From Helianthus annuus (Eukaryota > Streptophyta > Magnoliopsida > Asterales > Asteraceae), in NCBI RefSeq assembly GCF_002127325.2, contig NC_035449.2:141566820-141630819 (forward strand): a stretch of 64,000 bases of DNA, given 5' to 3'. The translations under genes and the position numbers were made by a program. Each line of letters begins with the position of its first letter. Positions within the stretch are counted from its first letter, which is position 1. The notes below the pieces were generated by a model. That model was not told the DNA's origin. It saw only the letters and a program-made list of their open reading frames with translations, and did not search any database. Positions 1-64,000 of this stretch are shown in pieces.

Positions 1-1077
1 TTAGATTGTAAGTAAATGTATATACTACAGTAGAAAATATTAAGTTATTGTTCCACGTTAACAAAAGTGTCTATTACATCCACGTCAAAAAACAAAAAAG
101 AACATATACTTTAAACAAGCTCAAAATCTTTACCATACTAAATTTAGTTTGGTAGCTTTATTTCAGTTAAATAACAAAAACTACGCTGGTTTTTTTTTTA
201 ATCATACCAACCCATTTTTATAAGTCCCCAATTACCTTTTTAACCGATTTGAGTTGCATAATTCCAAACCCATCAAAAGCGTATTAAAGCATGTCAAAAC
301 TGTTAATAACATGTTACGTCGGTTTTGAAATAACACGAACCTGTTATTAATATGTTAAATAACATTAACCCCTTATATAACATTTTATGAATTGGATTAA
401 CATTGTAATCCAATGAATTGTGTGCCAAAATAATATTGTATTTTCATATGATCCATAAACTATGAAATTAAATTCACTAGTATTTGATATAAAATTAAAA
501 AAAAAAACACAATTTGAAGAAATAGTACACACAATGTGGGTGTGTGTTAGGGTTTTACCATTTCAAAGGTTGCAGATAGAAAGTATTGTGTGGATGTTGT
601 GGTCTTTTGTGATGTGTGTGGGGTTTCACTTTTTAACTGGCAGAAAACAGAACTCAAGCCAGAATGAAAAAACAACAGAGTGTTTGCAGGGGTACCCACG
701 TGACACGCACGTGATATGTGGGTCCATATGGGCTGAATATGTGTACTTGGTGGGTCCCATCAAAGTTGGTCTTGGACAATTATCAAGATTTGGGAAGATT
801 TGGGTAGAAAGGTAAGGTTGATGGAGATGTCAAACTCTTTTCTTTTCTTCTTTATCTACACTTTCAAGATAGAATTTATTTTGGAATTATTTACTTTCAA
901 TCTATTCATGTTCTTTCTTGTGATATAATGATTAGTGCTGAGGAAAACCATAAATCAAATGATGAATTTTTTTTTTGTTATTAAGATCAATAGTTTTTAC
1001 TCATTTGATAAAGTAAAAAAAAATCTAAATAAGTTCAACCGATCTAATGTCACCTTATTTATAATGTTTTTCTTTAC

Positions 1078-1125
<48 letters not shown>

Positions 1126-1259
1126 TACATGCATATTGTATACGCAAAGTAACAAAAACTCTTTATTGGTAAAACAGTTGAAGAATAGTGAGATGATGTA
1201 TGGCTCTCAAGGCGCCAACATATGTTAAGATTATCTTTGTTCAATAGGACCAAATGTTT
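1..1259. other. AT-rich noncoding DNA
   Basis: No gene is supported here. The short open frames have low-complexity translations and no recognisable motif. The stretch contains a 40-base A run (1084-1123) and many T/A tracts. The A run could be the tail of an old retroposed sequence, but no retroposon body or flanking duplication was recognised. Confidence 0.6.
1084..1123. repeat. poly(A) tract, about 40 bases
   Basis: An uninterrupted run of A directly after GTT and before CTTACATG. It is a mononucleotide microsatellite or the tail of an unrecognised retroposed insertion. Confidence 0.9.
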
Positions 1260-1268
1260 TAAAAGATA

Positions 1269-1547
1269 GAGTAAACTTCCGTTTTGCTCCCTATGGTTTG
1301 GTCACTTTAACGGTTTTGCCCCAAACCTTTAAAAATAGCCATTTTACTCCCTGATGTTTTGGTTTTGTTGCCAGTTTGCTCCCTGCAGGGAGCAAAATGG
1401 AAAAACAAACAATTTGGATGGAGTTAGAGGCGGGGAGCAAACTGGCAAAAAAACCGAAACATCAGGGAGTAAAATGACTATTTTTAAAGGTTTGGAGCAA
1501 AACCGTTAAAGTGACCAAAACACAGGGAGCAAAACGGAAGTTTACTC
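1269..1547. mobile_element. Hairpin MITE, Mutator-like, 9-bp TSD
   Basis: The two halves are near-perfect inverted repeats: the left end begins GAGTAAACTTCCGTTTTGC and the right end finishes with its complement. Nearly the whole 279 bp folds back on itself around a centre near 1385 (CTCCCTGCAGGGAG). The 9-bp direct repeat TAAAAGATA lies immediately outside both ends (1260-1268 and 1548-1556), the target-duplication length of Mutator-like elements. It is non-autonomous, with no coding capacity. Confidence 0.85.
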
Positions 1548-1556
1548 TAAAAGATA

Positions 1557-3308
1557 AGAAACACATTAAACCTTTCAGAATTTAAATTGAGTATTAACAA
1601 AAAAAAAAAAAGAAAAAAAAAAGAAAAAAACCATTAGCATCTTAGTATTTAAGTATTATTGGTATAAAGTTTAACAGGGGTAACCTTTGCTGTTAAAAAA
1701 GAGTTATCTAAAATTAAAATTATGACACTAATTCAAATCCAATCAACTTGAATAAAAAATAAAATATTTAAAAGTAGGTTAGTTACATAATATAAATTAA
1801 CAACAAGTTAAGGCATTGAGGTATTGTACCCCATGTTTTTAGGGTTTTTAAAAAAAGAAAATTGATATTTCACATTAAACCCAAAACTACTTGATTTTGC
1901 AGTTTTAACCCAAAAGCTTTAGTTTTTTCAATTTTAATCTCACAACTTTTTTACTTTCAACTTTGATCCCCCTATGTTTTTCATATTTTGCAAAATTTTT
2001 CGTTTTACCTTTAGTTCTAAACTTGGCGAGTTAACACAGCACAATGTGTGTGTGTGGTTCAACGATTTTACGTTTTGTTATACGTTTCGTTCTAAATTTT
2101 GCGAGTTAACATGACTCAACGTACGTGTGTGGTTCAATGTATTTACGTCGTCTATTTTTCCCGTTTAATAAGTTCGTCACAACGCGCGAGTCCTGAATCG
2201 AGTTAGTTATTATTTTCTATGTTTTATATGTCGATCTAATTTCTCCACGTTAAGATGCCGCAACTTCAATGTTGGTGGCCGTTGGCTATAGTGTGGCATT
2301 GGTGCTATTTGTCACGGTTTTACGCCCCCGCCGCAACGCAGGGGGCTTAATACGATAGGTTATTTATATGGATACAAGTCATATAACGTAGTAATTATGA
2401 TACCTTAATTGTATTGAGCTTATTTAGTGAATTACTTATTTGTATAAGATAGTAATACAGACTTAACCGACAAAAACATCTTTAACATATTGTAAACGTG
2501 AATCTGATCAACAACTTGTCAATTTTGTTGGCCGCGACGCAACGCGCACAGATCAATATTCTAGTTTCATCCAAATTCGAACATCTTCAAATCAAGTGTT
2601 AAAATCTCCTTTTGAAGAAAACCGAGTATTTAAATGTATTTTAAACTCGAGTAGAGGAATAAACCCTCCTTTTGGATTTAACTAGGCACTGTATTTTTTT
2701 TACAGAAAATCGTTAGACCATGTTTTGGAATATAACCTGTCTTTGTTATTCGAAAGTAGTACCTTAAGCTTTGAAAAGTTTCTTACGTCATGTTGGGATA
2801 ATAAAACCCAATTTATTACCTTAGACAAGACATTATAAGGTTTTAAATGTTTAGTTTGGCAGCATGTTGAAGTAATGGAAACCAGTTTGTAACATAAAAC
2901 TGTCCACTAACCTTCCAAACTAAATGTAATTTCTTAAAATTAAAAGTTATTAAAATATAGTTTAACTAGTAATTTTATTTGTCGCATGTTGTGGTGGCGT
3001 CAAAAACTAGAGTAACTTGAAGTTATACTATCGAATGAAAGCGTATTATATTTGATCCGATTTATTTTCGAACAAAATTTTCGTTAAAACGTTATCAACT
3101 GAAAATACATAAAAAATAAGCATGAAAATGTCTTTTATTTTACGCGAGTCATCGAAACGTAACAACTTGAATTTATACTGACGCGTAGATAAAAATAAAC
3201 ACGTAAGACAATAATGTTTTTAAGGACAAACTGAAGAAGTAAATATAAATAAGTTTGCAAGGCATTATATTTGACCCGACCCGTTTTCAGGAAAAAGATA
3301 ACGCTGAA
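1557..3308. other. Noncoding DNA with degenerate repeats
   Basis: No coding frame is supported. There are A-rich tracts at 1598-1630. A diverged duplication near 2010-2070 and 2090-2150 shares TTCTAAA, GAGTTAACA and GTGTGTGGTTCAA. A GC-rich hairpin at about 2321-2347 (CCCCCGCC ... AGGGGG) stands out from the AT-rich surroundings. These look like eroded transposon pieces, but I cannot assign a family. Confidence 0.5.
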
Positions 3309-3761
3309 ACATATGTAACGCCCCGCGTTTTGATACTTTCTTATTTTTAGCGAGTCTCGTCGTACCTCCTGTTTGTTGACACTTGTACTCTCGTTGTATC
3401 CTACTTTCGATCCTACTGTAACCCGAGACGACTGATCATAATGGAAATGAAACTATCTTAATCATAATTGTGTTAATCTATGTGCAAACTGTTATTCAAA
3501 AGGAAACTTCTTAAATGAGAACGATATATTGGTCCTATATTCTTGACTCTTTGTTACGCTTTGATACTTAATACACGAGAAACTAACTCAACGCGAACTT
3601 GAAACGCGTGTTTACTTGTTTCCCTATGTTATATGTGGTTGATAAACGCTAAACTTATCCCCTCGCTAAAATACTTAAAGTACTAGCACTAACTAACGCA
3701 ACAAAACACGTCTAACGAGCATCCTACACGCGAAACGAGGAATTGGTTGCACAAGACATGC

Positions 3762-3832
3762 TGTTCGAACGAAGCCAGCCGGCTTCGTACGAAGGCAGGC
3801 TGCTTCGAACGAAACCACCTTGTTCGAACCCA
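3762..3832. repeat. TTCG-ACGAA palindrome cluster, upstream of TATA
   Basis: Repeated palindromes TTCGAACGAA, TTCGTACGAA and GTTCGAAC, interspersed with GCCAGCC/GCAGGC, end just before the TATA box of the solo LTR. The same motif recurs at 4431-4506 and 4657-4721 in the same LTR. Confidence 0.8.
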
Positions 3833-3839
3833 GCTCCTC

Positions 3840-3847
3840 TATAAATA
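3840..3847 (+). promoter_or_regulatory. TATA box of solo LTR family A
   Basis: TATAAATA, about 530 bp inside the LTR and immediately downstream of a cluster of TTCG(A/T)ACGAA palindromes. This is where the U3/R boundary of a plant LTR promoter would be expected. Confidence 0.6.
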
Positions 3848-4430
3848 GTAACCTCACCTCTCCATTTCATTCACATGCTGATTTCATACCGAAACGCTGC
3901 CGAATTGTTGTCCGATTGTTTTCAAGTAAGAATTATTATTTTTACAACATTTCATAACGTTTTCCACTACGATTTTACACAAGATTCACTTCGATTTCAT
4001 CAAAATTCTTTTGTTTTCAACTAAACTTTATCTTTTCACTTAAAACTTCATCTTTTTCACTTTAACTCTATTTTTCATCTTAACTTCTCTGTTTTCACAT
4101 CAAATCTTCATCTTTTCATCAAATCTTCTTGTTTTACAACGGATCTACACTTAACCGAGTATATTGGGCCTAGCTTCGGCTTACCAAGTGAGAAATCTGT
4201 AGATTACACACTCACCAAGTGTTAGATCTAAGAGAAAACCTTTAAAACCCCTTTTAAACTTGATTTTCACACTAAAACGGACCTAAAACGGCACGTATTT
4301 CGTTCACTGAATAGTGGAACGAGGTAGTGTCGAAACCGTCTCGAATTCGACTCGAAAATACATCCGATTTAGGCGAAAACACGGCTCCGAACGCCAAGAA
4401 TAGCCACGAATGCGAGCTAGACTGTTCTGT

Positions 4431-4721
4431 GCGAAGCCAGACTTCGTACGAATGCATCATGGCTTCGTACGAAGGCAGGCCTTCGTACGAAGGCTCTGAC
4501 TTCGCACTTACCAGCCTAACTCTCACCCGTGACTCAAACAAAGACCTCTCCGACTTTAAGTTTAATCAGTAGCTTAAGGTTGGAGGGATGCACGCTCGAT
4601 TTTCCGGAAGACAGGCGCGAAGACACTCAATTTTGGACAACTGGAGCATCAACCTGTGCGAAGACCCACCTTCGTACGAAGGCACGCATTCATACGAAGG
4701 CACAGCTTCGTACGAAGCTTC
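4431..4721. repeat. TTCGTACGAA palindrome cluster, downstream of TATA
   Basis: At least six copies of TTCGTACGAA or one-base variants occur in two groups (4431-4506 and 4657-4721), often followed by GGCA or GGC. They repeat the motif found upstream of the TATA box. Short frames crossing this region read as low-complexity SYEG/RTK-type repeats and are not genes. Confidence 0.75.
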
Positions 4722-5573
4722 TGTTTCCCACCGACACTCTGATTTTCCACCGTTTCAGCACTTTGGAGGACTTACGCTTATGTTCCCGTACGGAGGCTGA
4801 TCTGGCGCTCCCTTCAATCCAGTTTCTGCTGTGTTTACTTGCTAGACACGCATTGTGAGTATACTCGATTCCATTTTCATTTTAAACACTTTGGGTGCAA
4901 CATGTACAATATACAAAAAAAACACGCAACACTTGAAACTAGTTTATAATCACACTCTATCCACGTTTAATCATGAAAACATGTGTTGCTTGTTAGTCTA
5001 TATGCTATGTGTACGCTGTATCTATATGCTCATTAACTTTGCTAGCCTACCTTGACAATTATAGCGCTATAGGATTTACGCACCGTCCTTTAGACTTGGG
5101 GTATTGTTAAGTTTATCATGTTAACCTCCTCTTCGATGTGACGGTGTGGGAAAGGCACTTTACGTTGGAAACTTGGGTTTGACATATAGTTTACATTAGG
5201 TTAGCATGTTAGTAACCGGTATCATGTTATTCATGTTGGATATGAGTAATTAAACTTTTTATTCTAGTTATGCTATGTATCAAACTTGTATACTCGTCAA
5301 TATTTTGTTGATGTTATTTTAATACATGTTGCAGGTTGATAGTCGCAGTGATCAGTAAATCAAGTTAGGATGAACTTAGAAACTCATCTTAGAAATAAAA
5401 AAATGTTTGATGATGTTTGATACAATGTTTTGATTACGTTCGAATCTCTTATGACATTTTACTATTTATGAAATTTGACTTAACTATATCATCATATTTA
5501 GTGTTATGATGCTTTGAATGATTTGTTCGTCTCATCCCGATGTTTCCACCATCGGTTGGGGTGTGACAACATA

Positions 5574-6487
5574 AACCAAGATAAATACCGACACGTACAT
5601 AAAATAAACACATAAGAAATAGTTTTTTTTTCTTAAGTTAAAGAATGAAAGTATGGTGGGGAAACTTGAAACTTTGGAAACTCATTCGTTTCAAAATAAC
5701 ATTTTATAAAGTTTTTGAAAACTTGAGTGGTGTAAATGCTATTATTGAAAGTTGAGCGGCGAAAGCCAAAGGGAGAATTCCCCACCAACTTTGGTTTTTA
5801 GTATTATTTAGGACTTGTGTGTTGTGAGGGGACTGTCAAATCAAACAAAAAATAGAGGTAAAACATTAAATGACGCACACGCATTACTGGGTATTAACAC
5901 CGCTACATTTAGACTGAAACGTAAAAAAACAGTAAGTAAGTCTAAGCGATAACAAAAACAACGTATAAAAGTTAACGTTGAAACGACGATAAGAAGAACA
6001 AATTTTTAACACGTCCAAATAAGCGTTAAAGCGATGCGCGATTAAGTAAATACTTTCTAATGTTAAGTTATATTTAATTAAAGTTTAGAGAGGGTATTAG
6101 ACAACTTTATTAAATCAGGGGTTTTAAAAAGTAAATTAGTTCAAAGAAAAGAAACAAAACTAATTAATTTTGGACGTGTAATAATCCCACATGGTAACAT
6201 CTTATTCTCACATGGTGTATACTGGTCGTATAAGGTTAATATGGCCCGTATAGAATAAATTCAACTAACAAAGGCTGCTTTGTCTAGTCATATATAATGT
6301 ATACGACGCTTTATACGGGTCGTATAACATTATACGACCCATATATTTCCAATTTTGTCCAAATTAAACGTTAGATTTCTCGATATTCGTGCAAGTTATT
6401 TAATTCGACGTTAGATTCCTCAATCCGCGTGTTAATCATTTGATACGATGTAATATTATGTAGAAACGTCTTTATAAACGACGCTAA
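5574..6487. other. Noncoding DNA between two solo LTRs
   Basis: AT-rich, with no supported gene. The part from 6222 to 6350 holds several CGTATA-type palindromes, for example GTCGTATAACATTATACGAC. The last bases contain a TATA-like TTTATAAA (about 6470). With the solo LTR removed, this sequence would join directly to the region about 70 bp upstream of the Mutator-like gene start, so it may be that gene's original promoter. Confidence 0.5.
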
Positions 6488-6492
6488 TCTTA

Positions 6493-9400
6493 TGTCACAC
6501 CCTGGCTTTGCGGAAGCGTGGGTTTATTTGCTGTGACTTCTTAATACCATAGCATAACCACAACAATGCTATATGAAAATAAAACCATGATGTTCATCCA
6601 TTAATTCAAGTTTCAAAAATAAAATACGACAACATTGTTTTCAAAAGTCGACACATGCAACGAAATTACAACATGACATAATAAAAATATTGTTCATACG
6701 ACACAACCATAAGACCTGAAATAAACACAGTTTAAGACTTGAGACTCGTCCAGACAAAAGTCACAACCCCTAAACTCGGATGACATTATTTCTCCTACGC
6801 AGCTTGACGACATAACATACCTTGCCAGATCCCTAATTTCCTGAAATACATGTAATTTGAAAAATCAACAAAAGTTGAGCGAGTTCATGTAAAAGTGAGT
6901 ATGAGTAAACCTTTGAAGTATGTATAAAAGTCCCTGGTATGTAGCAATAAGAAAAAAGAGATCACCAATGGGTTGCAAATCCACTGGTATGTGTGAGAAA
7001 GTGCAGGGAAACTCAAGCCTAGCAAATTTGTACCGGGCTTCCGGCTGTAAGACACAGTCACCTCTATGGGCCTCCCCGGCCTCACGGGTGTGGGCTCGCT
7101 ACACCCAAATAGATCTATCACTCTTGTGTCCCTCGGTCCTAACAAAGAGGATTAATGGCCTCGAGCGTTATACCCACCCCTCACATGATCTAGTTGTAGT
7201 AAAAACCCTCCCTATGCTAACCATACCATGTAATAAAAGTTGTAATAGTTGTCGCATGTATTTCACCCCCGAAGTATAAAACTGAAAACAGTAAAGAGAA
7301 AAGGGGGACATGAACTCACAGAAGTGCGTCTCGAAATAGTCAGTCCCAAATCAACCTGTTGCGTGAAGACTTACACGTACTAACTTCTATTAGACGGACG
7401 GCCGTGCCTTGGCTTAAGGTTTAACGTTTTTGGGAAATAGTTAGACAACTATTTCGTATTTACACTTCTTAATTATTCAATAAGTATATTCCTTCCCAAG
7501 GATGGGGGTATTAATACATGTGTGTTTTATAGTTTCGAAAATATATTTTTAAGTCTCACTTGAAAAATATATTTTAATTACTTTGTTTAAAATGTTTTAA
7601 ATTTCCAAAATATATATATTTTTTCCCAAAAGTATTATATTTTATTCCTTAAGTTTTTCCTAAAATAACATTTCACCAAAAATATTCTAATAAGAGTATT
7701 TTTCCGAAAAATACATAAGTTATATTTTTAAAGTTCGTGTTTTATTACGATACTCATATAACTTAAATATTTATTTTGTGAGAGCGTTGATATTATTTTG
7801 GAAGTCATAATTTCATGATATTTCAAGTTATATTATTTTTACCCTAAAAATAATATATACCTAGTTCACGAAATAATCACATAATCACACAAGCGTCTTA
7901 TTATAAAATATATATTCTAAATATATATTTAACAAGTTTTATTTATGAAAATCCACCTCCGGTACTTGGTTATTTTTGTAATAAAAATCATGGCAAAGTT
8001 TATATTTGAAAAACAAGTTAAAAATATATTTGTAACCATTTGTTATAAAAATATTTCTAAGTGTTATATTTTTAGAAAAATTTCGCCAGAGTTTCCTCCG
8101 TAAATGGAGGTGTCCATGCTTTTAGCATATCATTTTCTTTTTGTAAAAATCACCAATCAATTTACCAATCAACAATACACAATATTTATCCATCAACTTG
8201 ACAAAAATATGAACAAACCATAAACTCATGAACTTGAAGGTTTTGTAAAAGCATGTAGTAAGTTACCATCATTTTCAGTAGGTCTTGTGAACTTCAAAAC
8301 ATGTTTAGTTTCTTGTAAACTTCATTTTTAAAGAATTTGAAGTTTAACAACTTCTAGTCAAGGTTTACAAAAACGCTTCTTTGTTAAATTTCTTGTTACA
8401 CAAGTGTTCATACGCTTGTTTATTTACCAAGTTTGCTTCTAGTTCATAAAATATTCAGATTTTAACAAAACTAGTATTTTCCGCTTGGCTCTTCCGAAAA
8501 ACCACTTGTAGATCTTTAGATCCACAAGTTTACAACTTCATTTTACAAGAAAAATTATGTTTATTCAAGTTCAAGTTCATGGTGGATGGTTTCATCATTT
8601 TTTCAAATCTCTAACACTAACACACTACTAGTTCATGTTCTTGAACATGATCTAGTATGTCTAGATGATGATCCATCCCACTTTTATTAACAAATAACAT
8701 CAAATAATCACAACCATACAAGATTCACAAGATTTACACACATATCTTCTCTTTATCCACCATTAATCACTTATGTTCAAGACTTTAATGCAAGTTCTTT
8801 AGTGTTCTTAACTTTTAACCATTAAATCACCTATTAACCACCATAAACAAGATCAAGATGATGATTAGAAACACTTACTACTAGCTCAAGGCTAGGGAAG
8901 AAACAAGATGTAAATGTGGTGGATAAAAGAAAATGAGAGTGGTTCTTGCACTTTCGAAAGCACCGGGCTTGTTTGTATGTCACCTTGCACCTTTGAGTAT
9001 GTAAGAAATGGTTGAACAAGATTTGGAAGTGGGTGGATGATGGTGGTAGGGTAGCGGCCGAATGGTGGTTATGGAGGAGAGAGTTTGAGTTGGTTGAAGT
9101 GTGTTTATGAAAGAGAATGATTAACCAAGGAACTTATTTATAAACCACATCTTACTATTATCCTTCATGCATTATGTTAGCTAGATATCCAACACAAGTA
9201 ATAAAATAATCAAGAAAAGGGTGGTGTGGGTCACCATAAGGTGACAGTCATTTGGGGGGGGGGGGTATGGTTGGGTTGTGATGATATGGTTACTAATTAG
9301 TTGAAATCAAATGGTATTTAGTTGGGGTATTTGTGTTTTATTAATATAAAGGGTGTTAGGGTGTTCGGGGACCCTAACTAGCTCAGAAAAGTAAAAACAA

Positions 9401-10001
9401 TGTCTTTGGCAATATTTTTGTGTTCCGGGTAAATCCGGTTGTTCGGTTGGATATTGATCCGTTGAAGTGCTAAGTAAAGCTATAAAGTGTCATTTATATT
9501 GTTTTTAGTGATACATTAAATTCCCGACACTTTGGAAAGTGTCTAGTATTATTTTACCAAGTTTTTGCACTCTACTAGTTATGTTAAGTGCTGAATTTTT
9601 GCATGTAGTGCAGAATTTTGTAATTAGAGCATGTTTTAGGCACTTCCGGTCACTATAACTATCACTTAGTGACACTGTTCTATGATGCTCACTTCCCTAC
9701 ACTCCTTACTAGTGTAGTAATCTACTCCCGGCTCATACTGGCCTCAGAGATAATATCTGACTAGTGCTGGCAATGTCAGCATGTTTACTGGGTTATCCGC
9801 TCACTGTGCTTTGTGCATCAAGTTCGTCACTATTGTTTGTGTGTAATAAATGAAGTGACAGCACTAAATTATAATGCATGAGTATGTATGTATCAGAAAA
9901 CATAAAGCAGTTTATTCATAATTGTAATCAAGCATAGTAATCAAGCACTAATTAAATATTAATTAATTGTACGGATACCTGGATTTGTGAGGGTTGTCAC
10001 A
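6493..10001 (-). mobile_element. Solo LTR of a Ty3/Gypsy element (family E), reverse
   Basis: The 3509-bp block starts TGTCACACCCTGG and ends GGGTTGTCACA, so on the minus strand it runs TGTGACAACCC ... GGGTGTGACA, the same terminal form as the Tekay-type LTRs in this window. The 5-bp direct repeat TCTTA lies at 6488-6492 and 10002-10006. A TATA box on the minus strand (9135-9142) agrees with the reverse orientation. There is no internal region, so it is a solo LTR. The frames inside show no retroelement protein motif. It sits about 70 bp before the ATG of the Mutator-like pseudogene. Confidence 0.8.
9135..9142 (-). promoter_or_regulatory. TATA box of solo LTR family E
   Basis: The minus strand reads TATAAATA, about 860 bp from the 5' end of the reverse-oriented LTR. 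It would drive transcription leftward, away from the Mutator-like gene. Confidence 0.5.
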
Positions 10002-10594
10002 TCTTATTCATTTTCATTCAACTTCTATTCGTTTCTTCTATATTTCTCTGTATTCAAATTATATTACGTTATCAATGTGGTGGTGGAACATTTTCGGTAC
10101 TGACTCGGCTAACGAGTCGAATCAGGAGAGTGATCAAAACAATCAGAATAACAATCCGGGTGTGTTTGATCTAAATGTTCTGTTCAATCTCAACCTTGCG
10201 TCTGATGCAAGTCGGGATCCTTGGGGTTTGGATGCCTTTCAACCTAATTATGCTGGTTATTATCCACCGCCGCCTGTTGGTTTTCAATCCCCTCCTGCTA
10301 CTGGTGGATCGCTGCCCGGTAGTTTTTAATCTCCTCTCGGTAGTTTTGAATCTCCTCCCAGTAGCGGTGGGCCGCCCGAGGGTCCAAATGTTGTTGACCA
10401 GGAACCTAGTGAGTTTACAACCACTCAGGTATAACATTTATTTATACGTTTATTTGCCATTCGTTTGATATTACTTTTTATACGTTTAAAGTCAAACAAA
10501 CGACCAGTAAACAAACACGAAGCAAAAGCAAAGTAAACTTAATCTCCGAACACATACCGAGTACGATTTCTTCAATTTCACCTATATAAATAAA

Positions 10595-10627
<33 letters not shown>

Positions 10628-10628
10628 T
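10595..10628. repeat. (TA)n microsatellite in probable intron
   Basis: A TA dinucleotide run with one GT interruption, inside the probable first intron of the Mutator-like pseudogene. Confidence 0.85.
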
Positions 10629-10768
10629 TACTTGTATATGGGTCGTATCCATTATACGACCCGTATACAAGCAATAAACAGTGCTCGTATATTTACTATA
10701 CGAGCGAATAAAAAAAATAATAAACGTTGTATACGACCTGTATAACATTATACGGGCCGTATACATGC
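10629..10768. repeat. CGTATA palindrome cluster
   Basis: Repeated inverted motifs such as GGGTCGTAT ... ATACGACCC, CTCGTATA ... TATACGAG and GTATAACATTATAC lie directly after the TA run. The same family of motifs is found at 6222-6350, on the other side of the solo LTR. Confidence 0.7.
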
Positions 10769-13722
10769 ATAAAATCTCACATATATTTGTTTCGTTGGAA
10801 ATTCGATAGCATGGATGGATTGTTGGGGTGGTGTAAAGCAGTGGGGCACCAAAATGGGTACGCCATAGTCATCAAACGCACGATCTACGACAAACCCCCA
10901 AGCGGGCAGCCGTTAAAAATTTGGCTAACGTGTGATTGTGTCGGCCACCACAAGCCAACAGCCACTGTGAGACGGACCGGGAGCAAGAAAACCGGTTGCG
11001 AGTTCCAATTGATCGGAAGATACAGAAAGTGGTCACGGTATTGGGATCTAAGGGTTGAACATGCTCAGCATAACCACAACCCTTTCTCTATCCAAAGGGT
11101 TATCCGTCCCTAATGAGGCTGACTCCAGAAGAAGAGAGGATGTTGGAGCAACTGACGTACCAGAATATGAAACCACGAGACATTCTTACTATCATTAAAG
11201 AACAGAACCCCGAGAGTGTCTCAACAAGAAACATCATATACAACGCCCGTGCCAAATTGGGTTGAATTCAGGAAGTCGGCGAGACACCAATGCAAATACT
11301 TTTCCAGCATTTGACAACAGTTGGGTTTGCTTTCTTCCACAGAACATATGGAAACGAAGAAAGGGTATATGATGTTTTCTTTATCCACCCGGTGTCGAAT
11401 AGGTTGTGGCGTGCCTTCCTGCATGTGTTGCTTATTGATTCCACCTACAAGACGAACTGGTACAACATGCCGCTAGTTCATATTGTCGGTGTCACGTCCA
11501 CATCCATGTTGTTCTGCGTTGCGCATGCGTTCATAGCCAACGAGAAAGAGGAAAACGTCACGTGGGTGCTACAGAGGTTGAAAGACTCACTGGACGGTGT
11601 CATGGAGCCCCGTGTAATAGTAACGGGCAAATATCTTGCCCTCATGAACGCATGTGCAAGCGTGTTTCCCAACGCTAGACACTCACTTTGTAGGTGCCAC
11701 ATATAACAAAACATCGCAAAACATTGCAAGCAAAGCATTAAAATGGAACAAGCGTGGGACAAGTTTTTATACAAGTGAAAGAGGCTGCTTAACTCAACAA
11801 CCTAAAACGACTACAACTACTGGTACGAGCGTATACGAGCAGGACTGCCAAGCAAAAGACGCTACCGTAAGTTTCCTAGTAATTTTATTATTAATCGTAC
11901 TTATCTAACTTGTCTTGACTGCACTTCACTTTGTTTTCAGAGATCATGGACTACTTGTTCTTAAATTGGTTACAATCATATGGAGACTGATTTGTGGCTT
12001 ACTGGACCGACCAACATTTGAACTTCTAACAATGCACAACCTACAAGGTAAAAGGGTCAACATGCGCTCTTTAAGAAATACCTCGGCGAACCAAACCACA
12101 CGCTTGATAAGGTTGTACCGCTTATCGATCAGCTAATGAAAAACCAGGTTATTGAAATAAAAGCCAGCATTGAAGCAAGCAGGAGCCGGGAAATGGGTCC
12201 ATATAACGAAACTTTTTTTGATCTCGTTCGAAAGAAGGTTTCACATAAATGCCTGGACCTGTTAAGAAACGAAGTTCAACAAATAGAGATCTTAAAAGCA
12301 GCTAACGGTATATGTGTGTGCCGTTTGTTTACAAGCTGTGGGCTGCCATGCGCGTGCCGATTGGTACTGTATATACAAAATCGTAATACATTCTTCAACC
12401 AACCACGCCTTTTAATAAGCGCATTTCATCACGCAATTATTTTAACGTTTTCTCTTGTTTTTTTTTTATTTTAATGCAGATCAAAAGATTCTGTTGGAGC
12501 TAATAGACCCCTTTTGGCAAAAGCTGGATTTGATACCTTTAAACGAAGAGTGCGAGGAGGAGTTCTTCGACATAGACAACGAATTGGCTAATCTTAAACA
12601 ACGTTTTTTTTGGGCAGCCGAGAGCGATTAAGAGAAACATGTTTCAGAAGATAAAGAAGATGGTTAACCCCATTCAAACAAATGCCAAACAGCCAGTCGT
12701 GAAGAAAAATCCATGGGGTCGTCCAACCTTAAAGGCTCAGCAAGAAAGGAAGGTTGATTCTTTTGCAGAGCCTTCTAGGCACAGTTTTATCTCTCTTCGG
12801 TCATCTTTAGACGCGCATGGTGATTCTCCGGGCATTGGTACACAAGAGTCGCACACCCAACCTGCAAGACATTGCTCATTTGTCCAGTCAAAAAGTGATC
12901 ATCGTGGAATGTCGACGTTCATCGACGAGAATGCGAAGGGCGCTAGGCAATGGAAGGGTAAGCAAAAGGTGGAAAAATCAATGGAAGAGGCACTGTCGTT
13001 ACCTTTACTGCCTGCAGTACAGCTTAACATATTCAAATACTACCAACAGTTCATACCACCTTGCTTCCATCCATACCTAAGTCATATTCAAGATGTTCTG
13101 GGCGATGTTAATTGTGGCTTTCGATCTATAGCGGTCGACTTGTCGCTTTAGGAGAATGAGTGGGCATTAATACGAAAGGAGCTTCTTGGTGAGTGCAACC
13201 GTACCAAGACCTGTGTAAAGGAATAAATTCCACCGAGTATAACATAGTTCGAAACTCCTTCGATTATAACGGTATAGGGGTTGCAGCGGAAGATAAGTGG
13301 TTGTTAATGCCTTTCTCGGGAATTTCTGATAGCTAACAGGTGGAATGTGATTTGTCACTTATTAAGCGACATCGATTGTGCTATGTTTTTTCCTTTGTCG
13401 ACAACAGCCGAAGAGAGTCTTCCTCATCAAACTGTTACACTCGTGCATGTATTCCGGAACCATTATATTCACGTCAGGTTAGAGGGGGAATATCCAATGC
13501 CTACCTCGTCTGGGTTCTGGCGACAACCCACACGGCGTCGGCCGACAGCAAGCTGGGAAAGCTTTTACAACGAACGTATAACTCGATATCAGAAAATTGT
13601 TAATGAATACAAGACGCATGATTTCGTGGTGACTAGTGATAAGAGTTGTTCGGTTTCTGTAGTCGTTGGTTATGATCTTATTTGATGTTTCGACAATTTG
13701 TAATGGAAACTTGATTTCATGG

Positions 13723-13725
<3 letters not shown>

Positions 13726-13764
<39 letters not shown>
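13726..13764. repeat. (TA)n microsatellite, left arm
   Basis: An uninterrupted TA run that ends exactly where the MITE at 13765 begins. Confidence 0.9.
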
Positions 13765-13766
<2 letters not shown>

Positions 13767-14166
13767 CTAGGAGTTGGCCAGAAAGTCCAAATTTCCTAAA
13801 AAGTGTAAAAAAGTCATAAAACACCATAATGTCAACCATAAAACACACCAAAAACCCACAAATAATATGATGAAGATTACTAAAACATCATGTATGCGAG
13901 TTTTGTGTTGTGTTTTAGATGTTAAGGCTCTGATTATGGAATGACAAATATTATTGTGTTTTATATTGTTTAGCATTTTGTGTTTTATATTCATAGTTAT
14001 ACGATGGTGTGTTTGAAGTTTTTATGGACTATTAGAGTTTGAATATGGTGTTTTAGTAATATTCATTCTATTATTGGTGAGTTTTAGGTGTGTTTTATGC
14101 CTGAAATTATTGTGTTTTATGACTTTTTACACTTTTTAGGAAACTTGGACTTTCTAGCCGAACCTC

Positions 14167-14170
<4 letters not shown>
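13765..14170. mobile_element. MITE embedded in a TA microsatellite
   Basis: This 406-bp element has about 60-bp terminal inverted repeats. The left end includes AGAAAGTCCAAATTTCCTAA and the right end its complement with a few changes, continuing into AAGTGTAAAAA and GTCATAAAACAC on both sides. It is bounded on both sides by long TA runs, as in microsatellite-targeting MITEs of the Micron type. It has no coding capacity. The superfamily is not certain; TA duplication would also fit Tc1/mariner. Confidence 0.75.

Positions 14171-14209
<39 letters not shown>
14171..14209. repeat. (TA)n microsatellite, right arm
   Basis: A TA run starting exactly at the right end of the MITE. Together with the left arm it suggests insertion into, or amplification of, a single TA tract. 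Confidence 0.9.
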
Positions 14210-14211
<2 letters not shown>

Positions 14212-14300
14212 ATATGCGTGAAATGGAAACTTGTTTTCAAATTACCTTCAAACGATTGAAATTCGCTTCTAAATTGTTTCATTCCAATCATCAGGGCAAA

Positions 14301-14540
14301 TTACATAAGGATAGCACGTAGACGAGCAACAAACTGCGCCGCCATCCCCTTCTGAATAGAAAACCATAATCTACTAAAAACAAAGCCTCGCCCCTGAGGG
14401 GTCAAAAAGTTGTTGTGGACCACATGCTGAATTCTAGCCAAGAACCGAACCGCCTCCGGCGCCAAGGAGCCGAACGTGTCAAATGCCAGGGGGACAAAGG
14501 CTTGCTGATTATCCTCATAAGCTTTCGCGTAATTTTCCAC
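14301..14540 (-). pseudogene. Fragment of a transposon-like plant protein (C-terminal end)
   Basis: A 79-codon minus frame with a protein-like composition ('AFVPLAFDTFGSLAPEAVR', 'FVFSRLWFSIQKGMAAQFV'). It resembles the C-terminal tail of a family of plant hypothetical proteins associated with retroelements (LINE-type reverse-transcriptase polyproteins), but I recognise it only by general appearance. No upstream domain is present: the sequence beyond 14540 turns into AT-rich DNA. It is best treated as a stranded fragment, not a gene. Confidence 0.35.
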
Positions 14541-15788
14541 CTTCTTTTACCGAATTACCTTCTAGATCTAAATAATTTGGTAGAACTTCAAACGTGGCCG
14601 AATTGCTAAATAGCACCTATCAATATATGACGTTTTTATTCTAGCTGTTATTTTATATAATTTTATATCTTTTAGCATAAGGCCTGGATTTAGCAACTTC
14701 AACTTCCTCATCTGAGATGAACCTTGCCACGATCAATCTTTTCCCTCATCTATTGGGTATAGAAATTTACTCTACATGTAGTCGGGCTCATAACAATTGA
14801 GCCACACCCGCTTTGGATTTTGACCAACACAATCACACATGCAATTCACACAATAATGTCTCATCATAATCAGTGATGAATCCATAATTTTCTTCTAATG
14901 GGTTCCTTTTGGTAAATTCTTTTTAATTCTTACTATTTTTTTCTAAATTCTATAAGATCCTCACTGATTTTTTCTATGTTTTCCAAACGCACTTGATTGC
15001 TAGGAACCCACAAACGTGAGCTGGATCCGCCCCCAATCATAATCATACATGTAAGAATCAATGTCTTAAATTGGTGAGCATCAATGTTCTCAAATAACCT
15101 TATGAGAATCATGTTCTCAAATAACCTTATGAGAATCATGTTCTCATATTTTGAGGAGCAATATTCTGAAATTCAACTTTTGAGGATCAGTGTTCTCAAA
15201 CTAAACCTATGAGAATCAAGTCTTTAATTCCCTTTACATGGGGATCATATTCGCCAAGGCAAAATTGGAAAATGTAGTTTTTAATACACAAAGTACTTGC
15301 AAGTTTTACTAAACACTACCATACATCATTTAGCACATATTAACTAGAACTAGCAAGCAAATACATAGTCGAAGCACATAAATCATGGCCAAACAATAGT
15401 CACTTGCATTAAGTTTTAGGAATTGTGCAATCAAACATCTTTATTGTTAAAACAAACAAATTTGTCATAATCCCCGTTTGAGAAAACACTAAGGGTTTGT
15501 TTGGTACGGTGTAATGGAATGTATGCAGGAATGGAATGGACGATGTAATGGAATAGATTATTACCATTCCAGGTCTTGTTTGGTTACCATGTGAGAATGA
15601 AATGAATCATTACTTTGTGTTATTTGGTAAGAAATAATAGAAGAAGGAATAAAATCGATGGTGAGTGACGATAGTCAGTGGTGGTGGTGGTGGTGGGTGG
15701 TGACGGCGATGGGTGGTGGCTGGGGCGGAGGTAGGTGGCGGCAATGACAAAGGTAGTGGGTGACGTCGACGGTGGTGGTCGGTGGTGG
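14541..15788. other. Noncoding DNA with minisatellite and GGT-rich tract
   Basis: No gene is supported. It contains the 27-bp tandem repeat at 15085-15145. A block near 15490-15600 (GGGTTTGTTTGGTACGG, GGAATGGAATGG, TTGTTTGGTTACC) looks like the end of an unidentified MITE. A GGT/GGTGG-rich low-complexity tract (about 15675-15793) is the target of the Ty3 element that follows. Its other half continues at 27183-27240. Confidence 0.5.
15085..15145. repeat. 27-bp tandem minisatellite
   Basis: Two exact copies of a 27-bp unit (15085-15111 and 15112-15138, beginning TGTTCTCAAATAACC) are followed by a partial third. Diverged relatives lie nearby (near 15165-15220). The short minus frame across it reads the repeat and is not a gene. 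Confidence 0.85.
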
Positions 15789-15793
15789 AGGTG
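15789..15793. other. Target-site duplication AGGTG (left)
   Basis: AGGTG directly precedes the left LTR and is repeated at 27183-27187 directly after the right LTR. Confidence 0.95.
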
Positions 15794-16739
15794 TGTCACA
15801 CCCCAACCGATGGCGGAATCATCGGGGCGCGGCACTGAGCGAAACAGATTGTTCAGAAGTTTCCACAACAACTATCATACAATTCAGTTATATAACACGT
15901 CCCATACCGTGTCCCAAATAATAACAAGTTATCATAGAAATCAACTAAACAATATGGGAACTGTTCCGACAACTCAAATCCTTAATTATTACAGACCGAA
16001 AATAAATATTGTTTTAAGACTTCTAGACGGCTAACTATAGATCTTACTGACTACAGGTGCCAGTACAAGATCTACAGATAATTATGGCCCTGGGTCAGGT
16101 ACGTGGACACTGTCCTAAGGTCACAAACTCCTAGAAGCTTATTATTGCCTCGCTTCCCTAGCACGCTAGTAGCTTAAACACCTGTCACATACGTTAAAAT
16201 AAAAGTCAATACATATAATGTAAAGGTGAGTACACAAGTTTGATATAGCATATAGAGTTCGAATAGTTTACGCATAACCAAGCACGTACACAAGGGCAAA
16301 CGATGCATGTAAATTATCAACATGGGACCATCGATACCAACGACTTCGAGTTGACTGTCCGAGACAGTTCGCAATACATGATTACCACCGTAATCCATGC
16401 AAGTAATTGTCCTTAGCAACCCCCGTGTGAACGGGTGCTGAGTCCAAACTATAGTACTACGTTGCTAAAGCAGGTAGATAGCACTCCACGTGTAAACATA
16501 ATAAACAGCAATCATTTAGACAAGTAATACATGCAAGTAGGTTAGCGTTCAAATAGTTTGTGTTGTTCGTGAATTTGATAGATTACGTATGTAACACCCA
16601 AAAGTGCTGAAAGCAAAAAGGGATCGAGTATACTCACAGTGGTTGATTGTGGATTGAAGGGAGCACTGAGAATAGGTTAGCCTGAATAGTTCGATAACAC
16701 AACGATGAGTAACGCGGAAAAAAAAAATAAACAATGTAC

Positions 16740-17265
16740 TTGGATCGAGTAGGCCATTCGATCGGACAGCAGTTCGATCGAATGGGCTGTTCGATCGGTT
16801 TGAAAGTCCGTTCGAACATCCATTCGATCGGCCGGCTGGCTCGATCGGCTGGTTCCTTCAAGTGGATTGTTTCTTCCTTTGATGTGAAGGATGTGTTTGT
16901 GTATGATGGTTTGTACTACCTTTCAAGTTGGCCGATCGAACAGCTGTTCGATCGGTTAGCCCAACCGATCGGTTAGCATTGCAGACTTGGCAAGATGTCA
17001 CTCGATCGGTTAGCATGCTCGATCGGGTGACATTCCAATGTTTCAAAAAGTCTAAGTGTTTTAAAGTATAGTATCTCATGATCCGAGCAGTAGTGATTAC
17101 AATCGAGTGGCGTAGTCGATCGAACAGTACCTCGTCAATACTACACTTTTGTGAGTTGGTGGGTCTAAGTGCTAGTCGATCGGTTAGCCTAACCGATCGG
17201 CTGGCATAGTCGTTCGGTTGGGCTGTTCGATCGAACAGCCTAGCCGTTCGGCCAGCTTCTCGATT
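16740..17265. repeat. CGATCG palindrome cluster, downstream of TATA
   Basis: More than fifteen copies of TTCGATCG, CCGATCGGTTAGC, CGATCGAACAG and variants are spread over about 500 bp of the transcribed part of the LTR. They share the motif of the upstream cluster. The other LTR carries the same at 25326-25851. Confidence 0.85.
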
Positions 17266-17954
17266 CGGTTAACCTATCACTTAACACTTGGTTATTCCCG
17301 TTAATTGTGGATGTTTTAGAGATATTTTGACTACGAGTTGAACCACAAAGCTGAAGTCCCTACTTAGTCTACTGACTCGAGCAGGAATCACCCAAACTCG
17401 GTCAGAGACGGTTTGGAATCCAAGTTTAACGTTTAACCCGAAATCGGTATATCTCCCGGTAGAACCCGAATCTTGAACCATGTGTTTGTTTAGAATGGTT
17501 TATAAATCGGTTCAAGTCTCGTTTTCACCTTTTTGAGTGTAAAAGAGTTGAAAGATAGATGAAAACCCATCTTCCAATCCTTTTCCACCGTGAAATGTTA
17601 AGATCTTTGGAAGATTTTAAGTTATTGATGTGGAAATCGGTTAGATCTAGCTTATTCATGGTTGAATGAAGTCAAGAACATGAAGTTCTTGATGAACACC
17701 AAGAACACCATGATGACATCACTCAAGAACACCTAGATCTTGGTGATTTCATGGATGAAATTCAGATTTTGAAAGATAGAAAGATGGAGAATCGATTAAT
17801 GAACAAAAACGTACAAGGATTAGAGCGAAATACTTACCGGTTTGAGAGAAATCTGAGATTTAGTGAGAAGAAGAGGCTGGTCGGTCAGAGCTTTTCCAAA
17901 AGTGGAAAGGTTGACAAAGACAGCCCTATTTATAGGCTTCCAAAAGAGGAAAGG

Positions 17955-18060
17955 GTCAGCTGATCGAACAGCATCCCTGATCGAGCAGCTGTCCGATCGA
18001 ACAGCCTGTTCGATCGGCTAGCCTGTTCGATCAGGTTGCCCTGTTCGATCGGCTTGCCTG
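17955..18060. repeat. GTTCGATCG palindrome cluster, upstream of TATA
   Basis: About seven copies of GATCGAACAG or CTGTTCGATC with CGGCTAGC/CGGCTTGC spacers, ending next to the TATA box in the element's orientation. The identical cluster lies at 26541-26646 in the other LTR. Confidence 0.85.
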
Positions 18061-18596
18061 GTTTTGAGTGTTTCGCGACGATTTTTGATATTTCGAGTTC
18101 GATGAACGATGATTTGAGAATGATAGAATTCCTAATCAAATTACTTTTAGTCCCAACTACTTTATCTAGCATACAAGCATCCTTACAACCATTTCGGGTT
18201 CGATATCCTATTGAGTTTGATTCACCTTTGAGTCTTGATTGATTTGATTGATTCACCACACACTTTAACATAAAAGTAAACATGCACAAGTAACACATAA
18301 GGTACACACACACGTGTAAAAGTACTAAAATTATCCACACTTGAGTTCGATGATTGATTTGACTAGCTTGATTATTGATTGACTAGCTTTATTGCATTGT
18401 TACTTCCTATCATTCACAGTCGGTCGTTGATTCACAGTTCGATTATCGGTCGATTAGTTTGATTATACAACACTTACTCCAAATAATACGAAAATCAAAA
18501 TGAAACTAAAATGAAATTAATCTTTATTAATCTTTAATTCCAATAACAGTCAACACTTGACTTTGACTTGACTTTTGGAAAACACGGGGTGTTACA

Positions 18597-18610
18597 GTCT
18601 CCCCTCCTTT
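18597..18610 (-). promoter_or_regulatory. Polypurine tract (plus-strand primer site)
   Basis: On the element's strand AAAGGAGGGGAGAC abuts the 3' LTR start (TGTAACACCCC). It is preceded by the 17-bp inverted repeat AATTTCGGGACGAAATT (about 18616-18632), which also precedes the polypurine region of the second Ty3 element at 54064-54080. Confidence 0.85.
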
Positions 18611-18683
18611 AGGGAATTTCGTCCCGAAATTAGGCCGAGAACCGTACATCGCCGTGTGATTTCACCAATTTGATGCTTCAGAT

Positions 18684-21600
18684 CTATCTGAATAACTGCG
18701 GGTACTTGGCCTTCATGTCACTTTCGAGTTCCCAAGTGAACTCCGCGCCTCGTTTGCCTTCCCATCGTACTTTTACAATAGGAATGCGAGAGCGTCTGAG
18801 TTGCTTGGTCTGTCGGTCCATGATTTCGACAGGCTTTTCCACGAAGTGTAGCGTCTCATTGACCTGAAGATCGTCGAGTGGTATTATTGCGTCGTGGTCG
18901 GCTACGCATTTTCGAAGGTTTGAAATATGGAAAGTCGGGTGGACATTGCTGAGTTCCTCCGGTAATTCGAGTTTGTAGGCAACTTTACCGATCCTTTCCA
19001 GAATCTTAAAAGGTCCAACAAATCGAGGCGCAAGTTTCCCTCTTTTGCCGAATCGGACTACTCCCTTCCAAGGTGATACCTTTAGGAGCACGTAGTCGCC
19101 AACTGCAAATTCGCGGGGCCTGCGTCGTTTATCGGCGTACATCTTTTGTCTGTCCCGGGCCTTTACCAAATTTTCCCTTATCTGGTGGATCTTGTCAGTC
19201 GTTTCTTGCAGAATCTCGGGCCCAGTCAATTGTGAATGACCGACCTCGTGCCATACAATAGGCGAGCGACATCTCCTACCATACAAGGCCTCGAAAGGTG
19301 CCATTTCGATGCTGGAGTGATAGCTATTATTGTACGAAAATTCGACTAATGGTAGGTGTTTGCTCCAACTACCACCAAAATCAATAACACACGCACGGAG
19401 CATGTCTTCAATAGTACGAATCGTTCTTTCAGTCTGCCCGTCGGTTTGCGGGTGGAATGCGGTACTCAAATTCAGCGTCGTACCAAGAGCTGCTTGAAAT
19501 GTTTCCCACAATCTCGATGTAAACCGAGCATCGCGATCAGAAATGATGTCTCGAGGCGTACCATGATTTTTAATGATCTCGTCGGTGTAGATTTGGGCTA
19601 GCTTGGCCACCTTATAGTCTTCTCGTATTGGCAAGAAGTGAGCTGATTTGGTTAGACGGTCGACTATAACCCAAATACTGTCGTGACCTGATGGCGTGGT
19701 CGGAAGCTTAGTTATGAAATCCATAGCTATGCTCTCCCACTTCCATACGGGTATCGGCGGTTGTTCGAGTAAGCCTGAAGGTCTTTGGTGTTCAGCCTTG
19801 ACTCTTGCACAAGTTAAACAGCTACCAACATATAGGGCAATATCCCTTTTCATCCCAGGCCACCAGTACTTGTAGCGAAGGTCCTGGTACATTTTGTCCG
19901 CACCGGGATGGATGGAATATCGGGATTTGTGGGCTTCGTTCATGATGATCTTTCGCAAATCTGTCCTCCTCGGAACCCAGATTCGGTCCAGATAATAGAA
20001 TATCCCGTTGGCTTTGCTCACGAGCTGAGTTCCATCGTGATAGATTCGTTCCTTCTTCAACGTACGCTCGTTGAAGCAAGCGTGTTGTGCTTCGCGGATG
20101 AGAGCTTCGAGGTTATACTGAGCCTGGATGTTTCGAACACCTATCACGTAATTCTTTCTGCTGAGGGCGTCTGCAACTACATTCGCCTTGCCTGGGTGAT
20201 AACGGATCTCACAGTCGTAATCGTTGAGAAGTTCTACCCATCGGCGTTGACGCATATTGAGTTCTCTCTGGTTAAAGATATGTTGTAAGCTCTTGTGATC
20301 GGTGAAGATCGTACACTTTGTACCATACAGGTAGTGTCGCCAAATCTTTAAGGCAAAGACAACTGCGCCTAGCTCGAGGTCATGGGTTGTATAGTTCTTC
20401 TCGTGGATTTTGAGCTGTCGAGATGCGTAAGCTATAACCTTGTCTCGTTGCATGAGAACACAGCCAAGTCCAAGGTTTGAAGCATCACAATAGACAACGA
20501 AGTCATCGCTTCCGTCCGGCAGTGTAAGAACTGGTGCATGGCACAGCATGTGTTTGAGGGTTTGGAAAGCAGTCTCCTGCGCGGTTCCCCACACAAAAGG
20601 CTTGTCTTTATGAGTAAGGGAGGTATGCGGTACAGCAATCTTTGAGAATCCTTCGATGAATCGCCGGTAGTAACCAGCTAATCCGAGAAAAGAGCGAACT
20701 TCTGACGGATTCTTTGGCGTAACCCATCCCTTGACTGCCTCAATCTTTGCGGGATCAACGTGTATACCCCGACTATTCACAATGTGACCCAGAAATTGAA
20801 CCTCCTCCAACCAGAACTCACACTTGGAGAATTTGGCGTAGAGTTGGTTTCCCTGAAGCAACTCGAGAACCAATCGCAAATGCTGCGCATGTTCGGCCCT
20901 CGATCTGGAATAGATCAGGACATCGTCGATGAATACAATGACGAAACGGTCTAAGAACGGTTTACACACGCGATTCATCAGATCTATAAAGACCGCGGGT
21001 GCGTTGGTCAAACCAAAAGGCATGACAACAAATTCGTAGTGGCCGTATCGGGTTCGAAAAGCGGTTTTGGGTATATCTTCCTCTTGAATCCGCAACTGAT
21101 GGTAGCCTGAACGTAGATCAATCTTGGAGAAACACTGAGCACCTTGTAGCTGGTCAAACAGATCATCGATTCTTGGTAAGGGGTATCGGTTCTTGATGGT
21201 CAGCTTGTTCAATTCCCGGTAATCGATGCACATTCGGAACGACCCGTCCTTCTTTTTGACGAAAAGGACTGGTGCGCCCCATGGAGAAGTGCTCGGGCGA
21301 ATGAAGCCTTTTTCAAGTAACTCTTGGAGTTGGTTTGAGAGTTCTCGCATCTCAGATGGAGCGAGTCGATACGGAGCTTTAGCCACTGGGTTGGCTCCTG
21401 GAATAAGGTCGATTCGAAAGTCGATATCACGACTTGGAGGTAATCCAGGAAGATCATCAGGGAACACCTGAGGAAATTCTCGGACAACAGGAACATCCTT
21501 GACTTCAACTTTCTTTTTCTTGTCCGTCTCTGCTACAACAATGTTGGCCAAGAAGGCTCGATATTCCTTGCGGAGATATTTGCGAGCTTGAAGACAGGAC

Positions 21601-23315
21601 ATGAGCTTGAGATCTTTCGCAGTAGTTTCACCATAAACACATAGAATATCACCACTAGCTAGCACAAAACGAATCATTTTATCGGCACACACAACTTCAG
21701 CATGGTTTTCACGAAGAAAGTCCATGCCTACTATGACATCGAAACTTCCGAGCTGCATTGGAATGAGATTAATCGGGAATACATGATTGTTGAGCTTGAG
21801 GGTACAATCACGGAGCACAGAATTGACAGCAATGGTTCTTCCGGTAGCGACTTCTACTTCGAAGGGTGTCGAAAGATAAGAGCGCTTACGTCTAAGAAGC
21901 TTCTCAAATTCAAATGACACAAAGCAGTTATCGGCTCCAGTATCAAACAAACATGATGCATATATACCATTCACAAGGAACGTACCATTGACCACGTTGT
22001 TGTCAGCTTGAGCCTGACGTGCATTGATGTTGAAGGTTCTGGCGTGAGCGGCTTGTTGTTGAGGCTGTTGTTGTTGTTGCTGGGGTTGTTGAGCTTCTTG
22101 TTTCACCACCCTGTTCGGGCACCGGTTTGCGAAGTGGTTAGGGTCACCACATGCAAAGCAGGTCCGAACATTGTTTACCGGGGCCTGTGCAGCTTGAGGA
22201 GCTTGAGGAGCAGGTAGCAGGGCTTGGTTAACAGCAGCCTGAGCTTGCGTTTGACGGGGACCATAGCGGCAACTCGCAGTGAAATGCCCGTAAGCGTTGC
22301 AGTGGGCACAGAATCGGCAGGCCACACCCACCGGGTGATGATAGGAACATGTAGCACAGAGTGGGTGGGGGCCGGTGTACGCACGCTTCGCCGGCGGCGC
22401 ATTGATTACTGGCGCGGTGCGCTGTGGTTGCTGCTGTTGTGGCGGTACCGACTGAAGAGGAGCAGCATTGGTTGCGGCGGCGCAACTCTTGTTCTTCTTT
22501 CTTCTTCTTGAAGACTTGGAGGCTTGAGCAGTGGTGTTGTCGGTTGATGCTGCGGTGACTTGATGCAGAGACTTGGTTTGTTTATCCCAGAAACCAGCCT
22601 TCACCCGCTTATCGTTAATCTCAGCGGCGAGTAGGTAGGTTTCCTCGATCGTTGCGGGCTTGGAGGCGTGAACAAAATCTGCGACACAATCCGGAAGAGC
22701 ACGGATGTATTTCTTGATGGTCATGTCAGAAGTCTTGACCTGGTCGGGACATATGATACTCAGTTGCTTGAAACGGGCGGTGAGACCAGCATTGTCTCCC
22801 TCCTTTTGCTTGATACCCCAGAACTCATCCTCCAACTTTTGGCGTTCGTGGGGAGGACATAACTCGTCCATCATGATCGCTTTCAATTCTTTCCACGTCA
22901 GCTCGTATGCAGCGTCGTTCCCGCGCTTGTTCCTTTCGGCGGTCCACCAGTCCAAAGCTCGTGACTGGAAGACACCGGTAGCATTGAGAGTACGGAGGTG
23001 ATCTGGGCATCCGCTTTGACGAAGGGTGACTTCTACCGAGTCAAACCAATGAAACAGAGCCGTAGGGCCATCTTCACCGGTAAACTCTTTTGGCCCACAT
23101 GCCTTGAATTGTTTGAAGCTAAAAGTAGCTTTGTTGGGATCTTTGGGCGTGAGGGTTCGGGATTCCTCAGATGACTTGCTTGCGTTCTCGAACACATCAC
23201 TGACGGCTTTCGCCAGGGTCTTAGAGATGATAGCAGCCAGACGTCGATCTCTTTTCTCCTGGCGGGTAAGACGCGAGCGTGATCTAGGTTGTCCAGATGA
23301 CGACATGGTCTGCAA
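18684..23315 (-). CDS. Gag-Pol polyprotein, Ty3/Gypsy Tekay-type
   Basis: A single uninterrupted frame of 1543 residues encoding all proteins for copying and inserting the element. Gag (about 60-240) is followed by two CCHC zinc knuckles (336-349 and 386-399). Protease has the active site DTGA at 458. Reverse transcriptase spans about 640-820, with FIDD catalytic residues D797/D798. RNase H (about 935-1050) has D944 and D1006. Integrase has an HHCC zinc site (H1129, H1136, C1166, C1169) and the D,D35E core (D1199, D1260, E1296). A GPY/F-type segment lies near 1432-1460. The C-terminal chromodomain-like tail (about 1490-1543) with 'IPIVKVRW' and 'FTWE' is typical of Tekay/Del chromoviruses and is thought to direct integration to chromatin. 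No residue that I know to be essential is missing. The start is the first Met; Met4 is an alternative. Confidence 0.95.
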
Positions 23316-24363
23316 TAGACATCGTCACAGGCTCAACACAACGAATTCGAGTCTCACACGTTCTTAGATCTCTAAAGCTTAGAATCACGTCGTATCTCTC
23401 GTCACGTAACACATATAATCACATAAGCACATAATCATAGAGGCACATAAGCACAGAAGCAATTAGGGCACATAAGCAATTAAGCAAATAGAGCACTTAA
23501 TTTCCTAAACACGTACGCGATTTTATCACAGAGGCTGTCAGAAAACAGAAACCTATAACCACAAGTCGAGTGTCGTTCGTTTTGCATATCGGATAGCATC
23601 ACATTATATCGTCTAACTTAGTCGTATAGCGTAGCATAGCACACTGGTCTCGTTTAGATCACATCAACAGGGATTTGAATCGAGATAGGATAGCAACAAA
23701 AGTCACGCAGATTGATAACAAATGGAGTAACCAACGAATCTTAAAACACGTAAACAGGTAAATCATATAAAATCAACAAAGCAACACTTAAAATCGGAAA
23801 ATGGATTGTCTGCGGCTACTAGACTTTGACTAACCATGGCAATTTAACTATTCACAGTTGACTTGTCGTCACTTTCGACTCTAGGGGACATGTTTCTGCC
23901 TCGATTCTCGGGCATTACGCATGCGCATTCTAGGCCATACTCGTGAGTTCAGATCGTTGGAGTCCGTCAATTGCCTTGGCGAGATAAAATAAAGTCGGAA
24001 TAACTGCCAAGGTTAGGGTTTCACCCCTAGCTTAGCAATTTCTTCCTTGTTTCAAGAAAATTTGGAGGAAAGTTTTCATCAAATTACGGGTTTCAGCCCT
24101 AATTTGGTATAATTCTCCCCCGTTTGTTGATAGAAAATCGCACAATTAATTGGCAAAAATTCGTAATTTAGGCAGGAATTTGCGGGTTTCACTCCTAATC
24201 CCGTCCAAATCACGAAATTTGGCTCGGAGTTCGGATGTAATGATAGAAGGAAACAACATAAAATAAGCACATAAACTTGGTCTCTTGGTTCCTAACTATA
24301 GTCTAGGTCTCTAAGACAGCGATCCGGACTAGATCGTGTCTAACCTAATTCCCTATAGTTATG
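23316..24363 (-). other. 5' leader of the complete Ty3 element
   Basis: About 1.05 kb of noncoding RNA leader lies between primer-binding site and gag. On the plus strand it holds three imperfect copies of GGGTTTCA(C/G)CCCTAA near 24014, 24086 and 24182, separated by about 70-100 bp. A packaging or dimerisation role is possible but not shown. Confidence 0.7.
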
Positions 24364-24375
24364 GCTCTGATACCA
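24364..24375 (-). promoter_or_regulatory. Primer-binding site, initiator tRNA-Met type
   Basis: The minus strand reads TGGTATCAGAGC, complementary to the 3' end of plant initiator tRNA-Met, three bases inside the 5' LTR. Confidence 0.95.
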
Positions 24376-24378
24376 ATC

Positions 24379-27182
24379 TGTCACACCCCAACCGATGGCG
24401 GAATCATCGGGGCGCGGCACTGAGCGAAACAGATTGTTCAGAAGTTTCCACAACAACTATCATACAATTCAGTTATATAACACGTCCCATACCGTGTCCC
24501 AAATAATAACAAGTTATCATAGAAATCAACTAAACAATATGGGAACTGTTCCGACAACTCAAATCCTTAATTATTACAGACCGAAAATAAATATTGTTTT
24601 AAGACTTCTAGACGGCTAACTATAGATCTTACTGACTACAGGTGCCAGTACAAGATCTACAGATAATTATGGCCCTGGGTCAGGTACGTGGACACTGTCC
24701 TAAGGTCACAAACTCCTAGAAGCTTATTATTGCCTCGCTTCCCTAGCACGCTAGTAGCTTAAACACCTGTCACATACGTTAAAATAAAAGTCAATACATA
24801 TAATGTAAAGGTGAGTACACAAGTTTGATATAGCATATAGAGTTCGAATAGTTTACGCATAACCAAGCACGTACACAAGGGCAAACGATGCATGTAAATT
24901 ATCAACATGGGACCATCGATACCAACGACTTCGAGTTGACTGTCCGAGACAGTTCGCAATACATGATTACCACCGTAATCCATGCAAGTAATTGTCCTTA
25001 GCAACCCCCGTGTGAACGGGTGCTGAGTCCAAACTATAGTACTACGTTGCTAAAGCAGGTAGATAGCACTCCACGTGTAAACATAATAAACAGCAATCAT
25101 TTAGACAAGTAATACATGCAAGTAGGTTAGCGTTCAAATAGTTTGTGTTGTTCGTGAATTTGATAGATTACGTATGTAACACCCAAAAGTGCTGAAAACA
25201 AAAAGGGATCGAGTATACTCACAGTGGTTGATTGTGGATTGAAGGGAGCACTGAGAATAGGTTAGCCTGAATAGTTCGATAACACAACGATGAGTAACGC
25301 GGAAAAAAAAAAATAAACAATGTACTTGGATCGAGTAGGCCATTCGATCGGACAGCAGTTCGATCGAATGGGCTGTTCGATCGGTTTGAAAGTCCGTTCG
25401 AACATCCATTCGATCGGCCGGCTGGCTCGATCGGCTGGTTCCTTCAAGTGGATTGTTTCTTCCTTTGATGTGAAGGATGTGTTTGTGTATGATGGTTTGT
25501 ACTACCTTTCAAGTTGGCCGATCGAACAGCTGTTCGATCGGTTAGCCCAACCGATCGGTTAGCATTGCAGACTTGGCAAGATGTCACTCGATCGGTTAGC
25601 ATGCTCGATCGGGTGACATTCCAATGTTTCAAAAAGTCTAAGTGTTTTAAAGTATAGTATCTCATGATCCGAGCAGTAGTGATTACAATCGAGTGGCGTA
25701 GTCGATCGAACAGTACCTCGTCAATACTACACTTTTGTGAGTTGGTGGGTCTAAGTGCTAGTCGATCGGTTAGCCTAACCGATCGGCTGGCATAGTCGTT
25801 CGGTTGGGCTGTTCGATCGAACAGCCTAGCCGTTCGGCCAGCTTCTCGATTCGGTTAACCTATCACTTAACACTTGGTTATTCCCGTTAATTGTGGATGT
25901 TTTAGAGATATTTTGACTACGAGTTGAACCACAAAGCTGAAGTCCCTACTTAGTCTACTGACTCGAGCAGGAATCACCCAAACTCGGTCAGAGACGGTTT
26001 GGAATCCAAGTTTAACGTTTAACCCGAAATCGGTATATCTCCCGGTAGAACCCGAATCTTGAACCATGTGTTTGTTTAGAATGGTTTATAAATCGGTTCA
26101 AGTCTCGTTTTCACCTTTTTGAGTGTAAAAGAGTTGAAAGATAGATGAAAACCCATCTTCCAATCCTTTTCCACCGTGAAATGTTAAGATCTTTGGAAGA
26201 TTTTAAGTTATTGATGTGGAAATCGGTTAGATCTAGCTTATTCATGGTTGAATGAAGTCAAGAACATGAAGTTCTTGATGAACACCAAGAACACCATGAT
26301 GACATCACTCAAGAACACCTAGATCTTGGTGATTTCATGGATGAAATTCAGATTTTGAAAGATAGAAAGATGGAGAATCGATTAATGAACAAAAACGTAC
26401 AAGGATTAGAGCGAAATACTTACCGGTTTGAGAGAAATCTGAGATTTAGTGAGAAGAAGAGGCTGGTCGGTCAGAGCTTTTCCAAAAGTGGAAAGGTTGA
26501 CAAAGACAGCCCTATTTATAGGCTTCCAAAAGAGGAAAGGGTCAGCTGATCGAACAGCATCCCTGATCGAGCAGCTGTCCGATCGAACAGCCTGTTCGAT
26601 CGGCTAGCCTGTTCGATCAGGTTGCCCTGTTCGATCGGCTTGCCTGGTTTTGAGTGTTTCGCGACGATTTTTGATATTTCGAGTTCGATGAACGATGATT
26701 TGAGAATGATAGAATTCCTAATCAAATTACTTTTAGTCCCAACTACTTTATCTAGCATACAAGCATCCTTACAACCATTTCGGGTTCGATATCCTATTGA
26801 GTTTGATTCACCTTTGAGTCTTGATTGATTTGATTGATTCACCACACACTTTAACATAAAAGTAAACATGCACAAGTAACACATAAGGTACACACACACG
26901 TGTAAAAGTACTAAAATTATCCACACTTGAGTTCGATGATTGATTTGACTAGCTTGATTATTGATTGACTAGCTTTATTGCATTGTTACTTCCTATCATT
27001 CACAGTCGGTCGTTGATTCACAGTTCGATTATCGGTCGATTAGTTTGATTATACAACACTTACTCCAAATAATACGAAAATCAAAATGAAACTAAAATGA
27101 AATTAATCTTTATTAATCTTTAATTCCAATAACAGTCAACACTTGACTTTGACTTGACTTTTGGAAAACACGGGGTGTTACA
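24379..27182 (-). repeat. 5' LTR of the complete Ty3 element (family B)
   Basis: Copy of the LTR at 15794-18596, collinear throughout, with one extra A in a homopolymer. For a minus-strand element this right-hand copy is the promoter LTR. It is followed on the element's strand by the primer-binding site. The palindrome clusters are at about 25326-25851 and 26541-26646. Confidence 0.95.
26513..26520 (-). promoter_or_regulatory. TATA box of the 5' LTR (family B)
   Basis: The minus strand reads TATAAATA inside CTATAAATAGGGCT. The same sequence is at 17927-17934 in the 3' LTR. A cluster of GATCGAAC/GTTCGATC palindromes begins about 20 bp upstream on the element's strand, which suggests a compact promoter. 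Confidence 0.7.
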
Positions 27183-27187
27183 AGGTG
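27183..27187. other. Target-site duplication AGGTG (right)
   Basis: Identical to 15789-15793 on the other side of the complete Ty3 element. Confidence 0.95.
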
Positions 27188-28200
27188 GGTGGCGGGTGAC
27201 TGCAGAGGCGGGGATGGTTGGCGGCTGTGACGGGGAATAAAAAATCTATTAACATGAACTTCCTATAGTCCCGTTTTTCTAAAAATTCTACAATAATATA
27301 AAATATGAAACCACGGAATTACGCGAAGTAAGCAATTTTCACGAAAGTTCACGTGATTACACACAATGCACGTAAATACCGAAAAACATATAATTTCACA
27401 TAATTCATATTATTTTTCTGGGATTATTATATCACTTAATCAACAGTATTCGGAGACAGACTCATGTGTGGTTCGCTAATTCTCTGAATTACCGTTATGT
27501 GAGTGTTGGTGTAATTACTAACACACTTAATTAACCCTAATCAGGTGTAATGTATAAATAAATGTTTGTGATGATGTTAAAGATAATGAAGTTGTGTTAA
27601 CCATGTTAACCTGAAAATACTGCATATCAAAATTTAGCCAATAACGTCAGGCTTAGAGATGGCAAGCAAATAACACCGAGGGCACCACTACTCTTCAGTT
27701 TAGTGATGATATTCCAAGCTACCCAACTAGATTTATTTTTTTATTTGATTATCTCCATCCTACATAAATCTTCTTCTAATAGATTTCATAGAAACATTTA
27801 CCTTCTTTGGAGCTTTGAAAAGTGCGAAAATAATACAACGTAGTACTACTATTTTTTTTCAACTGCGAAACTTCTATATATTTAAGGTTTTTGGGTATAT
27901 TTTAACGTATGTTAACTAACTCCACCTAAGTATCACATCAATCTTTTTTCCTCATTTCACTTTGCCACACTCTAAGGAAATGGTTTAATCCTATTAACTT
28001 CATTTAACCCTATCTTTTAGTGGTTTTTTGTCTAAAAAAGAAAATAATAACTAATTCAATATCTTAACATTGGGTTAACATGTTAACACATAACCCATTT
28101 AATGTCCTTTAACACAAGGAGGGAGTGGCTTGCAGTGTTAGTTAACATGTCATATCATTGTTAACAATCTAAATGTTAGAGTACACCCAAGGCCTAATAT
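27188..28200. other. AT-rich noncoding DNA
   Basis: The first 50 bp continue the GGT/GGCGG-rich target tract; the rest is AT-rich with no supported gene. Repeated GTTAAC/TTAACA words near 27900-28170 are low complexity. Confidence 0.5.
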
Positions 28201-28598
28201 AGACAGCGGCCAGCATAAAACGTAGTACTACTAATGTCTTATTTAAGTAAAGTAAGGCTACCACCAAAAGACAATATTTTATGCTTTCCAAGCACTCAAC
28301 TTGGATTTAAACTTTTTCAATAATTGGATCCCAAAGTTTAAATAATTTCATATTAGCACCACTTGCGAAACCAATTGTTGGTGTATGTATTGATATAGAA
28401 ACAGCGAGCCATCAAGAAACGGAGTACCATTGATGGCCGATTTAAGTAAAGTAAGGCTATCGCCAAAAGACAATATTTTATGCTTTCCAAGCACTCAACT
28501 TGGATTTAAACTTTTTTATAATCGGATTCCAATGTTTAGATAATTTCATATTAGCACCAGTCGTGAATCCAATCGTTGGTGTAAGTATATCACGTAAT
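28201..28598. repeat. 199-bp diverged tandem duplication
   Basis: Two head-to-tail copies (about 28201-28399 and 28400-28598) share long stretches such as TTTAAGTAAAGTAAGGCTA, GACAATATTTTATGC and CAAGCACTCAACTTGG, offset by 199 bp. Scattered substitutions show it is old. It has no coding potential. Confidence 0.8.
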
Positions 28599-28812
28599 CT
28601 TTGTAGTCATTTTAAACGGCTTTTCTCCCTCCAAACCAACCTTTGACGAGTAACTCACAAATTATCACAAACCGGTTGTGCTCGGTTTCTTTCTTAAGAA
28701 GTTCTTGTTGGACCGAGCCTTGCTCCTTCACGTTTTGTGTTTCTTCCTTCACTTGTAAGTTTTCACTGCCAAAATTCATGTCATCTTAAATAACATCTGT
28801 TTTGAATCCTTA

Positions 28813-29169
28813 GGGGGGGGACGGAGTGGATTCGGGGAGTTGATCGGTGAGTCACGTTCACCGATCGGTGAATGGATGCCGGGGTAAAATCGGTGAGCGG
28901 CGAGGGACATGATCGATGAGTATTCACCGAGTGTTTGAAGAGGAGAGAGGTGGGAGGGTGAGGGAATTAGGTAGGTCCCAACCTCTTCCAACCAATCACA
29001 AATTTATCTTCTTTTTTAAAAAAATAAATGTTTACCACTCTACATGTGTTTGACCATTGCCAATGATTGAGTGCAAAATGTGGAGTGGAGTGGGGACTTG
29101 ACATGAGATGATATTATTGGCTAGAAAATTGTTTAAACACTCCTCCTAGGGTGACCACTCCCTCCACCC
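28813..29169. mobile_element. Candidate PIF/Harbinger-type MITE
   Basis: The ends are imperfect inverted repeats (left GGGGGGGGACGGAGTGG, right reading inward on the other strand GGGTGGAGGGAGTGG). The trinucleotide TTA lies outside both ends (28810-28812 and 29170-29172), the usual PIF/Harbinger target duplication. A three-base match is weak evidence alone. The central part contains TCACCGATCGGTGA. The minus frame at 28776-28991 crosses the left boundary and is not a gene. Confidence 0.5.
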
Positions 29170-29172
29170 TTA

Positions 29173-30240
29173 ACATTATTTTTTTTATATATATTTTTCA
29201 CCCAAGATGTTGATAATTTAACAAAATCGTATTACAAAATTATGAATATTCAATTATCATGTTCATAGTTATAAAGTTGCATATTTTAGAAAGTATATAA
29301 TAAATGTTTTTCCTCTATTTAAACTTTCAACATTCATAACCAAAAGAGCTTGTTAGTATTATTGTCCTAATTACCAACACAAAGTAATCATGTTTTATTT
29401 TGTGGTGGCTCATGGAGTGTTTAGTCCACCGATCTCTCAGGCACCCAAAGTTCGTCAGAATTTTCTTTGTAATCATGAGAACCTATTATCAGAATACTAT
29501 TGAGACTCGCCAACACACTGATGTTATCACCTTGAGCGAGTCAAGTAGCTTTCAAAATGTTATGGTTGGAAACCAGTGAAAGCAAGATCGAACTTAAGAC
29601 CTAGTGGAATCAAATGCTACCACCACATAACACATTTGAACTTGAAGGTTATGTTTGTCCGAATTTACTACGCAAAAAGTGGGTTCTTTTTATACAGGGA
29701 AAAGCGTAAGCTGGACCCACCAAATTAACAATTGGCTGATTAAAAAACGTGAATTATCTTTTTTTAAAGTGAACTTTAATATAGAAAAAACATAACTTTT
29801 TTAGATGAAAACAAAAATTTACACTATATGCAAAAAAAACTTTAGTTCGAAAATTAGGAAAAGGCTGTGGGCATTTGTTGAACGATAACATGAGTTTTCT
29901 TATTATATGTAAAAATTAAAAAGTTATTATGTCAAGCCTCTAATGTTTGAAAAGGTTGGCGTGTCTGGCGAACTGCTAACACGAGGTGACAGTTGGGAGA
30001 GTGACGAGTAAAAAAAGCTTGTAGATTTAGCGAGCATGAACACGACCACAGTTAAGTGATATGTGCATATGCAACGCGTCTAAGACTACGCCTACGTGTT
30101 TTTGTGTGTCAAACAAGTTTCGTGCCCGTTGGTTAAGAAACAAGTAGCGCTATTGTCAACATCCTCACCATATGTAGAATATAAATAAGCCAAAGCGGTT
30201 TCTTTCTACTAAATAATAAAATATATCATTCAAACGATTT
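29173..30240. other. Noncoding DNA downstream of SEC61 beta
   Basis: AT-rich, with no supported gene. The last ~100 bp (about 30200-30305) are likely the 3' UTR and polyadenylation region of the minus-strand SEC61 beta gene, with AATAATAAAATATA on the plus strand. Confidence 0.5.
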
Positions 30241-30305
30241 CAAAAATCGACAAGGAAACATCTCAGGTCACTTAACCGAACAAAAAGCAGAACTCAAGAC
30301 TTACA

Positions 30306-30557
30306 TTAATCCTTACGGACAAAGTAGAGCTTACCCATGACATGAAGTACAGCAACAAATGCAATGAACCCAATGCTCATCACAAGAACAACATTTGGAG
30401 AGATCTTCAATCCAGGTGCATCATCGGTGTAGAACTGGAGCATGTTGCCAGCTGTCCCACCTGCCGCTCCACCAGTTCCGCCCGTTCTTCTCCTCCGTAA
30501 GTTGGCTGCAGCTGCTGCTGCACTTCCTCGTGGTGGAGCTGCCCCGTTTAAAGCCAT
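30306..30557 (-). CDS. SEC61B: Protein transport protein Sec61 subunit beta
   Basis: An 83-residue tail-anchored subunit of the Sec61 translocon, the channel through which proteins enter the endoplasmic reticulum. The order matches the family: Ala/Gly-rich N-terminus (1-20), a basic patch 'RRRRTGG' (about 21-27), a conserved cytosolic segment with '[16 protein letters not shown]' (about 39-54), one membrane helix near the C-terminus (about 55-75, '[18 protein letters not shown]') and a short lumenal tail ending 'YFVRKD'. The length is normal and the single coding exon is intact. The upstream end fits a 3' splice site (TAACAG) one base before the ATG, so the 5' UTR is probably split by a long intron reaching 31978. 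It is the only ordinary cellular gene seen in the window. Confidence 0.95.
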
Positions 30558-31049
30558 TCTGTTATATAGACCTAAAGCGTTAGATGATAATCTAAGGTTT
30601 TAACTTGTTTACTTATGAATAAGTTGACTTGGGTTGAGTTTTATCTCAAACATAAGATTTACAGCAAAGTTAATTTGTATGCATACAAAGTCCTGGATGG
30701 TTTAATTCAAAGATTCAATTATTACTGTGACAATATTGTTTTTCTAATCCTGTAAATCTAATGAGGGCTCATTTCAACCAGTCACTTATTATTTTGACAA
30801 TATTGTTTTTCTAATTCAGATTTTAGGCTTTGAATCAAATTCGAAGTTTTATTTTCAAACCGAACCAACCACAATATCCGAAATCACATACATAAACCCA
30901 AAAACTAGTCTTGATATTTAAGTTTCAAGTGCAAAATGAGGTACAATTACTATAAGTCTTGATAAAAACTGATTTAGTTGAAACAAAAAACAATTATGAA
31001 ATTATAGATAATCATCATCATCATACTCAGTAAATCTAACCAATAGCAA

Positions 31050-31200
31050 AGCTAAGGTGGGGGTCTGAGGAGGGTAAGATGTAGACAGCCTTACCTCTAC
31101 CCCTAGGAATAGAGAGGCTACTTTCAGTGAAACCCCCGGCTCGATAGTAGTTTTGCATCAAGCCTTGGACATAAGACACATAACACTCAGCAATTGAGAC
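31050..31200 (+). mobile_element. SINE-like insertion (Au-type core)
   Basis: Holds GGGTCTGAGGAGGGTAAGAT, then AGCCTTACCTCTACCCC and AGAGAGGCTACTTTCAG. These resemble the conserved body of plant tRNA-derived Au-type SINEs (GGGAGGGT...TGTACGCAGCCTTACCCC...AGAGGCTGTTTCC). It is diverged and truncated; the ends and target duplication were not defined. Confidence 0.5.
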
Positions 31201-31806
31201 AACTGCCGATTAGTGCATGTACCTCCTTGTCTTTCGGCTATCAACGCCACCACATGATGCATGATTAACCATCCACCTCTTTTAACGTTATTTTCATGAA
31301 ATTAGTAAAATAACGTTAAAATTAGTGCACTTTCACGTTTGCCCCCGAGCGCCCACACATATGTACATTATATGTGTACAGTACAAATGTATTCCTGATT
31401 ATCAAATAAAAAAATGTTTTAAATCAGTTGTATTGTTTTTAACAAATCCTCAAAAGATAATGATATAGTGATTATATCATAAGAAGCTCTTGACACAAAT
31501 CAACACAATTTATTTTAAGGTTCTCTAACCATTGTTGATATAGGGATGTTCATAAATTGTTGAAACCAACTGAAATGCCAAAAAGCATTCCGCCCATTTA
31601 ACATTTTATAATTTTCAGAATGTGTAGTTATGTTATAAATTCACATCGATTCCACTTTCAAGTTATAAATTCTAGTCAAATCTGACAACCTACATAAACA
31701 TCCCAACCAAAAATCAAATGAACAGAACAATTTCAATCACTTGATAAAACTTTCAATCAAAATAATCATCAAATTATCGATCAAATCAATTAAAGCGTAT
31801 CGAACA

Positions 31807-31922
31807 GATCTAAGTTAGGGTTCTACGAAGGTAAAGTTAACAGAAATCAGAGCGAAATTCAATAGATCTAAGTTAGGGTTCTACGAAGGTAAAGTTAACA
31901 GAAATCAGAGCGAAATTGAATG
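31807..31922. repeat. 58-bp tandem duplication in SEC61 beta leader intron
   Basis: Two almost identical copies (31807-31864 and 31865-31922) begin GATCTAAGTTAGGG and include GAAATCAGAGCGAAATT. It lies about 60 bp inside the predicted donor end of the intron. Confidence 0.85.
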
Positions 31923-32073
31923 ATTGGTGAATAGAACAAACGATGATTAGATGTGAGGAATAGAAATATTCAACAAACCTTGATTGAAAGCTCTTTTGCG
32001 TTGGAAGAGATCTCGAATGCCGATTTGTCAACAAAGATGGTTTACTTTTGAGCGTTAACTATTGTAGGCTGCT

Positions 32074-32107
32074 ACGTCACTCCAACCAATCGCTGTTTGC
32101 CACGTGG
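32074..32107 (-). promoter_or_regulatory. ER-stress element (ERSE), G-box and TGACGT motif
   Basis: CCAAT at 32086-32090, nine bases, then CCACG at 32100-32104 is an exact CCAAT-N9-CCACG ER-stress response element (plus-strand reading). It overlaps the palindromic G-box CCACGTGG (32100-32107). A TGACGT core, as in plant unfolded-protein-response elements, lies at 32074-32079 on the minus strand. All lie within about 70 bp of the predicted SEC61 beta leader exon. Known biology: NF-Y and bZIP factors bind such elements during ER stress. The link to this gene is inference from position. Confidence 0.65.
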
Positions 32108-32269
32108 AAATTATGGTTTTCGTTTTAGCATTTGTTGTTGGTAAATGGGCCTTCGGTGGGTCAAACGTACTGTTAGCCTGTTAGGTTAACATGCGGCCCA
32201 AGTTGGTTTGAGTAAGACATGAATAAAGTAATAGTTAGTTAATCAAATAAATAGTCTTGTGTTACGATT

Positions 32270-33945
32270 TTAGCTTTTAACTTTGTAATATAGCCTATCC
32301 TTCTCTAAAAGCTGGGTTATCGGGCGGGCGATTTTAGAAAAATCACGAATAAACCTACGATGAAATCTTGCATGTCCTAGAAAACTCATAATCGATTTCA
32401 CTGAAGTAGGCGGCGGGAGCTTGGAAATGGTATCAATTTTGGCTTTGTCAACCTCAAGCCCCGCCTGTGAAATCTTGTGCCCCAGCACAATTCCCCCACG
32501 AACCATAAAATAACACTTCTCCCAGTTAAGCGTCATATTCGTCCCCCCGCATTGAGTAAACACACGATCTAGATTACGCAGACATAGATCGAAAGAACTA
32601 CGGAACACAGAAAAATCATCCATAATGACCTACATGAAGTCCTCGATCATCTCGTTAAAAATAGCCACTGTTAGGAAACTTTATCTGTAAGTATTGAAGA
32701 AAATCTCAATCAACTGGATCTCTGAAGAAGATAACAGTCCTGAAGAACACAACAAGATGAAGAAAAACAGTTGGGACAACCAAAAAGCAAAGTATCTACT
32801 ACAAAGAATCTCAAGTTGATAAAAGAGTTGATTTGGATTATCAGAGAAGGACGTTTCTGATGGATCTGATGATATTTCTGATGAAATATCATTAGTTTCT
32901 GACAAATTCTGATCATCAATTTTTCTGATGATTTGTTCACCAGAATTTCTAATGAAGTGGCTTATCAGAAATTCTGATGACAGACCCACTTGTCTAAAAT
33001 CACAACTCTATCCTGCCACCCATGACCAAAGCATGACATTATTGGTTTTCATGATTACAAATGCAACTTGAACGATGAATTCAATGAATATGTCAAATTG
33101 CTACTTTATGCAGGACTTATTGCATGAATAAACAATTGTTTATTCATGCCCACAGCCGTCTATAAATAGAAGGCTCGAGAGGCAGAAGATACTTGAGTTT
33201 GAAGCCTAGCATTCACATACATACACTCAAACTCCAACTGCTCTTCTCACTCACAGAAATCAAGATTCATTTGTATTAGATAATAATCTTACAATCACCT
33301 TGTTAAACTAGTTTGTTTCAAAGTGATATAAACTTGATAATTCTGTAGGTCTTGTTTCTTGAAAGTCTGATTTCCATTTCCGCACATCTTTTTCACATAT
33401 ACTGAAATCACTTGCCATATTACGTAAAAAGAAGTTGTTAAGGCCATACTGGGTCCAACAGCCACCATACAACGCTGGAAAGTGGCTGGAGGGTTACACA
33501 ACCCAAACGGCATGCGTCGATACGCAAACATGCCATGGGGGCATGTAAATGTGGTTTTCTCATGATCCTCCGATGAGATGTGGATCTGGAAATAACCCGA
33601 AAAGCCGTCAAGAAAGCAATAAAATTGCTGACCCGACAAACACTCCAGCATCTGGTCAGTGAACGGCAAAGGAAAATGATCATTTCGAGTAGCATCATTG
33701 AGTCTACGATAGTCTATGCAAACTTTCCAGTCGGTGACGGTCCGGGTGGGTATCAACTCATTCTTCTCGTTGACGACCACAGTCATTCCCCCTTTCTTAG
33801 GGACCACCTGGACGGGATGCAGAATCAGATATCGGGTAATAAGCCCTGTATCCAGCAGCTTTATCACCTCCTTCTTCACAACCTCCTGCATATTAGGGTT
33901 TAACCTCCTCTGAGGCTGAACCGCCGGCTTAAACTCCTCTTCCAT
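32270..33945 (-). pseudogene. Ty3/Gypsy Athila/Tat-type RT fragment, split by a solo LTR
   Basis: Two minus-strand pieces of one reverse transcriptase. The N-terminal piece is 33461-33945 ('VPKKGGMTVV', 'VCIDYRRLNDATRNDHFPLP', 'MPFGLCNPPATFQRCM'). The C-terminal piece is 32270-32668 (catalytic 'FMDDFSVF'-like region reading 'IMDDFSVF', 'FLGHARFHRRFI'). Removing the solo LTR and one copy of its target duplication joins the reading frame exactly at 'QRCMVA'. A stop codon (32630-32632) just before the catalytic Asp pair, and the absence of gag, RNase H and integrase, show an old fragment. The sequence type ('KNELIPTRTVTDW', 'EKTTFTCPHG') is that of the Athila/Tat group. Confidence 0.85.
32669..33460 (+). 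mobile_element. Solo LTR of the Ty1/Copia SIRE-type family
   Basis: A 792-bp TG...CA block (TGTTAGGAAACTTT ... CTGGGTCCAACA) with the target duplication GCCAC at 32664-32668 and 33461-33465. It matches the 5' LTR of the Ty1 element at 35634-36388 over its whole length, with roughly 2-3 percent differences by eye. It carries the LTR's TATA box at 33161-33168. It has no internal region. Confidence 0.95.
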
Positions 33946-34373
33946 CAGGATCTTATTGATAGGATCCGAGTTTGAATTGTTGCGAATGTTTAAGATGAAT
34001 AATGAAAGAAGATAAACAAATATGGAAATAACGCAGCGGAAAATTAAACTTTAAATCACAACAATGGAAGATTTGCTTTTGTCATCACGCTTTTCATTGA
34101 AAGATTGTAACTAAAACGATTCCATGTATGCATAGAATTACAAACTCCCCCTCAGCCTAAGATCACTCCTATTTGTTCGTACAAAATGTCAAGATGGAAA
34201 GTGATAACTAGAACAGTACATGCACTGTTCTACTTATAGTACAATACAAACATCTGAAGCATCTTGACTGACGTCACCTAGACAATGACATCTAATGACT
34301 TCTAACATCTACTAAGCCTAAGCACTGTTACATTGAAAACTATGATGAGCAACATCTGTTGAGTAATCCTATA
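33946..34373. other. Noncoding DNA of unknown origin
   Basis: No coding frame or recognised repeat. The Athila/Tat similarity stops near 33970 and the truncated LTR starts near 34374. CAGTACATGCACTG at about 34215 is palindromic but isolated. Confidence 0.4.
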
Positions 34374-35597
34374 ACAACCCTCCTGAAATTTTTTCGACAC
34401 CCTAAAATATATTAAAATATCCCAATATGTTTTATAATACACCCCATATGCGAAAACGGACCCCGAATACCTTTATTTTACTAAAAAAAATTAATTAAAA
34501 ATAAGAAAAGCGAGGCTGTCGCGGGGCGCGTAGCCTTTGGCTACAGCCTACGCAGGCCGCGACCGGGTGACGGCTGGCGCAACCCCAGGCCGCCACGTGG
34601 CACAACACCCGTCGAAGCTATACCGATGACCAATCAACCCTAGGCCCTACCACCCCTACTACGCGGGCCGCGTAAGCCTTAGCTTACTCTTACGCGGGCC
34701 GCGAGAGACTCGAATTACAGCCCTATATAAAGAGGGCATCGGGCCTTCAGTCAGATCATTCATTTCTCGACTTTCTCTCTCGAATTTCTTATAGTAGGCA
34801 CTATACTCGGGTATAATATCCCCCTAAATAACGAAGTTCTGCTCCGTTGTAAGTATCATAACCCCTGGATACGTATTAGATACGCTGCCCGATTGATCTA
34901 GGGTTCCGTAATGGCTGTTGTGGTTCTGCCCGACGTAGTCGTTGGAATGCCGTCTCGGGGAGGGTATTACTAATGTTAAAATGGGTTATTATACTAACAC
35001 GTGTGCATTTGTGTAATTTATAGATTGTCACCAGAAAACCCTTACAGAAAACCTAAAACAGCAATGTGAGTAATCTCCTTTTTGTAACATGTTTTTACAA
35101 AACCTCACACGATTAATTATGTATTAAACAGTTATTGAGTATTTGTAAGGATACAATTATCGTCGGTATGTTGGGGTTTTGTATACAAAATTTGTTACTA
35201 CCTTGCGAGGAGTAACATGACCACAAGTTGGGTTGACAGTACCGTGGGTGGTAATTGATATGACTTGGAAACAAATGTAATTGCGTGAACGCCGTCAATA
35301 CTGTACAATGGTTTTAACTTAAACTTGATTAAATTGGGATTCACTCACCAGTATTTCCCACTGACAAAATGTTTTTAAACGCGTTTTAGGTAACAAAATG
35401 TGAAAGCCAAATAGAAGCCAGCTGGACAGCACTGAAGGCTTGGAAAAGTGGCAATAAAGTTACCTAAAATAAATAGATGTTTTATTAAATAAAATAGGGT
35501 TTATCCCTATGAAAATGTGTGTACTTGAAACTTGGGTTTTCTGTCACTTTTTCTAATACAAATAAATAGATGTTTTATTAAATAAAATAGGGTTTAT
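34374..35597 (+). mobile_element. Truncated LTR of a Ty3 element (family D)
   Basis: Begins near AACAACCCTCCTGAAATTTT, typical of the 5' end of Tekay-like LTRs. It contains GC-rich palindromic repeats, then a TATA box (34724-34730, in CCCTATATAAAGAGG) and a long AT-rich transcribed part. The 3' end is lost at the rearranged junction with the Ty1 element. No target duplication can be tested. The family is assigned by layout only. Confidence 0.5.
34510..34712. repeat. ACGCGGGCCGCG motif cluster upstream of TATA
   Basis: Repeats of (T)ACGC(G)GGCCGCG at about 34551, 34669 and 34691, with GGCTACAGCC, GTAAGCCTTAGCTTAC and GGGGCGCG, make a GC island in AT-rich DNA just before the TATA box of the truncated LTR. 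Confidence 0.7.
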
Positions 35598-35639
35598 CCC
35601 AAGATTTGACAAGCACCAGATGTGCTTTTTCTGTCAATC
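35467..35639. other. Rearranged junction with duplicated and inverted filler DNA
   Basis: A 41-bp segment (35467-35507) is repeated exactly at 35560-35600. It is followed without a gap by 42 bp (35598-35639) that are the exact reverse complement of the RNase H region of the Ty1 element at 41212-41253. That is followed by the Ty1 LTR, missing its first 37 bp. Short overlaps (CCC and TCAATC) mark the joints. This is the pattern left by template-switching repair of a double-strand break. Confidence 0.85.
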
Positions 35640-36388
35640 AACTGGATCTCTGAAGAAGATAACAATCCTGAAGAACACAGCAAGATGAAGAAAAACAGTT
35701 GGGACAACCGAAAAGCAAAGTATCTACTACAAAGAATCTCAAGTTGATAAAAGAGTTGATTTGGATTATCAGAGAAGGACGTTTCTGATGGATCTGATGA
35801 TATTTCTGATGAAATATCATCAGTTTCTGACAAATTCTGATCATCAATTTTTCTGATGATTTGTTCACCAGAATTTCTGATGAAGTGGCTTATCAGAAAT
35901 TCTAATGACAGACCCACTTGTCTAAAATCACAACTCTATCCTGTCACCCATGACCGAAGCATGACATTATTGGTTTTCATGATTACAAATGCAACTTGAA
36001 CGATGGATTCAATGAATATGTCAAATTGCTACTTTATGCAGGACTTATTGCATGAATAAACAATTGTTTATTCATGCCCACAACTGTCTATAAATAGAAG
36101 GCTCGAGAGGCAGAAGATACTTGAGTTTGAAGCCTAGCATTCACATACACACACTCAAACTCCAACTGCTCTTCTCACCCACAGAAATCAAGATTCATTT
36201 GTATTAGATAATAATCTTACAATCACCTTGTTAAACTAATTTGTTTTAAAGTGATATAAACTTGATAATTCTGTAGGTCTTGTTTCTTGAAAGTCTGATT
36301 TCCATTTCCGCACATCTTTTTCACATATACTGAAATCACCTGCCATATTACGTAAAAATAAGTTGTTAAGGCCATACTGGGTCCAACA
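35634..36388 (+). repeat. 5' LTR of the Ty1 element (first 37 bp lost)
   Basis: 755 bp matching the solo LTR at 32706-33460 and ending GGGTCCAACA. It includes TATAAATA at 36089-36096. The upstream part has a dense set of TTTCTGATGA/TCATCAGAAA words. Confidence 0.95.
36089..36096 (+). promoter_or_regulatory. TATA box of the Ty1 LTR
   Basis: TATAAATA, the same as at 33161-33168 in the solo LTR, about 300 bp before the LTR end and about 200 bp after the TCTGATGA cluster. Confidence 0.65.
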
Positions 36389-36390
36389 AT

Positions 36391-36402
36391 TGGTATCAGA
36401 GC
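36391..36402 (+). promoter_or_regulatory. Primer-binding site of the Ty1 element
   Basis: TGGTATCAGAGC two bases after the LTR, complementary to the 3' end of initiator tRNA-Met. Confidence 0.95.
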
Positions 36403-36453
36403 AGATTGAATAAATTATTTTCAAACGATCAATCACTCTTCTTTTTTCTAAAT

Positions 36454-38218
36454 ATGGCCAGCTTTCAAACCTGGAATAATGCTTTTAACATTGGTTCTAT
36501 GTCCAAACCTCCGACTCTGGTCAGAGAGGAATGCCCCCAATGGAAAATCAGGATGGTCAATTTCCTTAATGGTCATGACCGAGCTCTGTTTCAATCCATT
36601 GAAAGGGGTCCACATATACCAATGACTGAAATACCAGCAATTCCAGCAACTGACCAAACACCAGGAATCCCTGCCTCTCGTGCTCCAAAAAGTGAAATAA
36701 ACTGGAGCCCGGAAGACAAGGATCTGGTGATTAAGGATGAAAGAGCAAAATCACTCTTAATAATGGCCATCCCGAATGACATATTTTCACAAGTTGATGC
36801 TTGTGCATCAGCCAAGGAAATATGGGATCAGTTGGAAAATTTTTGTGAAGGAGGAGAAAGGATGAAGAGAAACAAGAGAACAAACAACGTCTCATCCTAT
36901 GAAAGGTTTAAAAGTTTACCTAAAAAAGTTAAATGATACATATCAAAGGTTCACAAAACTTTTAAACGAGCTAAAGAAATTTGAAATAACTAAATCAAAT
37001 GATGAAAGAAACATTAAATTTCTTGATGCTTTGCCTGGAGAATGGAGAAGTCTCACAATGACTTTGTCCTCAACCTTAGAACTAGGAAACATGAGTCTTC
37101 ATGACTTATATAGCATCTTGATCCCCAAAGAGGAAGAAATATTTGAAGAAACCATTCAAAGAGGGGGATCTTTAGCTCTTATCTCTAACTCACAAAGACA
37201 AACAACTTCCAATGATCCACAACCATCAAACAGCCAGGCCTTTGAAACTTCTGATTCATCATCAGATTTTTCAGCCTTTGCTGATGCAATAGCACTGCTC
37301 ACCAAAACATTTGAGCAAAGGTTGAGGGGAGGAAGCCAAAGGTACCAGAGGAGTGATAGAAGGAGGATGGATGATAGATCTAAAGAAGATGTTAGATCTA
37401 AAGATAAGGGAAAGGCTGAGGTGATGTGCTACAAGTGCAAGCAAAAAGGTCATTATGCATCTGAGTGTAAGACCAAGAAGCTGAAAGATGTTGCTTACTA
37501 TGAAAAGAAGCTTGAGGAAGCGAAGAAGCAACAACAGCAAGTCAGCTTAATTGCTGGAGCAGATACATGGCTATCTGATGACTCTTCTGATGAAGAAGAA
37601 GAAGAAATGGCCAACTTCTGTCTCATGACACTTTCTGATGACATACCAGAGACTTCAGGACAACAGGTAAGTTTAGACAATCTTGATCTTGAACACAAGC
37701 TAAATGAGCTCATGTCAGATTTTTTAAACTTGCAAGTTAGACATCAATCAAATGGTAAAAAATCTGATGAGTTGCAGAGGACTTTGAATAAAATCATTCT
37801 TGAAAACCAATTACGGATAGAACAAAGTTTAGATTAAAGAGCTAAAATTGAGTTCTATGAAAATGAAAGAAAAGATCTTTACAAGAAAATCAATGATAAA
37901 GAAATTAATGTAAGAGGTTTTCAAAAAGCAAAAGAATTCATAAGTTTCATAGAGTCCACTCCAAAGAACAAAGGAGAAGGGTTGGGTTATGTAAAAACAA
38001 ACAATAACAAACCCACTGTCTTTGTAAAAGCTACTCAACAGACTTCTGATAAATACTTATCAGAATCTGATTCTGAAACTTGCAAATCAACATGTTCTGA
38101 ATACTCCTTTGATAAGCCAAATTTTGAACCAAAAAGAAGTGAATGCAGTCAAGAGTTTGTAAAAACTCCAGAAGCAGTTCACTCATCTTTTCAAAACTAT
38201 CCCTACATTCCATCATAA
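36454..38218 (+). pseudogene. Gag of the Ty1 SIRE-type element
   Basis: The frame starts at ATG 36454 ('MASFQTWNNAFN') and continues to 36936 ('AKEIWDQLENFCEG'). It shifts by one frame near 36930, resumes in the next frame ('LNDTYQRFTKLLNEL') and carries a CCHC zinc knuckle 'CYKCKQKGHYASEC' (about 37428-37470). An in-frame stop at 37835-37837 lies before a helical stretch and the tail, which ends at 38216-38218. It would form the virus-like particle. An acidic run 'SDDSSDEEEEE' follows the knuckle. Two lesions prevent full-length Gag. Confidence 0.85.
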
Positions 38219-38451
38219 GAAGGAAAATCAGAAATTTCTGATGATTCCTGTATGTGTGTTGAAATACTGAAGCTTGTTCAACACCATCTCCAAAAGAAAA
38301 ATAAAAATTCTGTTAATGGCTCAGCATCCAACAGAAATTCTGATGAAAGGTCATCTAGAAGAATTAATTGAACCAGAATATCATCAGAAAGTGTACCCAA
38401 GCATGCCTGGGTACCTAAAACCCTCTAGTCGTTTCATTTCAGGACCATCAT

Positions 38452-41400
38452 GTGCAGCAGATCTGGTACTGCGACTCAGGAAGCTCCAAGCACATGACTG
38501 GAGATAGGAGATTACTCAGCAACTTTGTCTCAAAGCTGGGTAAAATGGTGAACTTTGGAAACGGAGTGAAAGGAAGGATAATGGGATACGGATGTATCAG
38601 GTATGGATGTTTGACCATTGAAAGAGTAGCTTATGTTGAAGGCTTAGATTATAATTTTGTTGAGCTATGGTCAATTCTGTGACAAAGGTTTTCAGGTAAC
38701 TTTTTTACCAGAAAAATGCTTGCTAATAGGTATGGATGATAATAAAGTATATTTAAGTGGGAAAGGATAAGACAATCAATTTATTACTTTGACTTCAAAG
38801 AAGAAAATGAACATCCTAAACTATGTTTATTTTCAAAGATTAACAAAGGAAGTAGTTGGTTGTGGCATAAAAGATTGGCTCACTTGAATTTCAAAAAACC
38901 TAAACAAATTAGCAAGTAAAGGTCTGGTAAAAGGGTTACCTTTCATATCCTCTAAAAAGGATAAAATTTGTGATGCTTGTGAGATGGGAAAGTCAAAAAG
39001 AAGCTCTCAAAAGTCAATTTATGAATCCTCCATTACACAAAATTTGGAACTTTTACACATGGATCTGTATGGACCCATAGGTACAGAAAGTTTTTCTGGA
39101 AAGAAATATATACTAGTAATAGTTGATGATTTTTCCAGATATACATGGGTTGAATTTTTGAGAAAGAAAAGTGAAACACCTGATCTGATCATTAATTTTA
39201 TAAAGAAAATTGAAAATCTGTTAAAACTAACAGTAAGAAGGATCAAATCAGACAATGGGACAGAATTCAAAAATTCTAAAATTGAAAGCTTTCTTGTAAA
39301 CAAAGGAATCTCTCATGACTTTTCTGCTCCCAGAACCCCTCAATAAAATGGGGTTGTTGAAAGAAAAAATAGAACCTTAGTAGAAGCTGCCAGAACAATG
39401 CTTGCATATGCCAAAATGCCCTCTCACTTTTGGGCAGAAGCAATTGCAAATGCATGTTTTACTCAAAACAGAACTCTCATCAACAAAAGGCTAAACAAAA
39501 CACCCCACAACATAATAAATAATAGAATTCCATGTGTAAAATTTTTACACACATTTGGTTGTAGATGTTTTGTTTTCAATGATTTTGAAAGCCTTGAAAA
39601 ATTTGACAGAAAAGCAGAAAAAGGTATTTTTCTTGGATATTCATTGTCCTCAAAAGCTTATAGAATTTTCATTCTTAATACAAGGACAATCAGAGAAAGT
39701 TTATATGTCTCATTTGATGATTCATCAGAGACTGAAGTTTCTGATGAATACATGAAAGAAATAAACTTTTCTGACAAACAAGAAAATTATGAGCATCTCT
39801 TTGAAACAATATCAGAAGATCTTTTAGAACATGATAAAGCTGGTACATTTAAATCATCAGAAATATCATGTACTAACCCTGAAGAACAAGTAAATAGCAC
39901 AACAGAAAATCAAAATTCTGGTGCTTTACATGAAACAGAGGTAACTGAACAGGGGGAAACTTCAAATCCATCAGAACCAACAGTTGTTCAAAATAGGTTA
40001 AGATGGATCAAAAGGCATGTTCATTCTGATATCATTGGCAATCCAGCTGATGGTGTGAGAACAAGATTAGCAATTGCACATGAATGTGCATATGCTGGGT
40101 TCTTAAGCACAACAGAACCTAAATCTACCAAAGAAGCTCTGAATGATCCAAATTGGATACAAGCTTTGCAAGAAGAGCTGGATCAATTCGAAAAGAGCAA
40201 GGTGTGGGATCTGGTACCCAAGCCCAAAGACAAATCTGTCATAGGCTCAAAATGGGTATACAGGAATAAATCTGATGAAAATGGCATAATCACAAGGAAC
40301 AAAGCAAGGTTAGTAGTCAAAGGTTACTGTCAACAAGAAGGTATTGATTATGATGAAACCTTTGCACCTGTAGCTAGATTAGAAGCTGTAAGAATTTTTC
40401 TTGCTTATGCTGCATCCAAGGATTTCAAAGTTTATCAAATGGATGTAAAATCAGCTTTCCTAAATGGTAAAATTGAAGAAGAAGTTTATGTGCAACAACC
40501 TGAAGGCTTTGTTGATCCAAAATTTCAAAATCATGTTTATAGATTAAACAAAGCCTTGTATGGATTGAAGCAAGCTCCAAGAGCCTGGTATGAAACATTA
40601 TCAAACTTCTTACTCAATTCTGGATTTACCAAAGGTACTATTGACACCACACTGTTTCTCAAAACACACAAAAACCATACCTTGTTGGTTCAGATATATG
40701 TTAATGACATTATATTTGGATCAACAAATGAAAAATTTTGCAAAAAGTTTCAAAAATTAATGACCAGCCATTTTGAAATGAGCATGATGGGTGAATTAAC
40801 CTTTTTCTTAGGTTTACAAGTCAAACAAAGAATTGATGGAATATTTCTGAGTCAATCAAAATATGTCAAAACAATTCTACAAAAATATTCACTTGAAAAC
40901 TGCTCTGTTTCAAAAACTCCCATGGCAACAGGGAACAAATTGGATTCTGATAAAGATGGAATAAGTGTAGATATTAAAACCTATAGAGGGATGATAGGGT
41001 CATTGTTATACTTAACTGCAAGTAGACCAGACATCATGTTTGCTACATGTTTTCTGGCCAGATATCAATGTGACCCTAAGGAATCTCATTTAAAGGCTGT
41101 AAAAAGGGTTTTCAAATATCTAAAAGGCACGTCAGAACTTGGTCTCTGGTATCCAAAGGATACAAACCTTGAATTAATTGCATACGCAGATGCAGATTAT
41201 GCAGGGTGTAAGATTGACAGAAAAAGCACATCTGGTGCTTGTCAAATCTTGGGGGGAAAATTGGTATGTTGGGCAAGCAAGAAGCAAAACTGTGTTGCCA
41301 CATCAACAGTAGAATCAGAATATGTAGCAGTAGCAAGCTGTTGTTCACAAGTGCCGTGGATGCAAACTCAACTGAAGGACTATGGAGTAAATCTGACAAA

Positions 41401-41791
41401 AATACCAATTTTGTGTGATTCAAAGAGTGCAATTGCAATAACAGAAAATCCAGTTCATCACTCAAGAACCAAACACATAGATGTCAGATATCACTTCATA
41501 AAAGATCATGTGGAGAAAGGTAACATTGAAATGTATTTTGTTCCAACTGAAAACCAAATTGCTGATATATTCACAAAACCTCTTGATGAAAAGAGACATA
41601 ATTTTTTGATCAGCAAACTTGGCATGGTCAACATAAGAGATGAAAATGTTTCAGAAATAAAAGCAAAACAAAATGAAAACCAAGTTGATAATCTTCAAGT
41701 TACTGAGAATGAAAGGACAATTAAACAAAATTCTGATGCAGAAATTCATCTATCTGATGAAAAATCAGAAAATTTAATAAATCATCAATAA
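38452..41791 (+). pseudogene. Pol (protease, integrase, RT, RNase H) of the Ty1 element
   Basis: Protease active site 'WYCDSGSSKHMTG' lies at about 38457-38500. The integrase zinc region near 38870-38900 ('WLWHKRLAHLN') is followed by stops. The integrase core starts at 38984 ('LLHMDLYGPIG', 'KSDNGTEF'), with a stop at 39344-39346 in the conserved '[12 protein letters not shown]' region. An open 797-codon frame then runs from 39398 to 41791, holding the end of integrase, RT ('[12 protein letters not shown]', '[12 protein letters not shown]') and RNase H ('[19 protein letters not shown]', 'ADIFTKPL'). The catalytic YVDD is YVND here (N436 of this frame, codon 40703-40705), which would remove a metal-binding Asp. 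The element cannot copy itself. Confidence 0.9.
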
Positions 41792-42334
41792 AATGTGATG
41801 ATTTACCAGAAGTTCTGATTTACATCAGGAATCTTTGTTTAATTGTGCATAATAATCAGTAATCATCAAAACTTCATATCGTCATACATATTCCATTTGT
41901 ATAAATTTCTTTTTCTTTTTGTTTGTTTGTTGTTTAAAAAAAAGGAAGGGAAACATGACATGCATGAAGATAAAATTAAATCCAAAGAATTCAATCGTCA
42001 CAAATTTAAAAAAAAAGGGAAAAAGGGATTTTTTTTTTGTACATGCAACGTCATTCGGTTATAAGGAGTTTAACAGAAACACATAAGCACCAATATCATT
42101 AGGAGCTATGAAAGTAGCCGCCCACCTATTTGAATGCTTACTCACACAAAAGGCTTAGTAGACTGTCATATTCACTGCAATAGATATCGTCTTAAATGAA
42201 GAGAAGAAATTTTTTTTTGTTAATATGAAACTATCACTTTCACCTATAAATATTAACAATCTGAAAAATACATTCTTCACAAACAAAATCTTCTCTTCAA
42301 AATCCTACCATCAGAAAAACTTCTTATTTTCAAA
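41792..42334 (+). other. Spacer between pol and env-like region
   Basis: No gene. There are A-rich tracts near 41937-42045. TATA-like CCTATAAATATT (about 42243) lies 90 bp before the env-like frame and could be an internal promoter for it, which is inference only. Confidence 0.45.
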
Positions 42335-43150
42335 ATGAACCACCCAAGATCAATGGAATCCAACCAATTTCCTCTCATACTCCACGAACATCATAATCTC
42401 AGACTAAGATCTAACCTAGAAGGACCTGCATGGGAGGACTGCAGGTTTGTGTACAATATGATCATGAGAAGTCCCTTGGGCTTTGCCATGTTTACACATG
42501 TCACCATATATCCAGAACTTCTTTAGGAGTTCTGGTGGAATGCTCAAGTTGTTATGAGTGGCACTTCTATGTGGATAAGAAGTGAGGTTATGGGGGTAGA
42601 GATCACCCTAAAAGAGGAAACACTCAGAGATGTCCTCAAATTGGGTGACTGTCGAAGGATCACTATATTGGAAAAGGCAGAAGTGCAAAGGACCTTGACT
42701 GAAATGGGCTACAATTCAAGCAATGTGTCAAGGCAAATTTGCAAATCTGGGTTCATACCACCTTTTCAATATTTGGTAACACAGCTGAGTGTCTGCTTTT
42801 CGAAAAAGACAGGACACTTTAATGAGCTGTCTTACAGGATGATGGAAGTGGCGCATGCTATTGTACAGGAAAAACCTTACAATTATGCTAAGTTTCTCAT
42901 GAGAGACTTAGAAGGAAACGTCCATGACCGTAATCCTTTTCTGATCTACCCTCGTTTCGTAACCAAAGTAATCACAAGTCAACTTGACTTTGGTGGTGTG
43001 AGAAGTTGTTATACAAGAGCTGAACTAGCACTTCAAGAAAACTTAAGAGTTGCTTCCCTGGTTCCATCAACCTTTCATACAGGGAGATTAACCAGTCTCT
43101 GGTTATACGTGAAGTGCATGTATAACGTGTTGGATGAAGATGATGAGTAG
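42335..43150 (+). pseudogene. Env-like/extra ORF 1 of the SIRE-type element
   Basis: One frame from ATG 42335 to 43150, interrupted only by a TAG at 42524-42526 ('YPELL-EFWWNAQVV'). Without the stop it would be about 270 codons. Features seen are 'VEITLKEETLRDVLKLGD' and 'NAKFLMRDLEG'-like hydrophobic patches ('YNYAKFLMRDLEGN', 'PFLIYPRFVTKVI'). Plant SIRE-type elements often carry extra frames of this kind after pol; the function is unknown. No signal peptide or clear membrane helix is visible. Confidence 0.6.
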
Positions 43151-44098
43151 TTAGGTCTATCTGTGTTTGTTTTAGCTTGTTAAGTTTTTTTTGTATGTTC
43201 TAACCCACTTTTGTTCAGTAATATATTCAGGTTTTCTTAATTAAATAATTAGTTAAATATGTCAATAGGTCAAGGGGGAACTAAGAAATCTTGTCTGATG
43301 ATAACAAGGAAAATCTGGTAAGAATCAAATGAAATCTGATAGGAAATGATAAATCATCAGAATCTGATAAAATTTATCAGAAATTTCATTAACACATCAG
43401 AAATCTGATGTAAAGAAACAAAAAAAAACTGAATTATTTTTAGATATGTTTCTTTCAATTTTTTTTCTGAGGACTGGAACAAGCCATATGAAAGAGACCT
43501 CCTAATAACATCAGAACAAAAATGCAGAGTTCACAAGATCAAGGTAAGAAATTTTATCAAACTCCACTCATTCCCTCTCATCTTAGAAAAAAATTATACA
43601 TATATTTTGATTCAAACTCCTATAAATGAATCAAATATCTTCTGATGATATATATGGGAAAATTCAACTCTTTGAGAAATATGTAGATCTTTCAATATAT
43701 ATATCATCAAAAGAACAAAATGGGAAAGCACTCAATTGAAGAAAAGGCTTTTGATTGGACCTATTCTGAAATCAAAAAGGGTCCCACCTAAAAAGGTGCA
43801 AGTTGGATACTAGTGTTTATCTTTTAAAAATCGTTGGAATCTCTAATTGTCTTAAATGAGATATACATTAAATTAGAGATAACCCAAGGGTTTTTCAAAA
43901 ACGGTTGTGTCTTTAAAAGATTAAAACATCATTAAGGTGTCATAAACACCTTGAATACAAACAACCCACGAAAAACACTCAAAAATCTCTGTCTCAGCTC
44001 ACTATAAATATCCCCTCCAACAACAGAGACGTCCATCTTCAACCTCAATTCTCGAAACCCTAAAAACCCTTTTTCAAAAGCAAAAACCCAAATCCTTA
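43151..44098 (+). other. Noncoding spacer with TCTGATGA clusters
   Basis: No gene is supported. 43290-43415 holds many TCTGATGA, ATCAGAAATTT and AATCTGAT words that form imperfect palindromes, like those in the LTR. The region just before 44099 has CTATAAATATCCC (about 44003), a possible promoter for the next frame. Confidence 0.5.
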
Positions 44099-46799
44099 AT
44101 GGCTGCCTCAAACAACAGTCCACCTCCAGCTGAACACACTATTCCCCTAATCACTGAAGCTGAATATCTTCCTTTGAAGAACAACAATGAAGCAATGAAC
44201 ACCAATATCGAACAATATGATGTGAAGTGTCAAATTCTCATTGAGTTTCTGATCAGAAGCCCAATAGCTCATGCTCTTACAAAGACCAGAGAGGTACCAA
44301 AAAGATTGATACAACAGGTTGTACATACTCTCGAAGCTCATAGAACAGATATGGAGCTCACAACACTTGTATGGGAAGATATCTTCATCAGAATCACACC
44401 AGAGAAAATAAGGGAATGTTTGGAACTACCCTTAAATCAAGAGTATGAAGGTGCACCTCCAAAAGAAGACATGTTTGAACAACTTGATGCTGTAATGGGA
44501 TGCAAGGCGAAGATTTCAAAAATCAACTAGTTCAAGAGGAACAAGCTACCTGCCTTCTGGCAAGTATTGATGGAAATATTGAATAAATGTTTATCATCCA
44601 AGATCGGAGGTACGGATCAGATAAATACGAATATTCTAACAATCATGTTCAGCCTTATAACTGGGTTGAATATTGATTTTGGAACAGAAATATTTAATCT
44701 GATCAAAAGATCAATTCTGACCAAAACTGGAAAGATAGATTCACATCTACCATTTCCCATATTTTTATCCATCATAATTATTTCTGATGCTTTTTCTGAA
44801 AGAAATCTGCAAACTCCAAAATCAAAATATATGTGGAGATCAGAAATTATGAGACCCTGAAGTGCTGCAGGGTCTTGGAAGTCAGACTTTGATGTACCTG
44901 TTCTACCAGAAAATATGATGGATCTTGTATCAGAAAGTTCATCATACAGAGCAGAATACATGAGAATGTTAAGTAGGCAAGCAGAAACAAAAGAAGGATT
45001 TGAAAAGATATCGCCCATGGAGCATGATGCAGAAGAATCAACAACACCAAGAATAGAGCAGCAGGATGAATCTGATCCACATCTTGCTGATCAAGATGTG
45101 CTTATGACTCTTGCAACAGAAGAACATCATGCTGAAGGCTCACATATTGGAAAAACAAGTGCTACAAAATCTAAACTCAATTTATTTTATACTTCTGGAA
45201 GTGATTCTGATGAATCGATTCAACCAAGATATGAAATATTACAAAGAAGCACTGTTTTTACAAAACAAAATGTGAGTGAAACAAAAGACCCATTTTCTGA
45301 GTCAAACTCTGAGGAGGAAAATGTGGTAACAACAGGTGGAGATCAGTTCACTGATCAAGGAAACCTGGATGAGAAAAATAAAAGTTTCTCAACAACTCAT
45401 GGAGAACTTGAAAAGGTTCAAGGATGTGAGGAAAACCAGGACTTGAATTTGTTTCAAATTTCTGGTGAGGAAACAGAGAATTTGGATACTTTGAATCCTC
45501 TTAGCCTCAGAACATCAGAAAATGTGTTTTCTGGTGGTGTTAGAAGGGAAACATCGGTTGTTTCTCCTATTTCCCAAGAACAACCATCTATGTCTCCAAA
45601 ACAACTTCATAAAGAACTTAAAGATGAAGCAGCTGCTGAGAAAACAGTCATGAACGAAAAACTTGATCTGATACTGGAAGAAATCAGAAATAAAAAATCA
45701 GAAGTCAAAGCTCTATCAGAGACTGTCAAAGCTGTGCAGAAACAAACTGAAGAAAATAGTGCAGCTCTCAAAGAAATACAAAAGTCATCAGAAAACAAAG
45801 GAACTTCTTCAGAAATGGAAAAGGCTCTTAAAGAACTGCGTGATATCAAGAAAAAGATGACAGAAATTGCAACTGCTGGAGAAAGTTCAAGTTCAGGAAG
45901 GCTTCTTGAAGAAATACAACTGCTCAGAGCCAACAGCAGCAGTCTAACTGAGGCTATTGAAAAGTTGGTACAGGAATTAAGTGAACAAAGAAGCAAAGAA
46001 AATTTAGGAGTTTCAGAAAATAAAGAAGCAAGAAGAAACAAACAATCAATCTCTTACTAACATTCATTTGCTAGTTAAAAGATTGCAATACAATGTTGCC
46101 ACACTGGAAAAAGTTGATCTTCATAAACTAAAGACTCCAATTCCACAAGAAAGCCAAGCAAAAGAGTCAGAAAGTCCCCAACATCACCCAGAAACCATCC
46201 AACGAGAACAAATAAAGCAAACAGAAGCTGTAACAGTTCAAAAAGAAAAACAGACCATGGGTCCACCACCAGATAAACAAAACTTACCCATGGGTCCTCC
46301 ACCAAAAATATCAAAGCCAGATACTTCAAGTTTCCAACATAAAGAATACACTTCAGCTCATCCATCAACTACAACCATCACTGGAGAAACAGAATTTAGT
46401 ATAAGGATGGACACAAAAGAGAAGCGGAGAATGGAACATGAAGTGACCTCTTCAAAAAGGCCAAGAAAAATAATGAGAGAAGACTCAGAAGGCAAGATCA
46501 AAGAATCAGAAGTGCTGGAAGGTGATCTACACACAATCATGTATCCAGAAGAACATCTGAAGCACTACTATTGGAAAGGTTCAGTAGACAACCCAACAAG
46601 GCCACTCTCACCAATGAGTGAAGGTATTTATGAAGAAAGAAAGAATGGCAGCCGGGTGATATTGCACAACAAATTGACCAATCCAATAGTATCAATTGAA
46701 AGAGTTGATACTTTGACTACTGGAGGAGGCTTACTAGGGATTGAAAGTCAAAAGAAGTACACCATAGTCAGAAAAGACAAAGATGTTCAAAAAGTTACT
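44099..46799 (+). pseudogene. Env-like/extra ORF 2 of the SIRE-type element, cut by insertion
   Basis: A long frame starting at ATG 44099 ('MAASNNSPPPAEHTIPLI') is broken by stops at 44528-44530 and 44858-44860 and by a frameshift near 46045-46060. It is then cut at 46800 by the LTR of the second Ty3 element. The middle (about 45600-46000) is a probable coiled coil rich in Glu/Lys/Leu ('LDLILEEIRNKKSEVKALSE'). The later part has the short repeat 'MGPPPDKQN/MGPPPKIS'. The final codons of the open frame after 46800 belong to the LTR, not to this gene. No known enzyme domain was recognised. Confidence 0.65.
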
Positions 46800-49060
46800 T
46801 GTGACAACTCGAATTTCCACGATTTCTATCTTCGCATTTATTACACGTTAATTGTCTGGATTGTTTGTTTACATGACTAGTGGTTTCGCAACGGAACACG
46901 TTTGTAATATGTTAAACCATATTGTGAATGATATGTTACATTTGATGTGCATGAGTGTGTTGCTGATATAAGATTGTAGGTTGGTTAGCATATGTGTTGT
47001 GTTGTTTGAGTTATATAATGGATCACATGCCAAACATCCCTCACGAAAATACCCATGGCCGAAAACACAATATGTGTTTTCGTCCACTTGCTTGCCAACG
47101 AAAACCAAATGGGCTTTGGCCCAGTAGCGATTAGATATAAGGTCTTGTTCTTAACCTTTACGCGAATTCGGTAACTGGCAACCCTAAATCATCTCTCGCA
47201 TTCTCTCTCTCTCGCTACCCTTGAACCTGACGGCAAACTTGTTGTTGACTCGACTCATCGCGGTTAGTGTTAACCTTTAACCGATTGTTTGATTTAAAGC
47301 AATTGTATGAACGATTTCTTGTTTATTATCATAAATATGATTGTGTTGTGAACATAAGACTGGATTATCGTTATGTGTGTGTATATATGTTCACCAACTG
47401 TTATATATATTGGATGGTATGCTCGACCGTGTGTGCCTGTCATCGATGATCTGAATGATATTAACGTGATATGTTGTTGTGAACTGATTAACTTAGGTGA
47501 TTGCATGAATAGATCAGATTGATCAAAAGGCTGTTATTATCGATGTAAATGTTAGGCGGTGTTAGGGTTGTTGTAGTTTGTAACTGTTGTTTGATGATGA
47601 TGCCATGACCACGAAGACACAGACATCACGAAAACACAAGGGTCAGACGAAATCCCCTTTGTGTTTTCGTCACACCTCAAATTCAACGAAAACCTTAAGG
47701 ATTTCGCCAAACAATTTTCATTCAAAAGGGTTTTCGGCCCAATTAGTTTTCGCCAAAAGAGTTTCCGGCCCAACTGTGATTTCGGCCCAAGTTTGGTTTT
47801 CGGCCCAAGCTTGGTTTTCGCCCATTAAGTGATTTCGTTTGGTGATCTGTAACTGTGTATCTCGTATGTTGATATTGTTACTTGGTTAGCTTTGTTAGGT
47901 TTAACTCTGTTAGTTGATAAATCATGTTAAATTGATTAACGTAGTTAAGTTAACCTTATTAACCAAGTTATATGTGTTAACTATGTTGAGTAACTAATGC
48001 TATTAGTTTGATTAATTAACACTGTTTGTTTGTTAAAACCGTAAAGGGTTAACACTGTTAAGTTAAGCTCGCAACCCCGTTAAATATGTAACTCAGTTAA
48101 AGGTGTTGATTCCGTTAATCTTGTTGACCTTGTTAAGTGTTGATATTGTTAAACCTGTTAATTGATTTGACTGCTTACGTGACATACGATATTAAATACT
48201 AAGCACCTTATGACATAGATTTGCCTGTGAAACATTTTGAGTTCGAAACTGATTATACATACGTGCGTACTATAGGTCGTGATTGATTAACTGTGCGCGT
48301 GTGTATTTCTTTAGCATACCGAGCAAACCAAGGTGAGTTCACACAGCCAAGGCATGGGTTCCCGGGTGGGAATGGGATTTTGTTGAATTATTGTACATAC
48401 TCAGCTGATAGAACCTAACGAATAAGCTACGACTAGACTAGTGACACTTACTAAACTGATCTTCGCACACCTGCCAAGGGTTGGCCGCGATATTATGACT
48501 GACTTCGCACACCTGCCTTTGGAAGGCCGCGAACTAAACTTACTAACATCTTCGCACACCTGCCTGGTAGGCCGCGATACAAATAAACCTAGTCTAGAAT
48601 ACTTGGGAGAAACGTCCCCTAACATCTTCGCATACCTGCCCGGGAGGCCGTGATGGAAATATAATACATGATATAAACGAACGAACATACTATTACTCAC
48701 ACTATACTATTACTGAACTGTTAACTGTGAACTCGCTCAACTAGTTGTTGACTCTCTGCTGCATGCCTTGCAGGACCTTAGGTACTTATGGAGCTTGCAC
48801 AAGGAGGAGCAGGTCGTTGTGGGATTCGGATCGTAGACATTATGTTAAACAATTGAACTTATAACTTTACTTTGGATTTTCATTATTATGCTTCCGCTAT
48901 TGATACTATGTTTGGTTTGGAACATCAATCGTATTGATTTGGGTTTTACAAACTATCTTATTTATATTATGCTATGTTCAATATGATTGATGGCTTGATC
49001 CTGGTCATGTCACGCCTCCAAGCGGTGGTACTCCGCGTGTGGATTTTTGGGGGTGTGACA
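46800..49060 (+). repeat. 5' LTR of the second Ty3 element (family C)
   Basis: TGTGACAACTCG ... GGGGGTGTGACA, 2261 bp. It contains the inverted repeat CGAAAACACA-ATA-TGTGTTTTCG (47060-47082), a weak TATA-like GATATAAG (about 47134), a second larger hairpin of the same motif (47628-47670), TTTCGGCCCAA repeats (47710-47825), and four CTTCGCACACCTGCC/GGCCGCGA units (48463-48655). Confidence 0.95.
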
Positions 49061-49063
49061 GAT

Positions 49064-49075
49064 TGGTATCAGAGC
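49064..49075 (+). promoter_or_regulatory. Primer-binding site of the second Ty3 element
   Basis: TGGTATCAGAGC three bases after the LTR. The same site recurs after every LTR-derived part of the tandem array (first at 56469-56480). Confidence 0.95.
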
Positions 49076-49382
49076 CATTGGTTATAGAGAACTTGGTTTT
49101 AATATGGGAAAACGTTTTATTAAAACCAGACTATAACCAGAACAGTGCTCTCAACGATCCACAACGACGCTTCGCTCCACGTGCAAGACTCGACATCCTA
49201 GGTAATAAGGTTTATGTTTATTACCTGCTTGCTAGAATTGCATAGAACTTTGCTCGTAGTATGCTTACCTTACTTTTGCTCACTACTTGTTACTGCCTAA
49301 GAACCTCTATGTGCTTACACTCTTCTGTCATCGCTCTATTCGCGAACCTCTCTAACTCATGTTGCATTTGCTATGAAGAATC

Positions 49383-49470
49383 ATGTCTGGACGAATTAAC
49401 ATGACTCAAGCCCAGCTAGAGGCTCTCGTTCAAGCTCAAGTTGCTGCGGCACTTGCAGCTACTCAAGCAG
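49383..49470 (+). CDS. Gag exon 1 of the second Ty3 element
   Basis: ATG at 49383 opens 29 codons ('MTQAQLEALVQAQVAAAL', an amphipathic helix) plus one base. They align with the N-terminal helix of Gag in the complete Ty3 element ('[18 protein letters not shown]'). The unspliced frame meets TAG at 49500-49502. Joining 49470 to 49561 restores the frame as Gly-Gln-His into Gag. The region is kept unchanged in every unit of the tandem array. Confidence 0.7.
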
Positions 49471-49560
49471 GTAGTATACCCTGCCGTATAGACACACACT
49501 AGGATCTTTAGATCCTACATTAACTCTCGTATTTAACCTTGTCCTATTCGTACACAATAG
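49471..49560 (+). other. Probable 90-bp intron in gag
   Basis: Starts CAG|GTAGTATACC and ends TACACAATAG|GTCAAC, standard GT-AG borders. It carries an in-frame stop, a T-rich part and a possible branch site (TTAAC, about 49519). Removing it joins the N-terminal helix to the rest of Gag in frame. The evidence is sequence only; no transcript was seen. Confidence 0.65.
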
Positions 49561-52500
49561 GTCAACACGTGCAGCAGCCTGTCTGCACTTTCAAGAACTT
49601 CATGGACTGTCGTCCAAGTACTTTCAGTGGCACCGAGGGGGCAGTGGGACTCCTCCATTGGTTTGAGAAGCTAGAGTCAGTGTTCGAAATGTGTGAATGC
49701 CCTGAGGCACGCAGGGTCAAGTATGCCACTGGCACGTTGGAAGGGATTGCGCTCACCTGGTGGAACGCGCAAGTACAGATCCTAGGGTTGGCAGCTGTTA
49801 ACGCCACACCTTGGGAGGATTTCAAGGAATTGATTAAACGTGAGTACTACACACGAGACGACATTCACAAGTTGGAGAATGAGCTATACCACCTGAAGAT
49901 GACGGGGTCAGAGATTGAGGCTTACACGAAACGGTCAAATGAACTGGCCATCTTATGTCCAACGATGGTGGACCCTCCAGTTAAGCGCATCGAGTTGTAT
50001 CTTAAGGGGCTTGCGCCAGAGATTCAGAGCCACGTGACGTCGGCTAACCTCAACAACATCCAAGACATTCAGCGTCTTGCTCACCGACTCACCGATCAGG
50101 CAGTGGATCAGAACAAGCTGCCAAAACGCATCAGTGCTACCACTACTGCCACTACTACTCCAGCTACTACTTCTGCCACACCCAGCGAGAACAAAAGAAA
50201 GTGGGATGGGGATTCCAGCAGGGGATCAGTATCTGTTCAGTCCCAAACACAGCAGCGTCGCACCAACGACTACCAAAGTCCGAATCAGCAATCATCAGGC
50301 AGTCAGGGGCAGAGTGGATATAGGGGAACTCACCCGTGGTGTAACAGGTGCAACAAACACCACAGTGGAAGGTGTCGCAGGGAACGTTGTCAAAGATGCC
50401 TCAAGCCGGGTCATGAGGCGAAGGATTGTAGAAGCTCACGGCCAGCAAATCAGAACCAGCAACTCCCACCGCCAACTCCACAGAACCAGCAGCAGCAGCC
50501 ACAGCGTGGAAACCGGGGATGTTTCCAGTGTGGGGCTGAAGGTCACTACAAACGTGATTGCCCTCAACTTAACCAGAACCAGAATCGCAACAACAACAAT
50601 CAGGGCAACGGGAACAATAACAACAACAACGGGGGAAACAACAACAACAATGGCAACGAAGCTCGGGGTCGTGCTTTTGTGCTAGGTCGGGGTGACGCAG
50701 TGAATGATCCCAATGTGGTTATGGGTAAGTTTCTTCTCGACGATATTTACGTTACTGTCTTATTTGATTCGGGTGCTGATACAAGTTATATGTCCTTGAA
50801 AATGAGTAAACTGTTAAAACGTACACCAACACCCCTAAACACTAAACATGTCGTAGAGTTAGCGAATGGTAAGAGCGTAGAAGCCGCACACGTAATCAAG
50901 GGTTGTAGCATCGTTTTAGCTGGTCAGACTTTCTCGATTGATCTTATACCCATAGTTTTGGGTAGTTTCGACGTTGTCATCGGTATGGATTGGTTGTCCC
51001 AACATCACGCAGAAATTTTATGCAAGGAAAAGATCATCCGTATTCCTCTCTCTAGTCAGGAACCTCTTGAAGTTCAAGGCGACAAGAGTGGTGCTGTGGT
51101 TGGCATCATCTCTTTCTTAAAGGCGCAGAAATGTTTACGAAAGGGGCACACTGCAATCCTGGCACTTGTCACTGACGCATCAGCAAAGGAAAAGAAGCTG
51201 GAGGATATTCCAGTTGTACGTGACTTTCCTCAGGTGTTTCCTGAAGATCTACCCGGTTTACCGCCTCATCGCCAAGTCGAATTCCAGATTGAGTTAGCTC
51301 CTGGAGCAGCACCAATAGCCCGCGCACCGTATCGTTTAGCTCCAACTGAACTGGAAGAACTTTCAAAGCAACTACAAGAGCTCTTGGATAAGGGCTTTAT
51401 TCGTCCAAGCTCTTCGCCTTGGGGAGCTCCAGTGTTATTTGTGAAGAAGAAAGACGGTACGTTCAGAATGTGCATCGACTACCGTGAACTAAACAAGGTG
51501 ACGGTGAAGAACCGTTATCCTCTTCCGCGTATAGACGACTTATTCGACCAGTTGCAGGGGTCGAGTTACTACTCCAAGATAGACTTGAGGTCGGGGTATC
51601 ATTAGCTGAGAGTCCGGGATGAGGACGTCTCAAAAACCGCTTTCAGAACTCGCTACGGTCACTACGAGTTTCTAGTCATGCCATTTGGGCTTACGAACGC
51701 GCCGGCAGTTTTCATGGATCTTATGAACAGGGTGTGCAAACCCTATCTAGACAAGTTCGTCATTGTCTTCATCGACGACATTCTGATCTACTCCAAGAGT
51801 CAGGAGGAACATGAGCAGCACTTACGTCTTATCTTGGAACTTCTTCGAAAGGAACAACTGTACGCAAAATTTTCAAAATGTGACTTCTGGCTTCGTGAAG
51901 TCCACTTTCTAGGCCACGTAGTGAACAAGGATGGGATCCATGTCGATCCATCCAAGGTGGATTCGATCAGAAACTGGCCTGCACCGCGAACACCAACGGA
52001 AATACGTCAATTCTTGGGTTTGGCGGGTTACTACAGACGGTTTATCAAAGACTTCTCCAAGATCGCACAGCCGCTTACACTACTGACACAGAAAGGTGTC
52101 ACGTACCGTTGGGGAGATTCCCAGGAAGCCGCTTTTCAGTACTTAAAGGATAGGCTTTGCAGCGCGCCTATTCTCTCATTGCCAGAGGGCACGGATGATT
52201 TTGTGGTCTATTGTGACGCGTCGATACAGGGACTTGGTTGTGTATTGATGCAGCGGGATAAAGTTATTGCCTACGCTTCGCGACAACTCAAGATTCACGA
52301 ACGAAACTACACGACGCACGATTTAGAGCTGGGAGCTGTTGTTTTCGCGCTTAAGATATGGCGACACTACCTGTACGGTACCAGGTGCACCATTTACACC
52401 GATCACAGGAGTCTCGAGCATATTCTTAAGCAAAAGGATTTGAACATGCGTCAACGAAGATGGGTTGAACTTCTGAACGATTACGAATGCGCCATCAAGT

Positions 52501-54064
52501 ACCATCCAGGCAAGGCCAATGTTGTGGCTGATGCTCTCAGTCGGAAAGACACTCTACCTAGACGTGTACGAGCCTTGCAGCTCACTATTCAGTCCGGTCT
52601 TCCTGCACAGATACGAACTGCTCAGATAGAAGCATTGAACCCCGAAAACGTCAAGGCTGAAGCCTTACGCGGCTCAAGGCAACGAATGGAACAAAAGGAA
52701 GATGGTGCATACTATGTAACGGGGCGTATTTGGGTCCCACTTTATGGCGGATTACGAGAACTTGTGATGGATGAAGCTCACAAGTCTCGCTACTCGGTAC
52801 ATCCAGGTTCGGATAAAATGTACCACGACATCAGAACTACATACTGGTGGCCAAGCATGAAAGCCCACATCGCTACTTACATCGGCAAGTGTTTGACTTG
52901 TGCAAAAGTCAAAGTGGAGTATCAGAAACCAGCGGGCCTACTTCAACAACCCAAGATACCGCAATGGAATGGGAAGAAATTTCCATGGATTTCGTTACAG
53001 GTCTACCCAGATCCCAGCGTGGGAATGATACCATATGGGTGATCGTGGATCGACTCACCAAGTCTGCACACTTCCTGGCTATAAAGGAAACGGATAAGTT
53101 CTCCACTCTCGCAGACGTTTATCTCAAAGAAGTTGTTTCGAGGCACGGGGTGCCCACCTCCATCATTTCAGATCGGGATGCACGATTCACGTCAGAGCTA
53201 TGGCAAGCGATGCACAAATCTTTTGGCTCACAGTTAGATATGAGCACAGCGTATCATCCTCAGACGGATGGACAGTCTGAGCGAACGATCCAAACTCTTG
53301 AAGACATGCTTCGGGCATGCGTTATTGATTTCGACAACGGCTGGGAAAAACATCTCCCTTTGGTGGAATTCTCATACAATAACAGCTATCACACCAGCAT
53401 TCAAGCCGCTCCATTCGAGGCATTGTACGGGCGTAAATGCCGGTCACCTCTCTGTTGGGCAGAGGTGGGGGATAGTCAGATTACGGGTCCAGAGATTATA
53501 GTGGACGCCACGGAAAAGATTGCACAAATACGACAACGCATGGCGGCAGCACGCGACCGTCAGAAAGCATACGCGGATAAGCGTAGGAAACCATTGGAAT
53601 TTCAGGTCGGGGACCGGGTTTTGCTTAAAGTCTCACTTTGGAAGGGTGTGGTTCGCTTTGGCAAACGGGGCAAACTAAATCCGCGATACGTCGGACCGTT
53701 CGAGATCATTGAGAAAATAGGCAAAGTGGCCTACAAGCTAAACCTACCAGCTGAACTCGGTGCAGTTCACAACGTATTCCACGTGTCGAATCTGAAGAAA
53801 TGTCTGTCAGATGAGACCCTCATAGTTCCTTTTAAGGAACTCACTATCGACGAGCGGTTGCAGTTCGTCGAGGAGCCAGTTGAAATCACGGACTGGGATG
53901 TTAAGGTCCTCAAAAACAAGAGAATCCCTCTTGTTCGAGTTCGTTGGAACTCCCGTCGTGGCCCAGAGTACACCTGGGAACGCGAAGACCAGATGACAGA
54001 AAAGTATCCCCAGTTATTCGAAACCAATACAACCACTGCTGAGGCTGAAGCTACTACTCCATAA
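49561..54064 (+). pseudogene. Gag-Pol of the second Ty3 element (stop and frameshift)
   Basis: One polyprotein like that of the complete Ty3 element. Gag continues ('[17 protein letters not shown]') with two CCHC knuckles (about 50387-50428 '[14 protein letters not shown]' and 50520-50561 '[14 protein letters not shown]') and an Asn-rich linker. Protease DSGA is near 50767. RT begins near 51280. A TAG at 51603-51605 replaces the Gln after 'LRSGYH'. The same frame goes on through FIDD (about 51769-51780), RNase H ('VVYCDAS', 'TDHRSLEHI') and the integrase zinc site. A one-base loss near 52965-52970 shifts the frame. The integrase core ('MDFVTG', 'SDRDARFTS', 'TDGQSERTI'), GPF segment and chromodomain-like tail are intact to the stop at 54062-54064. 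It needs another element's proteins to move. Confidence 0.9.
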
Positions 54065-54200
54065 TTTCGGGACGAAATTCCAAATCAACGGGGGGATGAT
54101 GTGACACCCCAGGAAAACCAGTGAACGATACAACTTACCTAGCTTCTTCAGTGAGTGCGTACCAAATTTCGGGACGAAATTTCTTCTAAGTTGGGGATAA
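54062..54200 (+). promoter_or_regulatory. Doubled palindrome and polypurine module before the 3' LTR
   Basis: Two successive copies of AATTTCGGGACGAAATT (about 54064-54080 and 54165-54181). The first is followed by CAACGGGGGGATGA and then TGTGACACCCCAGG, a complete polypurine tract plus LTR-like start. The second is followed by AAGTTGGGGATAATG directly before the real LTR at 54201. The first copy overlaps the pol stop codon. Confidence 0.7.
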
Positions 54201-56465
54201 TGTGACAACTCGAATTTCCACGATTTCTATCTTCGCATTTATTACACGTTAATTGTCTGGATTGTTTGTTTACATGACTAGTGGTTTCGCAACGGAACAC
54301 GTTTGTAATATGTTAAACCATATTGTGAATAATATGTTACATTTGATGTGCATGAGTGTGTTGCTGATATAAGATTGTAGGTTGGTTAGCATATGTGTTG
54401 TGTTGTTTGAGTTATATAATGGATCACATGCCAAACATCCCTCACGAAAATACCCATGGCCGAAAACACAATATGTGTTTTCGTCCACTTGCTTGCCAAC
54501 GAAAACCAAATGGGCTTTGGCCCAGTAGCGATTAGATATAAGGTCTTGTTCTTAACCTTTACGCGAATTCGATAACTGGCAACCCTAAATCATCTCTCGC
54601 ATTCTCTCTCTCTCGCTACCCTTGAACCTGACGGCAAACTTGTTGTTGACTCGACTCATCGCAGTTAGTGTTAACCTTTAACCGATTGTTTGATTTAAAG
54701 CAATTGTATGAACGATTTCTTGTTTATTATCATAACTATGATTGTGTTGTGAACATAAGACTGGATTATCGTTATGTGTGTGTATATATGTTCACCAACT
54801 GTTATATATATTGGATGGTATGCTCGACCGTGTATGCCTGTCATCGATGATCTGAATGATATTAACGTGATATGTTGTTGTGAACTGATTAACTTAGGTG
54901 ATTGCATGAATAGATCAGATTGATCAAAAGGCTGTTATTATCGATGTAAATGTTAGGCGGTGTTAGGGTTGTTGTAGTTTGTAACTGTTGTTTGATGATG
55001 ATGCCATGACCACGAAGACACAAACATCACGAAAACACAAGGGTCAGACGAAATCCCCTTTGTGTTTTCGTCACACCTCAAATTCAACGAAAACCTTAAG
55101 GATTTCACCAAACAGTTTTCATTCAAAAGGGTTTTCGGCCCAATTAGTTTTCGCCAAAAGAGTTTCCGGCCCAACTGTGATTTCGGCCCAAGTTTGGTTT
55201 TCGGCCCAAGCTTGGTTTTCGCCCATTAAGTGATTTCGTTTGGTGATCTGTAACTGTGTATCTCGTATGTTGATATTGTTACTTGGTTAGCTTTGTTAGG
55301 TTTAACTCTGTTAGTTGATAAATCATGTTAAATTGATTAACGTAGTTAAGTTAACCTTATTAACCAAGTTATATGTGTTAACTCTGTTGAGTAACTAATG
55401 CTATTAGTTTGATTAATTAACACTGTTTGTTTGTTAAAACCGTAAAGGGTTAACACTGTTAAGTTAAGCTCGCAACCCCGTTAAATATGTAACTCAGTTA
55501 AAGGTGTTGATTCCGTTAATCTTGTTGACCTTGTTAAGTGTTGATATTGTTAAACCTGTTAATTGATTTGACTGCTTACGTGACATACGATATTAAATAC
55601 TAAGCACCTTATGACATAGATTTGCCTGTGAAACATTTTGAGTTCGAAACTGATTATACATACGTGCGTACTATAGGTCGTGATTGATTAACTGTGCGCG
55701 TGTGTATTTCTTTAGCATACCGAGCAAACCAAGGTGAGTTCACACAGCCAAGGCATGGGTTCCCGGGTGGGAATGGGATTTTGTTGAATTATTGTACATA
55801 CTCAGCTGATAGAACCTAACGAATAAGCTACGACTAGACTAGTGACACTTACTGAACTGATCTTCGCACACCTGCCAAGGGTTGGCCGCGATATTATGAC
55901 TGACTTCGCACACCTGCCTTTGGAAGGCCGCAAACTAAACTTACTAACATCTTCGCACACCTGCCTGGTAGGCCGCGATACAAATAAACCTGGTCTAGAA
56001 TACTTGGGAGAAACGTCCCCTAACATCTTCGCATACCTGCCTGGGAGGCCGCGATGGAAATATAATACATGATATAAACGAACGAACGAACATACTATTA
56101 CTCACACTATACTATTACTGAACTGTTAACTGTGAACTCGCTCAACTAGTTGTTGACTCTCTGCTGCATGCCTTGCAGGACCTTAGGTACTTATGGAGCT
56201 TGCACAAGGAGGAGCAGGTCGTTGTGGGATTCGGATCGTAGACATTATGTTAAACAATTGAACTTATAACTTTACTTTGGATTTTCATTATTATGCTTCC
56301 GCTATTGATACTATGTTTGGTTTGGAACATCAATCGTATTGATTTGGGTTTTACAAACTATCTTATTTATATTATGCTATGTTCAATATGATTGATGGCT
56401 TGATCCTGGTCATGTCACGCCTCCAAGCGGTGGTACTCCACGTGTGGATTTTTGGGGGTGTGACA
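54201..56465 (+). repeat. 3' LTR of the second Ty3 element, start of the array
   Basis: 2265 bp, TGTGACAACTCG ... GGTGTGACA. It has three copies of the AACG unit near 56080 (the 5' LTR has two), a variant shared by every array unit. It is followed at once by the primer-binding site and leader, which is not normal for a 3' LTR. It therefore forms part of the first array unit from 54836. Confidence 0.9.
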
Positions 56466-56981
56466 GATTGGTATCAGAGCCATTGGTTATAGAGAACTTG
56501 GTTTTAATATGGGAAAACGTTTTATTAAAACCAGACTATAACCAGAACAGTGCTCTCAACGATCCACAACGACGCTTCGCTCCACGTGCAAGACTCGACA
56601 TCCTAGGTAATAAGGTTTATGTTTATTACCTGCTTGCTAGAATTGCATAGAACTTTGCTCGTAGTATGCTTACCTTACTTTTGCTCACTACTTGTTACTG
56701 CCTAAGAACCTCTATGTGCTTACACTCTTCTGTCATCGCTCTATTCGCGAACCTCTCTAACTCATGTTGCATTTGCTATGAAGAATCATGTCTGGACGAA
56801 TTAACATGACTCAAGCCCAGCTAGAGGCTCTCGTTCAAGCTCAAGTTGCTGCGGCACTTGCAGCTACTCAAGCAGGTAGTATACCCTGCCGTATAGACAC
56901 ACACTAGGATCTTTAGATCCTACATTAACTCTCGTATTTAACCTTGTCCTATTCGTACACAATAGGTCAACATGCGCAGCA
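54836..56981 (+). repeat. Array unit 1
   Basis: Includes the LTR-C part of the 3' LTR. It keeps GGCCCAAG (about 55184) and CATTCAAAAG (about 55119) like the 5' LTR, but its end has CAACATGCG (56969-56977). Confidence 0.9.
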
Positions 56982-57069
56982 GCCTGTCATCGATGATCTG
57001 AATGATATTAACGTGATATGTTGTTGTGAACTGATTAACTTAGGTGATTGCATGAATAGATCAGATTGA
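56788..57069 (+). CDS. Spliced chimeric Gag-LTR frame in each array unit (hypothetical)
   Basis: If the gag intron (56876-56965) is removed, exon 1 (56788-56875) joins exon 2 and reads through the unit joint into LTR sequence to a TGA at 57067-57069. This gives 63 codons: the Gag N-terminal helix followed by 'PVIDDLNDINVICCCELINL' and a short tail. Equal copies start at 58934, 61080 and 63226. Whether it is transcribed is unknown: the LTR part upstream of the TATA-like site is missing from units 2-5. It may be an accident of the joint, so confidence that it is a functional gene is low. Confidence 0.2.
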
Positions 57070-59127
57070 TCAAAAGGCTGTTATTATCGATGTAAATGTT
57101 AGGCGGTGTTAGGGTTGTTGTAGTTTGTAACTGTTGTTTGATGATGATGCCATGACCACGAAGACACAAACATCACGAAAACACAAGGGTCAGACGAAAT
57201 CCCCTTTGTGTTTTCGTCACACCTCAAATTCAACGAAAACCTTAAGGATTTCGCCAAACAGTTTTCGTTCAAAAGGGTTTTCGGCCCAATTAGTTTTCGC
57301 CAAAAGAGTTTCCGGCCCAACTGTGATTTCGGCTCAAGTTTGGTTTTCGGCCCAAGCTTGGTTTTCGCCCATTAAGTGATTTCGTTTGGTGATCTGTAAC
57401 TGTGTATCTCGTATGTTGATATTGTTACTTGGTTAGCTTTGTTAGGTTTAACTCTGTTAGTTGATAAATCATGTTAAATTGATTAACGTAGTTAAGTTAA
57501 CCTTATTAACCAAGTTATATGTGTTAACTCTGTTGAGTAACTAATGCTATTAGTTTGATTAATTAACACTGTTTGTTTGTTAAAACCGTAAAGGGTTAAC
57601 ACTGTTAAGTTAAGCTCGCAACCCCGTTAAATATGTAACTCAGTTAAAGGTGTTGATTCCGTTAATCTTGTTGACCTTGTTAAGTGTTGATATTGTTAAA
57701 CCTGTTAATTGATTTGACTGCTTACGTGACATACGATATTAAATACTAAGCACCTTATGACATAGATTTGCCTGTGAAACATTTTGAGTTCGAAACTGAT
57801 TATACATACGTGCGTACTATAGGTCGTGATTGATTAACTGTGCGCGTGTGTATTTCTTTAGCATACCGAGCAAACCAAGGTGAGTTCACACAGCCAAGGC
57901 ATGGGTTCCCGGGTGGGAATGGGATTTTGTTGAATTATTGTACATACTCAGCTGATAGAACCTAACGAATAAGCTACGACTAGACTAGTGACACTTACTG
58001 AACTGATCTTCGCACACCTGCCAAGGGTTGGCCGCGATATTATGACTGACTTCGCACACCTGCCTTTGGAAGGCCGCGAACTAAACTTACTAACATCTTC
58101 GCACACCTGCCTGGTAGGCCGCGATACAAATAAACCTAGTCTAGAATACTTGGGAGAAACGTCCCCTAACATCTTCGCATACCTGCCTGGGAGGCCGCGA
58201 TGGAAATATAATACATGATATAAACGAACGAACGAACATACTATTACTCACACTATACTATTACTGAACTGTTAACTGTGAACTCGCTCAACTAGTTGTT
58301 GACTCTCTGCTGCATGCCTTGCAGGACCTTAGGTACTTATGGAGCTTGCACAAGGAGGAGCAGGTCGTTGTGGGATTCGGATCGTAGACATTATGTTAAA
58401 CAATTGAACTTATAACTTTACTTTGGATTTTCATTATTATGCTTCCGCTATTGATACTATGTTTGGTTTGGAACATCAATCGTATTGATTTGGGTTTTAC
58501 AAACTATCTTATTTATATTATGCTATGTTCAATATGATTGATGGCTTGATCCTGGTCATGTCACGCCTCCAAGCGTTGGTACTCCGCGTGTGGATTTTTG
58601 GGGGTGTGACAGATTGGTATCAGAGCCATTGGTTATAGAGAACTTGGTTTTAATATGGGAAAACGTTTTATTAAAACCAGACTATAACCAGAACAATGCT
58701 CTCAACGATCCACAACGACGCTTCGTTCCACGTGCAAGACTCGACATCCTAGGTAATAAGGTTTATGTTTATTACCTGCTTGCTAGAATTGCATAGAACT
58801 TTGCTCGTAGTATGCTTACCTTACTTTTGCTCACTACTTGTTACTGCCTAAGAACCTCTATGTGCTTACACTCTTCTGTCATCGCTCTATTCGCGAACCT
58901 CTCTAACTCATGTTGCATTTGCTATGAAGAATCATGTCTGGACGAATTAACATGACTCAAGCCCAGCTAGAGGCTCTCGTTCAAGCTCAAGTTGCTGCGG
59001 CACTTGCAGCTACTCAAGCAGGTAGTATACCCTGCCGTATAGACACACACTAGGATCTTTAGATCCTACATTAACTCTCGTATTTAACCTTGTCCTATTC
59101 GTACACAATAGGTCAACATGCGCAGCA
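56982..59127 (+). repeat. Array unit 2
   Basis: Shares GGCTCAAG and CGTTCAAAAG with units 3-5. It has private changes AAGCGTTGGTAC (about 58571), AACAATGCTC (about 58690) and CTTCGTTCC (about 58721). The end has CAACATGCG. Confidence 0.9.
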
Positions 59128-61273
59128 GCCTGTCATCGATGATCTGAATGATATTAACGTGATATGTTGTTGTGAACTGATTAACTTAGGTGATTGCATG
59201 AATAGATCAGATTGATCAAAAGGCTGTTATTATCGATGTAAATGTTAGGCGGTGTTAGGGTTGTTGTAGTTTGTAACTGTTGTTTGATGATGATGCCATG
59301 ACCACGAAGACACAAACATCACGAAAACACAAGGGTCAGACGAAATCCCCTTTGTGTTTTCGTCACACCTCAAATTCAACGAAAACCTTAAGGATTTCGC
59401 CAAACAGTTTTCGTTCAAAAGGGTTTTCGGCCCAATTAGTTTTCGCCAAAAGAGTTTCCGGCCCAACTGTGATTTCGGCTCAAGTTTGGTTTTCGGCCCA
59501 AGCTTGGTTTTCGCCCATTAAGTGATTTCGTTTGGTGATCTGTAACTGTGTATCTCGTATGTTGATATTGTTACTTGGTTAGCTTTGTTAGGTTTAACTC
59601 TGTTAGTTGATAAATCATGTTAAATTGATTAACGTAGTTAAGTTAACCTTATTAACCAAGTTATATGTGTTAACTCTGTTGAGTAACTAATGCTATTAGT
59701 TTGATTAATTAACACTGTTTGTTTGTTAAAACCGTAAAGGGTTAACACTGTTAAGTTAAGCTCGCAACCCCGTTAAATATGTAACTCAGTTAAAGGTGTT
59801 GATTCCGTTAATCTTGTTGACCTTGTTAAGTGTTGATATTGTTAAACCTGTTAATTGATTTGACTGCTTACGTGACATACGATATTAAATACTAAGCACC
59901 TTATGACATAGATTTGCCTGTGAAACATTTTGAGTTCGAAACTGATTATACATACGTGCGTACTATAGGTCGTGATTGATTAACTGTGCGCGTGTGTATT
60001 TCTTTAGCATACCGAGCAAACCAAGGTGAGTTCACACAGCCAAGGCATGGGTTCCCGGGTGGGAATGGGATTTTGTTGAATTATTGTACATACTCAGCTG
60101 ATAGAACCTAACGAATAAGCTACGACTAGACTAGTGACACTTACTGAACTGATCTTCGCACACCTGCCAAGGGTTGGCCGCGATATTATGACTGACTTCG
60201 CACACCTGCCTTTGGAAGGCCGCGAACTAAACTTACTAACATCTTCGCACACCTGCCTGGTAGGCCGCGATACAAATAAACCTAGTCTAGAATACTTGGG
60301 AGAAACGTCCCCTAACATCTTCGCATACCTGCCTGGGAGGCCGCGATGGAAATATAATACATGATATAAACGAACGAACGAACATACTATTACTCACACT
60401 ATACTATTACTGAACTGTTAACTGTGAACTCGCTCAACTAGTTGTTGACTCTCTGCTGCATGCCTTGCAGGACCTTAGGTACTTATGGAGCTTGCACAAG
60501 GAGGAGCAGGTCGTTGTGGGATTCGGATCGTAGACATTATGTTAAACAATTGAACTTATAACTTTACTTTGGATTTTCATTATTATGCTTCCGCTATTGA
60601 TACTATGTTTGGTTTGGAACATCAATCGTATTGATTTGGGTTTTACAAACTATCTTATTTATATTATGCTATGTTCAATATGATTGATGGCTTGATCCTG
60701 GTCATGTCACGCCTCCAAGCGGTGGTACTCCGCGTGTGGATTTTTGGGGGTGTGACAGATTGGTATCAGAGCCATTGGTTATAGAGAACTTGGTTTTAAT
60801 ATGGGAAAACGTTTTATTAAAACCAGACTATAACCAGAACAGTGCTCTCAACGATCCACAACGACGCTTCGCTCCACGTGCAAGACTCGACATCCTAGGT
60901 AATAAGGTTTATGTTTATTACCTGCTTGCTAGAATTGCATAGAACTTTGCTCGTAGTATGCTTACCTTACTTTTGCTCACTACTTGTTACTGCCTAAGAA
61001 CCTCTATGTGCTTACACTCTTCTGTCATCGCTCTATTCGCGAACCTCTCTAACTCATGTTGCATTTGCTATGAAGAATCATGTCTGGACGAATTAACATG
61101 ACTCAAGCCCAGCTAGAGGCTCTCGTTCAAGCTCAAGTTGCTGCGGCACTTGCAGCTACTCAAGCAGGTAGTATACCCTGCCGTATAGACACACACTAGG
61201 ATCTTTAGATCCTACATTAACTCTCGTATTTAACCTTGTCCTATTCGTACACAATAGGTCAACACGCGCAGCA
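59128..61273 (+). repeat. Array unit 3
   Basis: Same length as the other units. It lacks the private changes of unit 2. Its end has CAACACGCG, closer to the gag source (CAACACGTG) than the ends of units 1 and 2. Confidence 0.9.
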
Positions 61274-63419
61274 GCCTGTCATCGATGATCTGAATGATAT
61301 TAACGTGATATGTTGTTGTGAACTGATTAACTTAGGTGATTGCATGAATAGATCAGATTGATCAAAAGGCTGTTATTATCGATGTAAATGTTAGGCGGTG
61401 TTAGGGTTGTTGTAGTTTGTAACTGTTGTTTGATGATGATGCCATGACCACGAAGACACAAACATCACGAAAACACAAGGGTCAGACGAAATCCCCTTTG
61501 TGTTTTCGTCACACCTCAAATTCAACGAAAACCTTAAGGATTTCGCCAAACAGTTTTCGTTCAAAAGGGTTTTCGGCCCAATTAGTTTTCGCCAAAAGAG
61601 TTTCCGGCCCAACTGTGATTTCGGCTCAAGTTTGGTTTTCGGCCCAAGCTTGGTTTTCGCCCATTAAGTGATTTCGTTTGGTGATCTGTAACTGTGTATC
61701 TCGTATGTTGATATTGTTACTTGGTTAGCTTTGTTAGGTTTAACTCTGTTAGTTGATAAATCATGTTAAATTGATTAACGTAGTTAAGTTAACCTTATTA
61801 ACCAAGTTATATGTGTTAACTCTGTTGAGTAACTAATGCTATTAGTTTGATTAATTAACACTGTTTGTTTGTTAAAACCGTAAAGGGTTAACACTGTTAA
61901 GTTAAGCTCGCAACCCCGTTAAATATGTAACTCAGTTAAAGGTGTTGATTCCGTTAATCTTGTTGACCTTGTTAAGTGTTGATATTGTTAAACCTGTTAA
62001 TTGATTTGACTGCTTACGTGACATACGATATTAAATACTAAGCACCTTATGACATAGATTTGCCTGTGAAACATTTTGAGTTCGAAACTGATTATACATA
62101 CGTGCGTACTATAGGTCGTGATTGATTAACTGTGCGCGTGTGTATTTCTTTAGCATACCGAGCAAACCAAGGTGAGTTCACACAGCCAAGGCATGGGTTC
62201 CCGGGTGGGAATGGGATTTTGTTGAATTATTGTACATACTCAGCTGATAGAACCTAACGAATAAGCTACGACTAGACTAGTGACACTTACTGAACTGATC
62301 TTCGCACACCTGCCAAGGGTTGGCCGCGATATTATGACCGACTTCGCACACCTGCCTTTGGAAGGCCGCGAACTAAACTTACTAACATCTTCGCACACCT
62401 GCCTGGTAGGCCGCGATACAAATAAACCTAGTCTAGAATACTTGGGAGAAACGTCCCCTAACATCTTCGCATACCTGCCTGGGAGGCCGCGATGGAAATA
62501 TAATACATGATATAAACGAACGAACGAACATACTATTACTCACACTATACTATTACTGAACTGTTAACTGTGAACTCGCTCAACTAGTTGTTGACTCTCT
62601 GCTGCATGCCTTGCAGGACCTTAGGTACTTATGGAGCTTGCACAAGGAGGAGCAGGTCGTTGTGGGATTCGGATCGTAGACATTATGTTAAACAATTGAA
62701 CTTATAACTTTACTTTGGATTTTCATTATTATGCTTCCGCTATTGATACTATGTTTGGTTTGGAACATCAATCGTATTGATTTGGGTTTTACAAACTATC
62801 TTATTTATATTATGCTATGTTCAATATGATTGATGGCTTGATCCTGGTCATGTCACGCCTCCAAGCGGTGGTACTCCGCGTGTGGATTTTTGGGGGTGTG
62901 ACAGATTGGTATCAGAGCCATTGGTTATAGAGAACTTGGTTTTAATATGGGAAAACGTTTTATTAAAACCAGACTATAACCAGAACAGTGCTCTCAACGA
63001 TCCACAACGACGCTTCGCTCCACGTGCAAGACTCGACATCCTAGGTAATAAGGTTTATGTTTATTACCTGCTTGCTAGAATTGCATAGAACTTTGCTCGT
63101 AGTATGCTTACCTTACTTTTGCTCACTACTTGTTACTGCCTAAGAACCTCTATGTGCTTACACTCTTCTGTCATCGCTCTATTCGCGAACCTCTCTAACT
63201 CATGTTGCATTTGCTATGAAGAATCATGTCTGGACGAATTAACATGACTCAAGCCCAGCTAGAGGCTCTCGTTCAAGCTCAAGTTGCTGCGGCACTTGCA
63301 GCTACTCAAGCAGGTAGTATACCCTGCCGTATAGACACACACTAGGATCTTTAGATCCTACATTAACTCTCGTATTTAACCTTGTCCTATTCGTACACAA
63401 TAGGTCAACACGCGCAGCA
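61274..63419 (+). repeat. Array unit 4
   Basis: Same length. One private change seen (ATGACCGACTT, about 62335). The end has CAACACGCG. Confidence 0.9.
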
Positions 63420-64000
63420 GCCTGTCATCGATGATCTGAATGATATTAACGTGATATGTTGTTGTGAACTGATTAACTTAGGTGATTGCATGAATAGATC
63501 AGATTGATCAAAAGGCTGTTATTATCGATGTAAATGTTAGGCGGTGTTAGGGTTGTTGTAGTTTGTAACTGTTGTTTGATGATGATGCCATGACCACGAA
63601 GACACAAACATCACGAAAACACAAGGGTCAGACGAAATCCCCTTTGTGTTTTCGTCACACCTCAAATTCAACGAAAACCTTAAGGATTTCGCCAAACAGT
63701 TTTCGTTCAAAAGGGTTTTCGGCCCAATTAGTTTTCGCCAAAAGAGTTTCCGGCCCAACTGTGATTTCGGCTCAAGTTTGGTTTTCGGCCCAAGCTTGGT
63801 TTTCGCCCATTAAGTGATTTCGTTTGGTGATCTGTAACTGTGTATCTCGTATGTTGATATTGTTACTTGGTTAGCTTTGTTAGGTTTAACTCTGTTAGTT
63901 GATAAATCATGTTAAATTGATTAACGTAGTTAAGTTAACCTTATTAACCAAGTTATATGTGTTAACTCTGTTGAGTAACTAATGTTATTAGTTTGATTAA
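63420..64000 (+). repeat. Array unit 5 (cut by the window edge)
   Basis: The first 581 bp of a further unit, with one private change near 63983 (AATGTTATTAG). The array continues outside the window. Confidence 0.9.

What the first reader, a model, noticed from the sequence alone, without database searches (positions are those of the whole stretch)
54836..64000. Young satellite-like array born from a Ty3 LTR plus leader and gag start
Five units repeat with an exact period of 2146 bp (54836, 56982, 59128, 61274, 63420) and run off the window. Each unit is the distal LTR, primer-binding site, leader, gag exon 1, intron and about 20 bp of exon 2 of the element at 46800-56465. The joint lies at a 7-bp microhomology (GCCTGTC) between gag (49580) and LTR (54836). 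Retrotransposon-derived satellites are known in plants (for example in potato and pea), but usually as old, diverged arrays. Here the parent element, the breakpoint homology and the first unit are all visible side by side, so the birth event can be read. Single-base differences between units argue against simple assembly duplication.
Basis: partly seen in the sequence, partly recalled or inferred. Interest (0 to 1): 0.9.

Follow-up and report, generated by a model that had tools for sequence, protein, structure and literature searches.

The report
Tandem array grown from retrotransposon LTR
In a sunflower-like plant genome, part of a jumping gene (the end of its terminal repeat, its leader and the first bit of its first gene) is repeated head-to-tail at least five times right beside the parent element, an unusually readable example of a known route by which satellite DNA can be born.

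Summary
Four complete 2146-bp units and 581 bp of a fifth lie head to tail at 54836-64000 and run off the window. Each is the distal 1630 bp of a 2.26-kb LTR plus primer-binding site, leader, gag exon 1, intron and about 20 bp of exon 2 of the adjacent Ty3 element (46800-56465). The four joints are identical and sit on a 7-bp match, GCCTGTC (about 4 in 10,000 random breakpoint pairs match as well). Neighbouring units differ by 9, 4, 1 and 1 substitutions and by no indel, so they look like separately mutated copies.

Best explanation: one microhomology-mediated joint placed gag next to LTR, and unequal exchange between the LTR-sized direct repeats multiplied the unit. This anatomy and model are known from maize CRM1TR/CRM4TR (PMC3648361), where no short repeats allowing a single-step joint were found; here one exists. 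A Tekay-derived, GAG-bearing 3.1-kb centromeric repeat is reported in Solanum (PMC13232507). The instance appears new, the kind is not. Array length, copy number, far boundary and chromosomal place could not be tested (own-genome search unanswered nine times); 'satellite' is unproven.

The parts
46795..46799 (+). TTACT, 5' flank of the element; presumed left target-site duplication (right copy not in the window)
   Evidence: sequence directly before the LTR start TGTGACAACTCG at 46800
46800..49060 (+). 5' LTR of the Ty3 element (2261 bp)
   Evidence: 15 substitutions and one 4-bp indel against the 3' LTR; ends TGTGACA before the PBS
49064..49076 (+). primer-binding site TGGTATCAGAGCC (initiator-Met type, recalled)
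   Evidence: sequence read
49383..49470 (+). gag exon 1 of the parent (MSGRINMTQAQLEALVQAQVAAALAATQA...)
   Evidence: annotated relatives join such a stretch to exon 2
49471..49560 (+). gag intron (GT...AG)
   Evidence: inferred from relatives' annotated proteins, no transcript tested
49577..49583 (+). GCCTGTC, gag side of the joint
49561..54064 (+). gag exon 2 to integrase region of the parent, reading frame broken at about 51605 and 53042
   Evidence: Ty3_capsid, protease, RT, RNase H, integrase, in Ty3 order over three frames (the rve hit, 32.3 bits, is just under its cut-off of 32.6)
54201..56465 (+). 3' LTR of the parent (2265 bp); its distal 1630 bp is the LTR part of unit 1; followed by PBS and leader, not by target DNA
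54836..54842 (+). GCCTGTC, LTR side of the joint (same 7 bp in the 5' LTR at 47435-47441)
54836..56981 (+). unit 1
56982..59127 (+). unit 2
59128..61273 (+). unit 3
61274..63419 (+). unit 4
63420..64000 (+). unit 5, first 581 bp, cut by the window end
46068..46799 (+). target: reading frame of an older repeat (downstream of a Ty1/copia pol) interrupted by the insertion
   Evidence: Helianthus relatives P0121 and P0122 continue past the break; their continuation has no significant match in the window

Best explanation
A Ty3 element (chromovirus-like, probably Tekay/Del type; lineage recalled) inserted into an older repeat. SHOWN: its 3' LTR is followed by primer-binding site, leader and the start of gag, which joins back into the LTR 635 bp from its start at a 7-bp microhomology, and this LTR-leader-gag unit repeats at least five times. 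INFERRED: a break or replication error was healed by pairing two GCCTGTC copies, most likely as a deletion from gag to the downstream LTR, giving an LTR-leader-gag~LTR structure in one illegitimate-recombination step. That structure holds LTR-sized near-identical direct repeats, so unequal sister or homologue exchange, or gene conversion, between them added units and homogenised the inner ones; exchange between LTRs of an intact and a rearranged copy put the whole element in front. The array is a by-product of DNA repair with no coding or transposition function of its own. The stated confidence covers 'microhomology joint, then growth by exchange between LTR repeats'; the first rival shares the growth step and differs only in the founding step, so the two overlap.
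For: Exact period and composition of the units. Joint identical in 4 of 4, 7-bp microhomology, chance about 0.0004 for random breakpoints. Divergence between neighbours falls from the edge inward: U1-U2 9, U2-U3 4, U3-U4 1, as expected if inner units are exchanged and the edge unit is not. Units 2 to 4 (and U5 at the one site it holds) share the parent 5' LTR state at the four sites where U1 alone differs (55107, 55932, 55992, 56440), so U1 probably changed after the array formed. The LTR 3' end pattern occurs 5 times in the window and runs into the PBS 5 of 5 times, never into target DNA; the interrupted reading frame's other half has no significant match in the window while the first half is found at once (1e-60), as expected if element and array fill one insertion. 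Units 2 onward lack the first 635 bp of the LTR with its integration end, so they are not integrase products (sequence). Same model proposed for CRM1TR/CRM4TR (PMC3648361).
Against: The far end of the array is not in the window, so the one-insertion claim rests on absence. The order of steps is not fixed: a backward jump of 2146 bp inside the 5' part of an element (tandem duplication, or a circle) makes the same joint. Unequal exchange and gene conversion cannot be told apart with five units. The edge-to-centre gradient rests on 14 differences among four whole units, and is not smooth seen from U1 (U1-U2 9, U1-U3 7, U1-U4 8), because U2 carries changes of its own. No outgroup was available, so most changes are unpolarised. 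The window's genome could not be searched (9 calls unanswered).
Confidence: 0.7

Rival explanations
1. Tandem duplication first: replication or repair slipped from gag (49577) back to the LTR (47435) inside the 5' end of a second, tandemly arranged copy of the element, so the array lies inside that copy, which continues into the rest of gag-pol beyond the window. Growth by exchange would follow as in the best explanation, so this overlaps with it.
For: The 5' LTR carries the same GCCTGTC, and a 2146-bp backward jump gives the unit in one step; 7 bp or more is as rare among random 5'-end breakpoints (0.0004 of 1,000,000 draws). Plant LTR elements sharing an internal LTR in tandem are reported as frequent (PMC11899658).
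Against: Needs a second internal region that is not seen in the window. Nothing in the window decides against it.
Confidence: 0.35
2. Circle route: a 2146-bp extrachromosomal circle closed at the microhomology, was copied by rolling circle, and the concatemer recombined into the 3' LTR.
For: Would give near-identical units at once; listed as a possible contributor for CRM1TR (PMC3648361).
Against: Units show graded divergence (9, 4, 1) and are not all equally alike, though later mutation and exchange could do this; no circle data.
Confidence: 0.15
3. Assembly artefact: a single unit or a short array was falsely expanded by the assembler.
For: Long near-identical repeats are hard to assemble; reads were not available.
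Against: Each of the five copies differs from every other over the stretch both hold; the variable sites of parent and units are 17 of 19 transitions (11 of the 12 that vary among the units), with a CpG excess (9 of 17 against 19% expected, p=0.0016), like methylated plant DNA and unlike the indel errors recalled for long reads; no indels between units. The gag/LTR joint itself is not explained by duplicating or collapsing a normal element.
Confidence: 0.05
4. The unit is a transposing non-autonomous element (TRIM- or TR-GAG-like) whose tandem form was inserted as such.
For: TRIM elements form tandems, perhaps during replication (PMC7215508 abstract; PMC11899658 Discussion).
Against: Units 2 to 5 lack the first 635 bp of the LTR, including the terminal TG needed for integration; reverse transcription would copy a truncated U3 to both ends (established retroelement biology, not tested).
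Confidence: 0.05

Closest known systems
CRM1TR and CRM4TR of maize (Sharma et al. 2013, PMC3648361; abstract, outline and sections 5 and 12 read)
   Same: Units made of LTR plus adjoining UTR of a Ty3 chromovirus; UTR~LTR joint; model of an LTR-UTR~LTR founder amplified by exchange between LTRs
   Different: There CRM1TR monomers average 696 and 819 nt at two loci, amplification began at least about 4 (CRM1TR) and 1 (CRM4TR) My ago, and no short direct repeats for a single-step joint were found; here a 2146-bp unit with gag exon 1 and intron, a 7-bp repeat at the joint, and a full parent element attached
Centromere 10 array of Solanum verrucosum (PMC13232507; passages seen)
   Same: Tandem repeat of kilobase units, described as Tekay-derived and containing the GAG domain
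   Different: 3.1-kb unit, one array described as highly repetitive in a centromere of about 1.0 Mb; here only about 9 kb seen, position unknown
Sobo satellite of wild potato (paper not held; seen as described in PMC3648361 and PMC9659126)
   Same: Long unit (4.7 kb) sharing sequence with LTRs of a Ty3 element, recently amplified
   Different: Unit also resembles satellite and other genomic DNA; about 360 kb array
Tandem LTR retrotransposons sharing LTRs (Morales-Diaz et al. 2025, PMC11899658; outline, passages and Discussion read) and Cassandra arrays (PMC7215508; abstract and outline seen)
   Same: Neighbouring repeats share LTRs; unit number varies among accessions there and may here
   Different: Those are described as alternating LTRs and internal regions; here LTR and internal region are both cut and rejoined
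Ogre 3'UTR-derived satellites of Lathyrus (PMC7004042; passages seen)
   Same: Satellites grown from a retrotransposon part
   Different: Those start from short tandem repeats already present in the 3' UTR

Membership tests
CRM1TR-type LTR-UTR tandem repeat | Unit spans the LTR/PBS/leader junction of one parent element | tested here: met
CRM1TR-type LTR-UTR tandem repeat | Internal region~LTR joint repeated head to tail | tested here: met
   4 of 4 joints identical
CRM1TR-type LTR-UTR tandem repeat | Parent element identifiable | tested here: met
   element 46800-56465 directly upstream, its 5' copy of the unit stretch 99.3% identical to unit 1
Satellite DNA | Head-to-tail, nearly identical units | tested here: met
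Satellite DNA | Long arrays and high genome copy number | tested here: inconclusive
   only about 9 kb in the window; own-genome search unanswered
Satellite DNA | Heterochromatic or centromeric position | not testable with these tools
   no chromosomal coordinates, FISH or ChIP
Ty3 retrotransposon | LTRs, PBS, gag, then PR-RT-RH-INT order | tested here: met
   RVP_2, RVT_1, RNase H and integrase models in that order across three reading frames (rve just under its cut-off)
Tekay/Del chromovirus lineage | Chromodomain after integrase and RT phylogeny in that lineage | tested here: inconclusive
   SH3_Tf2-1 found after integrase, no chromodomain model at E<=0.001; no RT tree made; the lineage name is recalled
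Tandem LTR retrotransposon from a single insertion | Target-site duplication at both outer ends | tested here: inconclusive
   TTACT on the left; right end lies beyond the window

The most novel reading that the evidence does not exclude
The window holds a nascent satellite caught inside one retrotransposon insertion: parent element, founding one-step 7-bp joint, diverged edge unit and homogenised inner units in order, with the far side ending in TTACT and the rest of the interrupted frame. If so it would be a case in which the single-step joint that was looked for and not found in maize CRM1TR/CRM4TR is seen directly.
Probability: 0.5. Interest if true: 0.55.

Novelty: new member of a known kind. 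Interest (0 to 1): 0.4.

Why it matters
How satellites start is hard to see because old arrays have lost their parents. Here a parent, the joint and a gradient of unit divergence stand side by side, so the deletion-then-exchange model of Sharma et al. can be tested at one locus, for example by comparing unit number and joint among sunflower accessions. It is a good teaching case, not a new class of structure.

Tried and rejected
Own-genome search for further copies of the unit: asked nine times in the same form, each time 'machine busy'; no answer. One exact-pattern scan of viral contigs for the PBS/leader found nothing, as expected for a plant repeat; it says nothing about plants. The prokaryote genome collection was not scanned because it is not expected to hold the host. 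Assembly artefact considered and judged unlikely from the unit-specific variants. Transposition of the unit in its present form rejected because the LTR 5' end is missing. A dated age was not pressed: with the rice rate of 1.3e-8 (recalled) the LTRs give about 0.25 My and U3-U4 about 0.02 My, but exchange resets such clocks. Paper searches that ran; I saw titles and the openings of abstracts of the papers listed, none of which mentions this array, but the lists were capped, the host assembly's own papers were not identified, and the sunflower repeat papers listed were not opened.
Full report
WHAT IS THERE. The region 54836-64000 repeats with an exact period of 2146 bp: four complete units and 581 bp of a fifth. 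A repeat search of 44000-64000, a direct comparison at offset 2146 and BLAST of the unit against the window agree. Outside the array the only other near-identical copy in the window is the 5' end of the adjacent element (47435-49576, 99.3%); the remaining BLAST hits are a 49-bp match at 24342-24389 (minus strand) and weak similarity among short repeats inside the LTR.

THE PARENT. A Ty3 element lies directly upstream: 5' LTR 46800-49060, 3' LTR 54201-56465, PBS TGGTATCAGAGCC, gag with a short exon 1 and a GT-AG intron, then protease, RT, RNase H and integrase in Ty3 order. Its reading frame is broken at about 51605 and 53042. The LTRs differ by 15 substitutions and one 4-bp indel. The frame 49539-51605 found 1611 proteins, 120 of them listed; the best is 88% identical over 98% of the query, and the first 35 of the 120 listed all carry a Helianthus name. 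The host is therefore most likely a sunflower or near relative; the species is not known to me. Relatives' annotated proteins run from an exon-1-like start straight into exon 2, which supports the intron.

THE UNIT AND THE JOINT. Each unit is LTR from base 636 on, PBS, leader, gag exon 1, intron and 16-23 bp of exon 2 (the ambiguity is the microhomology). The gag side (49577-49583) and the LTR side (54836-54842; also 47435-47441) share GCCTGTC and no further base on either side. Among 2,000,000 random breakpoint pairs between the internal region and the 3' LTR, 0.04% share 7 bp or more; for pairs at the 5' end the figure is 0.04% of 1,000,000. The joint occurs four times, identical over the 42 bp tested. 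Unit 1 has no joint on its left: it is the end of the complete 3' LTR.

DIFFERENCES AMONG COPIES. Over the parent stretch and five units there are 19 substitution sites and the 4-bp indel that separates the parent 5' copy from all units that hold the site. Neighbours differ by 9 (U1-U2), 4 (U2-U3), 1 (U3-U4) and 1 in 581 bp (U4-U5); no two units are identical over the whole stretch both hold; U1-U3 is 7 and U1-U4 is 8, since U2 has changes of its own. U1 alone differs at four sites where the parent 5' LTR agrees with units 2-4 (U5 holds one of the four and agrees too). Units 2-5 share two states (at 55121 and 55188) that neither U1 nor the parent has. 17 of 19 sites are transitions (11 of the 12 that vary among the units); 9 of the 17 fall at CpG against 19% of G+C bases (one-sided binomial p=0.0016, test chosen after seeing the list). 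This resembles the decay of methylated, silenced plant DNA more than read errors. Seven bases before the joint the parent gag codon is GTG (Val) and in all four whole units GCG (Ala). Of the 120 gag-pol relatives listed, 26 gave the pattern searched; 23 of these fit the simple form and 22 of 23 have Ala (1 Asn); the other 3 begin AGG and were not scored. So the parent most likely changed there after the array's copy was made.

SURROUNDINGS. The element interrupts a reading frame (46068-46799) downstream of a Ty1/copia pol. Of five relatives found, all from Helianthus, P0122 aligns to the last residue before the break and P0121 to six residues before it, and both continue beyond; the other three do not reach the break in the alignment. 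The continuations have no significant match in the window (best E 1.1), while the part before the break is found at 1e-60. The LTR 3' end pattern occurs five times in the window and runs into the PBS each time. Element and array therefore most likely fill a single insertion whose right end is beyond base 64000; this is inference from absence.

HOW IT MOST LIKELY AROSE. Sharma et al. (PMC3648361) proposed for maize CRM1TR/CRM4TR an LTR-UTR~LTR founder made by illegitimate recombination and grown by exchange or gene conversion between the LTRs, but they detected no short direct repeats allowing a single-step joint and assumed sequential steps. The present joint has such a repeat. My inference on why the same region is involved: the LTRs are the only long direct repeats in an element, so any founder that keeps two LTR parts grows with a unit of LTR plus whatever lies between. 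The rivals (tandem duplication inside a second copy; circle) give the same joint and differ mainly at the far end. Units 2 onward lack the LTR's integration end, so they cannot be retrotransposition products in their present form.

WHAT IS KNOWN. Besides CRM1TR/CRM4TR: potato centromere repeats and Sobo (as described in PMC3648361 and PMC9659126; the Sobo paper itself is not held), a Tekay-derived GAG-bearing 3.1-kb centromeric array in Solanum verrucosum (PMC13232507, passages), Cassandra tandems (PMC7215508, abstract), shared-LTR tandems reported as frequent in rice and other plants (PMC11899658), Ogre-derived satellites (PMC7004042, passages). The sunflower centromere repeats in the passages seen are a LINE and a 187-bp repeat (PMC4628103), unlike this. 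The finding is a clean member of a known kind.

LIMITS. Nothing beyond the window was available: the own-genome search did not complete (nine calls). Array length, copy number, polymorphism and position are open, and 'satellite' should be read as 'tandem array'.

Noticed in passing
window 32669-33460: Solo LTR of the Ty1/copia family whose truncated 5' LTR (35634-36388) precedes the copia gag, with a perfect 5-bp target-site duplication GCCAC on both sides (32664-32668, 33461-33465).
   Followed up: partly
window 15794-27182: Very young complete Ty3 element on the minus strand: LTRs of about 2.8 kb differ by one substitution and one 1-bp indel, 1543-aa uninterrupted gag-pol frame, target-site duplication AGGTG.
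   Followed up: partly
window 42554-46799: Three frames downstream of the copia pol with no Pfam match; the last one (46068-46799) has five relatives, all from Helianthus, two of them annotated as rickA-like. Possibly the extra region of a SIRE/Maximus-type copia (recalled, not tested).
   Followed up: partly
window 55847-56062 and the same place in the other copies: Short diverged internal repeats (CTTCGCACACCTGCC...GGCCGCGAT) inside the LTR.
   Followed up: no
window 31806-31921: Two copies of a 58-bp tandem repeat, 98% matches.
   Followed up: no
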